Source: Synechococcus sp. Cruz-7E5
GTDB taxonomy: Bacteria > Cyanobacteriota > Cyanobacteriia > PCC-6307 > Cyanobiaceae
Length of the DNA stretch: 64,000 nt
NCBI RefSeq assembly: GCF_024345995.1
Contig: NZ_JAGQCE010000012.1
Location: 1 to 64,000, forward strand
Direction of reading: 5' to 3'
Positions within the stretch are counted from its first letter, which is position 1. Every line of letters starts with the position of its first letter. Below, in pieces: positions 1 through 64,000 of this stretch. The notes beneath the pieces were generated by a model. That model worked only from the letters and a program-made list of their open reading frames with translations. It searched no databases and was not told where the DNA came from. A program made the translations under genes and the position numbers.

Positions 1-42
1 GATCGCCATGGCATTTGTGGTGATGTGTGCAGAGAAGATTCT

Positions 43-64
43 GAGGCTTCTCCGCCTCTTTTTT
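43..64 (+). terminator. Rho-independent terminator candidate
   Basis: A 5-bp GAGGC/GCCTC stem with a 6-nt loop is followed directly by six T residues. It would terminate a gene lying upstream of the window. The stem is short, so this is a moderate call. Confidence 0.4.
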
Positions 65-572
65 GTCTTTATCTTTGCCTGGTTCTACGCCTGGCAAAGG
101 CCAGGCTGCCTCTACGTGGCTCTCAGGCACATTTGCCTGCTTGAGACAGCCGAATCGCTGGTCGCTAGATAACCGTGCTTGCGAGCTGCCTACGCCCTAC
201 TCCTTGGCTGCAATCGAGCCAGCTCGCGATTTGTTTTTTCAGGAGTCCCTAATTCCCGGAGATGCGCACTCCAATGGAAGTAAACAAGGCCAAGACCGAT
301 CACTGCATGTCAAAACATGTGCTTCTCCTCGGGGTACATCAACTGGCTCACCAATACCACATTGCGAGCATCAAGAGTTGGCGTCACTGCCAGAAGGATG
401 CGGCCATATTTATTGGAAGCTACTCCACTGACCTGCGAATCTAATTGTAACTGGTTACCGAGAGTCGGCTGCCTCTCTGGGGAATCGCGGTGGCGTTGTG
501 AGCACATCCGATTGGGAACCCCAACACTGCATACTAAAGACTAAGGCTCCATGTCCGGTCTGATTTGTCCAC
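65..572. other. Gene-poor stretch, nothing supported
   Basis: Several short overlapping frames are open here on both strands. None has recognisable domains, a convincing start or a coupled neighbour. I see no RNA gene or repeat. Confidence 0.5.
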
Positions 573-2081
573 TTAACCCTCTTGGATATTATTGACAGGC
601 TTCTGGCTAAGTAGCGCACCCACTGGCACCTCTGTTCCGCGGGCAAAGGACATTGCCGCACCAACCAGCCCTAGTGCTGCCGCTAATCGATATGCCAACT
701 GTTGTGACCCTAGAAAGGCTTCCAAGTGGTTCCCGCCAAGACGCTCGCCAACCGGCCCTGCAAGTGCTGATTCTGCCCCTACTGCACCGAGTCCGCGGGC
801 GAGAAGTGTCGCCGCCATCGCCGCCCCGAGAGCTTGTCCGAAGTTGCGCGACATCGACAGGAACCCGTTAGCAACACTGAGGTGTTCCGGAGGAACAGTG
901 TTGAGGGTGGCACTGTTGTTGGGGGGATGGAAGAGACCGCCGCCCATGCCCAGCAATACCAGCGGCCAGACAATGGCTGCGATGGATGCTTCGGGACCCA
1001 GGCAGGACAGTCCAATCAGGCTTGCACTGACGCAGAGCATGCCTACAGAGCTAAGGCTTCGCGCACTGAACCGATTGCCCATGCTGCTGACCGTCAAGCT
1101 CGTGGCTGTGAGAACCAGAGAGAGCGGGACTACGAGTAGACCTGCCATCACTGGCGAGCGTCCCAACACGAGCTGCGCGTACAAGGGCAGGAGGAAGTAG
1201 CAGGACACCGCGGAAACGAAATAGAAGCCAGCGGAGACCGAGCCGCAGGTGAATGCACGCGAGCGGAACAGGTTGAGATTCAACAGTGGTTTCGGCAGTC
1301 CTCGCTCCACGACCACGAACAGGACCAACGCCACCATGCCGCCCATTAGGATTGCCACGTTGGCCGGATTCAGCCAATCCTGGGAGAGTCGTTCAATCAC
1401 CAAAAAGGGAGCGCTGGTGGCCCCAACCACAAGTACGGCACCCTTCCAGTCCATGGAAGTACGGTCACAGGTGCGGGGACGCGCCTTGAGAATCCAAAGG
1501 CTGAGGATCAATCCGGCCAGGCTCACCGTCAAGATGACGAGAAAGAGCGAGCGCCAGCCAAACGTGCTGATCAGCAGTCCGCCTAGGACCAGTCCCGTGA
1601 CCTGAGCAAGAGCCAGGATCGAGGCATTGACAGCCATGGCTTTTCGCCTCTCTTGCTTTGGGAAGACGGCTGTGATCTCGGCCATTACGTTTGCAAGCAC
1701 CAAGCCACCGCCCATGCCTTGGAGAACCCGAAAGGCGATCAGGGTCTCCACCGTCGGGGCCAGCGCGCACAGCACTGCCGAAAGAACGAGGATGCTCATG
1801 CCGATGACCACGATCCGTCTGCGTCCCCAGATGTCGGCAAGCCGACCGGCCGGCAGCAGGGTGACCGTCACGGTAAGGAGATAGGCGACGATCACCCATT
1901 TCAGTACCGAGAGGCCGACGTCGAAGTGACGCGCCATCGCAGGCAGAGCAAGGGTGACGATGAATCCATCCATGTACACCACGAAGTTGCCACACTCCAC
2001 TGCTAACAGGGTCCACCAGCGGTCTGGATCAGTCTGAAGACCCTCTCGAGAGCTCTTGAGAGCTGAGTTGACTTGGACCAT
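573..2081 (-). CDS. MFS drug transporter, DHA2 (EmrB/QacA) family
   Basis: This is a 502-residue inner-membrane, probably proton-driven, multidrug exporter with the 14-helix layout of the DHA2 family. Residues 36-48 (YMDGFIVTLALPA) correspond to the family motif D1 after the first helix. Residues 79-91 (GRLADIWGRRRIV) are motif A between helices 2 and 3. A glycine-rich helix with QVTGLVLGGLL fits antiporter motif C. The open frame extends 71 codons further upstream, but that extension is polar and unlike any MFS N-terminus, so I start at the ATG ending at 2081. It is preceded by a separate gene on the same strand, about 230 nt away. The family is certain; the substrate cannot be read from sequence. 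Confidence 0.88.
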   Translation of the reverse strand: MVQVNSALKSSREGLQTDPDRWWTLLAVECGNFVVYMDGFIVTLALPAMARHFDVGLSVLKWVIVAYLLTVTVTLLPAGRLADIWGRRRIVVIGMSILVLSAVLCALAPTVETLIAFRVLQGMGGGLVLANVMAEITAVFPKQERRKAMAVNASILALAQVTGLVLGGLLISTFGWRSLFLVILTVSLAGLILSLWILKARPRTCDRTSMDWKGAVLVVGATSAPFLVIERLSQDWLNPANVAILMGGMVALVLFVVVERGLPKPLLNLNLFRSRAFTCGSVSAGFYFVSAVSCYFLLPLYAQLVLGRSPVMAGLLVVPLSLVLTATSLTVSSMGNRFSARSLSSVGMLCVSASLIGLSCLGPEASIAAIVWPLVLLGMGGGLFHPPNNSATLNTVPPEHLSVANGFLSMSRNFGQALGAAMAATLLARGLGAVGAESALAGPVGERLGGNHLEAFLGSQQLAYRLAAALGLVGAAMSFARGTEVPVGALLSQKPVNNIQEG

Positions 2082-2315
2082 GGCAGGTGCCACCCTGATA
2101 GTTAATTCGTAGTCTTTTGACTTTACTGGTCTCCAGGAAATTTGATCAGAGTCAACCGCTACTTGGTTGATTTCTGCCCATGATTCAGTGAATCCCTGCT
2201 TTACTGTTCCAGCATCAGAAGTCGTCGGCAGTGATTGTCTTGGCCACCAGGTCTGCCTGAACGTCCCCTGCCCCCCGTTCACGAGAGGGGTCAAGGCTGG
2301 ATCAATGGCAGGTAC

Positions 2316-3506
2316 TCAGAACTGGTAGCGCATGATCGCCGCCAGGCTGGTTTCAGCAGGGATGTCGGCCTTGCGAACACCCATCACTTTGGCACCCATC
2401 ACTTTGGCACCCATCACCAGGGCACGGCTAGCGATTTCATCGACGATGCCATAGCTCTCGGCGCTGGGGCCATCAGCGAAGGTCACTGTCCCATCGTCGT
2501 CGATCGTGCCGGGGGTCACATCATCGATGTCGATCAGCAGCAGTTGAATCGCGCCATAGGTGGCCGCCCGGGCCGCCTGGGCCAGATCGGATGTGGTCCG
2601 ACCCTGACTGGCGCGGAGCGTGTACAGGGACTGGATCTCCGCCAGTTCATCACGGAACAGCTCATCAAGGATGGTGCGGGCACTTGCGGCCAGATCAGCA
2701 TCGCTCTGCGTTTCGGGATTCTGCAGGATTGCGGCCTGTGCGAGGTGCGGATAGGACTGAACTTCGCGGTAGATCGACTGCATCGGTTCGCTGGCCGCCA
2801 GGATCAGCGGGGTCTCCCGGCCCACCAGCAGCAGCCTCAGCGCCTGGTCGATCCTTCGGGAGTACTGGGCCTGGCGCACCTTCATGCCCTCGGAGCCCTG
2901 GAGGCGACCGCTGGGCGAGCGGTCCTTGATGGAAGCTTTCCTGGCCGAGCTGGCCACATCCTTCGGCATGCCGTTCAGCTTGATCTCGACGGCCGGCAGG
3001 TCGGAGGAGACCGCCACCAGACGCACAGTGTTCTGTGCCAGGGCCAGGACGTAGGCGGACTGGGGAACGGTGAGCGTACGCAGAAGGGGCTGGACGTGGA
3101 AGCGGTCGCTGACCTTCACGGCCGGCTTCAGGTGGTTGGGCAGACGGAAGCTGCGCAGCCCTTCCGGCGAAACATAGACGGCAAGACTGTTGACCTGGAC
3201 GTCCCAGAAATCATCATCATCGATGAGGTCGTGGAGGAGCTCCTCAATGGCCAGCACCTCGCACTTGTCGTGACTGGCGAGCTGCTCGATGGCCTCGTCA
3301 GAAGGGTTTTTCAGGGCGATCAAGTTGGCTTGTGCCTCCTGGCTCAGTGGCGTGGTCGGCAGAACCAGGCTGACCCGTGCCGGGCCGCGCTGGAGCATCA
3401 GTGCTTCGATCTCGGCGCGGGGGCGGGGATGTCGACGTAATGCGTGGAGGGAGATCCGAGAATTGATTTGTACAATGAATCCAAAGGCACAGGAGCCTAA
3501 GGTCAT
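2316..3506 (-). CDS. baeRF-like (bacterial archaeo-eukaryotic release-factor) protein
   Basis: This 396-residue protein resembles the bacterial eRF1-like families of unknown function. An N-terminal PARVSLVLPTTP strand is typical of their opening beta strand. A middle region carries the QSAYVLALAQNTVRLVAV strand, and the C-terminal third holds the DLAQAARAATYGAIQLLLID and GTVTFADG segments, where the related families bind or act. The first ~20 residues are unusual, so the true start may be further downstream or at a non-ATG codon. Near the C-terminus the residues VMGAK are repeated by a 15-nt tandem duplication. It could act on stalled ribosomes, but that is an inference from the eRF1 relationship. 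Confidence 0.62.
   Translation of the reverse strand: MTLGSCAFGFIVQINSRISLHALRRHPRPRAEIEALMLQRGPARVSLVLPTTPLSQEAQANLIALKNPSDEAIEQLASHDKCEVLAIEELLHDLIDDDDFWDVQVNSLAVYVSPEGLRSFRLPNHLKPAVKVSDRFHVQPLLRTLTVPQSAYVLALAQNTVRLVAVSSDLPAVEIKLNGMPKDVASSARKASIKDRSPSGRLQGSEGMKVRQAQYSRRIDQALRLLLVGRETPLILAASEPMQSIYREVQSYPHLAQAAILQNPETQSDADLAASARTILDELFRDELAEIQSLYTLRASQGRTTSDLAQAARAATYGAIQLLLIDIDDVTPGTIDDDGTVTFADGPSAESYGIVDEIASRALVMGAKVMGAKVMGVRKADIPAETSLAAIMRYQF
2378..2422. repeat. Three 15-bp tandem units inside the baeRF-like gene
   Basis: The unit CACCCATCACTTTGG occurs twice exactly (2378-2392, 2393-2407). A third, diverged copy follows. The period is a multiple of three, so the frame is kept and the protein gains VMGAK repeats. 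Confidence 0.75.
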
Positions 3507-4252
3507 CCCGATAAAGTTCTGCTGACAATGTGATAACTCTCTCTGATTCGACAGTAAGCTACTCAGGACTCAATCTTTGCTCTGGGAGTAGTATGCACTT
3601 GAGGGCTAAGTCGATTTTACGCTCACTTGAAAATGCCAGGCCAGTCTGTCGGCTATGATGAGACTAGGATTTCCGAGGTAATGTTATGCAGGCTGCCTGC
3701 CCTTGCCTGCATTATTGATATTAAGCAAATTCGTCTTCGGGATGCTGGACATTGCCTTGCCATATATCTGTTCTTGTACCTCTCTAGAAGTGCGGTCTCC
3801 AGTTATCTTTGGTTCATGTACATCACTTGCTGAGGTAATACTCTCCACTAGCCGCCGCCGGAATGGGTGGGTCAAGTCACCGTGGCGAAACGCATACCCG
3901 CGTCTGCGGGGGGTGAGCCCTCAGGCAGACCCTCAGCCTCAATACCCCAGAAAACCAGCAGCAGTAATGGCACGACAACAAGGTGGGAAGCGTCCATCTT
4001 CATATGATTCGACCAGGCCGAGAGGGGCTGCTGAGGACTTCCACGTCGTGTCACGCCAGTCTGTGCCCGAGTAAAAAAAGGTGGCTCAGTGCATATTAAT
4101 GGCAAGTCGACTGTCAAAAGAGAATTCAATCAGGAGCAGCATGACAGAGCCGGTCGGCGGTCAAGAGCTGCTTGAAGAGTGCTGGCTATCACTGTGAAAA
4201 AAGCATAACAACCGAGGTAAAACTCAAAACATATAATTGCATCTAGATAAAG
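3507..4252. other. Gene-poor stretch, about 750 nt
   Basis: The stretch is less GC-rich than the flanking genes and has only short, unsupported open frames on both strands. I see no domain, RNA gene or insertion sequence. Confidence 0.45.
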
Positions 4253-4837
4253 ATGAAACAGTTTCATGTATGTAAGGGCCAGGTTACAGTTCGAAGCTAC
4301 GGTCTAACTCACGATCTTGACAGACAGCTGCGTGCCAGGGGCAGGCGGGTCCGGAGTAGTCCCAATTCAAATCAGTCTAAACGCTACAAGTATCTTGTGC
4401 ATAAGGTGCAAGAGCCCATTCGCGTTCATTCTGACGGACTGCGGCGATCAGACTGGAGTGGTCGAAAGACTATGGGTATCCTGGTCATAGCGCTTGACTA
4501 TCAGGGCAGCCACATTCTTGGTCGGCGTCTCGACGGGTTAACACAAAGGCAGGTAACCACTCTCTTTGATGATCTCGGTCTCTTTGCTGATGCACCTGAG
4601 CGCTTGGCATTGAGCAGGAATCAGAAGAGTAGGATTGCATGGAGCAGAAATCCACAGCGGCACTACCACCAGAACAAGTTTATCTGCCACGTCTCGCAGC
4701 TGATTCGCATTAATGAGAAGTATCCCCATATCAGGGTTTTGAAGATCAGCCTCGCTGAGGTTGTAGCTCAACTTGAGGCCAACGCATGCACTAATGCGCG
4801 AGCAGCGTCACAACCCAGGCTGCTTATTTATAGGTAA
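4253..4837 (+). CDS. Unrecognised protein, first of a tandem paralogue pair
   Basis: I do not recognise the family. The 194-residue product shares a core with the next gene. Both have a KYLVH segment (here near residue 44), then a strand of the form G-I/C-x-VIA-L/M-D-Y/F-QGS-x-ILGR (about residues 75-93). A helix with LTQRQVTTLFDDLG follows, then an IAW/VIW-R...RHYHQNKF or RYFYRNL end. This copy continues about 45 residues beyond the shared core. It is basic and has no signal peptide or membrane segment. Gaps on either side are large, so it is probably its own transcription unit. It may be a nucleic-acid-binding or enzyme-like fold, but no function is claimed. Confidence 0.5.
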   Translation: MKQFHVCKGQVTVRSYGLTHDLDRQLRARGRRVRSSPNSNQSKRYKYLVHKVQEPIRVHSDGLRRSDWSGRKTMGILVIALDYQGSHILGRRLDGLTQRQVTTLFDDLGLFADAPERLALSRNQKSRIAWSRNPQRHYHQNKFICHVSQLIRINEKYPHIRVLKISLAEVVAQLEANACTNARAASQPRLLIYR

Positions 4838-4971
4838 GAACACCATGAGTTGAACATCACCAGGCGGACCGGAGGCTTTACCCCGGTCCACCTCCACGCT
4901 TCTGGTCGACGCCATCAGAGCAGCTCGCTGCCCTCATGTGAACAAAGAAGAGCAAAGGGAAAATAATCCCA

Positions 4972-5436
4972 ATGCACCTTTGCGTACACGCATCAATGAC
5001 TAGCGATAATAATCAGCCTCAGCGAGTAACAATTCAACATGACGAGCTTACGCCAATACAGATCATTGATTGCTTGCGTTCACCTCGTTATATTCGAGTC
5101 AGGTTGAAATCAGGGTTAGGCCTCAACTGCAAATATCTTGTTCACTGGATCCGGGTCAAGCCTGAGAATATTGTCACTCCTGAAGGCACGCATGCAATCA
5201 GACGTGGTAAGCGAAATATCGGATGTATTGTCATTGCCATGGACTTCCAAGGCTCTGAGATCTTGGGCCGGAGCATCCATGGCCTCAACCTGAAGCAGTG
5301 GGTAGCTCTCTTCGTGCGGCTTGGTGTGTATGACAACGTGTTGCATCCTCTTGGGCTCACGGATGATGAGAAAAGACTGGTCATCTGGAGGACTGAGCCT
5401 GTCAGTCAGCGTTACTTCTATAGAAATCTGATTTAG
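4972..5436 (+). CDS. Unrecognised protein, second of a tandem paralogue pair
   Basis: This 154-residue protein is a diverged duplicate of the upstream gene, lying 134 nt after it on the same strand. The shared core includes NCKYLVHWIRV, IGCIVIAMDFQGSEILGR and the C-terminal RYFYRNLI, where it stops; the first copy continues. An ATG nine codons in (4996) is an alternative start. The conserved D-x-QGS-x-ILGR strand suggests a structured domain rather than chance frames. The function is unknown. Confidence 0.5.
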   Translation: MHLCVHASMTSDNNQPQRVTIQHDELTPIQIIDCLRSPRYIRVRLKSGLGLNCKYLVHWIRVKPENIVTPEGTHAIRRGKRNIGCIVIAMDFQGSEILGRSIHGLNLKQWVALFVRLGVYDNVLHPLGLTDDEKRLVIWRTEPVSQRYFYRNLI

Positions 5437-5603
5437 GGGCACAATGACTTACTGCTTTTGTTACCCGTGCTACCCGAAGAAGAGGAGGATCTCATCAATG
5501 AGGAACTGGTTCAACAGATCCCCGACGTTTTAATCCCCTTGCTAGAAGCTATGGAATTTTCAGGATTACGTCGGGGTCATTTCCGACATAGGTGGTTATG
5601 TTC

Positions 5604-8600
5604 TTAGGCAGGAGGGATCGATCCATCTCCGTCACGATGGCGTGTGGGTACTTGGTTGGGCAGAGCGCTGTTGCCACTTACACCTGCAACAGCAAAGGCG
5701 TCGTGAGGAAGTTCATTTGCAGCGGCAGAGGGTCCTCCTGAACGGAGCCCCAGCCGGGACGCGAATCCTTCTGCCGTCACGTAGAAAACTGGAGTGATAT
5801 AGAGCGTCACGATCTGGGAGACCACCAATCCCCCAAGCACCACGAGGCCCAGGGGACGGCGGGCCTCTGCCCCGGCACCGAGGCCCAGGGCAATAGGAAG
5901 CACTCCGATCACCGACGAAACGGTTGTCATCATGATTGGCCGGAACCGTGTCAGCGAGGCTTGATAGATTGCCTGCGGCGGCATCAGTCCAGTACGAGAG
6001 GCCTCGACCGCAAAGTCGATCATCATAATGCCATTTTTCTTAACGATTCCGATCAGCAGAATTAAGCCAATGTAGCTATAAATATTTAGTTCTGACCCGA
6101 ACAGAAGTAGAGTAGCTAGCCCTCCCACGGCTGCTGACGGAAGGCTGGTGAGAATCGTAAGCGGATGGATAAAGTCTTCATACAGAATTCCCAGTACCAT
6201 ATAAATTACCAGGATTGCCAGAAATGCCAGCAAGCCCAAGTTAGCAAATGATTCGCCGAACACCTTGGCGTCACCCTGAAAACTGGTGCTCACGCCTGCA
6301 GGTAAAGTTTCGCGTGCAAGTTCACTGATCTGTGCGGTCGCTCGATCAAGCGAAACTCCAGGGCGCACATTAAAAGAAAAGGTGACAGAAGGCAGTTGTG
6401 CATTGTGGTTGATTGTGACAATACCACTTCCACGCTCAAGGCTGGCCACTGCTCCCAATGGAACGAGCTTGCCGGAGCTGCTGCGGATAGAAATGAGATC
6501 CAGATCAGCCGGAGAATTCTGATTCACCAACTTGACTCCGCTTATTACCGCATATTGACCATCGGATTTGTAAATTGTCGATATCTGACCTTCTCCATAG
6601 GCGTCTCTCAAGGCGCTTTGCAGCGTGGCCACATTGAGACCCAGAGCTGCGGCACGATCACGGTCGATATTGACCTTTAGCTTGGGATTGTTCAAAAGCA
6701 GATCACTGTTGACATCGGTCAGTTCACTGACGGTGCGAAGTTTTTGCTCGAAATCAGGGGCGATTGCCATGAGCTCCGAGAGATCGATTGCTTGAAGCGT
6801 GAACTGGAAACGAGCCCGACTTTGGCTGCCACCGATGTTGATCGCCGAGGGCTGACGAACGAAGCCCTTCAATCCAGGAACGCTATTGACAGTGCTTCGT
6901 AACTTAAGGGTAAGTTCTTCAGCACCCAAGGGCCGCTCAGAGCGCGGTTTTAATCGCAGAAACAGACGCCCGCTGTTGGCCGAAGCGTTTGGACCGCCTG
7001 ATCCAATGGTGCTGTTTACACCATCTATGTTGGGGTTTGAAAATAGCTTCTGTGCCAACTGGTCTTGAAGGACGGCCATCTCTTGAAAAGATATACCTTC
7101 TACGGCCTGAGTGTTAACGCTGAGCTGACCAGTGTCCACATTGGGTATAAATCCCTTAGGGACCAACTGAAAGAAAAACACCGTAAGAAACAGTAGAATC
7201 ACGGAAAAGAGATGGATGGCTCGAGGTCTCCGAAGAGCAGCTGTTAGCGTATGGGCATAAAGATCAGTGAGTCGTTCGAAGGATCGATTGAACCACTGCA
7301 ACATACAGTTATTGTTAAATAGTCCGATTGATCTCACGCCGGTTTGGGGCAGGAAGCGGGCCGCCATCATCGGTGTGACAGTTAGCGCGACCACACTGGA
7401 AAAGATCACGGCTACACTCAGGGTCACAGCGAATTCCCTGAATAGCCGACCCAGTAGCCCTCCCATGAACAAAATCGGAATGAAAACAGCCACGAGGGCC
7501 ACGGTTGTGGAGATGACAGTCGTGGTGATTTCTTCAGAACCAAGTAGGGCCGCCGTCCAACGTCGCTCCCCCTCCTCCTGACGACGGACAATGTTTTCCA
7601 CCATAACGATCGCATCGTCGACAACGAACCCCACACTTAATGTGAGTGCCATCAGTGAGATATTGTTTAGGGAATACCCCAACAGCCAGATAATACCGAA
7701 GGTGGCAACCAGCGATATTACGATCGCCAGAGAGGGCAAGATAGTAGTGACAAGTGAGCCGAGAAACAAATATACCACCATGATCACAAGGACGATGGTC
7801 AGCAGGAGAGTGTGTTCAACATCAGTGATGGATTCCTTGATCGACTGCGAGCGATCAAAGAGCACATCCACGTTGATTGCTGCGGGGATCGAAGCCTTGA
7901 GCTCCGGGATCATTGCTCTGATCTTGCTTGTTATAGCCACCGTGTTGCTTCCCGGCTGCCGCTGAATTGCCAGCACAATCGATCGCGTACCGTTGTACCA
8001 ACTTGCCGAACGCTCGTTCGCCACTGAGTCAGACACCTCAGCTACTTCCGAGAGCCGAACGGGTGAGCCATCTTTGTAGGAGATAATCAGCTGGCGGTAA
8101 CCGGCAGCATCATCAAGGCGGCCGTTGTCTTCGACTGAGTAGGTCTGCTTGGGTCCATAAAGATTGCCGGTTGGTAGATTCGAATTGCCAGTCCGCACGG
8201 CATTGAGCGCTTCATCAATGCCAATGCCCTTGGAGCTGAGAGCCTGTGGATCCACCCGCACGCGCACCGCGTACTTCTGGGCCCCGAACACCTGCACCTG
8301 GGAGACCCCGTCCACCATTGACAGTCTTTGTGCTATTTGCACCTCAGCGGAACGGTTCACCTCTGCGAGTGGCAACACCTCTGAGCTGAGAGCCAGATAG
8401 AACACCGGCTGCTCGGCTGGGTTCACTTTGCGCAAAGACGGTGGAGAGGGGAGATCAGGGGGTAGCTGACGGCTGGCCTGGGCAATTGCCGTCTGCACGT
8501 CCTGGGCGGCGGCATCGATGTCCCGCTCGAGGTTGAACTGCAGAGTGATCTGGGTACTCGATTGGCTGCTGGTGGAGGTAATCGTGCTGATTCCCGCCAC

Positions 8601-8819
8601 AGTGGTGAACTGCTGCTCCAGAGGCGTGGCAACAGCCGTGGCCATCGTCTCCGGGCTGGCACCCGGCAAAGAGGCGCTCACCTGCAGGGTGGGGAAGTCG
8701 ATCGTGGGTAGATCGTTGATCGGGAGCTGGACATAGCCAATCAGCCCAAAGACCACCAAGGCCACGGCAATCAGTGTGGCCGTGACTGGCCGCCGGATCA
8801 TCTGGGTAGAAAGGCTCAT
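5604..8819 (-). CDS. RND efflux pump, AcrB/HAE1 family
   Basis: This 1071-residue inner-membrane trimeric pump exports drugs or other small molecules using the proton gradient. The first helix follows a short MSLSTQMIRRPV start typical of AcrB proteins. The proton-relay residues are present: the aspartate pair in GFVVDDAIVMVENI (about residue 405) and the lysine in GIVKKNGIMMIDFA (about residue 945). Two large periplasmic loops, each rich in the pore/docking pattern, separate the two six-helix halves. Length matches the family. Its start codon shares one base with the stop codon of the adaptor gene upstream (TAATG), so the two are translationally coupled. No outer-membrane TolC gene is in the window, so the pump probably uses one encoded elsewhere. 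Confidence 0.95.
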   Translation of the reverse strand: MSLSTQMIRRPVTATLIAVALVVFGLIGYVQLPINDLPTIDFPTLQVSASLPGASPETMATAVATPLEQQFTTVAGISTITSTSSQSSTQITLQFNLERDIDAAAQDVQTAIAQASRQLPPDLPSPPSLRKVNPAEQPVFYLALSSEVLPLAEVNRSAEVQIAQRLSMVDGVSQVQVFGAQKYAVRVRVDPQALSSKGIGIDEALNAVRTGNSNLPTGNLYGPKQTYSVEDNGRLDDAAGYRQLIISYKDGSPVRLSEVAEVSDSVANERSASWYNGTRSIVLAIQRQPGSNTVAITSKIRAMIPELKASIPAAINVDVLFDRSQSIKESITDVEHTLLLTIVLVIMVVYLFLGSLVTTILPSLAIVISLVATFGIIWLLGYSLNNISLMALTLSVGFVVDDAIVMVENIVRRQEEGERRWTAALLGSEEITTTVISTTVALVAVFIPILFMGGLLGRLFREFAVTLSVAVIFSSVVALTVTPMMAARFLPQTGVRSIGLFNNNCMLQWFNRSFERLTDLYAHTLTAALRRPRAIHLFSVILLFLTVFFFQLVPKGFIPNVDTGQLSVNTQAVEGISFQEMAVLQDQLAQKLFSNPNIDGVNSTIGSGGPNASANSGRLFLRLKPRSERPLGAEELTLKLRSTVNSVPGLKGFVRQPSAINIGGSQSRARFQFTLQAIDLSELMAIAPDFEQKLRTVSELTDVNSDLLLNNPKLKVNIDRDRAAALGLNVATLQSALRDAYGEGQISTIYKSDGQYAVISGVKLVNQNSPADLDLISIRSSSGKLVPLGAVASLERGSGIVTINHNAQLPSVTFSFNVRPGVSLDRATAQISELARETLPAGVSTSFQGDAKVFGESFANLGLLAFLAILVIYMVLGILYEDFIHPLTILTSLPSAAVGGLATLLLFGSELNIYSYIGLILLIGIVKKNGIMMIDFAVEASRTGLMPPQAIYQASLTRFRPIMMTTVSSVIGVLPIALGLGAGAEARRPLGLVVLGGLVVSQIVTLYITPVFYVTAEGFASRLGLRSGGPSAAANELPHDAFAVAGVSGNSALPNQVPTRHRDGDGSIPPA

Positions 8820-10090
8820 TACTTGTTGTCAGGATTGTCTTCTTGTTGCCTTTGGCCCACGGGGCGCTCACTGATGCTTGCTCCCGGGCTGAGGGCGAAT
8901 TGCCCCTTGGTGACCACACGATCACCCTGTTGTAGGCCACTGACTACAACGACATTTCCGTCGGCTGAATCGCCGGTGCGAATCGGCCGTACCTCGGCTT
9001 TCTCGGCCTTGGGCTTGCCGCTGACCAGGTATACGTAGGTTCCCTGTTGACCTGTCTGCACCGCTGTCTGGGGCACCAGCAAGACGTTCTCCAGTCGCTG
9101 AAGCTGAAGGCGGCCCTTGACAAACTGACCCGGCACCAGCCGCTGGTCGTTGTTGGTGAAGCTGCTCTTGATGCGAGTGGTTCCGGTGGTGGGATCAACG
9201 GCGTTATCAATCGAGGTTAATCGACCCCGAACAGCGTTGACACTGGGACTTGTGGCGTCGAGCACTACCGGCAAGCCAAGCCGTAATTGACTTAGTAACC
9301 GTTGGGGAACGGCAAAGATCACATCTATCGGCTGCATACTGTTGACGACGAGCAGGGGGTTGGTCTCCTGGCTGCGCACGTAATTGCCTACAGTGATCTG
9401 CAACTGGCCGGCACGACCGGGGATCGGAGAGCGGATCTGGGTGCGCTGTAGCTGAAGCTGAGCCGTAGCTTCAGCAGCCCGCGCTGCAGCCAGGTTGGCC
9501 AGAGCACTGGTCACAGCACTACTGCTGCTGAGGGCCGTGGCCTCGGCGCTTTCAGCCTCGCTGACGAACTGATCCTTTTGGTCGTTGCTCACGGCGCCCA
9601 GCCGCCCCAGGTTTCGATAACGTTCGGCACGAACCCTGGCTGTGCGGGCCTGGGTTGCAGTGCGCTGGGCATCGGCCCTTGCCTGAAGTACCTCCGCTTC
9701 GGCTTTTTGCCGATTTGCTCGGGCTTGGCTGAAGGCGGCCTGGAATTCGGCTGGATTGAGGCTGAGCAACAGCTGGCCAGTGGTCACTTGCTGCCCCTCG
9801 CGGAAATGCACCTGCTGGAGGAGGCCCGAGACCTCAGGGCGAATGGCTGCCGAGGCAACAGCTTTAACTTCCCCGGTGAGAGGAAAGACCACATCGAGTC
9901 GGCCACTACGGACCGTGGCGGTTTCCACCAGCACCGTCTGCCGTTTGCGCTGCTCATTCTCCTGAGGTCGCTGGCCTCTGAGCAGCAGGATGGCCAGCGC
10001 GATGCCGCCACCGAGCATCAGCAAGCGCACTCGACGGTGCGGCATTTGCCACTGCTGACGCAGGGGTCTTGTGGGAGTGGCTAAATCCAT
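8819..10090 (-). CDS. RND periplasmic adaptor (HlyD/AcrA family)
   Basis: This 423-residue membrane-fusion protein links the RND pump to an outer-membrane channel. It has one N-terminal membrane anchor (about residues 22-38, LLMLGGGIALAILLL) and a lipoyl half-motif GLLQQVHFREGQQVTTGQLL (about residues 92-110). A long coiled-coil hairpin rich in A/Q/R follows, then the second lipoyl half and beta-barrel (IRSPIPGRAGQL, GTTRIKSSFTNND). The C-terminal membrane-proximal domain ends in GDRVVTKGQFALSPG. An in-frame extension of 55 codons upstream does not look like adaptor sequence, so the ATG ending at 10090 is chosen. The stop overlaps the pump start by one base. Confidence 0.92.
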   Translation of the reverse strand: MDLATPTRPLRQQWQMPHRRVRLLMLGGGIALAILLLRGQRPQENEQRKRQTVLVETATVRSGRLDVVFPLTGEVKAVASAAIRPEVSGLLQQVHFREGQQVTTGQLLLSLNPAEFQAAFSQARANRQKAEAEVLQARADAQRTATQARTARVRAERYRNLGRLGAVSNDQKDQFVSEAESAEATALSSSSAVTSALANLAAARAAEATAQLQLQRTQIRSPIPGRAGQLQITVGNYVRSQETNPLLVVNSMQPIDVIFAVPQRLLSQLRLGLPVVLDATSPSVNAVRGRLTSIDNAVDPTTGTTRIKSSFTNNDQRLVPGQFVKGRLQLQRLENVLLVPQTAVQTGQQGTYVYLVSGKPKAEKAEVRPIRTGDSADGNVVVVSGLQQGDRVVTKGQFALSPGASISERPVGQRQQEDNPDNK

Positions 10091-10355
10091 TAGGAGCCAA
10101 CGTATAAGGTCAATCCCATGGATGCGTGTGCTGGATGCCACTTGGGCCGTCCAAGGTGTTACCAGGTCTATCCAGGTTGCAAATCGGGGGAACCCCACAT
10201 CCTCAACCTCAAGGGGTGCCACCGCACGCAGGCCAGGCGCGCGGTGGGCATTCACTAGTTGTGTTTTCTCACCAGCTCATTCAGCAATCAGCAGCCGCTG
10301 GGAGGCACCGCTTAGGGGGTGAGGCCACCGAGAGCCATGTGGCAGCTGCGGCCGT

Positions 10356-10675
10356 TTAGATCCCCAGATAGCGAGGTAGCCAGCGGTTGCGTTCCTCTGA
10401 TGTTTGGTAGGCGATCACGTAGGCCCATTCTGCCAGGATCGTTTTGATGTAGACGGAGTCGGCCTGAGGCCATACCGCTCGGCTTTGCCGTTGGTTTGCA
10501 GCGTATAGGGCTTGGTGCGGATGGGTTTCAGATCCAATGCCCGGCAGGCTTTTCGCCAATCCCCTGAGCGGTAGGCGGAGCCGTTATTCGACAGGATAAT
10601 CCGGCAGGTGATCCCCTGCTCCGAGAACCAACCGACTGCACTGGCCAGGAATCCAACAGTCGTTGCCTTTCTTGA
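10356..10675 (-). pseudogene. IS481-type transposase remnant
   Basis: The C-terminal part of a DDE integrase-core transposase can be read in two frames. The first frame gives TTVGFLASAVGWFSEQG, then LSNNGSAYRSGDWRK and PIRTKPYTLQTNGKAER. After AER the frame is lost and the rest resumes in another frame as LAEWAYVIAYQTSEERNRW to the stop. The segment where IS481-family enzymes have the second catalytic aspartate (SDNGSAY) reads SNNGSAY, so the active site is also altered. The 5' half is missing. It is a dead fragment. Confidence 0.75.
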
Positions 10676-10744
10676 TTAGGTAGCAAGCTCCGCCAGCAGG
10701 CCCTTCCTGTCTAAGTTGGTACGTATGTACCATGTTCGCTCGCC

Positions 10745-10945
10745 ATGGCCGTGAGTCGGATTCAGTTCCAGGCAGGCCTGTCGCTGCCCAAGTTCATCGA
10801 GCTCTATGGCACAGAAGAGAACTGCGAAGCCGCCCTGGAGCAGGCGCGCTGGCCTGATGGTTTCCGTTGCCCCCGCTGTGAGATCAGGGAATGGGACACA
10901 TTGCTTCAAGACTGTTATAAGGGATTGAGATCCTGCAAGCGCTGA
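10745..10945 (+). pseudogene. IS1595-type transposase, N-terminal fragment
   Basis: The 66-residue fragment starts with the zinc-ribbon region of IS1595-family transposases: FIELYGTEENCEAALEQARW, then FRCPRCEIREW. It stops shortly afterwards, where the second cysteine pair and the catalytic DDE domain should follow. It is a truncated remnant with a near-normal N-terminus, lying next to the IS481 remnant. Confidence 0.7.
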
Positions 10946-10970
10946 CACACCGAATGGCACATCTTCACCC

Positions 10971-11858
10971 ATGAAAAAAATCCGCATCACTCACGAGACG
11001 ATCTATCACTACAAGCAGCCGGTCACCTTTGGTGAGCACATGGCGTTGATGAGGCCACGTGAGGGGCACGATGTGCACATTGAGCGCGGGCTTGTTGAGA
11101 TTGAACCCAAGGCCTCGGTCCGGTGGGTTCGCGATCTTTATGCGAATTCGGTTGCTAAGATCGCTTTTGCGAAACCATCCAATAAATTACGAATTTTCAG
11201 CGAGGTAGATGTCGTTCTCTACGATGAGAAGCTAGTGAGGTGTCACGTTGATCCTGAGGCGATATCTTTTCCGTTTCACTACTCTCCAGATGAACAGTTA
11301 GGACTCGTACCATACCGACTTCCCAGTTTCTCGCAGGACGGTTTAGCGCTGAAGAATTGGATGTTTGACTTGCATCAGCCTGGGCAGGCTGTTGACACGC
11401 TCGAATTGTTGAACAAGCTCAACACCAGGATTTATGAAGCCTTTCAATACACGCGCCGCGAAGATCCAGGTGTCCAGTTACCGAGCGATACAATCGCCTT
11501 AGGTAGTGGATCTTGCCGGGATTATGCAGTGCTAATGATGGAAGCCGCAAGGTATTGGGGTTTGGCCGCGCAGTTTGTTACCGGCTATGTGCAAATGGGT
11601 GAAGGGCAGCACGGATCCACCCATGCCTGGACTGAAATTTATATCCCGGGCGTCGGTTGGCAAGGGTTTGACCCTACGAACAATAAACTCGCTGGTGATG
11701 AGCATATTTCGGCGGGCGTCGCTCCTCATCACGCCCAAGCCTCCCCGCTCTCCGGCTCATGGGCCGGACCTATCGATGCTTTTAAAAACATGGAGGTCTC
11801 CGTGCAAGTGGTAGCGCTCGATCAGGCACCTGACCATAACCGCACAGTCAAAGTATAG
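10971..11858 (+). CDS. Transglutaminase-like cysteine protease
   Basis: This 295-residue protein has the bacterial transglutaminase N-terminal beta domain (MKKIRITHETIYHYKQPV at its start) followed by a transglutaminase core. The catalytic triad is visible: cysteine in SGSCRDYAVLMMEA (about residue 181), histidine in STHAWTEIY (about 218) and aspartate in GFDPTNN (about 234). No signal peptide is apparent, so it is probably cytoplasmic. Family members are usually proteases or amidases rather than protein cross-linkers. It starts 25 nt after the IS1595 fragment, and codon use is less GC-rich than in the right half of the window. Confidence 0.9.
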   Translation: MKKIRITHETIYHYKQPVTFGEHMALMRPREGHDVHIERGLVEIEPKASVRWVRDLYANSVAKIAFAKPSNKLRIFSEVDVVLYDEKLVRCHVDPEAISFPFHYSPDEQLGLVPYRLPSFSQDGLALKNWMFDLHQPGQAVDTLELLNKLNTRIYEAFQYTRREDPGVQLPSDTIALGSGSCRDYAVLMMEAARYWGLAAQFVTGYVQMGEGQHGSTHAWTEIYIPGVGWQGFDPTNNKLAGDEHISAGVAPHHAQASPLSGSWAGPIDAFKNMEVSVQVVALDQAPDHNRTVKV

Positions 11859-11944
11859 AGTAAACGAATAACCCTCTTGGCGCTCATGTGACCATTCCGT
11901 GATTTCTCAACAGAACAAGTCTCTCGCAAATCTTACTATGCAGG

Positions 11945-12478
11945 TCACTGCCTGGATGTCAGTGTCACCCTGGAGACTGAAAGAGCGCGGGCAACCATTT
12001 GGCGTCTTCGGATGCGATTTCTTTCAAAAAGTAGCAAATCCAAAGGGCCCCAGAGTGTTACCCATCCTATAATCACAAGGCTTTCGCTGAGCACCAAGTA
12101 GAAGCGGTTTTTCCAAATCCCATGAAGGAACTCGCTGAGGAGAGTGAGAGCCACTACGACTAGAAATGCCCTCATAAGGCTGGCAAAGCCATTCCGTAGT
12201 ATTGCGCGAAATTCCTTGTCTGCCCACTCTGCTTCGGAGAGGAAATAGGATTGGACAGTAGATTCCACTTCTGCCCCTCTTGCGCTATCTGAGACAGGAA
12301 CGAGGATCTCAATCTCATACCCGTATATATGAGGATTTTCCTTGGCCTCCTCATATATCCAGCGGGCAACGTCGGGATGGATATGCGGCTGAATTAATGG
12401 TGTCCCACCGGCGTCTATCAGGCGATCAACGGAGACCACGGAAATTGTGATTCTGTTAAGATTTGCAGGAGCTGACAT
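11945..12478 (-). CDS. Hypothetical two-helix membrane protein
   Basis: I do not recognise this 177-residue protein. The N-terminal ~90 residues are soluble with an alternating beta/alpha pattern. Two hydrophobic segments follow (about residues 103-120, LMRAFLVVVALTLLSEFL, and 127-152). The C-terminus is strongly basic (RNRIRRRQMVAR), suggesting a cytoplasmic tail. It converges with the transglutaminase gene. The intact frame and amphipathic structure support a real gene. Confidence 0.55.
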   Translation of the reverse strand: MSAPANLNRITISVVSVDRLIDAGGTPLIQPHIHPDVARWIYEEAKENPHIYGYEIEILVPVSDSARGAEVESTVQSYFLSEAEWADKEFRAILRNGFASLMRAFLVVVALTLLSEFLHGIWKNRFYLVLSESLVIIGWVTLWGPLDLLLFERNRIRRRQMVARALSVSRVTLTSRQ

Positions 12479-13413
12479 TATTTAACAAGTCACTGGAAAT
12501 GCAAGTGCATCTGGCAGACAAAGCTGGTCTGAGCACCATTTCTCATCAATGTTGATACCAGGGGAGGGTCTGGATAGTTCATGAATCTAATCGCTCCAGG
12601 GTAAGGGGCATGAGTCACGGCAATGGTTACATTTTCAGAAATGCCATTTCCCGGATTATTCCTAGCTTGATTTGTAGCAACATATCTACATCCAGTTCGA
12701 GCCGGCCTCGGCAATAACAGCCTTAAGCCGAGATTTTGGCCGATCCAGGACTGCTCCAGAATTCTCCAAGCATGGTGGTCGTATTGTCTCAGGCTGATGC
12801 TCACTGTAAGTGGCAGCTACGGCCGATGCTTCGAGAAAACGTTCTTCTCAGAAGGTCCAGCAGCGAGTTGACGCGAGTCCTGAACAACGAAAGTGGCTGG
12901 GATCTTTCTCCTCCACCGCCCGCACTGCTCAATCAGACGCCACTGCGGCCCTCTTCCGGGTTGTTCGTGCACGCCACCCAGTTGACGGCCACTGGGTTTA
13001 ACCCGTGCGGCAAGTTAATAAAACAGTCCATCAATGGAGGGAGGACTGTGACCTTCTAGTAATTTTGGCCAATCCGCTCTGGCTGCTTCTCAGCATCGGT
13101 GACCAAGACGTTGTGCTGCTCCCGAAGTTGACCGTTCTCATGACTTAGGTTCTGGATTTACTCGCACCGAGCCAGGAACAGCGATCTGTCACTGGCGGGC
13201 CATGCCGGTCCGCTCGGATTTGAAATCCCACAAGAAGGGCTGGCCCTTGCAATAGGCCTCTGGTTGCTATGGAACTTGACATCAGGCTGCCGTCGACGTG
13301 CGGTCGCGTCGCTGATGGTGCAAGCTGTTCCAACCACAGAATGCCTGTTTCAAGTCTGTCGCTGAACAGTGGCTGATGGTCATAGGTAACATGACTGCTG
13401 ATTCCCGCCCAGG
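12479..13413. other. Gene-poor stretch, about 930 nt
   Basis: No supported gene. A GTG-initiated 63-codon plus-strand frame at 12810-13001 has protein-like composition but no recognisable domain. A minus-strand frame at 12490-12804 is similarly uncertain. Both could be decayed gene fragments, as seen elsewhere in this part of the window. Confidence 0.4.
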
Positions 13414-14613
13414 ATGCAGATTGAAAGTTTTGCCACCTTCAACATCGCCATAGTGGTGTTGGCAGTAGGCAAGTGGCTGAATCAGCGCTTAGCCCTGCTT
13501 CGTAACTACAACATTCCCGAACCCGTCAGTAGTGGCCTGCTGGTGTGCCTGCTGCTTGCCATCGTACACAGCGTCAGCGGTCTTGAGATCAGCTTCAACC
13601 TGGCCACACGCGATTTCCTGCTGCTGTATTTTTTCGCCTCGATCGGTCTGAACGCCGACATCAAGACCTTGGTATCAGGTGGACGCCCGCTGATAGTGCT
13701 GCTGTTACTGACCATTTTTTACACGGTGCTTCAGAATCTGGTGGGAGCGGGAGTGGCGACCGCGCTTGGGCTAAATCCGCTGCTCGGAGTGCTGGGAGGA
13801 TCGGTATCCATGGTGGGAGGCCATGGCACTTCTATTGCCTGGGCGCCTCGTTTCGTTCAGCGCTACGGAATTGACAACGCTCTTGAAATCGGCATTGCCT
13901 GCGCCACCTTCGGTCTGGTTCTCGCCTCGCTGATGGGCGGCCCAATTGCCCGCTTTCTGATCCGCAGAAACAACCTCAAGCCAAGCCACGACAAGGACAA
14001 TCTTTCGGAACAAGGCATCAACACCCCCTCCCGACAGGAAGAAGTGAGCTACTTCAGCCTCCTGCGAACTTTCTTCTGGCTGAACATGAGCCTGGTTCTC
14101 GGTGAAGGGATCTACCTCACCCTGAAGTCGCTTGGGGGCAATCTGCCCTTGTTCGTCTGCTGCCTCTTCGGCGCAATCCTCCTCACCAACACCGTGCCGC
14201 GCCTAGTGCGGATCCGCTGGCCGGCCCGCACCAGATCCTTGGCGATAGTTTCTGACATCTCACTTGGGATCTTTCTGACGATGTCCTTGATGAGCCTGCA
14301 GCTCTGGACGATCGCCGGGCTCGCCGGTCCTATCCTCTCCATCTTGGCCGCTCAGTTTGTAGTAGCCATCTGCTACACCTTGTTCCTAGTGTTCAGGGCG
14401 ATGGGAGGTAGTTACGACGCTGCGGTAATCTCCGCCGGGTTTTCCGGCTTCTCGCTTGGGGCCACCCCCACCGCGATGGCGAATATGGCGGCTGTGGCCA
14501 ATAAGTACGGCCCCGCTCCACAGGCCTTCATCATTGTCCCTTTGGTCTCTGGCTTCTTTGTGGACATCAGTAACTCCTTGATCATTCAACGATTCGTTAA
14601 CTGGCTGTCTTGA
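13414..14613 (+). CDS. gltS: Sodium/glutamate symporter GltS
   Basis: This 399-residue protein imports glutamate with sodium across the inner membrane. It shows the GltS pattern of two inverted repeats of about five helices. Each repeat has a glycine-rich re-entrant segment: GGSVSMVGGHGTSIAWAPRF (about residues 128-147) and SAGFSGFSLGATPTAMANM (about 350-368). The length fits the family. The cytoplasmic linker between the halves (about 188-215) is charged, as usual. No neighbouring gene is co-directional within 300 nt. Confidence 0.93.
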   Translation: MQIESFATFNIAIVVLAVGKWLNQRLALLRNYNIPEPVSSGLLVCLLLAIVHSVSGLEISFNLATRDFLLLYFFASIGLNADIKTLVSGGRPLIVLLLLTIFYTVLQNLVGAGVATALGLNPLLGVLGGSVSMVGGHGTSIAWAPRFVQRYGIDNALEIGIACATFGLVLASLMGGPIARFLIRRNNLKPSHDKDNLSEQGINTPSRQEEVSYFSLLRTFFWLNMSLVLGEGIYLTLKSLGGNLPLFVCCLFGAILLTNTVPRLVRIRWPARTRSLAIVSDISLGIFLTMSLMSLQLWTIAGLAGPILSILAAQFVVAICYTLFLVFRAMGGSYDAAVISAGFSGFSLGATPTAMANMAAVANKYGPAPQAFIIVPLVSGFFVDISNSLIIQRFVNWLS

Positions 14614-14938
14614 TATATTCGTCCAACGTTACCGTGCTTATTCAAGCATTGACAATTCTCGAAGCAGGTCGCTGTGGTTTGCTGGCTCATTATGCATCTA
14701 TTGTCTAATTGGCCGCCCAATGAGCCTGTTCGGACATCAAATTCTTGGATATTGTTGTCGATTGTATCGATGATGTGATTGATAGTGATTATATCACTTG
14801 TCAGCAACTGCTGAATTACAACAATGAATTTCATTCATTGTATAGTATCAAGCATTGACGGCAACATGATCGTCAGTGGCATCGTAGTAATCTGAGTCTC
14901 GGCTGAGAATGATACTAGAAAGTGAATGAGGACCTGTT

Positions 14939-15165
14939 GGCACCGATGTGGTTACGGAAACCACCGGCTACTTCCTCACCGATGCCAATTCCTGTGCCAA
15001 TATCGTGGTGGTGGTCAAGAAGTTGGCGCTCTTTCAAAAACTAGTTATGCCGAGTTATTGAGTGGGGTAAGCTACTACTTCTACCAGGGAGAGTACATCT
15101 TCTCTAATGCTTCCTGCACAGCCAGCCGCCCGGTCACGATCACCATAGTGCTGCATGACAACTGA
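14939..15165 (+). pseudogene. GAPDH (gap) remnant, frameshifted
   Basis: Two short frames together match the middle of glyceraldehyde-3-phosphate dehydrogenase. From 14939 one frame reads GTDVVTETTGYFLTDA, equivalent to the family's D-V-V-x-E-x-TG-x-F-L-T-D segment. From about 15049 another frame reads YQGEYIFSNASCTAS, equivalent to the catalytic-cysteine segment (Y-x-G-x-x-I-x-SNASCTT). About 25 codons between them are lost or scrambled, and nothing recognisable flanks them. This is a decayed fragment of a gap gene, with the catalytic cysteine still readable. Confidence 0.7.
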
Positions 15166-15336
15166 GTCGTATTAACAAATGTTAGATTACCAGGATTGCA
15201 ATAGGCAAAACAGTCATTTGAGGACTCATCTGCCTAATTTGTATGTAACGATATCTGCACTGCCATCAGCGTGGTTGAAAGCTAGATTGTCGATTTAGAG
15301 AAATCAAAGAAGTTCTGCGGAGGAATTTAAGTGAAT

Positions 15337-16446
15337 CTAGCCATACCAAGCTACTATGGCTGTAATGATGAATCCAATAAGAGCCACTCGTTGAAAGATC
15401 AGGTCCATTCTGTCAATTTTGACCACGGCCGCAGCCTTGCTATCTTCTGCGGCTTGTGAGTACACATTAGATCCCCATACGAAAAGGATAAAGAGTAGCA
15501 GTGAAGTTACATAGGAACAGGCATATATTGAATCGAGAAATGTCAGATAGCTCAGAGAGGGAATTTCTGCTTTATATGCCTGTTGCAGGAAAATCAAGGT
15601 AAGCAGTGCAGTTGAGGGAATCGCCAGGCGAATCTCACCAAGTTCCCCATCAAGTGAAGGCGCTAGCAGGACTATCAGCATAACAATCATAATCGGTAGA
15701 ATCCAGATCACAAAACTTGAAAATAGATCACTTTTCATTGTCACAGCAATTGCCAGCCGTGAAAAGCTGAGATTTTCCTGGCCCAAGCCCCAATCCGTTC
15801 CGTATGAGTGATTAAACGATATGAAGCGAACACCGCTGATATCGTACCCATTTATTGAAGCGTAACTTCCAAGTCGGCTATTTTTCTGATTCGGATCCGG
15901 CAGTAGTATTAGATTGCTGCGCTGGCGTGACAAAGCATCTGGCTTAACCTCAAGAACCACGGGCAACACAAGCTGCTCAAATGGTGACCGCCTTAAGTCG
16001 ACTGTAGGGATATAGAAATTCGCGGAAAAACGAAACAATTGATAGAAGTGGCCATTTGGCAATGCTACTGGTTCATGCGTATCCGTCTCAATTGCCGCTG
16101 CTGAAGAATTGACCACATTGACTAATTCCACCATCTCGGAAGGTTTAATCTTCTTTGAATCGATAAGATTCTGAACAGGCCCTGGCCAATCGAGCCAATA
16201 ATATCCTTCTGCGGAGAAGATCCGCTGTCTCAGGGAAAGACTGTGGAGGTTTTCGATGTAAGCACCGACTGTCACTCCAAGCCCATTTGTAGCAACTAGT
16301 TCCTGTTGCGGATTTACCGGTAAGGACCGCTCCTGAACCAAACCACGCTGCCCCACGCTCCAAAGAGGCAGCGCCAGCAGGAGCACGACACCAAAGGAGA
16401 ACAGCAGCATTCCCAGCCAGTGTCCAGCACCTCGAATTTGAGTCAT
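15337..16446 (-). CDS. Putative pentameric ligand-gated-channel-like membrane protein
   Basis: This is a 369-residue membrane protein. It has an N-terminal helix (about residues 11-29), a beta-rich extracytoplasmic domain of about 190 residues, then four hydrophobic segments near residues 235-255, 265-285, 300-325 and 348-368. The order (beta domain, three close helices, loop, final helix) matches prokaryotic Cys-loop-receptor relatives. The third segment resembles their M3 (SYLTFLDSIYACSYV). The GLIC-like ECD proline and aspartate pattern is weak. The extra N-terminal helix would anchor or act as an uncleaved signal. Any ligand or ion is unknown. It could instead be an unrelated beta-domain membrane protein. 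Confidence 0.5.
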   Translation of the reverse strand: MTQIRGAGHWLGMLLFSFGVVLLLALPLWSVGQRGLVQERSLPVNPQQELVATNGLGVTVGAYIENLHSLSLRQRIFSAEGYYWLDWPGPVQNLIDSKKIKPSEMVELVNVVNSSAAAIETDTHEPVALPNGHFYQLFRFSANFYIPTVDLRRSPFEQLVLPVVLEVKPDALSRQRSNLILLPDPNQKNSRLGSYASINGYDISGVRFISFNHSYGTDWGLGQENLSFSRLAIAVTMKSDLFSSFVIWILPIMIVMLIVLLAPSLDGELGEIRLAIPSTALLTLIFLQQAYKAEIPSLSYLTFLDSIYACSYVTSLLLFILFVWGSNVYSQAAEDSKAAAVVKIDRMDLIFQRVALIGFIITAIVAWYG

Positions 16447-16740
16447 TTACAATGGGAGCAAACGCATTCTTCCACGTTAATATCTTGTTGGATAATCTCT
16501 TGCAGTGTTACCAGTAACCATCCTCGGTGTCACCGATGTGTCTGGCAGCTCCTTGCCTTTGAACTGTTGGCTGCTGAAACTCTACATCGCGGTTGGAGAG
16601 GGGGAGCACCTGTTGTCACCCATAATTTCTGGTTGATTTCACTTTATAGCCAGTGGTTCATGTACACATGTCGAATGTTTATGTATGATGGCGCATATTG
16701 ACTCACGAGAGAATAGTGCTAAGGATATGGAATTCTGCAT

Positions 16741-17337
16741 TTAATGCATTCTACGATTCTTTCTCTCCTCAGGCTCAAAGCTGCTTTGCCGGAGAAAATG
16801 TGACAACTCGTAGTCCAACGGGCAGTAGCTGCTGGAGGCCTGCTTGACGATGTAGCTCAGGGCCCCAACCGGCTTTTCAATCAGCCTGACGTCGATCGTG
16901 CGGTCACGATCCAGGGCGCGAATTGCTTTGCGGAAGTGACCGTTGAACTCACGGCTCAAGGCTGCAACGCTGTCGTGTTCCGCAGGTGGTTGCGGAATCA
17001 ACAGGTGCGTATGAAAGCGGTTGGTCTCAGCGCTGCGCTCATGGCAGAAGTAGAGCGGAGGTGCCAGACCCACCCTGGCCTGTTTGATGCGGTTGTAGCC
17101 CCACACCCGCTTGAGCATGACGTTCTTGAAGTGCCTGGCTTCCCGTGTCACGCCGGCGTAATCACGTTGCTGAGTGGACCAGTGCCAGGTGACGATGTAC
17201 TTGGGCTCGACGCCATGCCGGAGTTCCAGCAGCAGGTGACGGAGCAGGGAGAAGGCCTCTGGAGTGTAGCTCTGCCAGTGATACTCCAGCTCCTGAAGAC
17301 GGCCAGGGGGAAGGCTGATGTGCTCAAGGACGTCCAT
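16741..17337 (-). CDS. Rep/HUH-endonuclease-like protein
   Basis: This 198-residue protein has the layout of small HUH replication or mobilisation endonucleases. An early strand reads PKYIVTWHW, a histidine pair occurs in NRFHTHLLIP, and a later tyrosine lies in YIVKQ (GALSYIVKQAS). In HUH enzymes the histidines bind the metal and the tyrosine attacks DNA. The central residue between the histidines is threonine rather than a hydrophobic residue, so the assignment is tentative. An in-frame extension to 17532 adds 65 Pro/Ser/Thr-rich residues and is probably not coding; another ATG is at 17397. It lies at the left side of the element carrying ArdC, a sigma factor, an ATPase and an integrase. 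Confidence 0.5.
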   Translation of the reverse strand: MDVLEHISLPPGRLQELEYHWQSYTPEAFSLLRHLLLELRHGVEPKYIVTWHWSTQQRDYAGVTREARHFKNVMLKRVWGYNRIKQARVGLAPPLYFCHERSAETNRFHTHLLIPQPPAEHDSVAALSREFNGHFRKAIRALDRDRTIDVRLIEKPVGALSYIVKQASSSYCPLDYELSHFLRQSSFEPEERKNRRMH

Positions 17338-18449
17338 GACGGCTGAGTACTTACGGACAGCTGCGCTGGTTGGCGTGGGGCAAGGGGACGTGTACATGAA
17401 TAATGAATGCGAAGGTGAATGTGAAGTGGTTGGTGGATGGAGCGAGCTGGCCCTGGTGGCGCTTTGGCATCTTGTAGGTTCATTGCTAATCTTTTTACTA
17501 GTGCCCCTATTATCTTTAGTGCTAGATATCATACAGGGCTTCTTGCTGATTCTCTTATTAGCTATCTAACAATAAAGTAATAAATCTACCGGATTGACCT
17601 GCCCTGTTGACCATGACTCTGGTGCCATCGCGAACTTGCTTTGTGGGCCAGGCCTGGAGGGTGCGTGGGTTCCTTGGGAATCGAGGATTTCCCGTGTGTG
17701 TAGATGCTATGTAACTAGCAGGCGTGATTCCTCACGTCCGCTGTTTGCTCTTCAGGGGGATGCGTCCTTACTGGCCAGCCCTCTTAACTGGTCAGAAATC
17801 CTGGACTTGATTCCGCTTATGTGTGCTGTGGTATCGCTTGAGTTGTGGGAGTTGGGATGTAGGTTGAGATTCAGGTGTTGGAGTGCTGCTCGGGTTGCTT
17901 TAGGGTTCGTTTCGGTTTAGGTGTTGAGAAGATATCGATGTGCTTTGTCGCGTGAGGCGGTGTCTGCACACCTCAAGAATATAGCAGGGAGGATCCAGAA
18001 TCAAGACGATTGTCTTCCTGTCTTTGTTTTCTGGGTGTTATCCAGGGTTTCGCTATGCAGCAATTTCTGTTGTTGGTTTGATCGGGTTGGCTTGCACACC
18101 AGGGCTGGTTTGCTGCAGTAACTCCTTATCCGATAGTCCGGGTGTGCAAGTGATCCCCGTGGCACTTCCCCCCTTCCTCCATTCCCCCTCTTTGCTGATA
18201 TCCCTGTGGTGGATTGGGCTTTGGTGGGGGCAACAAGGGAGGAATTGGTTTCCTCCCTTTCCCCCATTCGCTCTGGCAAAGCTTGAGGGGAGCGCACGCA
18301 GGATTCCTCAGCATGCGCGGCCGCACAAGGGTTTCACGAGCTGGCCCGCCATCGGTACGTGACACCCGGGGAACTTCTGCAGGGCCGAGCTCCATGGCCA
18401 GCCCTTGCTGCTGGCCGCGCTGGTGCTTCGGGTCCTGCGCTGCTGCCCG
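17338..18449. other. Gene-poor stretch upstream of ardC copy 1
   Basis: Several frames are open on both strands (for example 17594-17920 and 18024-18362 on plus) but none shows a domain, and composition drifts from AT-richer on the left to GC-rich on the right. I find no RNA gene. It may hold the left boundary of the integrated element. Confidence 0.4.
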
Positions 18450-19436
18450 ATGGGTGCCACCAAATCCTCAACCCGCTCTCATTCCACCTCCAGGTTCAAA
18501 CCTGGGGGTTCTGGACAGGCAACGTCAACCGAGAAGCTGGTGGAGTCTTTGATCCAGCTGCTCGAGGCAGGCACCACACCTTGGCGTAGGGAATGGAATG
18601 CCAGTGGCGGTGGCCACCACGTCAACCTGCTGTCTGGTCATCGTTACCGGGGCGCCAATCCGATCCTGCTCACGCTCGGGATGCACCTGCGGGGGTCGGC
18701 ATTGCCCTACTGGTGCGGGTTCGCTGAGGCCAAGGCTCTAGGGATCTTCCCCCGTAAGGGCAGCCAGGGGATCCGGATCCTCAGGCCCCAGGTCAACCAC
18801 TCAGGTACCGGGGGGTCGGATACGTCGGACCCCTCGGATGCGACAACTGGATCCAACTGTGCAGGCGGTACCCCTGCAGAGCGGACATGGGTCAGTTTCC
18901 GCCCCGTGGTGGTCTTCAACGCGGCTGATCTCGATGGAGATGGCCTGGGGGATCTGATCTCAGAGCGGCAGCGGGAAGCTGGGTTGATTGCCAGGCCTGA
19001 GCCGGATCGCCTTGCTGCTGCAGAAGCTGTGCTCAGTGGCTGGTCCGTTCCTGTCGCTTACGGAGGGGAGCGTGCCTGTTATTTTCCCCAGATCGATCGG
19101 ATCCAGCTGCCCGAGCGGCAGGCGTTCCACTCAGCTGCAGGTTTCTATGCTACTTGGGCGCATGAAGCAATCCACTCCACCGGTCACCCCAGCCGGCTCA
19201 AGCGAGATCTGAGCGGTCGTATGGGCTCGATGGCCTATGCCCGTGAGGAGCTGGTGGCCGAACTGGGGGCGGTGCTGCTGGGAGACCGGCTGGAGATCGG
19301 CAGTGCGATGGAGAACCATGCCGCGTACCTAGGGCATTGGATCGAGCTGCTCAAGGAAAACCCGCAGGTGTTGTTCCAGGTGCTGGGTGAGGCCAGGAGT
19401 GCGGTGGAACTTGTAGCACCTGAGCCTGGGGTTTGA
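18450..19436 (+). CDS. ArdC-type anti-restriction protein, copy 1
   Basis: This 328-residue protein has an N-terminal ssDNA-binding domain (about residues 28-110, with SLIQLLEAGTTPWRREW and SGHRYRGANPILL) and a C-terminal zincin-like metallopeptidase domain. The latter carries HEAIHSTGH (about residues 235-243, an HExxH zinc site) and AREELVAELGAVLLGD. ArdC proteins bind single-stranded DNA and protect entering DNA from restriction on mobile elements. The paralogue at 50443 is closely similar through both domains. Unlike it, this copy has an inserted low-complexity stretch (GTGGSDTSDPSD, about residues 115-130). The ATG at 18450 aligns with the start of the other copy. Confidence 0.85.
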   Translation: MGATKSSTRSHSTSRFKPGGSGQATSTEKLVESLIQLLEAGTTPWRREWNASGGGHHVNLLSGHRYRGANPILLTLGMHLRGSALPYWCGFAEAKALGIFPRKGSQGIRILRPQVNHSGTGGSDTSDPSDATTGSNCAGGTPAERTWVSFRPVVVFNAADLDGDGLGDLISERQREAGLIARPEPDRLAAAEAVLSGWSVPVAYGGERACYFPQIDRIQLPERQAFHSAAGFYATWAHEAIHSTGHPSRLKRDLSGRMGSMAYAREELVAELGAVLLGDRLEIGSAMENHAAYLGHWIELLKENPQVLFQVLGEARSAVELVAPEPGV

Positions 19437-19440
19437 GGGG

Positions 19441-19686
19441 GTGTTGATTGCTCCTGCTGCTGTCAGGCGACCCACTATGCCGTGGTTCGGACCACGACGA
19501 TTGGTCCACAATAGAAGTCTCGACCGGCTCCCGTTTCCCCCAGAAATCCAATTTGAGAAGGAGAGCTACGATGAGTGCCTTATTCGTGGAGAATCATTGG
19601 CGGAACAGGCAATGGCCATTAGGATGATTTGTGAATCCCCTTATTGGTCTGCTGGGCCGCTCAATACCTACCACGAATACCAATGA
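19441..19686 (+). CDS. Small hypothetical protein coupled to a nucleotidase
   Basis: The frame encodes up to 81 residues; the C-terminal half (from about FEKESYDECLIRGESLAEQ) has protein-like amphipathic composition, while the first 30 residues are Arg/Pro-rich and may be outside the gene. The stop codon overlaps the next gene's ATG in an ATGA arrangement, which supports translation of this frame. The function is unknown. Confidence 0.4.
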   Translation: MLIAPAAVRRPTMPWFGPRRLVHNRSLDRLPFPPEIQFEKESYDECLIRGESLAEQAMAIRMICESPYWSAGPLNTYHEYQ

Positions 19687-20132
19687 GCAAGATCCTCTAC
19701 CTCGACATGGACAACGTCCTTGTCGACTTCCCATCTGCCTTTCAGCATCTGCCCCCTGACGTCCTAAAGGCGTACGAAAGCAACTTAGATGAAGTCCCTG
19801 GTATCTTTGCACTTATGGAGCCCCTCCCTGGTGCGATTCAGGCGCACACGGAGCTCTGCACGCTCTTCGACACCTACATTTTGTCTACTTCTCCATGGGA
19901 GAATACATCGGCATGGTCTGATAAGCTCCATTGGGTAAAGCGATATCTTGGCAAGGGCGCTTACAAAAGGCTGATCCTTTCTCATCACAAAAACTTGAAT
20001 CGGGGTCACTTCCTTGTGGACGACAGGGAAAAGAATGGAGCCAGTGAGTTTGAAGGTGAGCATATTCATTTTGGGACGAGTCGATTTCCCGACTGGGAAT
20101 CGGTTGTCAAGTACCTCCGTGCTGCGGCGTAA
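19683..20132 (+). CDS. 5'(3')-deoxyribonucleotidase-like HAD hydrolase
   Basis: This 149-residue HAD-fold phosphatase resembles the NT5C family that dephosphorylates deoxyribonucleoside monophosphates. Motif I is YLDMDNVLVDF (residues 5-15; D8 nucleophile, D10 acid). Motif II is LSTSPW (about 71-76), characteristic of the family. Motif III lysine is in KRLILSHHKN, and motif IV is VDDREKNG. Phage and mobile elements often carry such enzymes, which can alter nucleotide pools. It starts with an ATGA overlap on the upstream small frame. The ATG 13 codons earlier is out of context and is rejected. Confidence 0.85.
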   Translation: MSKILYLDMDNVLVDFPSAFQHLPPDVLKAYESNLDEVPGIFALMEPLPGAIQAHTELCTLFDTYILSTSPWENTSAWSDKLHWVKRYLGKGAYKRLILSHHKNLNRGHFLVDDREKNGASEFEGEHIHFGTSRFPDWESVVKYLRAAA

Positions 20133-21609
20133 CTAAGATCACATTGTACGTGGATCTGTCCTGTCTATCCAGCCCTGGATGGGCATGGACATTCGCCTGA
20201 AAAGCTCTCGGCGACAGTCATATTCAGCTTGAATTGAGACTAGGAGTTCGCCGTGAGAGGGCAAGGCAAAGCTACAGCGAATTGAGGAATGGTTTCCGTT
20301 CGGACGAACGGCTACTTAGAGAAGTGCCATGAACTCAAAAAAATCTACGGCTTGCAATCACCAGATGTTCGGCACCAGCCAGAAGTCTACTGAAGCCGGA
20401 GCTCGGTGTACCAGGAACGTGTCGGCCAAGGCAAGCGGCTGAGCAGAACTGTCAAAACCATGTCGTACCTGCTGAATGTCACCAGATAGATCAGCTCTGG
20501 GAGAACGTCAAACCCCGCCCCGATGATCCACCGCCACCCCACCAGCCACTTGCTCTTCTCGTGGGGTGGGGGCAGCAACCGGCAAGGGCTACGCGTGTGC
20601 CTGATGGCACCCCTGCCTGAGCTTCTGCAGGCGGTGGGTGGGAGCGGTGTTCTTCGCCGTTCCTCCCATGGAGCCGATCCTTACCTCGCAGGATTCTTCA
20701 GCTCAGCGCGAGGCTTGTCCTGCTCCAACCTCGTCCTCAGCGTCTTCCTCCCTGCAGCTGGTCGCCACGATTGAGGCCTGGGAGGCTGAATGCTCCTGCG
20801 GCTGGTTCGAGCCCGCACCTATTGCTTGCCAGAGTGAGCTTTCACTGCCATCCGTGAACGATCCCGCCTTGATCGGCTCCTGCTGGGACAGCTGGTCCAC
20901 TCACCCGTACCTGGAGCAGAAGCAGGTGGAGGAACTCCCGGGCTTTGACGCCCGCGACCACGACTGAGCCAGAGCTGACTCCCTGGTTGCGGCTGCGGTT
21001 TCATGGCCTCTGCCCAGGCCAGCGCTGACCGTAACCCGGCTTGCAGGTGTGTTCGTTGGCTTCGCTGTTGTGACTGCGGCCAGGTCATCAAGGGCTGCGC
21101 AAGTGCCTATGGCCCCCTTGACGGACCTGGCACCGGGTTGGGCAGGCGTTGTCCTTGGCGCTCCTGCCATGAAAAGCCGCACCCTCTCATTGACCTGCTG
21201 GTTCTGGCTGCAGCGCCATACGCGCACGCTGCGCTGGTTCGTTCGTATGGCCTGGCCCCTGCAGGACTTGCCCCGGAAGCTCGCCATCGAGCTGGAACTG
21301 CGTCGCTGTGAGCGGAGCTGGGAGAAGCGGTGATGCCTGGGTTCCCAGCGCCTGCGGTCTTCGCTGCACCCGCTCGCGCCTGCTCGGGGTTTCGCTACGT
21401 CCGCTCGTGGCGCTGGTGGTGGTGACCGGAGTGATGTCGTTGCCGCTGGCGCTGGCTGCCTGGGTTGGCGTCCTGACGGGAGAGTCAGCCGTGAGCGGGT
21501 GATGAACAGCGCTCGTTGAGATGGGTCGTCGTGGCACTGGCTTGGCCTACCCCCGATTCTCCCTACGCGGTGCTGCGGGGTGGGGGGCGCGTCCTGCGTC
21601 ATCACCACG
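20133..21609. other. Mostly uncertain coding stretch before the sigma gene
   Basis: Apart from the weak gene at 20638-20967, several overlapping GC-rich frames (21003-21311, 21049-21333, 21308-21502 on plus) are open; the last has one hydrophobic segment. None has a recognisable domain. A minus frame at 20901-21608 is Arg/Pro-rich and looks like a shadow. Confidence 0.4.
20638..20967 (+). CDS. Small hypothetical protein
   Basis: The frame encodes 109 residues. A Ser-rich first third precedes an acidic segment with conserved-looking tryptophans (WEAECSCGWF, GSCWDSWSTHPYLEQKQ). It has no membrane segment or known domain. The composition is more protein-like than the surrounding frames, but start choice and reality are uncertain. 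Confidence 0.3.
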   Translation: MGAVFFAVPPMEPILTSQDSSAQREACPAPTSSSASSSLQLVATIEAWEAECSCGWFEPAPIACQSELSLPSVNDPALIGSCWDSWSTHPYLEQKQVEELPGFDARDHD

Positions 21610-22176
21610 ATGCGACCCCACTCAGACCGTGACCGCCTTGTTCATCAGTTCCTCTCTCTGGCTGATGTCCTGGCCCGCCAGTTCAGCCGCCGCTACCCCG
21701 ATCTTCTGGAGCTTGCTGATGCCCAGGGCGTGGCCCGCCTGGAGCTGGTGCGGGCCTGCAGCCGCGTGACGGATCCACTCACTGCTCCGGCTTACCTCAA
21801 GCGCTGCATCCATGGAGCCTTGGCCCACTGGATCCGCGATCGGGCCCTGCTGGTGAGGCTGCCCAAGTCAGCCAGGAGCGAGGCCATCTGGAAGCATCAG
21901 AGCCTTGACATTCCCCTCCCCGGTGGTGGTGGCAGCTGGCTCGATACCCTCCCCGCACCGGATCAGGCTTCAGGGCCAGAGGCCGAGGCTGGTGATCCGG
22001 GGCTGGAGGCCATGCTCGATCAGCTGCCCGCCGCCCAGGCCGCTGCCCTCAGACTCACCGTTCTGCAGGGGCTCAGCCTCCGGGATGCCGCCAAGCAGCT
22101 GGGGCTCAGTGCCATGAGCGTGCAGCGGGCCCAGAAGAAGGCTCTGGAGGCGCTCAGACAGCAAGTGTCGGCCTGA
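21610..22176 (+). CDS. Small sigma-70-type factor, copy 1
   Basis: This 188-residue protein has a sigma region 2 (about residues 10-85, with ARLELVRACSRVTDP and YLKRCIHGALAHWIRD). The C-terminal region 4 helix-turn-helix reads GLSLRDAAKQLGLSAMSVQ (about 152-175). The linker contains a proline-rich insert. It would direct RNA polymerase to element-specific promoters. The paralogue at 48590 shares the architecture, including the YL-K/R-RCI-x-GAL-x-H segment and SMSVQR end. The ATG at 21610 is chosen over 21580 because it aligns with the other copy's start. Both copies lie near an ArdC gene. Confidence 0.8.
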   Translation: MRPHSDRDRLVHQFLSLADVLARQFSRRYPDLLELADAQGVARLELVRACSRVTDPLTAPAYLKRCIHGALAHWIRDRALLVRLPKSARSEAIWKHQSLDIPLPGGGGSWLDTLPAPDQASGPEAEAGDPGLEAMLDQLPAAQAAALRLTVLQGLSLRDAAKQLGLSAMSVQRAQKKALEALRQQVSA

Positions 22177-22561
22177 GGGCCTTGCGGGCCAGCTCCGTGC
22201 CGCTTGAGCTGGCCCGCCTCTGAGCAGCGGCAGTGCGATGGGAGATAGCACCTCAGCCGGGTAAGACCCTGAACCAAGCGGGTATCTGTGGTCGTAAACG
22301 GCAAAAGCACTGCAGGAGAAGCCATCTGGGCGATTAGAATTGCTTCAAGGGGAAGCAACTCGCTCCACTAGGGACATTTTCTGCCTTCTTGATCCAGGCG
22401 AGCCAGGAGGGGGGGGCGTGTCTGCCCCATCAGGCCGGAATAGGAAATCGAACCTGATGCAGGACTGAAGGGTGGAGTCGTCACCCAGGTCAGGGTTGAA
22501 GAACTACTGATCGACCTGTCCAAGATGGTCTGGGTGTCCAAACCATCCCCCCTGTTTGCGC

Positions 22562-22633
22562 TGTCCGTGGTGTCCGACCTGTCCGTGCTGTCCGTGCTGT
22601 CCGTGCTGTCCGAGGTATCCGAGGTATCCGATT
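22562..22633. repeat. 9-bp tandem repeat array
   Basis: About eight consecutive 9-bp units of the form T(G/A)TCCGNNN are present: TGTCCGTGG, TGTCCGACC, three TGTCCGTGC, TGTCCGAGG, TATCCGAGG, TATCCGATT. The array lies between the sigma gene and the 3' end of the ATPase gene. Its complement shares TCGGATAC(G/C)TCGGAC with 18816-18830 inside ArdC copy 1. Confidence 0.8.
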
Positions 22634-22699
22634 ATCTCTGCGCTGAAAGGGCAGGCTCACGTTGACCAGCAGATGGTCATCGCGAGCCTGCCCAGCCGA

Positions 22700-24016
22700 T
22701 TAGCCCAGATCAGTGACAGGGTCGTCTGTGGTGTCCGGCATGCCTGGCGGGCTGACAGGTCGATAGCGATTCTCTTGCCCCTTAGCAATAGCTACCCTCT
22801 CAAGGATCACCAAGCCACATCTCGACATGGTGTCGAGGTATCGACGAATCACCCTCGTGGGGTCCTGACCGGAGATCTCGGAGCGTTCCAAAATCTCGGC
22901 CACGGAAACCATCTGTTGGGTTTCCTCGAAACGGTCGCGCAGAACCTGAAGCACGTCCCGCTGTTGCCTGTTGAGCCGCTGTTCTGCCTGGACCAGGAGT
23001 TGCGCTTCCGAGGCCTCAGCGCTTTCCCCGCAATGAATCCAGCCTCCATCTGGACCACGGGCGACCAGCAGCTCCAACGGAGCGCCGGCCCTGCCTTCCG
23101 TCCTCAGCATGATCTGGCCCGCCTCAGCAGAGGCAGGGCGTGACTGCAGGCGGTTGAGACTGATAATCTGGGAGGCTGCCGCTGGTAGAGCCGTGTTGCC
23201 TCGGCTACCCATGCTGGCGGAATCAGCTGAGCGGCCCTTGTTGGCGTGGTGAATCACCACAACGGTTGCGCCGTAGGGCCCGACCGCCTCCATCAGCTCA
23301 ATGACCGGATCGGCCAGTTCAGCAGTATTTTCGTTGATCCCGAGAGGGCGGCAACAGGCATGGAGTGTGTCAACGATGATCAACAGTCCTGGGTTGTCGG
23401 CCGCCTTCTGGGCAATCTTCTGGATGCCTTCCTCATCCAGATACCAGGGACATCCGGAATGGGCCAGCCCAACAATGGGCGGGTCGCAGAGCCGAGCGTC
23501 CCCAGCCTCATCGAGGTAGACAAGGCCGACACCTTGCAGGATGCGGGCCCAGTCGCGTTCGGGCTGGTCGGTACCGATGATCAACACCGGTGGGCAGGTG
23601 CCAATCAACGGCAACCCCAGGAAGGTGCTCTCCCCTCGATGCAAGGCGCCCAGCAGAGCCAAGATCAGAGTGGTTTTTCCAACCTTAGGAAGGGAAAACA
23701 GCAGATTGATGCACCCGGCCATCAGGAGGTGCTCGCAGATCCACTCAGGCTGCGACAGGTCCAGAACATCGTCAGCCGTCACCAATTCAGGAGTTCCTGC
23801 AGCTTGGCTGCAGGCCTCTTTGAGGTATCGACCCAGCTCAGGATTACTCAGTTGGATGCCGATTTTCTTCGCCTGTTCACGCAGCAGTGGAACCCTGTCC
23901 AGGACAGGGACGCCCGAATCGATCAGTCGGATCGCCTCTATCCTTACCTCCTGGATCTTGTCTTCTGGAGACTGCTCCATCGAGGAGGCAGCGCTGATAT
24001 TGGTCGTGTTCTTCAT
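22700..24016 (-). CDS. RecA-fold/RepA-like ATPase
   Basis: This 438-residue P-loop ATPase resembles the AAA_25/RepA group of hexameric helicase-type proteins. A Walker A SLPKVGKTTL lies at about residues 125-134. VLIIGTDQPERDWARIL carries the family's D-x-P-E segment, and Walker B is LLIIVDTLHACC (about residue 213). A sensor-like VVVIHHANKGRSADS follows. The C-terminal ~100 residues form a winged-helix-like region (QRDVLQVLRDRFEE...). Its ATG (ending 24016) overlaps the stop of the upstream HTH gene in an ATGA arrangement, which fixes the start; a longer frame to 24076 is rejected. The role is likely element replication or partition. Confidence 0.8.
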   Translation of the reverse strand: MKNTTNISAASSMEQSPEDKIQEVRIEAIRLIDSGVPVLDRVPLLREQAKKIGIQLSNPELGRYLKEACSQAAGTPELVTADDVLDLSQPEWICEHLLMAGCINLLFSLPKVGKTTLILALLGALHRGESTFLGLPLIGTCPPVLIIGTDQPERDWARILQGVGLVYLDEAGDARLCDPPIVGLAHSGCPWYLDEEGIQKIAQKAADNPGLLIIVDTLHACCRPLGINENTAELADPVIELMEAVGPYGATVVVIHHANKGRSADSASMGSRGNTALPAAASQIISLNRLQSRPASAEAGQIMLRTEGRAGAPLELLVARGPDGGWIHCGESAEASEAQLLVQAEQRLNRQQRDVLQVLRDRFEETQQMVSVAEILERSEISGQDPTRVIRRYLDTMSRCGLVILERVAIAKGQENRYRPVSPPGMPDTTDDPVTDLG

Positions 24017-24234
24017 TTGGAGCACCCTTTCAGGGTCCACTGAGCCATCGTTTGGTGGATGGCCTTTACGTTCCACAGAAGGGGAGACGTCCTTGTTTGA
24101 CCAATCTGCACGAAGTGTGCCTTCGATCGCAGATGACCTTCACGCTTGAGCCGCAACAGATGGCTACGGCTGCACTTGAGCTGTAGGAGCGCATCTGCGG
24201 TCCTCAGCCACGCATCTTGGGACAGTGGGTCCAT
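24013..24234 (-). CDS. Small HTH protein, excisionase-like
   Basis: This 73-residue protein has a helix-turn-helix of the MerR/excisionase type (about residues 9-35, WLRTADALLQLKCSRSHLLRL, then a wing with LRSKAHFVQIG). It precedes the ATPase gene with a 4-nt overlap, so they share translation. Its position between an integrase and a replication-type ATPase fits an excisionase or a copy/transcription regulator. Confidence 0.6.
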   Translation of the reverse strand: MDPLSQDAWLRTADALLQLKCSRSHLLRLKREGHLRSKAHFVQIGQTRTSPLLWNVKAIHQTMAQWTLKGCSK

Positions 24235-24604
24235 GGTTATGGATAGGCATTGGGATGCGGGTCGGCCTGTATTACTTCACTTTGGAAATTATTAACTGGT
24301 GAGAATCAATCGCCATCAGCCCTGACCCTGTCAGACTGGGGTAACTGACTTCACGTCAAGCAAAAGAACCGCGTAAGGGCTCTTTTGACTCAACTCGCTA
24401 AGAAAAGCATGAGCACACGGCAATCAATTGAAAAGCAGTAAGCTTTCAATCATTACCTACGATTAACGTGTAGATGCTTTTGAGCTTAGTAACAAATAAG
24501 TTTCACTTGGTGGATGAACTTTATGATCTGTGGGGTTTTCGATGGGAAGCCCGTTATGGCCCTCTCATCTGCTCCCCGGCAACCAATCAGCTTATCCGCT
24601 TGAA
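24235..24604. other. Gap between HTH gene and integrase
   Basis: No supported gene. A plus-strand 74-codon frame starts at 24474 but overlaps the integrase end and lacks a domain. The region probably holds the promoter for the divergent-looking minus-strand pair and the integrase 3' end. Confidence 0.4.
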
Positions 24605-25834
24605 TCATAGACCATCGGGGCGGGCAAGCACGCCGCGGTGGCGCAAGCCCCGCTCGATGGCCGCGTCAATCGTTGCTGAATCGGCCCACTGGCTGTAGTG
24701 CTGGTTGTGGGTTGCCACCGAATGGCCCATCAGTTCGGCTGTCACTCGGGAGCTCAGGCCATAGTCCTCATGGGCACGAAAGGCGTAGCCATGCCGGAAG
24801 GAGTAGGGCGTGATCGGACTGCTGGCCCTCAACAGCTTCCAGGCCTCCTGGCGGATCAGGTACTTCCGCATGCTGTCTGCTGGGCCGGAGGGGGCGTCAA
24901 GTGGGGGGAGTTCCTCGCCGTCGGCCACACGCTGGATCAGTTTCCACTCCTCTCCCCATTCCGGATGGAGTGCTCTGAGCTCACGGGGTCTCGTCCTTCC
25001 ACCACCACTGGCCTTCTGGTAGCTGCACCGAAGCTTTCCGTCTGGAGACAGGTCGAGATGAAGCAACTCCACCGGCCTCAGCCCGAAGCTGGCCACCAGC
25101 TGGAGCGCGAACAGCCAGCGACGACCCGCTGGATCCTTGGGGAGTGCATAGAAGAGTTCAAGGATCTGCTGATCCATCAAGGGAACCGATGACTCCTTCT
25201 GAGGTTTCGGGCCCACGATGCGGCTGATCTTTGGTGGTGGGGTCCATTGCTCTGCTGTGAGATGTCCCTCCTCGATGGCCCAGCGAAGCATCGCGGCCAT
25301 GTGCTGTACGGCGATTTCACGGCGACGAGACCCTGGATCCCAGCGATCGGCAATCGCCTTAAGCAGGTCCTTTGCCGACGCTGGGCTTTGGCTCTGAACC
25401 TCACGCAGGCGCCCACCGGTGATCCGATAGTCCTTTTGCCAGGTGGAGAGCTTGATCTGGCCGGTGCCTCTGACCTTGTAGTCGCCAAAGCGCTCCCAGA
25501 TTTCGACCAGGTCGACGGCAGAGGGAGATGCAGCTCCGGGCAGGGCAGCAGCGCTCGGGCCCAGAACGTGCTCCTTCGCTTTGTCAAACGAGAGGCCGCT
25601 CTGAATCAATTGATGCATCGTCTCGGCCGCCCGCAGGATCTCGGACGACGACGCCGGCAGCCACAGGCACGGGAGAACCATGCTCTTTCGACTGCCGTCG
25701 TCAAATCGCGCGAAGAGCTTGGCTTTGTCCCGCATGGGGGAGACGTTCCACGAGGTACCGACAGCAAGCTTGAGCTGCATCCGCAGGCCTTCGATCCATG
25801 CCGGAGTGCTGGATGGAGAAGCGCTACGGGCCAT
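24605..25834 (-). CDS. Tyrosine recombinase/integrase
   Basis: This 409-residue protein has an SAM-like N-terminal core-binding domain (about residues 105-200) and a catalytic domain. The latter contains GLRPVELLHLDL (catalytic arginine, about 252), SFRHGYAFR (His-x-x-Arg, about 345-352), GHSVATHNQHYSQW (His and nucleophilic tyrosine, about 370-382). All four key residues are present. It would integrate and excise the element at a site in or near the adjacent tRNA-Pro. Its 5' end is 200 nt before the tRNA 5' end, on the opposite strand. The final residues after the tyrosine (ERGLRHRGVLARPDGL) form the usual C-terminal tail. Confidence 0.92.
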   Translation of the reverse strand: MARSASPSSTPAWIEGLRMQLKLAVGTSWNVSPMRDKAKLFARFDDGSRKSMVLPCLWLPASSSEILRAAETMHQLIQSGLSFDKAKEHVLGPSAAALPGAASPSAVDLVEIWERFGDYKVRGTGQIKLSTWQKDYRITGGRLREVQSQSPASAKDLLKAIADRWDPGSRRREIAVQHMAAMLRWAIEEGHLTAEQWTPPPKISRIVGPKPQKESSVPLMDQQILELFYALPKDPAGRRWLFALQLVASFGLRPVELLHLDLSPDGKLRCSYQKASGGGRTRPRELRALHPEWGEEWKLIQRVADGEELPPLDAPSGPADSMRKYLIRQEAWKLLRASSPITPYSFRHGYAFRAHEDYGLSSRVTAELMGHSVATHNQHYSQWADSATIDAAIERGLRHRGVLARPDGL

Positions 25835-26033
25835 GGCTGGAAGCTGATGGAGGCAGGCACAGCAGCTCTCGCTTGAGAGCTGGGTGAGAGCTGGAGGGCC
25901 TCAGCATGGCACCGAATGCGACTGCCTGACACAAGCTCGGGCAAGCTCCCTCCACCAGCCAACATCAGTTGCAGCCACAGGAATCCAGGTATCGCAGGCC
26001 CTGTGGGGGATTCGTGGGGTAGGGTTGGTCCGA

Positions 26034-26107
26034 CGGGGCGTGGCGCAGCTTGGTAGCGCGGGTGCTTTGGGAGCACTAGGTCGCAGGTTCGAATCCTGTC
26101 GCCCCGA
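26034..26107 (+). tRNA. tRNA-Pro (anticodon TGG)
   Basis: The 74-nt cloverleaf is complete: 7-bp acceptor stem CGGGGCG/CGCCCCG, D-stem GCGC/GCGC, anticodon stem GGTGC/GCACT with loop TTTGGGA (anticodon TGG), and T-arm GCAGG-TTCGAAT-CCTGT. The discriminator base is A; CCA is not encoded. A terminator follows at once. Confidence 0.95.
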
Positions 26108-26118
26108 CTAGTCAACGC

Positions 26119-26154
26119 AAGGGTTCTCGGCGAAACCGGGAACCCTTCTTTTTT
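26119..26154 (+). terminator. Terminator of tRNA-Pro
   Basis: A 12-bp stem (AAGGGTTCTCGG with CCGGGAACCCTT, one T-G pair) with a CGAAA loop is followed by CTTTTTT. This is a textbook intrinsic terminator 12 nt after the tRNA. Confidence 0.9.
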
Positions 26155-26837
26155 GACTTGCAAGAGAAAGTGCAAGAGAAACTCGCCTGTTGCTGGCCTT
26201 TCAAGGGTTTTGAGCTGGACAGCGGCGCCTGTGGGTGGTCGCTCAGCACGGAAGCCGTTCATTGATCTGCCTGAGGTAGCCCGGGACTTTCTCTTGCATC
26301 TCTTGCAGTTGGTCGCTCAAGAAGAAGGCTCCTCAAGCGCAGAAGAACGGTGGCCACCCGGCGGCGGGGATGCAGGGTGTCACGCGGCGCAAGGGCGGGC
26401 AAGTCGGCTTCGCCGACCCTTGCCCTCGCGTGAGTTTGATCTCCCCTCGCCGCCGCTGGGATGGGTGTGCTCAGGTCACGCCTGCCCGGCGCCTCTCCCG
26501 CGGCTGCGGTGGCCAGGAGGCGCAGCGGCAGGGGGGTCTCCTCCCGCGGCTGCGCGAGCATCGAGGGGTCCATGGTCATCACTGGAAGGGCCAACTCAGG
26601 GCGGTTGCGAATCAGATAGCCAGAAGGGGCACCTCCAGCATGAGCTTGGGCAGATGCCTGTAGCAGCAGTCTTTTAGCCTGCCCATTAGTGCTTTTGTAC
26701 TGGTAGAATAAGGATCACGCCAAAGGCCCCGAGCCCATCGCCTGCGGCAACGTCATCCCCTGATCTCGCCATCACCGCCGCATAAGTCTGAGCGGCATTG
26801 ATGCCCCGATCAGTTGTCACCTACGGCAACTGATTCC
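26155..26837. other. Stretch between tRNA-Pro and SLOG gene
   Basis: No strongly supported protein. It contains palindrome A (26381-26432), and 29 nt later an ATG opens a 52-codon basic frame (26461). This frame is of the same arrangement as the genes that follow the other palindromes, but has no recognisable domain. Confidence 0.45.
26381..26432. promoter_or_regulatory. Palindromic element A
   Basis: Nested dyad symmetry: outer CACGCG/CGCGTG, inner GGGCAAGTCGGC-TTC-GCCGACCCTTGCCC. It belongs to a set of four elements (A 26381, B 46269, C 49318, D 50343) with a GGCAAG...CTTGCC core, each followed 29-43 nt later by an ATG. Confidence 0.55.
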
Positions 26838-27329
26838 ATGGCTGCTTGTACTTCATCCAGGCCCATTATCGGCGCCGGTCGTTCCCTTGTGATCGCGGCC
26901 GGCGGCGGCCGTGATCTGGCCTGGTCCCATCAGCGCATTGCCGCTGAGCTGCTGGCCCGCAGTGGCGGCCGGCTGGTCCATCTGCTGCTCCACGGCGGCG
27001 CCCGCGGTGCCGATGCCGCCATCGCCCGCGCGGCCCATCAGCTGGGCTGGTCGGCGCTGGTCATGCCGGCCGAGTGGCGGCGCCATGGCCGGGCCGCCGG
27101 GCCGATCCGCAACCGGGAGCTGCTTGAACTGGCTGTGGCCAGGGCCGTGGCCCACACCTCCCCTGGGGTCTCCACCTCCGTGCTGGTGGTGGCCTTCCCC
27201 GGTGGGCCCGGCACCGCCTCACTGGTGCACCAGGCCCGCCGCCTGGCCTCCCGCTCCCCGGTGCCGATCGCCGTGGTGGAGGTCAGTGAATCCGCCAGCG
27301 CCTGGGCCGCTGCCACCCCCCTCTCCTGA
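26838..27329 (+). CDS. SLOG-fold (YspA/DUF2493) nucleotide-binding protein
   Basis: This 163-residue Rossmann-like protein contains the SLOG signatures: VHLLLHGGARGADAAIARAA (about 45-65), PAEWRRHGRAAGPIRNRELL, and VVAFPGGPGTASLVHQAR (about 118-136). Family members bind nucleotide derivatives and are common in phages and mobile elements. A TTG codon at 26814 is an alternative start, but the ATG at 26838 is preferred. It heads the early-phage-like block with Gp157 and Rad52-type genes downstream on the same strand. Confidence 0.8.
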   Translation: MAACTSSRPIIGAGRSLVIAAGGGRDLAWSHQRIAAELLARSGGRLVHLLLHGGARGADAAIARAAHQLGWSALVMPAEWRRHGRAAGPIRNRELLELAVARAVAHTSPGVSTSVLVVAFPGGPGTASLVHQARRLASRSPVPIAVVEVSESASAWAAATPLS

Positions 27330-27383
27330 ATCCAGGGCCGCCATTGCGGCGCCCGTTGCATCCCCCCTATCCATCTCACCGTC

Positions 27384-28016
27384 ATGCCCGTTCTCACCAC
27401 CATCCCCACCGCTCCAGCCACGGCCCCCGCGGGGGCTGCTGCCAAAGCCGCCGGCCCTGCCTGCTCTCTCCAGCGCACCGGTTCCCTCTGGCAGCTGGGC
27501 ATCGAGGCCCAGGAGCTCACAACTGCCATCGGCGAGCTGGGTGAGCAGCTGCAGAGCGATGACGACGATAGCCGCAACCAGGCCCTCGCTGAACTGGAAG
27601 CAGCCCTGATGGCAGAAGAGGGCAACAAGGCGGCCCTGGCGGCCAAGGCCGATGCCACCTGCTGGGTGATCGAGCACCTACGCGGCCAGGCCGCCTACCG
27701 CCAGCAGCAGGCCAAACGCCTCACGGAACTCTGCCGCTCCGATGCCAGCCGGGCCGATGCCCTGGAGGACTCCCTCGTGCTGGTCCTCACCCGGCTGCAG
27801 CCGCAGGCCACCCGGTTCAGCTTCCCCAATCACGAGCTCACAAGCCGCAGATCCCAGTCCGTCGAGATCGACGACGAGCATGCCCTGGCTCCCGAGTGGC
27901 TGACGGTGAAAACCACCAGCCAGCCCGACAAGGCCGCCATCAAGCAGGCCCTCAAAGCCGGCCAGCAGATCCCCGGCGTCCAGCTCCTCTCTCACCGCAG
28001 CTGGCGCATCACCTGA
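27384..28016 (+). CDS. Gp157-family phage protein
   Basis: This 210-residue protein matches the siphovirus Gp157 family. It has a helical N-terminal half with an ELGEQL...ALMAEEGNKAALAAKADATCWVIEHL coiled segment, then a region RADALEDSLVLVLTRL. The beta C-terminus contains SVEIDDEHALAPEWL, and the closing DKAAIKQALKAG...GVQLLSHRSWRI. The Gp157 role is unknown; one member was linked to phage resistance in Streptococcus thermophilus. Genes of this kind sit next to recombination genes in phages, as here, where a Rad52-type gene follows. Confidence 0.8.
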   Translation: MPVLTTIPTAPATAPAGAAAKAAGPACSLQRTGSLWQLGIEAQELTTAIGELGEQLQSDDDDSRNQALAELEAALMAEEGNKAALAAKADATCWVIEHLRGQAAYRQQQAKRLTELCRSDASRADALEDSLVLVLTRLQPQATRFSFPNHELTSRRSQSVEIDDEHALAPEWLTVKTTSQPDKAAIKQALKAGQQIPGVQLLSHRSWRIT

Positions 28017-28125
28017 GGGGGGCAGAGCCCCCTCGATACGGGTCCGCTGCAGGGGCGGGCCCAGGGCATCCAGTCAGCGCCATCACCAACCAGGCCATCT
28101 CCAACATCTGCACCTCACCAGAGCC

Positions 28126-28338
28126 ATGGATCTCTCCAGCTACGGCAGCACCACCGCGAAAACCACCCCCACCAGCCCCCGGCCCAGCGGCCACATCTGG
28201 TCCACACGCCTGGCCAGCTGGGTGGTGCCGATCGGCCGGCGCCCAGGGCGGCGCCCTTCTGCCGATCACATCTTCTGCAGCGATCCGCCCTGCTGGGTGC
28301 TGATCGAGGCCCTGCTCGGCGGCAGCCCCGCCAGCTGA
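28126..28338 (+). CDS. Small hypothetical protein
   Basis: The 70-residue frame lies between Gp157 and the Rad52-type gene on the same strand. It is basic with a C-terminal hydrophobic patch (PCWVLIEALLGG). It has no known domain. The clean fit between two co-directional genes supports it moderately. Confidence 0.4.
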   Translation: MDLSSYGSTTAKTTPTSPRPSGHIWSTRLASWVVPIGRRPGRRPSADHIFCSDPPCWVLIEALLGGSPAS

Positions 28339-28374
28339 CTCCCATCGCTTGTTCCCACCCTGCCCCTTAATGCC

Positions 28375-29286
28375 ATGACCACGACAACCACCATTGACCG
28401 CTCTTTCGCTCAGGCGTCCGCCCTCACGGCCGAGCAGGTCGCTGCCCTGGCGGCACCCCTGAGTCGCGCCAACGTCAAGCAGCGCGACCAGGGCCGAGGC
28501 AAGGTCAGCTACATCGAGGGCTGGGTGGCGATCGCCGAGGCCAACCGGATCTTCGGGTTCGACGGCTGGCAGCGCGAGACGGTCGCGTTGCAGTGCGTCT
28601 CCCAGGCCGAACGCCGCATCGGCCGTGAGCCGGGCAAGCCCTCCGATCCACCGCAACGCGACGGCTGGGGCGTCACCTACACCGCTCGGGTGCGGGTGAT
28701 CGTCGGCGGGATCGTGCGCGAGGGCAGTGGTGCCGGCCACGGCATCGATGTCGACCTGGGCCAGGCGCATGAGTCCGCTCTCAAGGAAGCCGAGACCGAC
28801 GCCATGAAGCGGGCGCTGATGACTTTCGGGAACCCGTTCGGGCTCGCGCTCTATGACAAGCAGCAGCGGCAGGTCACCTCAAGCGTCACCGGGGCCTCCT
28901 CACGTGGGGACAGCACCGAGCGCCCCTCCAACGGGACCACCTCCAGCACCGCTGCAGGGAACGGCCCGTTGCGGCGTTCAGTGACTGGCAACGGCCACGC
29001 TCCCAACCACCAGCCTGCGGGCTTGCCCTCCACTACTGCTGCGACGGAGGGCGTCGCAGCAGCCCAAGAGGACGCGGCCCTACTGCCCCTCGATGGCGCC
29101 ACGATCCGCCAGATTCACGCCACCGTTCGCAGCCTTCCTCAGCTCCAGCTGGAAGGCTTCACCAAGGCGTTCCGCAAGCGCTTCCAGGTGCCGGAGGCAG
29201 CCAGCTCGATCGCGGATCGCATTACCCAGAAGCAACACCACGACTGGATCGAGGCCTTCCTGGTGCAGCACCAGACCGTTGCCTGA
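28375..29286 (+). CDS. Rad52/22-type single-strand annealing protein
   Basis: This 303-residue protein has an N-terminal Rad52-like annealing domain. Markers are LAAPLSRANVKQRDQGRGKVSYI, IAEANRIFGFDGWQRET (about 50-70), a strand block VTYTARVRVIVGGIVREGSG (about 105-125), and the signature HESALKEAETDAMKRALMTFG (about 135-158). The C-terminal half is Ser/Thr/Pro-rich and disordered. It then has a short helical end (ATIRQIHATVRSLPQLQLEG). Such proteins anneal homologous ssDNA during phage replication and recombination. It closes the Gp157-led block. Confidence 0.88.
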   Translation: MTTTTTIDRSFAQASALTAEQVAALAAPLSRANVKQRDQGRGKVSYIEGWVAIAEANRIFGFDGWQRETVALQCVSQAERRIGREPGKPSDPPQRDGWGVTYTARVRVIVGGIVREGSGAGHGIDVDLGQAHESALKEAETDAMKRALMTFGNPFGLALYDKQQRQVTSSVTGASSRGDSTERPSNGTTSSTAAGNGPLRRSVTGNGHAPNHQPAGLPSTTAATEGVAAAQEDAALLPLDGATIRQIHATVRSLPQLQLEGFTKAFRKRFQVPEAASSIADRITQKQHHDWIEAFLVQHQTVA

Positions 29287-29356
29287 GATCCAGTCATCCG
29301 GCAGCTCAGGTAGGAGGTGCTGCCTACCATTCATGAGTCCGGCCGCCCTGAGGGCC

Positions 29357-29599
29357 ATGACCATGCAAACCGATCTGAGCTGGGCAGGTTGCAGTGCTGT
29401 GGAAAGGGATCCTCAGCGCCTGAGCGGGGCCTGGGTGTTCCGCGGTACCCGGATTCCGGTGGCGGCTCTGTTTGAAAATCTGGAAGACGGCGTCTCCTTG
29501 GCTGAATTCGTCGAACTGTTCCCAGGGGTAAGCCTCGAGCAGTCGCGGCTGGTCCTGGAGCACGCCGCTCGGAGCACCGCTGCTGCCGCACTGGCCTGA
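29357..29599 (+). CDS. DUF433 antitoxin-like protein
   Basis: This 80-residue protein has the DUF433 core: GAWVFRGTRIPVAALFENLEDG, then AEFVELFPGVSLEQSRLVLEHA, a helix-turn-helix-like segment. In known pairs the DUF433 gene precedes a DUF5615 gene and acts as antitoxin. Here the next gene starts directly after its TGA. The ATG at 29363 is an alternative start. Confidence 0.82.
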   Translation: MTMQTDLSWAGCSAVERDPQRLSGAWVFRGTRIPVAALFENLEDGVSLAEFVELFPGVSLEQSRLVLEHAARSTAAAALA

Positions 29600-29920
29600 G
29601 TGCGGATCTTGTTCGACCAAGGGACCCCCGTTCCTCTTCGCCGTTCATTGACTGGCCATGTGATTGCCACGGCTTATGAGCTGGGTTGGTCGACCGTCAC
29701 CAATGGCGAACTGATTCGCTTGGCGGAGCAGGAGGGCTACGAGCTACTGATCACCACCGATACCAACCTGCGTTATCAGCAGAATCTGAGCGGGCGCAGC
29801 ATCGCGATCCTTGTGCTGACAACAACCAGCTGGCCGCGGATTCGCCAGGTCACAGGCGAGCTCCAGGCGGCGGTCGCTGCCATCGAAAGCGGCGGCTACG
29901 AGGAACTGTTCATTCCCTGA
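29600..29920 (+). CDS. DUF5615 (PIN-like) toxin
   Basis: This 106-residue protein begins at GTG directly after the DUF433 stop. DUF5615 features include MRILFDQGTPVPLRRSL (aspartate early), the ELLITTDTNLRYQQNL strand, and AILVLTTTSWPRI. The acidic residues at these strands are the usual PIN-like nuclease metal ligands. With the upstream DUF433 protein it is a probable toxin-antitoxin pair. Confidence 0.85.
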   Translation: MRILFDQGTPVPLRRSLTGHVIATAYELGWSTVTNGELIRLAEQEGYELLITTDTNLRYQQNLSGRSIAILVLTTTSWPRIRQVTGELQAAVAAIESGGYEELFIP

Positions 29921-29925
29921 ACACC

Positions 29926-30144
29926 TCAGCGCTGCAGCAGCCAGCGCAGCAGCGACAGGCCGATGATCAGGCCGATGCCGGTGTTCCACAGCAGGGAGGG
30001 CCGCTGGGAGAGGCGTTGCAGCCAGCGCGGCATTCGATCGCCCCAGTGCTCCAGGGCCAGCACCGCCAGCAGCAGCAGGACCACGGGGAGTCCGATGGCC
30101 AGCACCAGCTCACGCAGCATTCCATCGCTCGCCTCTATCGGCAC
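29926..30144 (-). CDS. Small two-helix membrane protein
   Basis: The 72-residue frame has two hydrophobic segments (about residues 12-30, LVLAIGLPVVLLLLAVLAL, and 53-68) with a basic loop (RMPRWLQRLSQRP) between them. It converges with the toxin gene, ending 5 nt from it. No family is recognised; a start at the second ATG is possible. Confidence 0.5.
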   Translation of the reverse strand: MPIEASDGMLRELVLAIGLPVVLLLLAVLALEHWGDRMPRWLQRLSQRPSLLWNTGIGLIIGLSLLRWLLQR

Positions 30145-30726
30145 CGTACCCAGCCGGATCCAGAGCGACAGCCGGTTGGCAGCCCTGTTCTGAGGGTGCG
30201 AATCCTCCCCTGAGCCGTCAGTGCTGGCTTGCCAGCCAACCCTCCAACTGGCGACGGCGAGGCCTGCGGGTCCTTGCGCCGAACAGGCCGCAAGAGTGGT
30301 ACGGGAACAGGTACTTCTGGAAGCCGCTGCAGCCTGAAAAGAGGCGTACTTTGGAGTTGAGGGGAGGCCCGGTAGCCAACCCGACCCTCACCCTCCAAGA
30401 GAGTCCGGCCAGGGATCACCCGAGCCGGTGCGCAAAGCGGAGGTACGCCCAACATGCGAGGCATCAACCGTGAACTTGATGGCGCAGCGCGAACGCCATC
30501 CCGTAACCGCAGAGAGCGATATGCCAGTTCTGTTCCCCGCGTGTTCAAATCCCGGGCTACATAACCCGGGCCCGGATCACAGCCGAGAAGGTCAAGCCCC
30601 GAGCAACTCTTCCCGGAGACGTGATCCCATCCCTTACCTGCCAGGCCCCAGACAGGCCATGCGTGAAACACAGACACCCGATCGGTCAGGCCCCAGATGC
30701 CAAGGCGATGATCCGCAACCGGTGCT
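30145..30726. other. Gene-poor stretch, about 580 nt
   Basis: GC-rich, with Arg/Pro-rich open frames that look like shadows. I checked for tmRNA, RNase P RNA and tRNA signatures and found none. A strong hairpin closes it on the right. Confidence 0.4.
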
Positions 30727-30750
30727 AAGGCGCCCCCCACGGGGCGCCTT
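30727..30750. terminator. Strong hairpin (possible bidirectional terminator)
   Basis: A perfect 10-bp stem AAGGCGCCCC/GGGGCGCCTT encloses a 4-nt loop. It lies 3' of the MerR gene. It lacks a clear T-tract on either strand. Confidence 0.5.
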
Positions 30751-30808
30751 CCTGCTGGGCATGGGGTCCACACGCTTCAGCGGAACAGCGACAGCGCAAG
30801 CTCATGGC

Positions 30809-31282
30809 TCAGCGTTGAAGTTTGGAGCCCCCGCAGTCCTGCCAGCTGCCGAGCAGACGCGCCAGCTCATCCTTCATGGTGGCGAGCTCACCGATCCGCA
30901 GGTTGATCGATTCCATCTTTGCCGCAATGCTGTCTTTCAGGACAGAGCAGTTGCAGACACCAGCTCGCCGCACTTCCAGGATCCTCGCCAACTCGGGAAT
31001 CGATACATCCATCGCCCGCAGGGCTCGAATGATCGCCAGCTCAGCGAGATTCTCCTCATCAAACAATCGGTATCCAGCTGCGGAGCGAGTCCTGGGCTGG
31101 AGCAATCCCTCGTCGCAGTAGTAGCGAATCGTCTTCACCGGGAGGCCTGTACGCCTGGCCACTTCGCCGATGCGCAGGCTGGGAGCAGGCGACGATGACA
31201 GTGATCCCTGGCGGGCCACGGCGGAAACCCTCCATTTGATGGAGCCTTGCAAGTTTAGGCATCGGCAGGCGAGGAGGCGCAC
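30809..31282 (-). CDS. MerR-family regulator with C-x-C metal-like motif
   Basis: This 157-residue protein has a MerR winged HTH: SLRIGEVARRTGLPVKTIRYYCDEGLLQPRTRS, then GYRLFDEENLAELAII. A dimerisation coiled coil follows. Cysteines occur as VCNCSVLKD (before the coil) and near the C-terminus (WQDCGGSK), similar in placement to metal-sensing MerR proteins. It is divergent from DUF3721 and HupE-type genes, so it probably controls that metal cluster. The first ~25 residues are atypical, and the true start may be an internal codon. The metal is unknown; Ni or Co fits the context. Confidence 0.85.
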   Translation of the reverse strand: MRLLACRCLNLQGSIKWRVSAVARQGSLSSSPAPSLRIGEVARRTGLPVKTIRYYCDEGLLQPRTRSAAGYRLFDEENLAELAIIRALRAMDVSIPELARILEVRRAGVCNCSVLKDSIAAKMESINLRIGELATMKDELARLLGSWQDCGGSKLQR

Positions 31283-31377
31283 AAATCACCACTCTCCACT
31301 AAGAGTGCTCTGCTGGAGGCTTTTGGTAGGCTTGGTGTTCAGCAGTTAGCCCTGCGCTCGCTCCGCCCCCCTGTTCC

Positions 31378-31629
31378 ATGTCGAGCCTTTCCAGTCCATG
31401 GGCAGCCCGGACGGCAGCCGCGATCGGCGCCAACCTCTTGCTCTCAGCCGCTGGCCTTGCCGCTCCAGCCACCGGTTCCGGCGGCGTGCCAGCGCTCTAT
31501 CCAACCCAGGCAGAAGCGGAGAAGGCGGCCAAACTCCACTTCAACTGCACAGGCGCCCACAAGATGGGCAACCAGTGGATGCCCTGTGCCAAGCACGGTG
31601 ATGGCCAGGGCTCCGGGCCCTCCCACTGA
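31378..31629 (+). CDS. DUF3721 small secreted protein
   Basis: This 83-residue protein has a signal peptide (hydrophobic LLLSAAGLAAPA after an N-terminal charged stretch) and one DUF3721 domain, with the LHFNCTGAHKMGNQWMPCAKH segment. The two cysteines flank the GAHKMGN motif and may bind metal. It is divergent from the MerR gene and followed 14 nt later by another DUF3721 protein. Confidence 0.8.
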   Translation: MSSLSSPWAARTAAAIGANLLLSAAGLAAPATGSGGVPALYPTQAEAEKAAKLHFNCTGAHKMGNQWMPCAKHGDGQGSGPSH

Positions 31630-31643
31630 GGCCGAGCACTCCC

Positions 31644-32069
31644 ATGGCGCAATGTGGCGACAAGCCCAAGCGGATCGCCTTCGGTGTGGCGCCCCTGGGC
31701 ATCATCTCGATCGGCATCGTGCCGATGGGGGTGGTGAGTATCGGCGTGGTGCCAATGGGGGTCATCAGCATCGGCGTGGTGGGGATGGGCGTCCTCAATG
31801 CCTGCGTCGTGGGAATGGGCGTGCTGGTGGCGGGCGTGAATGTGATGGGGGTCTGGTGGGCAGGTCTCGAGGGCATGGGCCCGCGGCGTCTGGGGGCTCC
31901 ACCCAGTGCCCTGCATCAGCACCATCAAAGTTCCGCCGGCCAGACGCCGCCGAACCTGATGGCCTACCCAACCCGCCAGCAGGCCCTGGATCGGGCCCGG
32001 CAGCTGGGCTGCAGCGGCGCCCATGCCATGGGCTCCCTCTGGATGCCCTGCTCCGAGCACCCTCAATAG
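31644..32069 (+). CDS. GIxSIG-repeat protein with C-terminal DUF3721
   Basis: This 141-residue protein begins CGDKPKRIAFGVAPLGIIS, then runs through a periodic five-residue hydrophobic repeat of the form (G)VVxIG-(I/V)VPMG (about residues 14-70). The C-terminal DUF3721 domain reads GCSGAHAMGSLWMPC. The repeat would form a stacked or membrane-inserted structure. It shares its end domain with the preceding gene, and lies 34 nt before a HupE gene. The function is probably metal handling. Confidence 0.75.
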   Translation: MAQCGDKPKRIAFGVAPLGIISIGIVPMGVVSIGVVPMGVISIGVVGMGVLNACVVGMGVLVAGVNVMGVWWAGLEGMGPRRLGAPPSALHQHHQSSAGQTPPNLMAYPTRQQALDRARQLGCSGAHAMGSLWMPCSEHPQ

Positions 32070-32102
32070 GGGCATCCCTTGGAGCCGGGCAGCAGATCCA
32101 GG

Positions 32103-32726
32103 ATGAAACGCAACGGCCTGCGCCTGATGAAGCGAATCCACAGGCGATGGGCCTTACCGGCCAGTGTCGCCCTGGCCTTGGTGCCGACGTCTGCCTGGGC
32201 CCATGCCGATGCACACCCTGGTGGTGGTTTCGTTGCCGGCTTGCTTCACCCCATCTCGGGCCTCGATCACGTCGTGGCGATGGTGGCCGTGGGCCTCTGG
32301 GGTGCGGTGCTCGGCTCGCCAGCCCTGTGGGTGCTGCCGGTGGCGTTTCCGATGGTGATGGCTTTCGGAGGGCTGCTCGGCCTCCTGGGCGTTCCGATTC
32401 CGGGGGTGGAGATCGGCATCGCCGCCTCGGGCCTGGTGATGGGCCTGATGGTGCTGTTCGAGCTGAAGCCGCCGCTCTGGTTGGCGGCGCTGATCGTGGC
32501 CGCCTTTGCGGTGTTCCACGGCCATGCCCACGGCGCTGAACTGCCCGACGGCAGCAACGCCCTGCTCTACAGCCTGGCCTTTGTACTGGCGACAGGCCTG
32601 CTGCACCTGGTGGGGATCCTGCTGGGTGAAACGCGTCGCTGGCCTGGAGGACGACGCTTCGTGCAGTGGGCCGGCGGTTGTGTGGCGTTGGTGGGGCTGT
32701 GGTTTCTGGAGCAGGCCTTGACATGA
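32103..32726 (+). CDS. HupE/UreJ-type metal permease
   Basis: This 207-residue protein has a signal sequence then the HupE motif HPGGGFVAGLLHPISGLDHVV (first transmembrane region), where the conserved histidines and aspartate are proposed metal ligands. Five further helices follow, with AVFHGHAHGAELP between helices. HupE/UreJ proteins import nickel or cobalt. The ATG at 32103 is preferred to 32079. The next gene starts in an ATGA overlap. Confidence 0.88.
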   Translation: MKRNGLRLMKRIHRRWALPASVALALVPTSAWAHADAHPGGGFVAGLLHPISGLDHVVAMVAVGLWGAVLGSPALWVLPVAFPMVMAFGGLLGLLGVPIPGVEIGIAASGLVMGLMVLFELKPPLWLAALIVAAFAVFHGHAHGAELPDGSNALLYSLAFVLATGLLHLVGILLGETRRWPGGRRFVQWAGGCVALVGLWFLEQALT

Positions 32727-33274
32727 ATCTGCCGCTGGCCCATCTGGCGCCCACTGGCCTGGGCCCCTGGGGGGATGGGATGGCCCGGCTGTTCCTGGAG
32801 CCCACGGATCTGCTGCTCGTGATCGGCCTGGTGCTGCTGAGCGTGCAGGCCGGCAGACCCTACGGCGATCGCCTGCCCTTGCTGCTGCCACTGGCCTGGC
32901 TGCTAGGGGGCCTGATCGGTCTGACCCTGCCTTCGGAACTGCTCCTGTCGCTGTTGTGCACCGCCTTGGTGGCTGGGCTTGGGTTGCTCGTGGCCCTGGA
33001 GGTGCGGCTGCGGCCTGTGGTGTTGTTGCCTTTGGCTGCCGTTCTGACCTCGCTGTTCGCCCTCGTGGCGGGCTCGGCACTGGCCGGCCATGCGGGAGCT
33101 CTAGCGGCCCTGTTGGGGGAGACCGTGGCCATTGCGGTGCTGAGCACCCTGCTTTCCCTGCCCCTGGCCCCTCCGCATCGCCGTTGGCTGGCCATCGCCC
33201 TGCGGGTGGGTGGCAGCTGGATCACCGCTTCATCCCTGCTGATGCTGGGCTGGCTGATCCGTCACCCCCAGTAA
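32723..33274 (+). CDS. HupE-partner membrane protein
   Basis: The 183-residue product has about five or six hydrophobic segments and starts in an ATGA overlap with the HupE stop. It resembles a second HupE/UreJ-like membrane component, with LEPTDLLLVIGLVLLSVQAG near the N-terminus. It lacks the histidine-rich motif. It may form a complex with HupE. Confidence 0.72.
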   Translation: MNLPLAHLAPTGLGPWGDGMARLFLEPTDLLLVIGLVLLSVQAGRPYGDRLPLLLPLAWLLGGLIGLTLPSELLLSLLCTALVAGLGLLVALEVRLRPVVLLPLAAVLTSLFALVAGSALAGHAGALAALLGETVAIAVLSTLLSLPLAPPHRRWLAIALRVGGSWITASSLLMLGWLIRHPQ

Positions 33275-33299
33275 TGCCCACACGGCCACGGCGCCACAC

Positions 33300-33440
33300 A
33301 ATGGAAGCAACGGTTCCAGCGGGTCACTCCCTGGAGGCAACGAGGAAAGTCCGGTGGGGTGCAGGTTCGTCCTGAGCCGAATCCGGCGCTGTCCCGCAGC
33401 TGTGATGGGGGCCCTGGCCCCTTCAGTCAGAACGCTCGCC
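33300..33440 (+). promoter_or_regulatory. Cobalamin (B12) riboswitch
   Basis: The conserved core is visible: GAGGAAAGTCCGGTG, a spacer, GAATCCGGCGCTGTCCCGC (the B12 box), AGCTGTGA and a closing AGTCAGAACGC segment. The element lies 42 nt before a HupE start. Binding of adenosylcobalamin would reduce expression. Confidence 0.9.
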
Positions 33441-33481
33441 GTGCACAACCCCTTCATCCCCGGCGCGGACCGGACCTCTCG

Positions 33482-34087
33482 ATGACCCAGACCTTCTCGG
33501 CCAGAACCCTGGCCCTGTTCGGCGGTGCGGCAGCCCTGGCGCTGCTGCTCGATCAACCCGCTCAGGCCCATGGCATCGCCCACGGCGGCATCGCCGCGGG
33601 CTTCCTGCACCCCATCAGCGGCACCGATCACCTGCTGCTGCTGATCGGTGTGGGGACTGCTGCCTCCTGCATCTCCGCCCAACTGCTGCTCTGGGCCCTG
33701 GCTGGTGCCATTGGCGGCGGCGTGTTCGGGGCGATGGGCGGCACGTTGCCGGCCCAAGAATTTCTCGCAGCCCTGGCGATCAGCGCCGTGGCGGTGCTGG
33801 TGCTGCGATGCCTCCGCTCTCAGCAAAGCCCCCAGTTGGGCTCCTGCGCCGCCCTGGTGGCCTCAGCGGTGGCTGTTCACGCCATGCTCCACGGCCTGGA
33901 GGCCCCGGCCGATGGTTCCGCCGCTCTCTGGTGGCTGGGGGCGTTCGCAGGTTCGGTGCTGGTGAGCGGCGGCAGCTTCCTGCTGTTGCGGCGCCTGCCC
34001 CTGGCCTGGACCCGAGGGGTGGCCCTGCTGCTAGCGCTCTGTGGTGGGGTGGCAGCCCTGGGGCCAATCGGTTTACTGATGCGCTGA
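33482..34087 (+). CDS. B12-controlled HupE-type (probable cobalt) permease
   Basis: This 201-residue protein has a signal peptide (ending near QPAQAHGIAHGG) and the HupE segment AAGFLHPISGTDHLLLL, where the His/Asp are the metal ligands. Six hydrophobic helices in total, with HAMLHGLEAP in a loop. It is under a cobalamin riboswitch, and HupE proteins under such control in cyanobacteria were proposed as cobalt importers. The ATG at 33482 follows the riboswitch; an earlier in-frame start at 33359 is inside it and rejected. Confidence 0.9.
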   Translation: MTQTFSARTLALFGGAAALALLLDQPAQAHGIAHGGIAAGFLHPISGTDHLLLLIGVGTAASCISAQLLLWALAGAIGGGVFGAMGGTLPAQEFLAALAISAVAVLVLRCLRSQQSPQLGSCAALVASAVAVHAMLHGLEAPADGSAALWWLGAFAGSVLVSGGSFLLLRRLPLAWTRGVALLLALCGGVAALGPIGLLMR

Positions 34088-34100
34088 GCCGGAAGAGGAG

Positions 34101-34661
34101 ATGCTTCGCCCGATGGGAAGAGGATCACCATCCCCCCGATCCCCCTCGCCGCTGGCCGCGCCCACCACGCCACTACAGATCCGCCCCTACGAGGAAGCCG
34201 ACTGGCCTGGAGTGTGGCGGCTGCTGGAGCCGGTGTTTCGCGCCGGGGAGACGTTCCCCCACGATCCGGCCATCACAGAAGTCGAGGCCCGGGCCCAGTG
34301 GGTGGAGGAGAGCCAGGCCGTCATGGTGGCCATCGGTTCCACCGGAGCCGTGGTGGGCACCTACTACCTCAGGCCCAACTCCCTCGCCCTCGGCGCCCAT
34401 GTGGCCAACGCCGGCTACGTGGTGGCCGTGCACTGCCGGCGTCAGGGCATCGGCAGCCGCCTCTGCCGGCACTCGCTCCAGGCCGCCCGGCGGCTGGGCT
34501 TCCGAGCGATGCAGTTCAACCTGGTGGTGAGCACCAACACCGCCGGCATCCGCTGCTGGCAGCAGAACGGCTTTCAGATCATCGGCACCCTGCCGGGGGC
34601 ATTTCGTCACAGGCAGCTGGGCTATGTCGATGCCCTGGTGATGGTCCAACTGCTCCACTGA
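34101..34661 (+). CDS. GNAT acetyltransferase
   Basis: This 186-residue protein has the GNAT fold. The acetyl-CoA binding loop is VHCRRQGIGSRLCRHSLQAA (R/Q-x-x-G-x-G). QIRPYEEADWPGVW starts the domain (about 26), and the NTAGIRCWQQNGFQIIG C-terminal segment is typical. It starts 13 nt after the HupE stop. The substrate is unknown. Confidence 0.9.
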   Translation: MLRPMGRGSPSPRSPSPLAAPTTPLQIRPYEEADWPGVWRLLEPVFRAGETFPHDPAITEVEARAQWVEESQAVMVAIGSTGAVVGTYYLRPNSLALGAHVANAGYVVAVHCRRQGIGSRLCRHSLQAARRLGFRAMQFNLVVSTNTAGIRCWQQNGFQIIGTLPGAFRHRQLGYVDALVMVQLLH

Positions 34662-34788
34662 ATCGAACAACACGTCGCCTTTGCCGAGCTCTTGATCGGG
34701 GAGGACAGGGCCATGCGGGTGGGGGAGGCGTTGGAGGTGCTTGAACGTAACCGCTTGCAGCGGCTGCACTTTGTGAGACTTGAGACAG

Positions 34789-35517
34789 TCATCTTGAAGC
34801 CGCCGCGATCCGCTCCCGCAGCCTGGCGGCCATGGCCTGCACAGCCGCATGGCTGGCGAGCTCATGGGGCACCAGCAGCCAGAGGAGCTCCACGAGCGGC
34901 TCCCACGGCAACACCGCTGTCAGCGCCGCCTCTCGCCAGGGGCTGGTCTGCAGCAGGGACGGCGGCACCGGCAGCAGCGCATCACCCCGTTGCAACGCCG
35001 CCAGCCAGTCGATGGCGGCAACAGCTTCGAGCGGGGTGATGGCCGCCAGCTGCTGCTCCTCCAGGGCGTGATGGAGCGCCGGTGCTGCCGCCACCGGCGG
35101 TGCCAGGAACCGGAAGGCTCGGGACGGTGGCGCGGCGGAGGAATCGGTGCCGTTCAACCGGCTGGCGAGGAGCAGCCTCCAGCGGCCCAAGGGCAGCCAG
35201 GCCATCCCCTCCAACCATGCAGGTGGGGCCTCCAGCTCAGGGCCAACGCTCGCCAGCAGTACCGCCTCCAGCTCGCCAGTCAGCAGCAGGTCACACCACT
35301 GGCTCAAGCTCCGCCACTGCAGCGGCGGCGAGTGCAGGGGGGCGAGTCTGTCGAGCAGGTGCTGATGGAACAGGTCGGTGGCCACACGCAGGCCGGTGGC
35401 AGGGCGCATTGGAGGTCGAATCGGAGCAGGCAGCGGATCTCGCGCTGGTCGGCGGGTGGCGGAATACTCCTGCCACCACGGCCGTAATCGGCCTTTGGTA
35501 CTGACCGCCACCAGCAC
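34789..35517 (-). CDS. LysR-effector-domain-like protein
   Basis: The product (about 242 residues) resembles the substrate-binding half of LysR regulators: TGLRVATDLFHQHLLDRL, LTGELEAVLLASVGPEL, WLPLGRWRLLLAS and a C-terminal LLVPHELASHAAVQAMAARLRERI. The N-terminal HTH expected of a full LysR protein is absent. The start is uncertain: a GTG at 35517 is chosen because a longer frame would overlap the divergent kinase-WYL gene; an ATG at 35409 is also possible. It may be a degenerate regulator. Confidence 0.5.
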   Translation of the reverse strand: MLVAVSTKGRLRPWWQEYSATRRPARDPLPAPIRPPMRPATGLRVATDLFHQHLLDRLAPLHSPPLQWRSLSQWCDLLLTGELEAVLLASVGPELEAPPAWLEGMAWLPLGRWRLLLASRLNGTDSSAAPPSRAFRFLAPPVAAAPALHHALEEQQLAAITPLEAVAAIDWLAALQRGDALLPVPPSLLQTSPWREAALTAVLPWEPLVELLWLLVPHELASHAAVQAMAARLRERIAAASR

Positions 35518-35614
35518 GGCAAGCAGCGCTACCGAATCGTGATGAATGCAGCAGGAATGGCAGCGCCACTTGCTGCCCAATGGAGCTGGGGATGTGTCCT
35601 TCGATCCAACGCCC

Positions 35615-37861
35615 ATGACTTCCTTCCCGTCCGCGACTGCCGAGCAACGCCGCCACACCTCGGAGCAGCCGGCTCGGCCGCTGCGCTGCCACCTGCTGAT
35701 CGGCCCGCCGTCCAGCGGCAAGTCCACCCTCGCCCGCCACCTGGCCACTCTTCTGAGCGGGCCCGATTCAGCACCGCCCTGTTACATCAGCAGCCGCGAG
35801 ATTCGCGCCGAAATCTTTGGTGATCGCGGTGTCCTTGGCCCCTGGGATGACATCGCCGCGGTGATGCACCAAAGCATCCAGGAGGCTGTCGGCTCAGGCG
35901 CTCCGGTGATTGTCGAGGCCACCTTCTCGCGCCGTTCCTGGCGCCTCGCGATCACCCAGAAGCTGGAGCTGCCGGTGCCGGTGGAGTGGATCGGCTGGTG
36001 GCTGCGCACACCGCGCGAGCTCTGTCAGCAATGGAACCGGCGCCGTGATCACAGCGTCCCCGAGCAGGTGATCGACAACCATGTCTCCCTCCTGTCTGAG
36101 GCTGCCTTCTCGCCCAGCCGCTCGGAGGGTTTCGCGGCGGTGGTCTGCGTCGAACCCCATCACCATGAGCCCCTGGAGCCGCACCTGCAGGTGGTGCTGG
36201 GGAAGTTGGAGCGGCGGATCAGCGCCGCCCGCAACCGGGACGCCCGGCTGATTCCTCATGGCTATTCGCGCCTGCTGGAGTGCGAGCGGCTGCTCCACCT
36301 GATCCAGCTGCTCAGCCGCCAGCCGGAACTGACCGCGACCAACGTCCAGACCTCCCCCGAGGAATCTGCGGGCCTGGCCGAGCGGGCGGCGGCCCTGCTC
36401 GCCCGGACCCATGGGCCTTGTTATGCGGACGTGAGCGCGATCGCAGCCGATCTGAACTGGTTGCGGCAGCAGGGGTTCACCGCCGCCTGGCGCGTCAACT
36501 CCGAGCAGGGGGAGACCGGGCCGATGCGGGCGGTGGAGCCGCCGCCCTGGCCCGCGACGCAACCGCTCAGCGCGGGCGGCTGGTCTGCGCTCGGTGATCG
36601 CGAGACCTTTTGCCGTGCGCTCACCCTGCTGCGCCACATCCTTCACCACCCCTTTGATCGACAGGAGGGGGTGGCGATCGACCACCACCTCGCCGCAAGG
36701 CTGGCGACCCTCAGCGGCGGCCGTCACTGCTGGACCCCCCGCCAGTTGCACCAGAGCATCACCACCGTGCTCACGCCCTATGGCTTTCGTGATGCGGCAG
36801 GCAGTGGCCGCCACGGCTACGCCCTCGGTGCCTCGCTGCTGCCCTTGCCGCTGCAGGTGGAAATCCATGGGCTGCTGCAGGCCAATGCCGATCGGCTCGG
36901 TGATCCCAGCGGACAGGCCATCGCCCGGGAGCTGGGCACGAGGTTGCAGCGCAGCGGCATCGCCATCGAGAGCGTCCCGCCGGTGCGGACCTTTTTCAAT
37001 CGCTCCCTGTTGGCGGGGGATCAGCGCAGAGGCGGCACCCTGCTCAACACCGAGCAGGCCGAGCAGCTGCGCGGCGCCATTCAGCAGCACCAGCGGGTGG
37101 TGCTCACCGCGATAGCTACCTCCCATGCGGGGCTGGAGGAAATCCGGGTGTGGCCGTTGCAGTTGATCTTCCACACCAGTGCCTGGTACCTGCTGTTTGA
37201 GCACGACCACATCGGCCAGATGGAGGGCTTACTGGCCTGCCGCCGGATCGATCAGTTGGGGCTGCGCCGGATCGAAATCGGCAGCTGCCGCAGCCAGCCG
37301 TCCCACGCGGCGGCGCTGCTGCGCGGCGAAACCTTGCAGCACTGCTGCGGCAGCCTTGAGTTCGGTGATGCCCAACCGGCGCAGCAAGCGGTCTGCGGGA
37401 AGCCATCGAAGCAACGCGCCAAGGCGATGGGCACCTTGCGCCTGAGCTGTGATGCCGCTGCCTTTGCCTTGCTCCGAGAGGAGGTGCGGCGCTTCCCGGC
37501 GGCGGCGGTGCGCCTCTCGCGCCCCCTCCCCGGTGATGGGGTGATCAGCGCGCTGGGTGAGCAGGAGGCGCTGCTGCCGTGCAGCCGCTCCAGCCACCCC
37601 TATCCGGTGGAGATCGACCTGCCGCTCTGGACCCTGGAGCGTGACTCGGACCTGCGTCGCTGGATCTATGCCCTGGGCGGCGGGGTGCGGATCGAGTCGC
37701 CGCTGAACCTGCAGCAGGAGCACCGCCGCTGGTTGCAATGCGCCCTGGCGGCTTATCCCAGGAGAAAGGAAATCAAGAAAAAGCGGGTGCCCAAGCGGCT
37801 GCGGCAGACCGCAGGAGCGACAGGCAGAAGAGGGACGGTGATGGAGGAGAACAAGTCTTGA
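35615..37861 (+). CDS. P-loop kinase fused to a WYL domain
   Basis: The 748-residue protein joins two modules. Residues 20-180 form an AAA_33-type P-loop kinase, with Walker A IGPPSSGKSTLARHL (about 28-42), a second-strand IVEATFSRRSWR, and a lid-like QQWNRRRDHSVP. After a helical middle region there is a winged-HTH-like segment (TPRQLHQSITTVLTPYGF). A WYL domain follows around residue 520 (FHTSAWYLLFEHD and CRRIDQLGLRRIE). WYL domains bind ligands or nucleic acid and regulate defence and stress genes. An ATG at 35546 gives a longer start. It lies next to the phage-structure operon. I infer a nucleotide- or phosphorylation-responsive regulator. Confidence 0.75.
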   Translation: MTSFPSATAEQRRHTSEQPARPLRCHLLIGPPSSGKSTLARHLATLLSGPDSAPPCYISSREIRAEIFGDRGVLGPWDDIAAVMHQSIQEAVGSGAPVIVEATFSRRSWRLAITQKLELPVPVEWIGWWLRTPRELCQQWNRRRDHSVPEQVIDNHVSLLSEAAFSPSRSEGFAAVVCVEPHHHEPLEPHLQVVLGKLERRISAARNRDARLIPHGYSRLLECERLLHLIQLLSRQPELTATNVQTSPEESAGLAERAAALLARTHGPCYADVSAIAADLNWLRQQGFTAAWRVNSEQGETGPMRAVEPPPWPATQPLSAGGWSALGDRETFCRALTLLRHILHHPFDRQEGVAIDHHLAARLATLSGGRHCWTPRQLHQSITTVLTPYGFRDAAGSGRHGYALGASLLPLPLQVEIHGLLQANADRLGDPSGQAIARELGTRLQRSGIAIESVPPVRTFFNRSLLAGDQRRGGTLLNTEQAEQLRGAIQQHQRVVLTAIATSHAGLEEIRVWPLQLIFHTSAWYLLFEHDHIGQMEGLLACRRIDQLGLRRIEIGSCRSQPSHAAALLRGETLQHCCGSLEFGDAQPAQQAVCGKPSKQRAKAMGTLRLSCDAAAFALLREEVRRFPAAAVRLSRPLPGDGVISALGEQEALLPCSRSSHPYPVEIDLPLWTLERDSDLRRWIYALGGGVRIESPLNLQQEHRRWLQCALAAYPRRKEIKKKRVPKRLRQTAGATGRRGTVMEENKS

Positions 37862-37915
37862 GAGCAGGGCCGCCCTGAGCTTCACCGCAGCCGAATCGAC
37901 AGCACCAGGGAAAGC

Positions 37916-39115
37916 TCATGGCGTCCCACGCGGCCACAGCACTCCGGTGCTCGGTCGGCCGCTGCCGCCACCCGATCCCCCGCCCCCCTGGAGCTGCTTG
38001 GCATAGAAGGGGTGCTGTCGCACGCCCGGGGCACCGAGCGCTGCCGTTGACCAGTCGATCAGGAAGTCCGGGCCGGTGGTTGGACCCATCGCCACAGGGC
38101 CTGGAGTGAGCAGCGGGCAGAAGCTCAGACGATCCGAGATCGTGTTCCAGGGCAGGGAACCGACCGTGTCCCAGCCCGCCCGTGGCGAGGTACCGGGTGG
38201 GTGCAGATACCAGATGTCACAGGCTCCGCTGGCTGCTGCCGCCAGTTGATAGAAGGTGCCGGCACCGCCGGGGTTGCTCACCCGGCCCAGACGGCGCGGG
38301 TCCGAGTGCTGGTTGCTGCCCAACCAGAAGCACTCCGGCAGCGCGATGCGGGGTTGGAGGATCCCCGGCGCGAAAATGCCGCTGGTGGTGTTTGCATACA
38401 ACCCACAGCCACGAATCAGCTGCTGATCGTTGCCAGTGGGCGGCAGCGGAATGATCGAGGCCGCCACCAGGGCGTTGTTGCTCCAGGTGTAGCTGTTCTG
38501 TGAATAGAACATGCCGGTATAGGAGTTGGAGCGGTTGAGCAACACACTCCAGCCGCTCACCGTCGGCGAGCGGAACAGCAGCAGGGTGTGATTCTGCGTG
38601 TTGATGTCGGTCCCGATCGGCGCGATCGTGTAGCAGAAGAACTCACGGCCCGGCGTCGTATCGGCCTGAATCAGCAGAAAGCCGGCGAGCTCCCAGGCCG
38701 GTGTGCCATCGGAGGCGTAGTGCGACAGGCCGGCAGTGACGCTGAATAGCGTCGCCGAAAAGCTGCCGTAGCCGCCGTTGCTGCTGTCGTTGGTATAGGC
38801 GCTCTCGAGGCCGAGTTGCAGGCGGGCGGAGCTGCTGCTGGAGTTGTAGCCCTGAACCTTGGAGCTGTTGGAGAAGCTGAGCAGCACCGGAGTCTGCGGA
38901 TGGCCCAGCCGCCAGACGTAGCCGTAGGTGGTGGGCCCCGTCGCGGCGTTGTGATCCTTGATCAGCGACAGCGGCACCAAGGCATTGGCTGGTGTGTCGT
39001 TCACCTCCGCCGAGAAGGCAGTGAAGGCCTCCGCGAGCTTGAGGCCCGGATCAGTGGCCAGCTTGCTGGTCCAGTTCCAGAGCGGCCATTGCAGGGCGGA
39101 GCAGGTGAGGGTCAT
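37916..39115 (-). CDS. Putative virion/appendage protein, paralogue pair
   Basis: I do not recognise a domain in this 399-residue, beta-rich, Ser/Thr/Gly-rich protein. The segment GREFFCYTIAP followed by TVSGWSVLLNRS matches a similar segment (GQEFFCFAFS...VVSGQWHLSL) in the next gene upstream, so the two share a module. It is the last gene of the capsid-led operon, 4 nt after the stop of its neighbour. It ends in a Gly-Ser tail. A receptor-binding or tail-fibre role is an inference. Confidence 0.6.
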   Translation of the reverse strand: MTLTCSALQWPLWNWTSKLATDPGLKLAEAFTAFSAEVNDTPANALVPLSLIKDHNAATGPTTYGYVWRLGHPQTPVLLSFSNSSKVQGYNSSSSSARLQLGLESAYTNDSSNGGYGSFSATLFSVTAGLSHYASDGTPAWELAGFLLIQADTTPGREFFCYTIAPIGTDINTQNHTLLLFRSPTVSGWSVLLNRSNSYTGMFYSQNSYTWSNNALVAASIIPLPPTGNDQQLIRGCGLYANTTSGIFAPGILQPRIALPECFWLGSNQHSDPRRLGRVSNPGGAGTFYQLAAAASGACDIWYLHPPGTSPRAGWDTVGSLPWNTISDRLSFCPLLTPGPVAMGPTTGPDFLIDWSTAALGAPGVRQHPFYAKQLQGGGGSGGGSGRPSTGVLWPRGTP

Positions 39116-39119
39116 CGCG

Positions 39120-39989
39120 TCAGCTCACCGGATCCTTGAGCCGCACCACCAACCGTGAGGGGCCGAGTTGCAGCCACTCACTGCCATCGGCCGCCTTGAT
39201 GTAGCCGAGGCTCGTGAAGGTGCGGTTGTAGATCGCCAGATCCGCCGGCAAGGCCACCGGATCCCACCACTGCACCGGCGGCAGCGGCGTGGTGAAAACG
39301 ATCGTTGGGGTGAGCGGCAGCCACTGGGCCGGGCGCACCAGCATCAGCGGAAACCCCGAGGAGAAGAAGTCAACGCGGAAGGCAGTGGCGAGCTGAACCT
39401 GGGGCCGCGCCAGGTTCCAGGCCACCGTGGCGATCACCCCGGCCATGTCGGTGAGCGACAGGTGCCACTGGCCCGAAACCACATCCTTGGCGATCAGCAG
39501 CGCCACTGCCTGGCGGTTGGAGAAGGAGTGCTGCGAGAAGGCAAAGCAGAAGAACTCCTGGCCTGCAGCCAGGCTCGATGCCACCACCGCCCCCAGGGGC
39601 AGCGGCCCTGGGGGCAGGGTGATGGCGGAGTTTGTGCTGCCCACCCCGCCGGTAAGGCTGCCATGGCCACCCAGAGCCGCGCCCGGCGAGAAGCCCGACG
39701 CCATGGCGGCGTGGGCCGTAACTGCGCCGCTGCTCAGGTTCGCCACCCACTGGCCCATCAGCTCCACCGGCTGACCGCCACTGAGCGCCGCGAGCTGCGC
39801 CTTGATCGTCCAGCCGCAGAAACCCGGTGCACCGGCAGGGCCGGTGAGCAGGCTCAGCAGCTGGGTGGGGTTCTGGCTGTTGGCGGTCGTGATCCAGGAG
39901 GCCAGATGGCCTTCCACTTCGCCAAAGAGGGCCGGGAGCGCAAAGCCCTGGTCTCCCCGGCGGCTGAGATCGGTGATCGTCGCCGCCAT
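39120..39989 (-). CDS. Putative virion/appendage protein
   Basis: The 289-residue protein is Gly/Ala/Ser-rich with a beta-type pattern. It shares the GxEFFC-...-VSGxWxLSL module with the downstream gene. Its ATG overlaps the upstream stop by one base (TGATG). No catalytic motif is visible. Confidence 0.6.
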   Translation of the reverse strand: MAATITDLSRRGDQGFALPALFGEVEGHLASWITTANSQNPTQLLSLLTGPAGAPGFCGWTIKAQLAALSGGQPVELMGQWVANLSSGAVTAHAAMASGFSPGAALGGHGSLTGGVGSTNSAITLPPGPLPLGAVVASSLAAGQEFFCFAFSQHSFSNRQAVALLIAKDVVSGQWHLSLTDMAGVIATVAWNLARPQVQLATAFRVDFFSSGFPLMLVRPAQWLPLTPTIVFTTPLPPVQWWDPVALPADLAIYNRTFTSLGYIKAADGSEWLQLGPSRLVVRLKDPVS

Positions 39990-40414
39990 CAGCCGCCCAC
40001 CGAATCGTTGAGCACCAGGGCCAGCACAGCCAACGTGGCCGTGTGGGCACCTGCGGCCTCGGTGCGCAGCCGCGCCCAGAGCCGTTGCTGCAGGGGGCTT
40101 TCGCCATTGCTGTAGCTGCTGCCCGGCGCGAGTTTGAGCAGCGACGTTTCAGCCGAAAAGCGCAGATCCAGCAGCACACCGGCTGAAAGCGGCGGGTCCT
40201 CCTCGATCGGCCTGGCCCCGTCCGCCGTTCGTGCCGCCGCGGAGTCGTAAAAGCTCACCCAGGCCGCCACCGAGCAGCTCACCTCCAGGAAGAGCCCATC
40301 CACGCCGAGGCCCGCAAAGCTCAGATCCAGCACCGACGGGCCGCTGAGCGGCCCACTGCTCTGCTGCTCAAGGGCCCGCCTGGGCGTGTCGATCCGCGGA
40401 ACCCAGCTGGGCAT
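39989..40414 (-). CDS. Small putative structural protein
   Basis: The 141-residue frame contains two beta-rich parts (VLDLSFAGLGVDGLFLEVSC, then AGVLLDLRFSAETSLLKLAPG). Both its start and stop are coupled by TGATG overlaps to neighbours. No family is recognised. Confidence 0.55.
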   Translation of the reverse strand: MPSWVPRIDTPRRALEQQSSGPLSGPSVLDLSFAGLGVDGLFLEVSCSVAAWVSFYDSAAARTADGARPIEEDPPLSAGVLLDLRFSAETSLLKLAPGSSYSNGESPLQQRLWARLRTEAAGAHTATLAVLALVLNDSVGG

Positions 40415-41676
40415 CAGGGGATCACCGGGATCTTGCGGATCGCCCGCACCGTCTGGGGAAACGTCTTGCCCAGCGGCTCCCAGCTGCCATAGAACCAGTC
40501 CTGCACCTCGTGGGTGGTGGCCGAGTCCTGCGTGGAGGTGCCCATCCCGCCGGCAAAGAAGGCCTCCGCTGCTCCATCAACAAAGAGCGGGAAGGCGGTC
40601 TGAGCCGGAGACGAGAAGGTGTAGTTGGCACTGGCCGGCACCGCATAGGGGTTGGCGCCGTGGCTGGTCACATTTCCCTCGCTGCCATCCGGCTTGAAAC
40701 GCCGGTAGAGGATCTCCAGCTCGAACAGCGCCGGGATGTACCAGTCGGAGAATGTCGCGATCGAAAGCCCACGCGCCCATTGGGTCGCCGGGTGGGCGGC
40801 ATCGTTGGCGGCGTTGCTGTTCGCCCAGCCATCGAACGTACTGCTGGCGCCGGTGGTGAGCGTGCCCGTGGTCTTGCAGGCCCTCACGCTCTGGCCTGTT
40901 GCCTTGGGCGCAATGATCAAGGCGTGGGTGGCCACGCCATTCATGCTCTGGGAGATCAGCCCGCCGTAGAAGCCGCCCTCGTAGGCAGCACCGATCGCCG
41001 GCAGGCTGGCCACCGGGGTTCCCGTCGGTGCCGCGCCGAGTTTGTAGACGTCGCCGTTGCTCTGATCGAGGTAGAGATCCCCCTCGATCTGACCAGGAAT
41101 AGAAGCCGGCGGTGGGCCGCTGCCCACGAACCAGCCGGTGCCACGGGCACCCTGGGCGCCCGCGAGGCCGGTGGCACCGATCGGCCCTTGGATGCCCTGC
41201 GGCCCTGCGGCACCGGTGCTGCCGGCCGGTCCGCTTGGCCCGGCGGGACCTGCCGGGCCCACGCTGCCGGTCGGGCCAGCCGGGCCAGCGGGGCCTGAGA
41301 TCGGCCCGGCGTTCACCCAGGCGCTACCGGAAGCATTCCAGCTGTAGAGACTGTTGTTCTCGTCCTGAACGATGTAGGCGTCACCCTGCACCTGCCCGCT
41401 GCTTGGCAGCGCCGAGAAGGTGGCAACACTGCCCTTGAGGTTGATGCCCGTGCCGGCGGTGCCCTGCGGGCCTGCCGGTCCCTGCGGTCCCGCTGCTCCC
41501 GCACTTCCGGCTGGGCCGGTCGCTCCCGCTGGCCCCTGGCTGCCGGCGGGGCCAGGTGAACCCTGGGGACCAGCATTTCCCTGGCTGCCTGCCGGGCCTG
41601 CCGGTCCCGTCGGCCCCGTGGGACCCGGCACCCCCTGCGGTCCGCGGATCGAGCCGGTGTTCGCCCAGGCGGTCAT
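40414..41676 (-). CDS. Collagen-like tail-fibre protein with DUF1566-type end
   Basis: This 420-residue protein has two collagen-like Gly-X-Y runs (about residues 8-78 and 130-180), which form stiff triple helices in phage fibres. Between and after them are short modules ([35 protein letters not shown]). The C-terminal ~170 residues match the Lcl/DUF1566 C-terminal fold ([20 protein letters not shown], and [10 protein letters not shown]). The N-terminus [18 protein letters not shown] resembles the small gene at 42808. A receptor-binding fibre is likely. Confidence 0.8.
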
Positions 41677-41729
41677 CAGCTCAGCCGTGCGTCCTCACGT
41701 CCTATTGCCATTGAGGCGAGCAGGCCCGG

Positions 41730-41984
41730 TCAGGCCAGGCGCCAGTCAGCGCCGCTCCAGATCCGCAGTGGTTTCACCACCCAGTCCGTGCCGCTCCAGA
41801 CCCTGCAGGGCCTGAGGATCCAGGTGTTGCCATTCCAGCTGGCGAATTCGCCGCTGCCCAGCGGCGGCGGCAGGTCCTCGAGCCAGAAGAACTCGGTGGT
41901 GATGATCGCTCCGGCTGGGCCCCGGTCCCAGCGGTCTGAGCCACCGCTGCAGGGCAGGACGCGATCACGGCTGCTGCGGTTCAT
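41730..41984 (-). CDS. Small protein with W-S-G-x-D-W repeats
   Basis: The 84-residue frame starts at an ATG 2 nt after the upstream gene's stop. It carries two tandem units, CRVWSGTDWVV and LRIWSGADWRL, near the C-terminus, plus a WNGNTWILRP copy. This short aromatic repeat is typical of small phage appendage proteins. A much longer frame reaching 42395 overlaps its neighbour and is not used. Confidence 0.6.
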   Translation of the reverse strand: MNRSSRDRVLPCSGGSDRWDRGPAGAIITTEFFWLEDLPPPLGSGEFASWNGNTWILRPCRVWSGTDWVVKPLRIWSGADWRLA

Positions 41985-41986
41985 GC

Positions 41987-42808
41987 TCAGCCGGCCGCAA
42001 AACGGACGACACCCTTGGAGATCCCGGTGGTGGTGGTGGTGCAGAGCTGGAGCAGCGCCAGGCAGGAATCGTTGGCGATCTCCGGCAGCGCCAGGGCGGC
42101 CCAGTCGAAGACCTCCGCCTTGTTCGCCACCACCGTGAACAGGCCAGCGCGGTAGCGGGTGCAGGTCACACCGAAATTGCCGGCGGTGCCGGTAGTGGCA
42201 CTGAGGGTGACGCTGTTGACCGCTTTGATCCCCGTTTTGCCGGCGGCAAACGGCAGGATTTGATAGAGGCCCGAGCTGCGGCTGGTGGCCGCCAGCGGCA
42301 CCACCACGTTGCTGCTGGAGTCGTCGCTGTAGGTCACGTTCACAGTGGCGCTCACCGCCGTGGAGCCCGTGTCCGTGTACCACTCCAGCCACCACTGCAG
42401 CTGGCTGTGATCCTCCGCGCCGATCCGCTCCGTCGGTACTCCGGCAAGAGTCAGCGGCAGGTTGGTGGTCTGGGCCGTCGGTGATGCGATGGTTCCGGAC
42501 AGGCCGCCCTGATGGCAGAGCCGGTCATGAATCTCCAGGGTGCTGGTGGCGTTCCCCGTGGCGACATCCACCCAGGCGAGATAGTTCGTCACAGGTGGCG
42601 TCTGGTTGACCAGGGGCAGAGCACCGAGCAAGTCCTTGTTGCAGACGGCCTGCATCGCCGGGATCGCACCCTGCCCCGGCTGTCCCGTCGCCCGCCAGAG
42701 CGAATAGAAGCGGCCAGCCACGGCGTTGGCGACCGAAGCCTTGTCGAACAGCGCGTGGCGTGAGTTCGCCAGCGCGGCGATCAGCTGGTCACGGCTCGTG
42801 ATCGCCAT
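41987..42808 (-). CDS. Putative virion structural protein
   Basis: This 273-residue protein starts MAITSRDQLIAALANSRHAL and has several predicted beta regions, e.g. VNVTYSDDSSSNVVVPL and AVNSVTLSATTGTAGNFGV. This resembles phage appendage proteins, but no family is certain. The ATG overlaps the upstream stop by one base (TGATG). A longer frame reaching 43009 is not used. Confidence 0.6.
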   Translation of the reverse strand: MAITSRDQLIAALANSRHALFDKASVANAVAGRFYSLWRATGQPGQGAIPAMQAVCNKDLLGALPLVNQTPPVTNYLAWVDVATGNATSTLEIHDRLCHQGGLSGTIASPTAQTTNLPLTLAGVPTERIGAEDHSQLQWWLEWYTDTGSTAVSATVNVTYSDDSSSNVVVPLAATSRSSGLYQILPFAAGKTGIKAVNSVTLSATTGTAGNFGVTCTRYRAGLFTVVANKAEVFDWAALALPEIANDSCLALLQLCTTTTTGISKGVVRFAAG

Positions 42809-43017
42809 CAGTTCGTGTCCACCCAGAGGTCGTTGACCTGGGGATTGGCCGGTGGCGTTGGCCCCACCGTCAGCCGTGAGGCGTCGAGCTTGAGGGTGAG
42901 TGCCGCCTGCAGGTCGGCTTGGCTGCTCAGGCTGCCGCCGATGCCTCCCCAGACGCTCGGCCCTACCGGGCCTTCCGGCCCCCGCAACGACAGCCCGAGC
43001 GCACCCCAAGACGTCAT
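42808..43017 (-). CDS. Short collagen-like leader protein
   Basis: The 69-residue frame starts MTSWGALGLSLRGPEGPVG, similar to the fibre protein at 40414. It ends in PANPQVNDLWVDTN, a short version of the x-GDLYLD-x-x-N-G module of that protein. The ATG ending at 43017 is preferred to the one at 43086. Confidence 0.6.
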   Translation of the reverse strand: MTSWGALGLSLRGPEGPVGPSVWGGIGGSLSSQADLQAALTLKLDASRLTVGPTPPANPQVNDLWVDTN

Positions 43018-43086
43018 CCGCTCCCCCAGCAGGTCACGCCTTCTATTGCCACTGACCGCAACGCGGTGAACCGCACAGCGGCGCAC

Positions 43087-43869
43087 TCAGACGATCAGCT
43101 CGAAGACCTGGCCGTTCGTCCGGTTCAGGTACAGATCCCCCGGTGCCGGCGGTGGGTTGAGCCCCTCGCTCGGTGGCGGCCCATCACCCGCATACCAGCG
43201 GGTGCCGCGGCTGGCGGCGCCGGAGCCGTTCATCACCACCAGGGCTGGCTTGCCATCCACCGGCGAGGGCAGCAGCGCCAGGCCGCCCTGGGGGTGCAGC
43301 CGCAGCCGCCACACTTCGGCGCGGCTCCCGTTGTAGGCGAGCCCATCGAGGCCGTCGCCCGGCACCAGCGGCTCCACGCCCGCCAAGCTGCCGCCAGCGG
43401 CGCCGCCAGGTGGGGACGTCGGGATCATGTTGGGCGGCAGCGGGCAGCCCAGCAGCGCCACCGGCAACGCGGCGATGTTCACCCCCATCGTCACCGTCAC
43501 GGTCAGGTCCAGCCGCTGCCCGTAGACATGCCGCACCTTGGGCACATCCGGCCGGTACGGCGTCCACGGCACGGTTTCGCTGGTTCCATCGCCCCAGTCC
43601 ACCTGGAAGTCCTGGGCCGGCAGCCCCAGCGGGTTCACCGCAAGCTCGATCGGCGCTGAACCAAGTGGATCATTCCAGCGGCTCGGCGCCGGCATCCAGA
43701 ACAGCTCCAGCGGCAGGGCCGGCACCGGCCCCAGCCGAAAGCTCAGCTCCAGCCAGCGCGGTGCCTCATGGAGCAGCACCCATTCCTCGCTGCCGGGGCA
43801 GCCGACCGGCGGGATGATCCGCACACGCCCGTTGGTGTCATCGAGGCCAGTGGGCAGCGGGTACGGCAT
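43087..43869 (-). CDS. PKD-like / fibre-module protein
   Basis: This 260-residue protein has a PKD-like VDWGDGTSETV segment (about residues 90-101) and ends in a GTRWYAGDGPPP...PGDLYLNRTNGQVFEL module shared with the 40414 fibre ([12 protein letters not shown]...[16 protein letters not shown]). The shared module suggests exchange of fibre parts. It lies 15 nt after its neighbour. Confidence 0.65.
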   Translation of the reverse strand: MPYPLPTGLDDTNGRVRIIPPVGCPGSEEWVLLHEAPRWLELSFRLGPVPALPLELFWMPAPSRWNDPLGSAPIELAVNPLGLPAQDFQVDWGDGTSETVPWTPYRPDVPKVRHVYGQRLDLTVTVTMGVNIAALPVALLGCPLPPNMIPTSPPGGAAGGSLAGVEPLVPGDGLDGLAYNGSRAEVWRLRLHPQGGLALLPSPVDGKPALVVMNGSGAASRGTRWYAGDGPPPSEGLNPPPAPGDLYLNRTNGQVFELIV

Positions 43870-43884
43870 GGCGGTGCGACGGGA

Positions 43885-44805
43885 TCAGCGCAGCAGATCC
43901 AGCGGCAGGGCCGGCTCCTGGTCATCTGCCAGAGGCTCATCAAGCTCAGCGATCGGGACCGCGCTCGCCGGACCCTTGGCGGCCAGCCGCTCGGCCTCGG
44001 CCACCAGCTCCGCTTTGGTCATGCCCGGATCCAGCGCCACGCCGTAGCGGCGCTCCACCTCGGCGATGATCTGCGCCTTGGTCATCGCGGCGTAATCAGT
44101 CAGCGGGGCCGCCACCAATGCATCTGCAACCGCTGCACCTGCAGAGCCGGCGGCAACAACCTGGACTAGGTAGGTCTCGCTCTTGCCCGCACCGTTCACT
44201 GCCACCACCGGCAACCGGACCGGTTCGTTGATCAGGCTGCAATCGAGCTGGAAGCTCAACTCCGTGGCGCCCAGGAAGTTGTAGTCACCCGCCTCTGCCT
44301 GGCTCTCACCCCGGACCTCAAGATCACCGTCAGAGGAGAAGCCCGTGCCCACCACATAGGCCTCCACGACCTCGCCTTTGACCACAAACGGTCCGCCCTT
44401 GATCGCGGTGATCGTTGGCAACGCAGCAGGCGGATCCGGTGGATTCGGCGGCGATCCACCACCGTCCTCCCCATCACCACCGGCAAGGCCTGGAGGGTGC
44501 GCCGTCCAGCCGAGGGCCTGCCAGCCATCCATGTGGCAGGGGAAGCAGAAGCGGCTCTGGTCGCCATGAGTGATCCGCACCATCCCTTCTGGGGCCGCCA
44601 CGCTCAGCAGGGAATCGGCATCGGTGAGGGCCATCGGGATCGTCGGATCAACGGGGCGAATGCGGTCGGAAGGTCCCTCCGGGACGGGGTTGAGCTCCGG
44701 TGCGGTCGGTACCGTCGGATCCGAGCCCTGCGTCAGCGGTTGAGGCGGCGCCCAGGGAGTGCCGGGCTGCGTCGGCCGTACCAGTGAGCTTTCAGAGTTG
44801 CTCAT
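43885..44805 (-). CDS. Putative structural protein with LEM-like end
   Basis: This 306-residue protein has a Pro-rich N-terminus, an IPT-like beta region (ITAIKGGPFVVKGEVVEAYV), and two copies of a LEM/HeH-like helix pair near the C-terminus: MTKAQIIAEVERRYG and MTKAELVAEAERLA. Such helices occur in phage head or neck proteins. It lies 4 nt after the stop of the 44810 gene. Confidence 0.6.
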   Translation of the reverse strand: MSNSESSLVRPTQPGTPWAPPQPLTQGSDPTVPTAPELNPVPEGPSDRIRPVDPTIPMALTDADSLLSVAAPEGMVRITHGDQSRFCFPCHMDGWQALGWTAHPPGLAGGDGEDGGGSPPNPPDPPAALPTITAIKGGPFVVKGEVVEAYVVGTGFSSDGDLEVRGESQAEAGDYNFLGATELSFQLDCSLINEPVRLPVVAVNGAGKSETYLVQVVAAGSAGAAVADALVAAPLTDYAAMTKAQIIAEVERRYGVALDPGMTKAELVAEAERLAAKGPASAVPIAELDEPLADDQEPALPLDLLR

Positions 44806-44809
44806 CGGC

Positions 44810-45241
44810 TCAGGCGTGGGTGAGGCTGACGTGAGCGCCAGCAGGGGTGGATGGCGTCAGGGTTGCCCGCGCAAAGAAGAAGCAGGGATCGACCACGTTG
44901 GCCAGATCACCGGCAGCAGGCACGAGCGAACCGCCGCTGATCGTCGCCTCGATCTGACCGCCGGCGGCAGGGATCGCCACGGTGGCGGCCGTCAACCAGG
45001 TGCCGGTGGTGCCGTCCTTGAGCAAGGGCGCCACCTCCAGCACGGCCGTCACCGCTGCGGCGGCACCGGGATGGGAGAAGAGCAGGGAGAAGTTGTCGGT
45101 GGTGTCGAGCGGAACGCTCAGGCGCACGATCTCGGCGCTGACGCGGGTGCGCTCAAACGGATCGGTAGCGCTGTAGTTGATCCAGCCCACCAGCGTGGTG
45201 GCGGCATCGATGAGCTTGTTGCCGGAAGCGGTCATGGTCAT
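44810..45241 (-). CDS. Putative head-decoration or head-associated protein
   Basis: The 143-residue protein follows the capsid gene by 42 nt and is beta-rich (VRLSVPLDTTDNFSLLFSHPG, TAATVAIPAAGGQIEATI). Position directly after the capsid protein is typical for decoration proteins, but I recognise no motif. Confidence 0.55.
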   Translation of the reverse strand: MTMTASGNKLIDAATTLVGWINYSATDPFERTRVSAEIVRLSVPLDTTDNFSLLFSHPGAAAAVTAVLEVAPLLKDGTTGTWLTAATVAIPAAGGQIEATISGGSLVPAAGDLANVVDPCFFFARATLTPSTPAGAHVSLTHA

Positions 45242-45283
45242 GTCCTCAGGGGAAACAGATCGAGCGGTGTGGCCTTCTGGGCC

Positions 45284-46183
45284 TCAGGTGAGGGCGGGGC
45301 CGATGTTGAACAGCCGCCCGATCGCCTTCTGATCGCAGACCGCAAAGCCCACGTACCAATCGACACGGGTGCGGAACACCGGCGCGTCCTGCACTTCCCC
45401 GAAGTCCCGCACCGAGATGCCGTAGCGCCCCTCAAACGGACCCTGCAGGCCGGTCATCTGCTCATCGCCAAAGGCGCAGCAGTAGATCGAGGTGGTGCCG
45501 CCCGCTTCCCCGAAACCGAGCACGTCGTTGCCGTTGGCGTCTTCCTCCAGGCAGAGGATTTCGGTGTCCTCGAACCAGTGGCGGCCGTCCATCACCTGAT
45601 ACAGATCACCACCGGCGGCGCGGCAGGCGGCGCTGATCTGGCGCCGACCTGCCTTGCTGGTCAGCAGCACCTTCTCGCTGCCGTAGGCATTGACGGAGTC
45701 CACCAGGGCCTCCAGCCGGGTGAGCTTGACGCTGCCGGAAGTGTTGTCGACGGTCTGGGGGCCACCGGGGGTGAGCCGCTTGCTGAGGCCATTGAAGGCG
45801 CGTGGGTCAAAGGCGGCATCGCCATTGATCACGGCCGCCTCGAGGGTGAGGCGCATCGAGCGCACCTTCTGCTCAGTCTGGGAAGCCCTGGCCTCAGGGC
45901 CGTTGAGGTCCACGATCGAGCGGTCCACATCGAGATCTCCCCCGAACAGGTGCACGAACTCGGTGTCGTTCTCAACGGCGCCGTAATCACGCCGGTAGCC
46001 CTCATTGACGGCGCGGAAGCCGACGCGGGGCATTTTCTTCTCGACGGCGAACTTGAGAGCACCACCAAGCAGGTTGCGGAAGGGGAGGCGGCTGATCAGT
46101 TGACCTTCGGTGAAGGTCTTGATCACGGCCAGGCGCTCCACCCGCGTCTCGTGTTTGGCAGCCTCGATCAGGGAGAGGCCCAT
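45284..46183 (-). CDS. Major capsid protein, HK97-like
   Basis: This 299-residue protein matches phage major capsid proteins. Features include SLIEAAKHETRVERLAVIK at the start, then ISRLPFRNLLGGALKFAVEKKMPRVGFRAVNEGYR. Next comes HLFGGDLDVDRSIVDLNGPE, then GDAAFDPRAFNGLSKRLTPG, and the later LLTSKAGRRQISAACRAAGG. It would assemble the icosahedral shell. A start at ATG 46264 adds 27 residues; 46183 is preferred because MGLSLIEAAK resembles the family's usual beginning. No protease gene or scaffold gene is next to it. Confidence 0.85.
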   Translation of the reverse strand: MGLSLIEAAKHETRVERLAVIKTFTEGQLISRLPFRNLLGGALKFAVEKKMPRVGFRAVNEGYRRDYGAVENDTEFVHLFGGDLDVDRSIVDLNGPEARASQTEQKVRSMRLTLEAAVINGDAAFDPRAFNGLSKRLTPGGPQTVDNTSGSVKLTRLEALVDSVNAYGSEKVLLTSKAGRRQISAACRAAGGDLYQVMDGRHWFEDTEILCLEEDANGNDVLGFGEAGGTTSIYCCAFGDEQMTGLQGPFEGRYGISVRDFGEVQDAPVFRTRVDWYVGFAVCDQKAIGRLFNIGPALT

Positions 46184-46268
46184 GCTTGCTCCGGGTGTAC
46201 CCAGCAACGTCACCCAGCTATTGCCATCGACAGAAAGGGTTGGGCGCTGGTCAGGGCCCGTCATGGTG

Positions 46269-46325
46269 CGGGGTGGCCTCAAGGGCTGACGCAAGGCGGC
46301 TTCGCCGCCCCTTGACCCCACCCCG
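46269..46325. promoter_or_regulatory. Palindromic element B
   Basis: Outer GGGGTGG/CCACCCC-like arms enclose CAAGGGCTGACGCAAGG-CGGC-TTC-GCCG-CCCCTTG. The element lies between the capsid gene (minus) and the small gene at 46356 (plus), whose ATG follows 31 nt after its right edge. The phrase CAAGGGCTGACGCAAG recurs in element D. Confidence 0.6.
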
Positions 46326-46355
46326 CCCGGCTTTGGGGTCCTTCTCCAGCTCCCC

Positions 46356-46553
46356 ATGGCTTCCGCCTTCCGCCGCGCTGCACTGGAGCGCCACAGCTCT
46401 GAATCCCTCGATCGCATCAGCACGATCTGCCACTCGGCCTGGGTGCCGCTGCCACGGCTCGCAGAGCTGGCCGAGCAGATCCTGTTTGAGCGCCAAGCGG
46501 CGCTGCCGGAGCCGGCTCTCGATCCGGAGCTGCTGGCGCTGCTGCCTTATTGA
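46356..46553 (+). CDS. Small hypothetical protein after palindrome B
   Basis: The 65-residue helical product (AFRRAALERHSSESLDRIST, then LPRLAELAEQILFERQAA) has no known domain. It is divergent from the capsid gene and is preceded by a palindrome 31 nt away. Confidence 0.5.
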   Translation: MASAFRRAALERHSSESLDRISTICHSAWVPLPRLAELAEQILFERQAALPEPALDPELLALLPY

Positions 46554-46627
46554 GCGCAGCTCCCGCCCGGCTGCGGCCGGGCTTTCTCATGCCGGTGGCA
46601 ACAGAGGGCACGTAAGCAGCCCGCGCC

Positions 46628-47368
46628 ATGGCCACTCCAATGACCCCGGAACGGTTCCAGGACCGCTGGGAAGCGTTCAAGGGTGAACCTCAGCAGGTGT
46701 CTGGCATCTGGGGGCTCTATCGCTCGATCGCCGAACTGGAAGGCAGCGGCGACATCCTCGATGAGCAGGCCGCCTGGGCACGCAAGTTCAGCGAGAAGCC
46801 CTCTGCTCCCCCGGCACCAGCAGCACCCAGCGGTGGGCTCGACCCACGGGGGTCTGAGGAGGCCGGCATGGTCGGCCCGAAACTCAAGGCACCGGTGAAG
46901 CCCGGCGATTCCTACCTCCTCGTCAACGACCGCGACGAGGACATGGAGGCCTATGACCACAGTGGCAGGCTCCTCTGGAAGGTGCCGTGCCTGGCGCGAG
47001 GCATCGGGGCCGACAACGAGTGGCGGCGCAAGAGCACCGACACGCCGCCGGGGCTCTACAGGCTCGGCCAGGTGTACGCCGACTACGAGCAGAACCCCAA
47101 CCCCCCACAGAGCCCGACGGCGATGTCATTCGGCTGGTACAGCTTCGACATGGTCGAGCTGGAAAACCAGGAGGCCGGGGCCAGCCGCGCCGGGATCATG
47201 CTCCACGGCGGCGGCTCCGGTTGCGGCTGGCCTGGTGCCTGGGCCGCAAAACAACACCTGCTGCCGACGCACGGCTGCGTGCGGCTGCATAACATCGTCC
47301 TGCGTGACCGGGTGATGCCCCTCTACCGGCAGGGCACCGTCTACGTCGGTGTCTTCCAGGAACCCTGA
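46628..47368 (+). CDS. YkuD-type L,D-transpeptidase
   Basis: The 246-residue protein has a YkuD domain in its C-terminal half. The catalytic motif is THGCVRLHN (cysteine near residue 218), preceded by IMLHGGGSGCGWP with the usual histidine. The N-terminal half is helical and Pro-rich. L,D-transpeptidases cross-link peptidoglycan. No signal peptide is visible, so it may act after release by a holin, or as a virion-associated peptidoglycan enzyme. It is followed by a membrane protein of holin type. Confidence 0.88.
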   Translation: MATPMTPERFQDRWEAFKGEPQQVSGIWGLYRSIAELEGSGDILDEQAAWARKFSEKPSAPPAPAAPSGGLDPRGSEEAGMVGPKLKAPVKPGDSYLLVNDRDEDMEAYDHSGRLLWKVPCLARGIGADNEWRRKSTDTPPGLYRLGQVYADYEQNPNPPQSPTAMSFGWYSFDMVELENQEAGASRAGIMLHGGGSGCGWPGAWAAKQHLLPTHGCVRLHNIVLRDRVMPLYRQGTVYVGVFQEP

Positions 47369-47392
47369 GGGCCGCGCAGGCGATGCGAACCG

Positions 47393-47749
47393 GTGGCAGT
47401 AGAGCAGCAGTCAGCAGGAAGCAGCAGTACCAACGACGCGGGCGGTAAGGCCGGTGTCAGCGGTGGCGCACCCGGGGGTGCAGCGGCATCAAAGAAGACG
47501 ACAGCCCTGAGCCGCTTCGATCGCGAGCGCTTCATCTTCCGGCTGCTCGCCGTTGTCATCCTGATCCAGCTCACGCTTTACAGCGTCGCCACGATGGTCT
47601 GCGGGCGGGTGGCGCTCAGCAACCGCCGCCAGCTGGCTGAGGTCTGCCCCCGCGCCCTCGATCAGGTCGCGGCGAGCTTTGATTCCACCTTGAAGCTGCT
47701 GGTGGCGCTGCTCGGTGGTGCAGCCCTCGAGCGCGGCAGGCGCCCCTGA
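47393..47749 (+). CDS. Holin-like membrane protein
   Basis: The 118-residue product starts with GTG after the YkuD gene. It has a Gly/Ser/Ala-rich N-terminus, one strong helix (FIFRLLAVVILIQLTLYSVATMV, about residues 48-70) and a weaker second hydrophobic segment (LKLLVALLGGAAL). The pairing with a peptidoglycan enzyme fits a holin. Confidence 0.5.
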   Translation: MAVEQQSAGSSSTNDAGGKAGVSGGAPGGAAASKKTTALSRFDRERFIFRLLAVVILIQLTLYSVATMVCGRVALSNRRQLAEVCPRALDQVAASFDSTLKLLVALLGGAALERGRRP

Positions 47750-47783
47750 CGGCGCCGGTGGCTGATCCGCCGGCGGCTGCGGT

Positions 47784-48128
47784 TCAGAGCACGGAGGCGT
47801 TGGAAGGGTTGCTGAAAGCAGGAGGGGTAGAGGGGTGCGTCCGATCAGCAGCAAGGCGCGGATCGAAAAGGCGAAACAACAAGCCCAGGTCTTCTCCCGC
47901 CCAGCTCTCGCCGGTCAGTGCCTCCAGCTTGGTGCGCACGATCTGCTCCAGCTGGGCGCCGTAGCAAGCCTGCAGCAGCGCCGGCAGGTAGGGGTCCAGC
48001 TGGGCAAAGACCAACGGGGCTGCCCTGAGGATGCGGCGCTGCACGAAGCGCTTGGCGATCGGCTTGACGAGAGCCTCGATCAAGCCCAGCAGCAGGAAGG
48101 CGACGGCCAGATCATTCCACCAGCGCAT
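47784..48128 (-). CDS. Small membrane-anchored protein
   Basis: The 114-residue protein has one N-terminal helix (LAVAFLLLGLIEALV, about 7-21) then a soluble helical domain. It overlaps its upstream neighbour by 17 nt. The start ATG is at 48128; longer frames to 48392 are rejected. Confidence 0.5.
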   Translation of the reverse strand: MRWWNDLAVAFLLLGLIEALVKPIAKRFVQRRILRAAPLVFAQLDPYLPALLQACYGAQLEQIVRTKLEALTGESWAGEDLGLLFRLFDPRLAADRTHPSTPPAFSNPSNASVL

Positions 48129-48429
48129 CGTCTCCCTCCTGCTGTTGGCGGGTGAACTGCCCACGGCTGTTCCGTACCGGCGGCAGCGGCAAGCGGCCAG
48201 GTGCAGGGCTGCCTGGGGCAGGACTACCAGCACGGCTGTCCATGAAGTAAGTCGCCGCCGACTGGCCGGCCAGGGCGATGGCGGGCAAGGCCAGTGCCCA
48301 ACGGTGCTCGCACAGCTGAACGTCAGAGGTCCGAACCTCGCAGACGGCAACGAAGGCACCCAAGGCCAGGATCTCGGCACCGACCAGGGCAAGGATCGGC
48401 GCGGTGTTGCTGGCAGGAGCAGGAGCCAT
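48112..48429 (-). CDS. Two-helix membrane protein
   Basis: The 105-residue protein has two hydrophobic segments (about 11-30, ILALVGAEILALGAFVAVC, and 44-60) and a polar Pro-rich C-terminus. It could be a holin or antiholin, given the YkuD gene near by, but the strands differ. Confidence 0.5.
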   Translation of the reverse strand: MAPAPASNTAPILALVGAEILALGAFVAVCEVRTSDVQLCEHRWALALPAIALAGQSAATYFMDSRAGSPAPGSPAPGRLPLPPVRNSRGQFTRQQQEGDDALVE

Positions 48430-48589
48430 CAGCGGGGCGGCAGGAAGGGCAGGCGATGCACCTGCTCTCTCTTGCCAGGAACGAACGGCGTCGGCCCGAT
48501 CGGTGGCGGCTGGCCTGCTGCTTGGCCTTGCTCAGCTTGGCCTCTTCCTGCGTCGAGGCCTGGGGTCGCGCGTCCTACGCGATCAGGCC

Positions 48590-49144
48590 ATGGCCCGCAC
48601 CCCATCCCAGGCCGATGCCCTCTTCCAGCAATTCATGCCCCTCGCTGATTCCATTGCCCGCAGCCTGGCGGCCGGCAGCCGCGTGGTCGAGCTGGAGGAT
48701 GCCCGGCAGGTGGCGCAGATGCAGCTCTGGCTCTCCTGCCGCCAAGTAAGCGATACAGCCTCTGCCCCCGGCTATCTCAGGCGCTGCATCAAGGGCGCCC
48801 TGCTCCATCACCTCCGCGATTACGGCCGCCTGGTCCGCGTCCCGCGGCGTCAGCACGAGAAGGGCGGCCACCCCTGGAGCCACCAGAGCCTGCATGCCCC
48901 CCTGCCTAGCGGCGCCACCTGGATCGATCAGCTGGAGGCGCCCGAGCAGGAGCAGCTGCCGGAAAGCGCCGGCGTGGAAGCCCTGCTGGATCGGCTCCCG
49001 GCTGGCCAGGCGGCGATCATCCGGCTCTCGGTGCTGGAGGGTCATTCCCTCCGCCAGATCGGGCAGCAGCTAGGCATGAGCCCCATGTCGGTGCAGCGGC
49101 ATCGGCAGAGGGGCCTGGCCGCCCTCAAGGCTGAGCTGGCCTGA
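48590..49144 (+). CDS. Small sigma-70-type factor, copy 2
   Basis: This 184-residue paralogue of the 21610 factor has region 2 (LFQQFMPLADSIARSL, YLRRCIKGALLHHLRD about residues 62-78, then RVPRRQHE). A region 4 HTH reads LEGHSLRQIGQQLGMSPMSVQRH. It lacks an N-terminal extension. The open frame extends 62 codons further upstream to 48404, but the ATG at 48590 matches the other copy. It is likely to drive element-specific genes, perhaps via the palindromic/iteron sites near by. Confidence 0.82.
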   Translation: MARTPSQADALFQQFMPLADSIARSLAAGSRVVELEDARQVAQMQLWLSCRQVSDTASAPGYLRRCIKGALLHHLRDYGRLVRVPRRQHEKGGHPWSHQSLHAPLPSGATWIDQLEAPEQEQLPESAGVEALLDRLPAGQAAIIRLSVLEGHSLRQIGQQLGMSPMSVQRHRQRGLAALKAELA

Positions 49145-49153
49145 GGGCCCAGC

Positions 49154-49173
49154 GGGCCGGCTAAGGCCGGCCC
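49154..49173 (+). terminator. Hairpin after sigma copy 2
   Basis: An 8-bp stem GGGCCGGC/GCCGGCCC with a TAAG loop lies 10 nt after the sigma stop codon. No T-tract; it could be a partial terminator. Confidence 0.45.
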
Positions 49174-49190
49174 CAAAACCCCAGAGCGGG

Positions 49191-49253
49191 GTCAAATTCG
49201 GGGAGCAGTCGGACAAATTCAGGGAGCACCTGACCAAATTCGGGGAGCAGTTC
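49191..49253. repeat. Three 21-bp iteron-like repeats
   Basis: Three direct units with exact 21-bp spacing: GTCAAATTCGGGGAGCAGTCG, GACAAATTCAGGGAGCACCTG and ACCAAATTCGGGGAGCAGTTC, at 49191, 49212 and 49233 (consensus NNCAAATTCRGGGAGCANNTN). The spacing is two helical turns, which suits cooperative protein binding. Confidence 0.75.
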
Positions 49254-49317
49254 CGGGAGCTCATCGCCTGGAGGGGGGCTGGCCCCATTGGGGCTGGCGG
49301 TGGGATCGCGCATCATC

Positions 49318-49369
49318 CGCCGGGGCAAGGGCTGCGCGAGTCGCTTCCGCGCCCCTTGCCTTTCCGGCG
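49318..49369. promoter_or_regulatory. Palindromic element C
   Basis: Outer CGCCGG/CCGGCG arms enclose GGCAAGGGCTGCGCGAG-...-CGCGCCCCTTGCC. The ATG of the next gene (49412) lies 43 nt after its right edge. Confidence 0.55.
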
Positions 49370-49411
49370 GTGCTGCTGGCGTCCCATCGCTGCGCTCCGG
49401 CGCCAGGTCCC

Positions 49412-49708
49412 ATGTCCCTCTGGCTCGATTCCCTCTCCCGCGAGGATCCCGTCGCCCTGGTCCACTCCAGCCACCTGGCGCTCACCCGGCTGCTGCGCAC
49501 CCACCGGGGCAAGCCAATCCGCCGCCTCTGGATCGATCACCCCTATGGCGAGGAAGAGATCACCCTGTTGGAAGAGGAGCTGATCCCCGCGATGGAGCAG
49601 TTCCTGGCCCGCATCCAGGAGATCGATGCCGCGCTGGAGGCCACCGCTGAGGCAGAGATCGAGCGGGTCCAGGCCGCGATGGCAACAGAGCCACTGGCTG
49701 CGGCCTGA
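49412..49708 (+). CDS. Small hypothetical protein after palindrome C
   Basis: The 98-residue product has a basic N-terminal half (LALTRLLRTHRGKPIRRLW) and an acidic coiled half (EEEITLLEEELIPAMEQFL). No known domain. The ATG at 49412 is preferred to 49370. It converges on a hairpin terminator. Confidence 0.55.
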   Translation: MSLWLDSLSREDPVALVHSSHLALTRLLRTHRGKPIRRLWIDHPYGEEEITLLEEELIPAMEQFLARIQEIDAALEATAEAEIERVQAAMATEPLAAA

Positions 49709-49716
49709 GCTCACCT

Positions 49717-49740
49717 GGGGCCGGTCAGCACCGGCCCCTT
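49717..49740. terminator. Hairpin between convergent genes
   Basis: A 9-bp stem GGGGCCGGT/ACCGGCCCC with a CAGC loop, followed by TTT on plus. It lies between the convergent genes at 49412-49708 and 49770-49976. Confidence 0.6.
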
Positions 49741-49769
49741 TGGGGCTTTGCCCCCTCAGGCCCCGCCTG

Positions 49770-49976
49770 TCACCAGGGCTTGACCTTGGGCAGGTACGTC
49801 TCCACTTCCGCCTTGCGGATCACCCGCGACTCGTGGTGGTTGCTGATCTGCATCAGGCGGCCACTGATCCTGGCCGTCACGCGCCAAGGGCCCGCTGGCT
49901 CTGACGGCGTTGGCTTCTCACTCAGCACAGGCCCGAGCTGATCACCGGTGACAGCGCCACGAGTAACAGGAGGCAT
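49770..49976 (-). CDS. Small hypothetical protein
   Basis: A 68-residue frame with beta character (ARISGRLMQISNHHESRVIRK, then AEVETYLPKVKPW). No known domain. Its convergence on the hairpin and protein-like composition give limited support. Confidence 0.4.
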   Translation of the reverse strand: MPPVTRGAVTGDQLGPVLSEKPTPSEPAGPWRVTARISGRLMQISNHHESRVIRKAEVETYLPKVKPW

Positions 49977-50058
49977 CAGCGGAGCCGCAAGACGTCAACA
50001 CCCCTTGCCAGCGCCGGCCGTGGCCTGGCAATGGGGCTTGAGCGAACGCCATGCAGCC

Positions 50059-50304
50059 ATGCCCGCCACCATGATCAGCGCCAGATCGATGAAGGCCCCG
50101 GCTCAAGTCGCCCGGGTTCACGCCAAGCCCCGCACCGGCGTCTGGCCCCAGCAGGTGGTCGGCGCACCGGGCGTTGCCTTCTCCGTCGCCATGGCCCCCT
50201 CGCGGGGCAGCTTCGATCGGCAGATGACCAAGACCACGCTCTCCCGCCCGTCACGGGTGCGGCGCACCGGTGGCTGGACCAGCGGCGATCTGCTGCGGGA
50301 CTGA
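50059..50304 (+). CDS. Small basic hypothetical protein
   Basis: The 81-residue basic frame (KPRTGVWPQQ, SRPSRVRRTGGW) is upstream of palindrome D. No domain is recognised. An ATG at 50051 is out of frame; 49948 would give a longer version. Confidence 0.3.
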   Translation: MPATMISARSMKAPAQVARVHAKPRTGVWPQQVVGAPGVAFSVAMAPSRGSFDRQMTKTTLSRPSRVRRTGGWTSGDLLRD

Positions 50305-50342
50305 CCCCCCTGGGGATGGGTCGCGCGGGCTTCCTCATGGTC

Positions 50343-50412
50343 GCCCCACGGGCAAGGGCTGACGCAAGCGGCTCGGCGACAGGCGCCGTCGCCGCCCTTG
50401 CCGTCGCGGGGC
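50343..50412. promoter_or_regulatory. Palindromic element D (nested)
   Basis: Three nested symmetries: outer GCCCC...GGGGC, middle GGCAAGGGC...GCCCTTGCC, inner CGGCGAC...GTCGCCG. The CAAGGGCTGACGCAAG phrase is identical in element B. The ArdC ATG (50443) follows 31 nt after the right edge. Confidence 0.6.
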
Positions 50413-50442
50413 ACCACTCGGGCGTCCCGCGCCTTGCCTTTC

Positions 50443-51387
50443 ATGGCCGCGTCCAAGTCCCGCTCTCGCAAAACCTTCGCTGGCCCCACGGCCGAGGAGA
50501 AGATCGTCGCCTCCTTGATCGAGCTGCTGGAGGCCGGCTCCGCCCCCTGGCGGCGGCCCTGGGATAGCAGCGGTGGCGGCCACCACGTCAATCTGATCTC
50601 AGGCCATCGCTACCGCGGCGCCAATCCGATCCTGCTCACCCTCGGCATGCACATCCGGGGATCCGCCACCCCGTTCTGGTGCGGCTTTGCCGAGGCCAGG
50701 AAGCTCGGCATCTTCCCCCGCAAGGGCAGCAAGGCGGTTCACATCCTGCGGCCCCAGCTCCACAGCCGAGAGGAGCCCGGAGAAGGCGGTGAAGTCACCC
50801 TGCGCAGCTGGGCCAGATACCGGCCGGTGGCGGTCTTCAATGCCGCCGATCTCGAGGGCGAAGCCCTCGCCGGCCTGATTGAAGGGCGCAAAGCAGCAGA
50901 AGGCGTTGAGGCCAAGCCAGAGCCCCAGCGCCTGGAGGCGGCCGAGGCCATGCTGGGTGCCTGGCCGGTGCCGGTCAGCTTTGGGGGGGATCGCGCTTGT
51001 TATCTGCCGGGCATCGATCGGATCCAGCTTCCAGATCGCGCCAGCTTCCATTCGCCTGCAGCGTTCTGCGCCACCTGGGCCCATGAGCAGATCCACTCCA
51101 CCGGCCATGAGTCCCGCCTGAAGCGTGATCTGGGCGGTGCCTACGGGAAGGCGCGCTATGCCCGTGAGGAGCTGGTCGCCGAGTTGGGGGCGGTGCTGCT
51201 GGGTGATCGGCTGGAGATCGGCAGCGAGATCGAGAGCCATGCCGCCTATCTGGGCCACTGGATCGAGCTGCTCAAGGAAACGCCCAAGGTGCTGTTCCAG
51301 GTGCTCAGCGAGGCGCGGCAGGCGGCAGATCTGATCTGTCCAGAGGGGCCATCATCTCGGGATTCAGGGTATTGCTCTATTGCTTGA
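50443..51387 (+). CDS. ArdC-type anti-restriction protein, copy 2
   Basis: This 314-residue protein has the N-terminal ssDNA-binding domain (EEKIVASLIELLEAGSAPW, then SGHRYRGANPILL) and C-terminal zincin domain (HEQIHSTGH, HExxH, about residues 215-223; AREELVAELGAVLLGD). It is closely similar to copy 1 at 18450 but lacks that copy's inserted repeats. Palindrome D is 31 nt before its ATG. It converges with the DISARM operon: an anti-restriction gene next to a restriction-like system is noteworthy. Confidence 0.88.
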   Translation: MAASKSRSRKTFAGPTAEEKIVASLIELLEAGSAPWRRPWDSSGGGHHVNLISGHRYRGANPILLTLGMHIRGSATPFWCGFAEARKLGIFPRKGSKAVHILRPQLHSREEPGEGGEVTLRSWARYRPVAVFNAADLEGEALAGLIEGRKAAEGVEAKPEPQRLEAAEAMLGAWPVPVSFGGDRACYLPGIDRIQLPDRASFHSPAAFCATWAHEQIHSTGHESRLKRDLGGAYGKARYAREELVAELGAVLLGDRLEIGSEIESHAAYLGHWIELLKETPKVLFQVLSEARQAADLICPEGPSSRDSGYCSIA

Positions 51388-51452
51388 GATCAGTAGATCT
51401 ATTGCCATTCAAGCAACCTTGCCTGATTATATTATTACCCCAAAGCCTCTCC

Positions 51453-52250
51453 TCAGGCGGCAATTTCAAGAGGCAAGAAAAGGCCTTGGTCAACGGCCAT
51501 GGAGAATTGCTTCTGAATCTCCTGCACCCTTGGGGCGGATTTTGTCAGCCATCCAGCCTCAAAGTTATGACGCTGCGCCGTTTCACTGAAGTTGGCGCTG
51601 GTCACAAGGGCTTTGGCATCAGGTGTTGTTGCATCAGCAATGACAATTTTGGCGTGCTGGTAACAACGCTCAGCCGATCCTGAGATCAGCCGTCGGTCCA
51701 CATAGGCATGGGGTTTGGCTGGCCAAGGCCAGACTTCCCGGTTGAACCATGTTGAGATCGTCGCCAGGGGGTCAGCACCAAGGCGATCCTCAATCTGCTT
51801 GGGGTGGAAGAACAGGTCGACACGGTTCAGCTGACCATGGGCCAAGCGATCGGCAATGGAGGCGAACAACGCGCGAAACTCGCTGCTGAGGCCGATGTTG
51901 TAGGTGGCGATCAGCAAGCTGCAGCGGGCTTCGCTGATGAGTTGAGCCACCGTGGCAAACGTGTCGGCCGTTTTGGCATGGAGCGGATCCGGGCCCGACC
52001 AGACAAAGCTCCAGGCGTTTCGTTCCCTCTGGAGAGCGTCCTGGGTATCGGCGAGGCGATCCAGCAACAACGCCATGAGGCGGGGATGGGCCCCCTCTCG
52101 CACCATCTCCACCAGCAGTGGCTCGAGCTGAAGGCGGATGGCTTCGCTGTGAGTGGAGAGCAAGCCCTGCCAACTGGTGGGCGTGTAGTTCAGACGGCGG
52201 AGATCGGTAGCAACTGCCCGCAGTGTCTGAGCTGGCAGCGTGAGGCTCAT
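51453..52250 (-). CDS. drmC: DISARM component DrmC (phospholipase-D domain)
   Basis: This 265-residue protein has one HKD motif, HAKIVIAD (about residues 205-212, H-x-K-x4-D), and later SANFSE, as in PLD-superfamily DISARM components. The helical first half has no motif. DrmC is non-essential in DISARM. It starts with an ATGA overlap on the drmB stop, and is the last gene of the operon. Confidence 0.88.
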   Translation of the reverse strand: MSLTLPAQTLRAVATDLRRLNYTPTSWQGLLSTHSEAIRLQLEPLLVEMVREGAHPRLMALLLDRLADTQDALQRERNAWSFVWSGPDPLHAKTADTFATVAQLISEARCSLLIATYNIGLSSEFRALFASIADRLAHGQLNRVDLFFHPKQIEDRLGADPLATISTWFNREVWPWPAKPHAYVDRRLISGSAERCYQHAKIVIADATTPDAKALVTSANFSETAQRHNFEAGWLTKSAPRVQEIQKQFSMAVDQGLFLPLEIAA

Positions 52251-54145
52251 GCGTTGATGAACTCCCAGAAGGATGGATCACCGATTTCGGGGTTGGCCGA
52301 AACTGTGGGGCTCACCAGTGCTCGATCGAGGAACTCATTGCGGATCTCGCAGGAGGTTTCGGCGATCAATTCACAGCCATGGCAAGCGGCGCCATGGGTG
52401 GGGCGGATGTCGAAGGGGTGGTTGGGGTCGTGCTCGGAGCAGAAGGGATCATTGCTGCAGAGCTGACCGCGCTCGAACGCCTTCTCCAAGTAGGCCACGA
52501 TCCTCTTGCCGGCTCCCACCAGGCCGCCAAGGGTGCCCTCTGACCCGGAGCTGCTGGTGAACAGCAAGATGCCGTAGCCGATCTCGCTGTTGGCGTAGAT
52601 GCGCTCGCGGATCGAGCTGGCGCCGTAGCCACACTCCAGAGCCATCTCAGTGATCAGCAGGTGGCTGAGGCTGTGGAGCAGAAGGTAAGGGGCTCCAGGG
52701 AAGGGGAACTGGGCTTCGTCGAGACCACGTGACGCGAGCCATTCGTTCTCGAAGGCCTTGGTGAACTGTCCGGCCCGCATCGCCACCGGATCACTGGCGG
52801 CCCAGGCGCGGATCGTGGCGGGATCGAATTCGATGAAGATCCCTTCCCCCTTGTTTTCACTGGCAGGCACCCAGCGAAGATCGTTGGCCAGCGGTGCCCG
52901 GCGGTTCACCTTGGTGGTGTCGATCGGAAGGCCGCCCAGGCTGCTGGTACGGGCCGTGAAGCGGGTGAACCCCACCAGAGCCTGCACCTCCCTCAGGCGG
53001 TGCAAGAGCAACACCCGCTTGATGGCTTTGCTGAACCAGCCTGGAGGGCAGGGTGGCTGCCAAACATCCGCCTCGAACAGGCTCCCCTCTGCTGAGCTGG
53101 AGACCCCATCCATCGGACCGATCAGCAGGGCCAGCTCCTCATCCTTGGGTTGGGCGACCTGCCCGGTGCTGCCGCCCCGCTGGGCCTCAATCACCTGCCA
53201 CAGGACGGACGGTTCCACTCCGGCGAAGGCGCTCTTCAGCCTGGGGTTGAACTTGAGGGCTGCGGATACATCCTCTTCCGCCTCAATCAAGGCAAGGTCG
53301 TCTTTGAGTTCGGTGACGCGCTTGGCCAGGGAGTTCGCTTCCTCCGGCAGGGAGATCACCGAGATCGTCTCAGTGAAGTAAGCGTTGGTGGCCGAACGCA
53401 CTAGCAGGCGATTCTTTGTGGGCTCACCATCGGTCTTGCACTTTTCGGGGTCACGGGTGTTGCGGCCCAGCCAGGGCGTGTGCCCCTGGCAGAGCCCCAG
53501 AGGGCTCATTTCCGTGACCAGGGCATCGGCGAGCTTGCGGGTCGTGCCGCCTTCCGACTGCACATAGATCTGGGTGAAGTCGTTGCCGGTGCCGGCCTCA
53601 AGCAGATACAGGCGCTCGGTGTTTTTGCAACCGAACTGGCGAAAGCAGAAGTCGCGCCAGCGGATGTCGCTGAGGTGGCCGTGTGGGCAAGCCATCACGA
53701 AGCGAACGGGTACCAGCGAGTGCTTGCCTTCGTCGTCTTGATAGGTGCGCCAGTCGGAGATGCAGCCGTCGTTGAAGTGCACCAGGGGCCTGGCCCGGCA
53801 GGGAATCCCAAAGGCCATCCGCTCGCTGACCTTCTGGGCCACCGACCACTCCGGAAAGCGCAGCGCCTTGATCGAACCACTGATGTTCTTAAGTGGATCC
53901 ACCTCCTTGGGCGGCGTGCGTAGGTCGACCCGGGCCACCCCCGTGGCCTGCCGCACCAACTGCAGCAGCCGCGGCTCATGGATCAGATCGCAGCCACGGT
54001 CGTTCCAGAAATCCAACCCCCCGATCAACAGGGAGTAGTCGGGCAGATCGACCATCGCCCCGGGCCCGTAGAGCTGGAGCACCTGGCTCTGACGCGCCTC
54101 GCCGAGTGGCGGGGGAGCAGCTTTGCGGCGGGTGGAGGTGGGCAT
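52247..54145 (-). CDS. drmB: DISARM component DrmB (DUF1998)
   Basis: The 632-residue DUF1998 protein has a conserved N-terminal RQSQVLQLYGPGAMVDLPDY and a DUF1998-like region (LLHSLSHLLITEMALECGYG, about 495-515). A C-terminal cysteine cluster (CSNDPFCSEHDP and HGAACHGCELI) probably binds zinc. DrmB forms a complex with the DrmA helicase that is loaded on foreign DNA. It lies 20 nt after drmA and overlaps drmC by 4 nt. Confidence 0.93.
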   Translation of the reverse strand: MPTSTRRKAAPPPLGEARQSQVLQLYGPGAMVDLPDYSLLIGGLDFWNDRGCDLIHEPRLLQLVRQATGVARVDLRTPPKEVDPLKNISGSIKALRFPEWSVAQKVSERMAFGIPCRARPLVHFNDGCISDWRTYQDDEGKHSLVPVRFVMACPHGHLSDIRWRDFCFRQFGCKNTERLYLLEAGTGNDFTQIYVQSEGGTTRKLADALVTEMSPLGLCQGHTPWLGRNTRDPEKCKTDGEPTKNRLLVRSATNAYFTETISVISLPEEANSLAKRVTELKDDLALIEAEEDVSAALKFNPRLKSAFAGVEPSVLWQVIEAQRGGSTGQVAQPKDEELALLIGPMDGVSSSAEGSLFEADVWQPPCPPGWFSKAIKRVLLLHRLREVQALVGFTRFTARTSSLGGLPIDTTKVNRRAPLANDLRWVPASENKGEGIFIEFDPATIRAWAASDPVAMRAGQFTKAFENEWLASRGLDEAQFPFPGAPYLLLHSLSHLLITEMALECGYGASSIRERIYANSEIGYGILLFTSSSGSEGTLGGLVGAGKRIVAYLEKAFERGQLCSNDPFCSEHDPNHPFDIRPTHGAACHGCELIAETSCEIRNEFLDRALVSPTVSANPEIGDPSFWEFINA

Positions 54146-54165
54146 GGAGGTGTTGACTTTCGGGT

Positions 54166-57100
54166 TCAGTCTTCGGTGGTGATTTCTTCCTTGAAGTTCA
54201 CCATCCGGATCGGGGCGGAGGGCTCCACATCGCGCAGGCTCCAGTTGGTGGTGAACTGCTTGTAGCCCTCGGCTTGGTAGATCGGGTCGGTATCGAGTGC
54301 GGTGTGAAGGAAGCCAGCCCCGGCCCCCTTTTCCTCATGGGTCCAGTACTGCAGCTTGGCCTCCGGCTCCTGGGTGAGCTTCCACCAAGCTTCGAGCAGA
54401 TCGATCACGTGATCACGCACGTCGGTGGGGAGGTGTTCGTCGAGGCTGTCGTCAGCTGCACCTGTGGCAATGCAACGCTCCTGCAGCGCCGTGGCGATCT
54501 GGGCCTTGATGCGTTGCAGGGCATCCGCTGCCATGGCGCCCTTAGCCCCAGCCAGGGCTGGATCGCCATGGCGGGCCATCGCCACCACCACCCCCGGCAG
54601 GCCCCTGTCGAGAGCCCGGCTGGCGAAGGGCGTGCAGCTGGTGGCCTCCACATGGCGATAGAAGGTCTGGTGCCAGTAGGGGAACAGCTCGAAATGGGAG
54701 CGATCCCGCGGGCGGTTGGGGTTGAGCAGGACGAGCACCAGCCCTGGCTTGTTCTGCTGCGGGTTGTCGCTCAGCTGCCGGCCGACGCGGCTGGTTGCCT
54801 GGATGTACTCGGCGGCGGTCTTGGGCTGGTTGAGCACCACCATCAACCCGAGGCGGGAGATGTCGAGACCCACCGAAATCATGTTGGTGGCCAGGGCCAC
54901 GTCGAGGTGGTCCTTGTCTACGTAGGGCTTGGAAAGACGGTCTTTGGTGCTGCTGATCTTGGCCGTGTTCACGCGGGATGTGAGCTCCTCTGGTTCGTTG
55001 GGCCGTTTGCGGCTGGCGAAGGGGTTCTCGAAACCCTCCATGGCGAGGGCGCGGTTTCTGGCGAACTGGTCCAACTGGGCGCCGAGTTCGTCTTCCAGGA
55101 TGCTGCGGGTTACGCCCAGCTCCTTGAGGTTGGAGAAGTAGCCCAGCAGGGTCATGTAGGGATCTGCCGGGTTGTTGGCGCCCATGGACTTGTTGTCGTT
55201 CCAGGCCTTCTGGGCTGCAGCCATCAGGCCCAGGTAGGAGCGCAGCAGCACGCCCTTGAGGTTGCGGCCCGGGGCTGAGAGGCCCACGTAGAGTCGAGCC
55301 TGATCGGGATCGGGGATGGTGCGGGAGAAGAAATTGTCATCTCGCTCCGGGCCCGGCGGCGGAAAGATCCGCACCTGGCTGCGGGCGAACAGGGCCTTGA
55401 TCTGAGCTTCGGCCCGGCGCACGGTGGCGGTGGAGGCAATGATCTTGGGGGGCAGTGAAGAGGCTTCCGGCCGCATCAGCCCCTCGATCACCGTTTCATA
55501 GAGGCCAGCGAGGGTGCCGAGGGGGCCACTGATCAGGTGTAGTTCGTCCTGGATGACGAGTTCCGGCGGCAGCAGACGGCCGTGGGGAATCTTCAAGCCA
55601 CCCGTGCCCTTTTCCGCCGGCCCCCAGAAGCCCGCAGGTGCACTCCCCGTGGGCAACTGATATGTGCTGACGTTGCCGAACAGCGAGGAGGTTTTGCCGA
55701 CCCAGGGAAGGGCGGCGAACTTGTCGATCGTGGCGATCAGGAAGCACGGCAAGCGGCGGTAGATCTGCTCGTCCACCGCCAGCACTGGCAATGGTGTGCC
55801 CTTGTGGAAGGGGCATGGCCCCATATGGGCGAAGTCTTGCTTGGCCTCAGGAGAGCGGGGTTCGCGGCAGTAGATCTCCAGTCGATCGGGATTCCTCGGG
55901 GGCAACAGGTGAAAGCCTTCCGGCTGAAGGGGGCGATTGCACCAGGGGCAGGTTTCGATCGGGATCGGCCGATCGCGCTTGCCGGCCTTCCACTTGGTGA
56001 GCACGGCGTGGGTGGACTGTTGGTCGCTGTCGCCCGGTCCGCCGAGCTTGTTGGGGGTGGCGGCCTTGCCGACCCACATGCCGATCTCGAAGGGCCATTC
56101 ACCCAGCAGGTAGGGGTCGCTCTTCTCGATTCGCTCCAGGCGCTCCAGCTCCAGGGCGCAGATCAAGGTGGCGGCGCGGCCGAGCTGATCCAGGGTGAGC
56201 AGCCGCAGGGTGTAGCGCATCAGCACCGTGATGCCGGCGGATTCGATCCCAGGGTTCTGCAGGCGACGGTGCACCAGGAGGAAGGCCGCCAGGCCCAGGT
56301 AGGCCTCCGTCTTGCCGCCACCGGTGGGGAAGAACAACAGCTCCACGGCCTCACGATCCAGCCGGCCTTCGGGGGTCTCGGGAGCCGCCAGGCCCGGCAG
56401 ATTCATCAGCACAAAGGCCAGCTGGAAGAAGCGCCACTTCGGGGCGCGGGTATTCGGAACGATGCCGATCTGATCGGGCGGCACCTTGGCGCTGAAGGCA
56501 CTGCGCTGCCGGCTGGCGCGGGCCATCACCAGGTTCATGGTGCGGAAGGCCTCGCGCACCAGGGGATCGGCGAGCAGCTTGATGCCGTTTTCGATGCGCG
56601 TGGCGCAGGCTTCCGCCTGGGCCCGGAGCTGCTTGGCGGTTTCGTTCTGATCGTTGTCGCTGATGGGGTGTGTTGGTTGCTGGGTGATCCAGCCCCGGTA
56701 GGCCGTCACCATCGGCATCAACTGCTGGCCGATGCGTTCGCTGCGGGCCAGATCTGCCAAGGCCTCCATGCCCATTGGCACGTTGGTGCCGGGAGGTGGT
56801 TCGGGAAGGGTTCGGAACACACGGGCCGTAGGTAGCCAGGTGGTGGTGAGCGTGTGGCAGCGGGCCGGGTTGTCGTTAGGGATGTCTGAGGCGATCACGG
56901 CCACGTTGTGGCCGCCCGCAAAGCAGTAGTCGCGCCGGTATTGGAGAGCCGCCAAGCGTTCGTCAGGATCCTTGGCCGCCTGCTGCAGGGCATCGCGACG
57001 CGGTGGGAAGCCCTGGGGGCACTGGAGGCTCAGCTCCACCTGGAAGGCAGAAACCGGATCGCGGTGACGGATCTGGTTGGTCTTGGGCGGCTCCCGCTTG

Positions 57101-57705
57101 TTGAGCAGAAAGAGCGACACCGACAGCTGATCACTGCGATAGCCGAGCTTGCTGGGTGCTGGCCTGGCGATCCAGCGCAGGCAGAGACCCTGAGGGTTGG
57201 TCTCCAATGGGATGTCTGTGCTGGTGCCCTCGCCGGCAATCGTGAGCGTCACGCTGTGGCGCTGAGGGGTGCGCAGCCAGAGCTTCTCGTCGTCGCCATC
57301 GGCCGGGGCTGTGTAATCCCCCCAGGAGACAGTGGCCTCGATGGTGGAGCCACGCTCCAGGATGAAGCTCAGGCCGCAGGACGAGGTAAACCAGCTGCGT
57401 CGGGTGTTGGCCTGATCAAGGGCATCATTGGCGTCATCGTCCTTTTCCTGCTTCTCCAGGCGATGGGTAGCGTCGCTGCTGGGTTCTTCGCCAGCGAGAT
57501 CAGAAAAGGAGAGTTGCTCGTCTGTTGTGGCGCGGCCCGCTTCCTGCTGGAACACATGGGGCACCAGGAAGCCGGTGGTGAACCAGACCGAGGGCGGCTG
57601 GGGCAGTTGTTCATGGCGACGGGCAACATCGTCCCAGCGTGGTCCAATCAGATCACTGTGCAGGGCCGCGACGAGCTGGGAGCGGATTTCGGCGGAGGTG
57701 GCCAT
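54166..57705 (-). CDS. drmA: DISARM helicase DrmA
   Basis: The 1179-residue SF2 helicase has Walker A FFPTGGGKTEAYLG at about residues 458-471. A DEAH-box-like motif II follows: LVIQDELHLISGPLG (D-E-L-H). The C-terminal RecA domain has ATNMISVGLDISRLG and IQATSRVGRQ (motifs V and VI). The N-terminal ~400 residues are a DISARM-specific region. It is separated from the upstream DUF262 gene by 1 nt. Confidence 0.94.
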   Translation of the reverse strand: MATSAEIRSQLVAALHSDLIGPRWDDVARRHEQLPQPPSVWFTTGFLVPHVFQQEAGRATTDEQLSFSDLAGEEPSSDATHRLEKQEKDDDANDALDQANTRRSWFTSSCGLSFILERGSTIEATVSWGDYTAPADGDDEKLWLRTPQRHSVTLTIAGEGTSTDIPLETNPQGLCLRWIARPAPSKLGYRSDQLSVSLFLLNKREPPKTNQIRHRDPVSAFQVELSLQCPQGFPPRRDALQQAAKDPDERLAALQYRRDYCFAGGHNVAVIASDIPNDNPARCHTLTTTWLPTARVFRTLPEPPPGTNVPMGMEALADLARSERIGQQLMPMVTAYRGWITQQPTHPISDNDQNETAKQLRAQAEACATRIENGIKLLADPLVREAFRTMNLVMARASRQRSAFSAKVPPDQIGIVPNTRAPKWRFFQLAFVLMNLPGLAAPETPEGRLDREAVELLFFPTGGGKTEAYLGLAAFLLVHRRLQNPGIESAGITVLMRYTLRLLTLDQLGRAATLICALELERLERIEKSDPYLLGEWPFEIGMWVGKAATPNKLGGPGDSDQQSTHAVLTKWKAGKRDRPIPIETCPWCNRPLQPEGFHLLPPRNPDRLEIYCREPRSPEAKQDFAHMGPCPFHKGTPLPVLAVDEQIYRRLPCFLIATIDKFAALPWVGKTSSLFGNVSTYQLPTGSAPAGFWGPAEKGTGGLKIPHGRLLPPELVIQDELHLISGPLGTLAGLYETVIEGLMRPEASSLPPKIIASTATVRRAEAQIKALFARSQVRIFPPPGPERDDNFFSRTIPDPDQARLYVGLSAPGRNLKGVLLRSYLGLMAAAQKAWNDNKSMGANNPADPYMTLLGYFSNLKELGVTRSILEDELGAQLDQFARNRALAMEGFENPFASRKRPNEPEELTSRVNTAKISSTKDRLSKPYVDKDHLDVALATNMISVGLDISRLGLMVVLNQPKTAAEYIQATSRVGRQLSDNPQQNKPGLVLVLLNPNRPRDRSHFELFPYWHQTFYRHVEATSCTPFASRALDRGLPGVVVAMARHGDPALAGAKGAMAADALQRIKAQIATALQERCIATGAADDSLDEHLPTDVRDHVIDLLEAWWKLTQEPEAKLQYWTHEEKGAGAGFLHTALDTDPIYQAEGYKQFTTNWSLRDVEPSAPIRMVNFKEEITTED

Positions 57706-57706
57706 C

Positions 57707-59575
57707 TCAGCTCACGCCTCCAGTATTTTCTGCCAGTATCCGATCCAAGCTCCAGATTCGGCCAGCAAGCTCGGCATAGAGCTTGTTACGGCGTTCCAAC
57801 ACCTCCGGGGTGTACTCCCGTTCGGATTGGAAAGCTAAGCCACTGCGTTCGAGGAAAGCCTTGAACGCGGGGTTGTTCAGGTAGGCCTGCTCGCAGAAGG
57901 TCTGGGCAAGGGCGTTCTGAGTTACGTACTGGCTGCGCTTCTCCTCATAGGGGCGGTCGCCATAACTGGCGTTAATGGATTTGGGGATCAGCAGCAAAGC
58001 CCCAATACGGTTGCGGGCTTCCCGGAAGTTCTCTTCCTGGGGATACCAAGTACGTATGCCGGGACGATCTTCTGACCAGCTCTGCTCTGCCCAGATGTGC
58101 TCCACCTCATAGGCCTGTTTACCGCTGGCTGTGACGTAGTCGACGTAGCGGCCGAGTTGGCCCGATTCGCGCTCAAGGTGATGGGTGAGGCGGGCGAGGA
58201 AGCGCTTCACCTGGGGGCGGTTCATGCGACCACGGGTAAGGCCCCAGGGGGCCGAGGCATCAAAGCCTGGAAGGGGAGCCAGGTCATCGATCAGAGCCCG
58301 TTGCAATTCCGGGAGTGAACGCCGGCGCAACTTGTCCCGCAGCAGGGTGAACACCCGGTAGTAGTTGGTGGAGTAATCAATCGCCCAGTAGCTCCAGATC
58401 CGGCGGTGGATCGAAATGTCCACGTAGTTCGCCACCAGGCGGAGCTTGGCCTCCACCAGCCCCGGTGGATCGTCGAGGCTGAGGGCACTCAGCATCAGAG
58501 GCAACTGCAGGGTAAAGCCGTTGCTGTGGTTGAAGTAGATGGCCTCCAGCCCTGGCACGAGCTGTTCACTGGCCAGTCGGATTTTCCGGTAGATGCCGGT
58601 GAAGAAGGCGTACTCGCGCTGGATGAAGGCCACAAAGCCGGCTTCGTTGCCCAGGCCCAGCAGTTCGGTATGGTCTTTTACCCAGCGGTGGAATTCGCTG
58701 GCGATCAATTCAAAATCCTGACTGGCAGCCTGGGCCCGGCGCTCACGGATGCTGACGGCATGCTGGGCCCGAAGCCACGCCTTGATGCAGTCGGCCTGGG
58801 CCTCCTTGTCAATCCCCACCAGCTGCTGCTCCAGCTGCTTCCAGACATCGCTGCAATGGTTGCGCTGACTTTCGGTGGGGATGTTAGCCAGCAGGAATCC
58901 TTTGAGCATCTCGGCCGGGGTAAGGCGCAGCCCCCGATCATTCATGGTTTCAAAGATGGTGTAGGCCGCCTCATCGCTGTAGGCGGTGATCTCCACTAGC
59001 TGCACATTGTCGATCAACCAATCTACGAAATATGGCAGTGAATGGCTGAGAAGATCGGCAGGAAAGAGGGCCTCTATGTCGGCATAGCGGGCCAGCATGG
59101 TGCGCACTGCATCACTGGCCGCGCTGGTTTCAAATGGCTCGTTGTTGAGCAGGGCATGGAGCAGGGCTTCGCGCTCCTCTACATCGATGGTGAAAGCTTT
59201 GGTGCCGTACTTCTCCGCATAGATGAGGGGGCGGATGTTGGCCTGATCTTCGCCAATGGGTAGGGAGCGTAGAAGAAAGATCAGCAGGAGCGTCAGGGTG
59301 GTGAGGCGCTGTTGCCCGTCGATCAGGAATCTGCGTCCTTCCTTCTCGCTGGTGATCACTGCACCGAGGAAGTAATGCCTGTAGTCGCGCACCTTGGCGC
59401 GAGAGTGAGAAGGGTCGTGGTCTTCGAGAAACTGGCTGGTGAGATCGTCAATCAACTCCTCCACCTGCCGGCGTTCCCAGCGGTATTCCCGCTGGTAGTA
59501 GTCAATCCCGAAGCGAGCGCCGAAGAGCAGTTCACGGATGCTGGAGACCTTGCCGTCAAGCTTTTTCATGACCAC
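57707..59575 (-). CDS. DUF262/DUF1524 protein inside the DISARM operon
   Basis: The 622-residue protein has an N-terminal DUF262 (GmrS-like) domain with IDYYQREYRWERRQVEELID (about residues 24-43) and the DGQQRLTTLTLLLIF motif (about 83-97). A C-terminal DUF1524 (GmrD-like) domain carries an HNH-like pattern (YEVEHIWAEQS near 487, NRIGALLLIPKSINASYG near 525). Related proteins cleave modified DNA (GmrSD) or nick DNA (SspE). It overlaps drmMI by 10 nt and is 1 nt from drmA, so it is translated as part of the operon. It is not one of the canonical DISARM genes. Confidence 0.9.
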   Translation of the reverse strand: MVMKKLDGKVSSIRELLFGARFGIDYYQREYRWERRQVEELIDDLTSQFLEDHDPSHSRAKVRDYRHYFLGAVITSEKEGRRFLIDGQQRLTTLTLLLIFLLRSLPIGEDQANIRPLIYAEKYGTKAFTIDVEEREALLHALLNNEPFETSAASDAVRTMLARYADIEALFPADLLSHSLPYFVDWLIDNVQLVEITAYSDEAAYTIFETMNDRGLRLTPAEMLKGFLLANIPTESQRNHCSDVWKQLEQQLVGIDKEAQADCIKAWLRAQHAVSIRERRAQAASQDFELIASEFHRWVKDHTELLGLGNEAGFVAFIQREYAFFTGIYRKIRLASEQLVPGLEAIYFNHSNGFTLQLPLMLSALSLDDPPGLVEAKLRLVANYVDISIHRRIWSYWAIDYSTNYYRVFTLLRDKLRRRSLPELQRALIDDLAPLPGFDASAPWGLTRGRMNRPQVKRFLARLTHHLERESGQLGRYVDYVTASGKQAYEVEHIWAEQSWSEDRPGIRTWYPQEENFREARNRIGALLLIPKSINASYGDRPYEEKRSQYVTQNALAQTFCEQAYLNNPAFKAFLERSGLAFQSEREYTPEVLERRNKLYAELAGRIWSLDRILAENTGGVS

Positions 59576-62500
59576 AGCCCGATCTGGACGGGTTCACTAA
59601 TGAGTTGGAATGAGCCAGAAGCGACTGGGACGGCATTTGGTGGCGCTTTGGACTTTGTCTTGGCAGTCTTCTTGCCCCCTTTGCTGTGCAACCCCATCGC
59701 CACCTCCTCGGCGTAGCGCTCGGCGTTGAGGGCGAGCAGGCGGGCGAGGACGTCGTCACGCACGGCTTCTGGCCACCGGTAGCGCCAAGGCAGATTGCTT
59801 CGGCCGCTGATGGCACCACAGGCCTGCAGGTGCCGCTGGAAGTCAAGGGCATCGCATGCGTCCCTGAAGAACAACTCGCCGCTGTCGATGCGCTCCTGCA
59901 GCTGATAGGGGAGCTGGTTGTCGTCTTCGAGATCGAGGTAGTCAAGCCCGAAGCCGTAGGCGGTAGTTACATCGCTCCAACCGTAGGCGGCCAAAACCAT
60001 CTGATCCATCACGCTATGGAGGCGGCGTAGGCTCAAATGTTTGGGGCTTGTTTCGGCGGGATCGTGGAAGCGATTGTATGTATTTGTCAAGCCTTCGCTG
60101 AAGACGGTCGTGCAACTTTGGCGTAGCACATCGTATTGACGACCAATCCTGTCTAAATCTTCAAGCTTGCAGTCTGAATTCTCTGGATTACTTCCGCCAT
60201 TTACTGCTGCTTCAGGAAACGGGAAAGCCTCATAGCAATCGACAGTTGAGTAAACGGGCCTGTCTTCCAGTGTTGAGCCCGTGAGCGCGCACCAAAATGA
60301 GTGGCACGACGAAGATAAAATAGCGAAAGTCGAGTAGATGTTGTCACTGCAAACTACGACAACTTTGTGACTAAATACATACTCTGCCGGAAGAATGCCA
60401 AAGCAGCTGTATTTAGATGTCTGCGATATTGCGCATACCTTTTCCACGCTATTCTTGGCATGATTAAGCGCCGGGGTTTGAGTGCCAAAAAGCCACCACT
60501 TCTCTCTCCTGCTGTCTGCGACGGAGTATCCACCAAGCTTTGATCTACCAGGCTTCACTCTTTGTTCAACCAAGCGAAAAACCGTTGGATAAGCCTTTGC
60601 CTGCTCAAGGCTCAAGCCCGTGAAATCAATAACTTTTCTGTGCGGAAGCATCTGAGGGTGGGTGGTTATTTCTTTGCCTCCAATGAAATCATGGATAACC
60701 TCCTTCTCTGCAGGAGACTCTAAAAGAATTTGCTCGATTTCGCCCAAGGACCCTTCAGGCGATGGTGAATCGAGTTCAAAAACAAACCCAGCTCCATAGA
60801 CATCTGCGCCTCTGAAGCACTTATCTTTGTTGGAGCCGAGCGGTTCTGGATCTTGATCGACTTCTGTAGGCAGCAAAAATGAATTTATGCCGGATACCAC
60901 TTGCTCGTCTAGGCGGCAAATTGATCTTGCTCCACCCTTGGCAAGGCAAATGGCACATGCAACCACGGCAGCATCTCCTCTCCAAGGTATTCTTCGGATT
61001 GCCGAGTAGATTCTTCCGCCGCCATGCAGAATCTGTTTTAGGCCCGCTTGCCTGGTATCTCCCTGAAAAACTGTATTTGTAGAAACAAAGCCAATCGACC
61101 CCTCCTCCAGCAGCAGAGTGAATGATCTTCGGAAGAAATGTGCAATTAAATCTACTGCTTTCCCAGTAGAGTTGGGATGAGTAGCCCTTAGCCAATCGGG
61201 ATAAGAGTCGCCTAGTACAGGCCATATCTTTGCACCTCCGAGGTAAGGAGGGTTGCCCACGAAAATATCAAAGCCCGGCTCTTCTCGCCCGAACACATCC
61301 GGGAATGCCAGCTGCCAGTGCAGCGGCTGAATGCCCTTCTCGCCACAGCGCAACCGCTCTAGCGGCTCGGCTAGCTCGTTCTCCAGCTCTGCCGCTGAGC
61401 TGTGCTGCAGCGTGGCCGCCAGAAAGAGCTGCTTCAGCTCTTCGCGATCCTTCGGCTTCCTGCCGTTGAAGAACGCCGCCACCAGCAGATCACCCACTGT
61501 GCGTAGGTAGGCGGTGCTGGCGTTCAGGGCCTCCAGGGCCTGGCGCTTCTGGGCGTCGTCAGCATCGTTACGGCTGTCGGCATGGAACAGCGCGAAGCTC
61601 CTGGCCTCCTGCTGCCGCACCTGATCGAGCAAGGTGATCTGCAGTTCGCGCTGCATGCTGGCGCCCTTCAGTGCCGTTTCGATCTCGCTGCGCTCCATGC
61701 CCACCAGCGAATCGCCGCACTTGAGGGCGTGGTCTACAAACGTGAAGGGTGCATCTTTGCTCAGGCTCACCAGCCAGAGGCTGAGGCGGGCCAGGTTCAC
61801 AGCAAATGGGTTCTTGTCCACGCCATAGAGACAGCTCTGGGCGATCAGCCGGCGGGCATAGATCAGCGGCTCTTCCCCATGGGCGGAGCCACCGGGCTGG
61901 AGGGCGTCGGGCAGCCTTTCCCGGGCCCAGGCCAGCTCCAGCAGTTCGGCCAGGAAGCGGCAGCACTCCACCAGGAAGGCACCGGAGCCCATGGCTGGAT
62001 CGCAGATCTTCAACGCCAGGATCTGGGCCACGGTGGGTTTGCCGCCGCAGCGTTCCAGCCAGGGCCGCAGCGCCTCCTCCACGATCGGCCGCGTCAGCGA
62101 TCGGGGCGTGTAATGGCTGCCGCTGCGGCGCCGTTCCTCGGTGGGCTGGAACACCAGGCTGCCCGCAGCCTGGGGCCCATCGAACAGCTCGCGGTTGATC
62201 CGCGGGGCAAGGGCCTCCAGCAGCTCGGCTTCGCTGGCGGCGGCCTTCAGCGCATTGGCAGATTTGGGCGGCAGGGTGGTGGCCGCTTCTTCTTCCAACC
62301 ACGCCTTGCGCTTCTCGCCAGGCAGTGTCAGCAAGGCATCGAGATCCACCGCCGTGGTGAGCTGTTTCTTGGCCCCCTGGGGCTTGCTCTTAAGGCCGAT
62401 GCAGCGGCCGGGGATGCGACGCACCGCATAGCCCATGATCCCCTCGTACACCGAGCCGATCTGCTCCACATCCAGCGCCCGGTAACTGATGCGCTCACCC

Positions 62501-63729
62501 TTCACCACCAGCAGGTTGGAAAGCACCTCGTGCACCACCCCATCGCTGATCCAGGGGGTTTCCAGCCAGGGGTAGACCGCCGGATCAAACAGCTGCCCTT
62601 TGCGGGCCGGCAGGTAATCCACGGTGGCGCCGCCGCCATCGAACACCAGCCGGCACAGGCTCATCAGGCCGGCCCAGGCGCCGTAGCGCTGTTCCAAAGT
62701 GTCGGGAAACTCGGCGGCGTCCTGCTCCAGCCGCTCGAAGACACCGCTCACTTTGTAGTTCTGCTCATACACCGCATCCTTTGGCAACAAGGCGTTGTCT
62801 TCTGCGTAGAGGAGAAACACCAGCCGCATCAGCACCGTGATCAGGCCGCCATAGAGCTGCTTTGGATCGTCCTCGGCCAGATTCCCCAGCAGCAGGCCGC
62901 CCTGGCGCTGGGTGAGTTCATCGGCCTGTTGGAAGCCGCGCAGCAACTCCCACAGCGCCGCGAGCACCTGATCCGCCAGGGCATTGCTCACCACCGCTTG
63001 GAAGCTGCGGCTCTTCCTCAGCACATCAGCGAGCCGGTAGCCGTCTGGATCGAGGAACACATGGCTCTGGCCCAGCAGCAGATCCAGGCCCGAGAACATC
63101 AGCCGGCCGCTCACCTCGGCGAGATCCTTGAGCGAGAAGGTGATGTGCCCAGAGCTTTCGCCCTTCGGGGCCACCACCAGCCGCAGCTGGCTGCCGTTGA
63201 ACAGCAGCCCCGCCTCCACGCCTGTTTCGCGCAGCAGCCGCTCAAAGCGCTCCTGGGCGCTGGCCCGCCAGAGGTGCTCGCCTCCGGTGACCTTCTGATC
63301 CAGTGGCGTGAGCAACGGCAATTCCTGGACGAGCAGCTGCGTGCCATCGCCGATCGCAGCAGGCACCACGGCTGAAGGTTGCAAGGTTTCGCCGAGTTCA
63401 GGCAGTTCCCTGGTGAAGCCCTCGATCAGGTTCGGGCTGCTCTGGACCTGGTCGCCACTCCAGCCCAGGTGATCCACCAACAAGGTCTCGATGCTGGAGA
63501 AACCCAGCTCCCGATCTTCCGCATCAGCATCTTCATCAGGACCAAGGGCTTCAAGCGATTCCCGGTATCGCTCCTGCCGCTCGATCAGCTCGCTGCCACT
63601 GCGGGTTACCACCCAGCCGGCGTCCTGCATCGCCGCAGGCGCCACCACCAGGCCCACCGGCTGCAGGTAGCCCAGCCACTCCTGGTGGGCCAGGAGCTCT
63701 GGATCGCGTTGGACACCTCGTTTGGCCAT
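59566..63729 (-). CDS. drmMI: DISARM adenine methyltransferase DrmMI
   Basis: The 1387-residue N6-adenine methyltransferase has an S-adenosylmethionine motif I KICDPAMGSGAFLVECCRF (about residues 575-593) and the catalytic motif IV DIFVGNPPYLGG (about 820-831). The N-terminal ~500 residues form a long helical/specificity domain, and the C-terminal ~400 residues a target-recognition-like region. It modifies host DNA so that DISARM ignores it. The start is 2 nt after the drmD stop (63732). Confidence 0.93.
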   Translation of the reverse strand: MAKRGVQRDPELLAHQEWLGYLQPVGLVVAPAAMQDAGWVVTRSGSELIERQERYRESLEALGPDEDADAEDRELGFSSIETLLVDHLGWSGDQVQSSPNLIEGFTRELPELGETLQPSAVVPAAIGDGTQLLVQELPLLTPLDQKVTGGEHLWRASAQERFERLLRETGVEAGLLFNGSQLRLVVAPKGESSGHITFSLKDLAEVSGRLMFSGLDLLLGQSHVFLDPDGYRLADVLRKSRSFQAVVSNALADQVLAALWELLRGFQQADELTQRQGGLLLGNLAEDDPKQLYGGLITVLMRLVFLLYAEDNALLPKDAVYEQNYKVSGVFERLEQDAAEFPDTLEQRYGAWAGLMSLCRLVFDGGGATVDYLPARKGQLFDPAVYPWLETPWISDGVVHEVLSNLLVVKGERISYRALDVEQIGSVYEGIMGYAVRRIPGRCIGLKSKPQGAKKQLTTAVDLDALLTLPGEKRKAWLEEEAATTLPPKSANALKAAASEAELLEALAPRINRELFDGPQAAGSLVFQPTEERRRSGSHYTPRSLTRPIVEEALRPWLERCGGKPTVAQILALKICDPAMGSGAFLVECCRFLAELLELAWARERLPDALQPGGSAHGEEPLIYARRLIAQSCLYGVDKNPFAVNLARLSLWLVSLSKDAPFTFVDHALKCGDSLVGMERSEIETALKGASMQRELQITLLDQVRQQEARSFALFHADSRNDADDAQKRQALEALNASTAYLRTVGDLLVAAFFNGRKPKDREELKQLFLAATLQHSSAAELENELAEPLERLRCGEKGIQPLHWQLAFPDVFGREEPGFDIFVGNPPYLGGAKIWPVLGDSYPDWLRATHPNSTGKAVDLIAHFFRRSFTLLLEEGSIGFVSTNTVFQGDTRQAGLKQILHGGGRIYSAIRRIPWRGDAAVVACAICLAKGGARSICRLDEQVVSGINSFLLPTEVDQDPEPLGSNKDKCFRGADVYGAGFVFELDSPSPEGSLGEIEQILLESPAEKEVIHDFIGGKEITTHPQMLPHRKVIDFTGLSLEQAKAYPTVFRLVEQRVKPGRSKLGGYSVADSRREKWWLFGTQTPALNHAKNSVEKVCAISQTSKYSCFGILPAEYVFSHKVVVVCSDNIYSTFAILSSSCHSFWCALTGSTLEDRPVYSTVDCYEAFPFPEAAVNGGSNPENSDCKLEDLDRIGRQYDVLRQSCTTVFSEGLTNTYNRFHDPAETSPKHLSLRRLHSVMDQMVLAAYGWSDVTTAYGFGLDYLDLEDDNQLPYQLQERIDSGELFFRDACDALDFQRHLQACGAISGRSNLPWRYRWPEAVRDDVLARLLALNAERYAEEVAMGLHSKGGKKTAKTKSKAPPNAVPVASGSFQLISEPVQIGLWS

Positions 63730-63731
63730 TG

Positions 63732-64000
63732 TTATCCGCTGATGGGCCAGAGGTACACGAGCCCCGCCGGCTCCAGCCGGTGGGTGATCACCCTGTAGCT
63801 CTCCTGAATCCGTTTCGGTTCGGTGGCCAGCTCTGTTTCGATCCTCTCCAGGCGCCGTTGCCAGTGCTTCTGATCAGCCGCGAGTTGTTTCCGCTCCTGG
63901 CTGGAGAGCTTCTGCAGATCCAGGGCAGGAACTTCCAGCTGCTCTTCCAGGCCTGGGATCAGTGCGGTGGGATCGGCTGCCGCGGCCTGGCGATCGAGCT
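63732..64000 (-). CDS. drmD: DISARM component DrmD, C-terminal end only
   Basis: The frame is open from the window edge to a TAA, coding for 88 residues. It has a helical charged segment (SSQERKQLAADQKHWQRRLE) then RVITHRLEPAGLVYLWPISG, the typical end of the SNF2-like DrmD helicase. The stop lies 2 nt before the drmMI start. The rest of the gene is outside the window; the assignment rests on this end and on the class 1 operon order. Confidence 0.8.
   Translation of the reverse strand, partial: LDRQAAAADPTALIPGLEEQLEVPALDLQKLSSQERKQLAADQKHWQRRLERIETELATEPKRIQESYRVITHRLEPAGLVYLWPISG

What the first reader, a model, noticed from the sequence alone, without database searches (positions are those of the whole stretch)
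51453..64000. Class 1 DISARM operon with an inserted DUF262/DUF1524 nuclease-like gene
The order drmD-drmMI-[DUF262/DUF1524]-drmA-drmB-drmC has an extra gene in the middle. The gene overlaps drmMI by 10 nt and sits 1 nt from drmA, so it is translationally embedded, not a passing insertion. Canonical DISARM has no nuclease of this kind. GmrSD- and SspE-like proteins attack modified or unmodified DNA. An inference is that this variant adds a DNA-cleaving effector to the DISARM translocase.
Basis: partly seen in the sequence, partly recalled or inferred. Interest (0 to 1): 0.78.

Follow-up and report, generated by a model that had tools for sequence, protein, structure and literature searches.

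The report
Nuclease gene lodged inside DISARM operon
A cyanobacterium carries an intact, selectively maintained DNA-cutting-enzyme gene of a known anti-phage family (GmrSD/BrxU/SspE-like) inside its DISARM defence operon, and relatives show that this exact spot is a recurrent docking site for swappable defence genes.

Summary
A complete class 1 DISARM operon (drmD-drmMI-drmA-drmB-drmC) has an intact DUF262+DUF1524 gene between drmMI and drmA. It starts at ATG 59569, a 4-nt ATGA overlap with drmMI (not 10 nt), and ends 1 nt before drmA. Catalytic motifs are kept; dN/dS is about 0.08 against its only close relative, which lies in the same slot of another DISARM operon.

It is not a one-off. In the Cyanobiaceae sample, 13 of 44 drmA-bearing genomes carry a DUF262 gene in this slot, from at least three lineages only 20-27% identical, all in operon orientation; close copies of the two main lineages were found nowhere else in the family sample. 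The slot is a general cargo port: 29 of 31 resolvable operons hold something there (MntA/HepT pairs, AbiE, SieB-like, Fic, ATPases), next to DrmMI's hypervariable target-recognition region.

A 'nuclease effector added to the DISARM translocase' is possible but not shown. Precedents (BrxU in BREX; TgvAB in type I R-M; HEC-05/06 in Hma) favour an independent modification-dependent restriction enzyme, co-expressed to catch phages that escape DISARM. Embedding of such genes is known; the DISARM junction as a recurrent port is the new part.

The parts
63732..64000 (-). drmD, C-terminal end (gene continues beyond the window to contig position 67109)
   Evidence: full ORF L005:733-4110; NF038317 1039 bits
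59566..63729 (-). drmMI, adenine-type DNA methyltransferase of class 1 DISARM (1387 aa)
   Evidence: Eco57I/MmeI domains, PADLOC DrmMI E=0
60130..61329 (-). hypervariable target-recognition region of DrmMI (approx. residues 801-1200): about 20-65% identity to relatives, mostly 25-40% in residues 901-1200, where the N-terminal part is mostly 65-97%
   Evidence: identity profiles; MmeI_TRD Pfam match residues 998-1173
57707..59569 (-). embedded GmrSD-family gene (DUF262+DUF1524), 620 aa, start ATG 59569, ATGA overlap with drmMI stop
58892..59521 (-). GmrSD_N (DUF262) domain
59306..59320 (-). DGQQR motif (D84-R88), nucleotide-binding/NTPase motif, invariant in all homologues aligned
57770..58135 (-). 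GmrSD_C (DUF1524) His-Me finger nuclease domain
58091..58102 (-). EHIW, candidate catalytic His491; E490-H491 invariant in both homologue alignments
58010..58012 (-). N520, candidate His-Me finger Asn, invariant in the 8-protein alignment (the other motif Asn, N533, is at 57971-57973 and invariant in both alignments)
57717..57721 (-). GGAGG, possible ribosome-binding site of drmA lying inside the 3' end of the embedded gene
   Evidence: sequence; inference
54166..57705 (-). drmA, YprA-type helicase (1179 aa)
52247..54145 (-). drmB (DUF1998/MZB)
51453..52250 (-). drmC, PLD-type nuclease

Best explanation
The gene is a one-protein GmrSD-family, BrxU/SspE/DndI-fold NTP-dependent nuclease that has docked in a recurrent cargo site of class 1 DISARM operons, between drmMI and drmA, and is read as part of the operon. 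Inferred mechanism: its DUF262 domain binds and hydrolyses NTP on meeting DNA with a particular modification state and switches on the C-terminal His-Me finger nuclease, cutting incoming phage DNA. It works independently of DrmAB but is made together with it, so DISARM handles DNA lacking the host methyl mark while the embedded enzyme handles phages whose modified DNA (or anti-DISARM measures) let them through. Shown here: gene, motifs, fold, selection, operon position, recurrence, cargo turnover. Inferred: co-transcription, NTPase and nuclease activity, the DNA mark sensed, independence from DrmAB.
For: Both GmrSD Pfam domains over cut-off; DGQQR, E490-H491 and N533 invariant in the 8- and 11-protein alignments, N520 invariant in the 8-protein one; AlphaFold model (mean pLDDT 82.5) matches DndI 9jfl E=5.5e-13, SspE 1.9e-12 and BrxU 3.7e-7; dN/dS 0.08. 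Position: ATGA overlap and 1-nt gap. Independence: homologues occur without a DISARM neighbour, as a lone gene (Pantoea, Rhodococcus, G157) or in other modification operons, i.e. type I R-M (G017; Deinococcus radiophilus) and an SNF2/helicase/methyltransferase operon (Aeromonas media). The enzyme is 86% identical between two operons whose DrmMI recognition regions are only about 30% identical. Precedents: BrxU complements BREX and is active alone (PMC8565348); TgvAB embedded in type I R-M acts on T-even phages without HsdR activity, and its DGQQR and His mutants are dead (PMC11411939); HEC-06 is reported as antiviral (PMC12988326).
Against: In the family sample close copies of the two main DUF262 lineages occur only inside DISARM (11 of 11 genomes), which is more than a freely independent gene needs. 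The closest folds, DndI and SspE, are readers of a self mark rather than classical type IV enzymes. No activity has been measured, and whether cyanophages infecting this host carry modified DNA is unknown.
Confidence: 0.55

Rival explanations
1. Dedicated DISARM effector: the protein is recruited or licensed by activated DrmAB and supplies the DNA cleavage that DISARM otherwise lacks or gets from DrmC or host nucleases.
For: 11 of 11 family genomes with close copies of the two main lineages have the gene in the DISARM slot; all in operon orientation; at least three unrelated GmrSD lineages recruited to the same junction. DrmC is dispensable, and DISARM's nuclease step is an acknowledged gap with a 'mix-and-match' proposal (PMC9142583).
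Against: About 70% of DISARM genomes in the same family lack it; DrmA 96% identical to the window's coexists with other cargo; Mnt/HepT, AbiE, Fic etc. use the same slot; homologues occur in non-DISARM contexts; DrmC is intact here.
Confidence: 0.17
2. Self-mark reader: like SspE/DndI with phosphorothioate, the DUF262 domain senses the methyl mark laid by DrmMI (m6A), which triggers NTP hydrolysis and release from self DNA, so that unmarked phage DNA is nicked.
For: Best fold matches are DndI and SspE; often beside a DNA methyltransferase gene (DISARM, type I R-M, Hma-like); a tyrosine at the position of DndI's sensing Y25 is present (Y25; alignment; PMC11662687).
Against: 86%-identical proteins sit with DrmMI proteins of different recognition regions, so no one sequence mark can be read; homologues also occur with no adjacent methyltransferase; lineages b and c lack the tyrosine; no dndC homologue and no dndD over cut-off in the host genome; the BrxU authors infer that BrxU does not recognise N6mA (PMC8565348).
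Confidence: 0.13
3. Neutral or selfish lodger: the drmMI-drmA junction is merely a recombination hotspot in a defence island; whatever lands there is kept because disrupting it would break drmA expression, with no benefit from co-expression.
For: The slot holds very varied cargo including toxin-antitoxin pairs and antisense genes; cargo presence shows no clustering on the DrmA tree (9 changes vs 8.6 shuffled); some DUF262 copies are decaying (G424 TAG, G432 fragment).
Against: dN/dS 0.08 on the window gene; DUF262 genes enriched about 250-fold over random placement (11 seen, 0.04 expected; not corrected for defence-island clustering) and always in operon orientation; nearly all cargo with a recognised domain is a known defence or toxin-antitoxin kind.
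Confidence: 0.15

Closest known systems
BrxU (GmrSD-family type IV enzyme with BREX; PMC8565348)
   Same: single protein with DUF262 + DUF1524, lodged with a methyltransferase-based defence system
   Different: host system is DISARM, not BREX; fold match to BrxU weaker than to DndI/SspE; target modification unknown
TgvAB (GmrSD-like pair embedded in the V. cholerae VPI-2 type I R-M operon; PMC11411939)
   Same: GmrSD-type genes embedded between genes of a modification-dependent operon, same motifs
   Different: TgvAB needs two proteins; here one protein; DISARM instead of type I R-M
HEC-05/HEC-06 (PADLOC 'Hma-embedded candidates', Payne et al. 2024 preprint, not held here)
   Same: best PADLOC hits: window HEC-06 1.7e-36; the L049 copy HEC-05 8e-222; lineage b HEC-05 2.9e-45; a lineage-b relative lies between methyltransferase and helicase of an Hma-like operon in a planctomycete plasmid
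   Different: embedded in DISARM; the window protein is a divergent relative of HEC-06 (124 bits, best stretch in the N-terminal half), not a close member
SspE and DndI (phosphorothioate-sensing DUF262 nickases; PMC9646914, PMC11662687)
   Same: closest solved folds, NTPase-gated nuclease design
   Different: no dndC and no dndD over cut-off in the host genome; not beside ssp or dnd genes
Class 1 DISARM (DrmABCD-MI)
   Same: all five components present over curated cut-offs or by PADLOC
   Different: an extra gene in the operon; cargo at this junction is frequent in cyanobacteria
ShdA/RmuC genes embedded in DISARM-like operons of Pseudomonas (PMC10270631)
   Same: precedent for an extra defence gene within DISARM
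   Different: unrelated protein family, other taxon

Membership tests
Class 1 DISARM | drmA, drmB, drmC, drmD and drmMI together, no drmE | tested here: met
   operon intact, drmD completed from the contig; every gene between drmD and drmC is accounted for and none is drmE
GmrSD family | DUF262 domain with QR, DGQQR and FxxxN motifs | tested here: met
   PF03235 113 bits (cut-off 33.2); Q26-R27, DGQQR 84-88, F206..N210 invariant
GmrSD family | DUF1524 His-Me finger (H...N...N) nuclease domain | tested here: met
   PF07510 39.8 bits (cut-off 23); E490-H491 and N533 invariant in both alignments, N520 in the first
GmrSD family | cleaves modified-cytosine DNA in an NTP-dependent way | not testable with these tools
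   biochemistry needed
HEC-06 (PADLOC) | full-length match to the HEC-06 profile | tested here: inconclusive
   E=1.7e-36, best stretch residues 5-258 of 622; no PADLOC threshold available
SspE/DndI | partner phosphorothioation genes in the genome | tested here: inconclusive
   dnd partner genes not met: no DndC match, DndD only below cut-off; sspBCD not searched
TgvAB | two DUF262 proteins in tandem | tested here: not met
   a single DUF262 gene in the operon
Embedded defence gene ('guilt by embedding') | intact gene between the genes of another defence system, recurrent in independent genomes | tested here: met

The most novel reading that the evidence does not exclude
The drmMI-drmA junction of class 1 DISARM is a dedicated exchange port: recombination swaps the DrmMI recognition region together with a plug-in effector, and GmrSD-type nucleases from at least three unrelated lineages have been recruited there as the DNA-cutting arm of DISARM, filling the missing nuclease step of the system.
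Probability: 0.15. Interest if true: 0.82.

Novelty: new variant of a known kind. Interest (0 to 1): 0.56.

Why it matters
How DISARM finishes off phage DNA is an open question (DrmC is dispensable). A recurrently recruited nuclease at one fixed junction gives a direct test of whether DISARM uses plug-in effectors or just co-expresses complementary restriction enzymes. The cargo port is also a practical way to find new defence genes in cyanobacteria: several proteins in it match no Pfam family.

Tried and rejected
Chance or passing insertion: rejected (intact, dN/dS 0.08, recurrent). The 10-nt overlap: rejected in favour of the ATGA 4-nt overlap. Phosphorothioate reader proper: dndC not found and dndD below cut-off. 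Cargo inherited vertically with DISARM: not supported (9 label changes on the DrmA tree, 8.6 expected by shuffling). DUF262 in DISARM slots outside Cyanobiaceae: looked for in the resolvable slots of other cyanobacteria and in plasmid-borne class 1 operons, none found, though other cargo is common there and absent in the two actinobacterial examples. Viral contigs: no close DUF262 or drmA relative with single-sequence patterns; distant DUF262 relatives were found and used only for the alignment. Some homologue stretches (L143, L152, L153) had stops in frame and were left out. The Payne 2024 preprint and Ofir 2018 are not in the library, so I cannot exclude that DISARM-embedded DUF262 genes are already listed there; the papers that hold both terms were searched only in part, and the passages seen describe none.

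Full report
Observation. The window ends in a complete class 1 DISARM operon on the minus strand. Four of the five components pass NCBI's curated cut-offs (DrmA 1115/950 bits, DrmB 521/240, DrmC 162/133, DrmD 1039/610) and DrmMI matches the PADLOC profile with E=0. drmD is cut by the window edge but complete on the contig. Between drmMI and drmA lies one extra gene with GmrSD_N (DUF262) and GmrSD_C (DUF1524) domains, both over Pfam cut-offs. Its start is best placed at ATG 59569, which overlaps the drmMI stop as ATGA; the homologues start at about the same residue. The stop is 1 nt before the drmA ATG, and a GGAGG lies inside the gene's last codons.

Is the gene functional? Q26-R27, DGQQR (84-88), F206/NDRG (210-213), E490-H491, N533 and K544 are invariant in the 8-protein and 11-protein alignments, and N520 is invariant in the 8-protein one. 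Against its only close relative (86% identity) dN/dS is 0.08, lower than drmA 0.20, drmB 0.18, drmC 0.21 and drmMI 0.26 of the same two operons. Synonymous divergence is high for this gene (dS 1.17), so the value is approximate. An AlphaFold model (mean pLDDT 82.5) finds DndI, SspE and BrxU as its only significant PDB matches.

Recurrence. That close relative lies in the same slot of the DISARM operon of another cyanobacterium (VGPU01000039.1 = G536), there flanked by MNT/HEPN toxin-antitoxin genes and other ORFs. A search of 390 family genomes finds this lineage (a) in these two genomes only. A drmA search of 400 family genomes found 44 carriers. Reading their neighbourhoods and searching PF03235 in 39 of them showed further DUF262 genes in the same slot: lineage b in G424, G486, G507, G518, G525, G549, G572, G579 and G637; lineage c in G532; a fragment in G432. 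Lineages a, b and c are 20-27% identical to each other, and each ends in its own His-Me-type motif (EHIW, HHIFP, DHVFP), so GmrSD-type enzymes were recruited at least three times. Close copies of lineage b (at least 69% identity) were found in nine family genomes, all in DISARM slots. Of about 46 DUF262 places in the 39 genomes, 11 were counted in slots that add up to 0.09% of the sequence (0.04 expected); G572 makes it 12. These slot copies have drmA's orientation or, where drmA is on another contig, drmMI's. The enrichment does not control for defence-island clustering, and lineage b was defined from slot copies, so the counts describe rather than prove a dedicated partnership. Some copies are damaged (TAG in G424, fragment in G432).

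The slot is general. In 31 operons with both sides visible, the drmMI-drmA interval runs from 17 nt to 10.1 kb (median 3.1 kb) and only two are essentially empty. In the near clade the cargo commonly ends within a few bases of the drmA start codon and begins after a conserved DrmMI C-terminus. Contents with recognised domains are nearly all defence or toxin-antitoxin kinds: MntA/HepT-like pairs, AbiEi/AbiEii, SieB-like, Fic, AAA_21 and ATPase_2 proteins, a DUF4011/MTES_1575 helicase-nuclease, a PDC-S06 ATPase, an NB-ARC-like TPR protein. Fic, ATPase_2 and AAA_21 genes in this slot are antisense; DUF262 and Mnt/HepT genes are sense. Other taxa show the same port: an ATPase + DUF4435 pair with a weak AriB (PARIS) match in Trichormus, MqsA + SecB in Thiodictyon, XRE + small-protein pairs in alphaproteobacteria, while Paracoccus, Sulfitobacter, Sphingomonas, Calothrix, Rhodococcus and Nocardia examples have no cargo. 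No DUF262 was found in slots outside Cyanobiaceae.

Turnover. The window's DrmA is 96% identical to that of G495, which has other cargo; the orthologous DUF262 sits with a DrmA of about 80% identity. Presence of DUF262 is not clustered on the DrmA tree (9 changes, 8.6 in shuffles). DrmMI's recognition region (about residues 801-1200) falls to 20-65% identity (mostly 25-40% in residues 901-1200) where the N-terminal part is mostly 65-97%, so specificity and neighbouring cargo both vary. That they are exchanged in the same recombination event is a conjecture.

Mechanism. Relatives of the window gene lie in a type I R-M operon between hsdR and hsdM (G017, by sequence inspection), after hsdS with a 4-nt overlap (Deinococcus radiophilus plasmid), beside an SNF2/helicase/methyltransferase set (Aeromonas media) or alone; a lineage-b relative lies between methyltransferase and helicase of an Hma-like operon (Planctomycetes K2D plasmid). 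This fits a self-sufficient enzyme that is often expressed with methylation-based systems. BrxU complements BREX by cutting modified DNA and works alone (PMC8565348); TgvAB inside type I R-M works without HsdR activity and dies when DGQQR or the nuclease His is mutated (PMC11411939); HEC-06 is reported antiviral (PMC12988326). I therefore favour a complementary, modification-dependent restriction enzyme (0.55) over a DrmAB-recruited effector (0.17), a neutral lodger (0.15) or an SspE/DndI-like self-mark reader (0.13). The effector idea deserves a test because DISARM's nuclease step is unresolved (PMC9142583). The self-mark reader is weakened by near-identical enzymes paired with different DrmMI recognition regions and by the lack of dndC, with dndD only below cut-off.

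Novelty. Embedding of GmrSD-like genes in other defence operons is known (BREX, type I R-M, Hma), and ShdA/RmuC in DISARM-like operons is known (PMC10270631). A DUF262/DUF1524 gene in DISARM, and the drmMI-drmA junction as a cargo port, were not described in the passages I could search; the key preprint on embedding was not available. I rate it a new variant of a known kind.

Noticed in passing
window 50398-51387 (+): ArdC-type anti-restriction protein (ArdcN + zincin domains) convergent with drmC, suggesting that DISARM borders a mobile element.
   Followed up: partly
L039 6590-7735, L040 7274-8419, L041 5968-7113, L044 4935-6080 (loci turned so that drmA reads forward): A second, smaller cargo slot between drmD and drmMI, holding a 381-aa Fic-family protein in the same orientation; members of the same family sit antisense in the main slot of L045, L046 and L076.
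   Followed up: partly
L080 8889-10872: ATPase + DUF4435 pair (weak AriB match, PARIS-like) embedded between drmMI and drmA of DISARM on Trichormus variabilis plasmid C.
   Followed up: partly
L064 11872-12441 (drmA-forward): A 189-aa protein with a CVICG / HNH-like start directly behind the interrupted lineage-b DUF262 gene; no Pfam match.
   Followed up: no
L046 9664-11885: Two overlapping cargo genes (379 and 361 aa) in a DISARM slot with no Pfam match; candidates for unknown defence proteins.
   Followed up: no
L073 5791-13234: DISARM slot with an HSP70-NERD protein followed by a 1729-aa helicase carrying RNA polymerase alpha C-terminal domain matches.
   Followed up: no
L079 9538-10980: 480-aa slot protein of a Nostoc plasmid DISARM with no Pfam or PADLOC match; a separate DUF262 gene lies downstream of drmC at 20860-23178.
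   Followed up: no
G000:C2:91375-92052: A second, different DUF262 gene in the window's own genome.
   Followed up: no
L005 8251-10452 and 6377-7066: RecD2-type helicase and a staphylococcal-nuclease-like gene upstream of drmD.
   Followed up: no
window 48404-49144 (+): Sigma-70-like factor (regions 2 and 4) near the DISARM end of the window; could belong to the adjacent mobile region.
   Followed up: no
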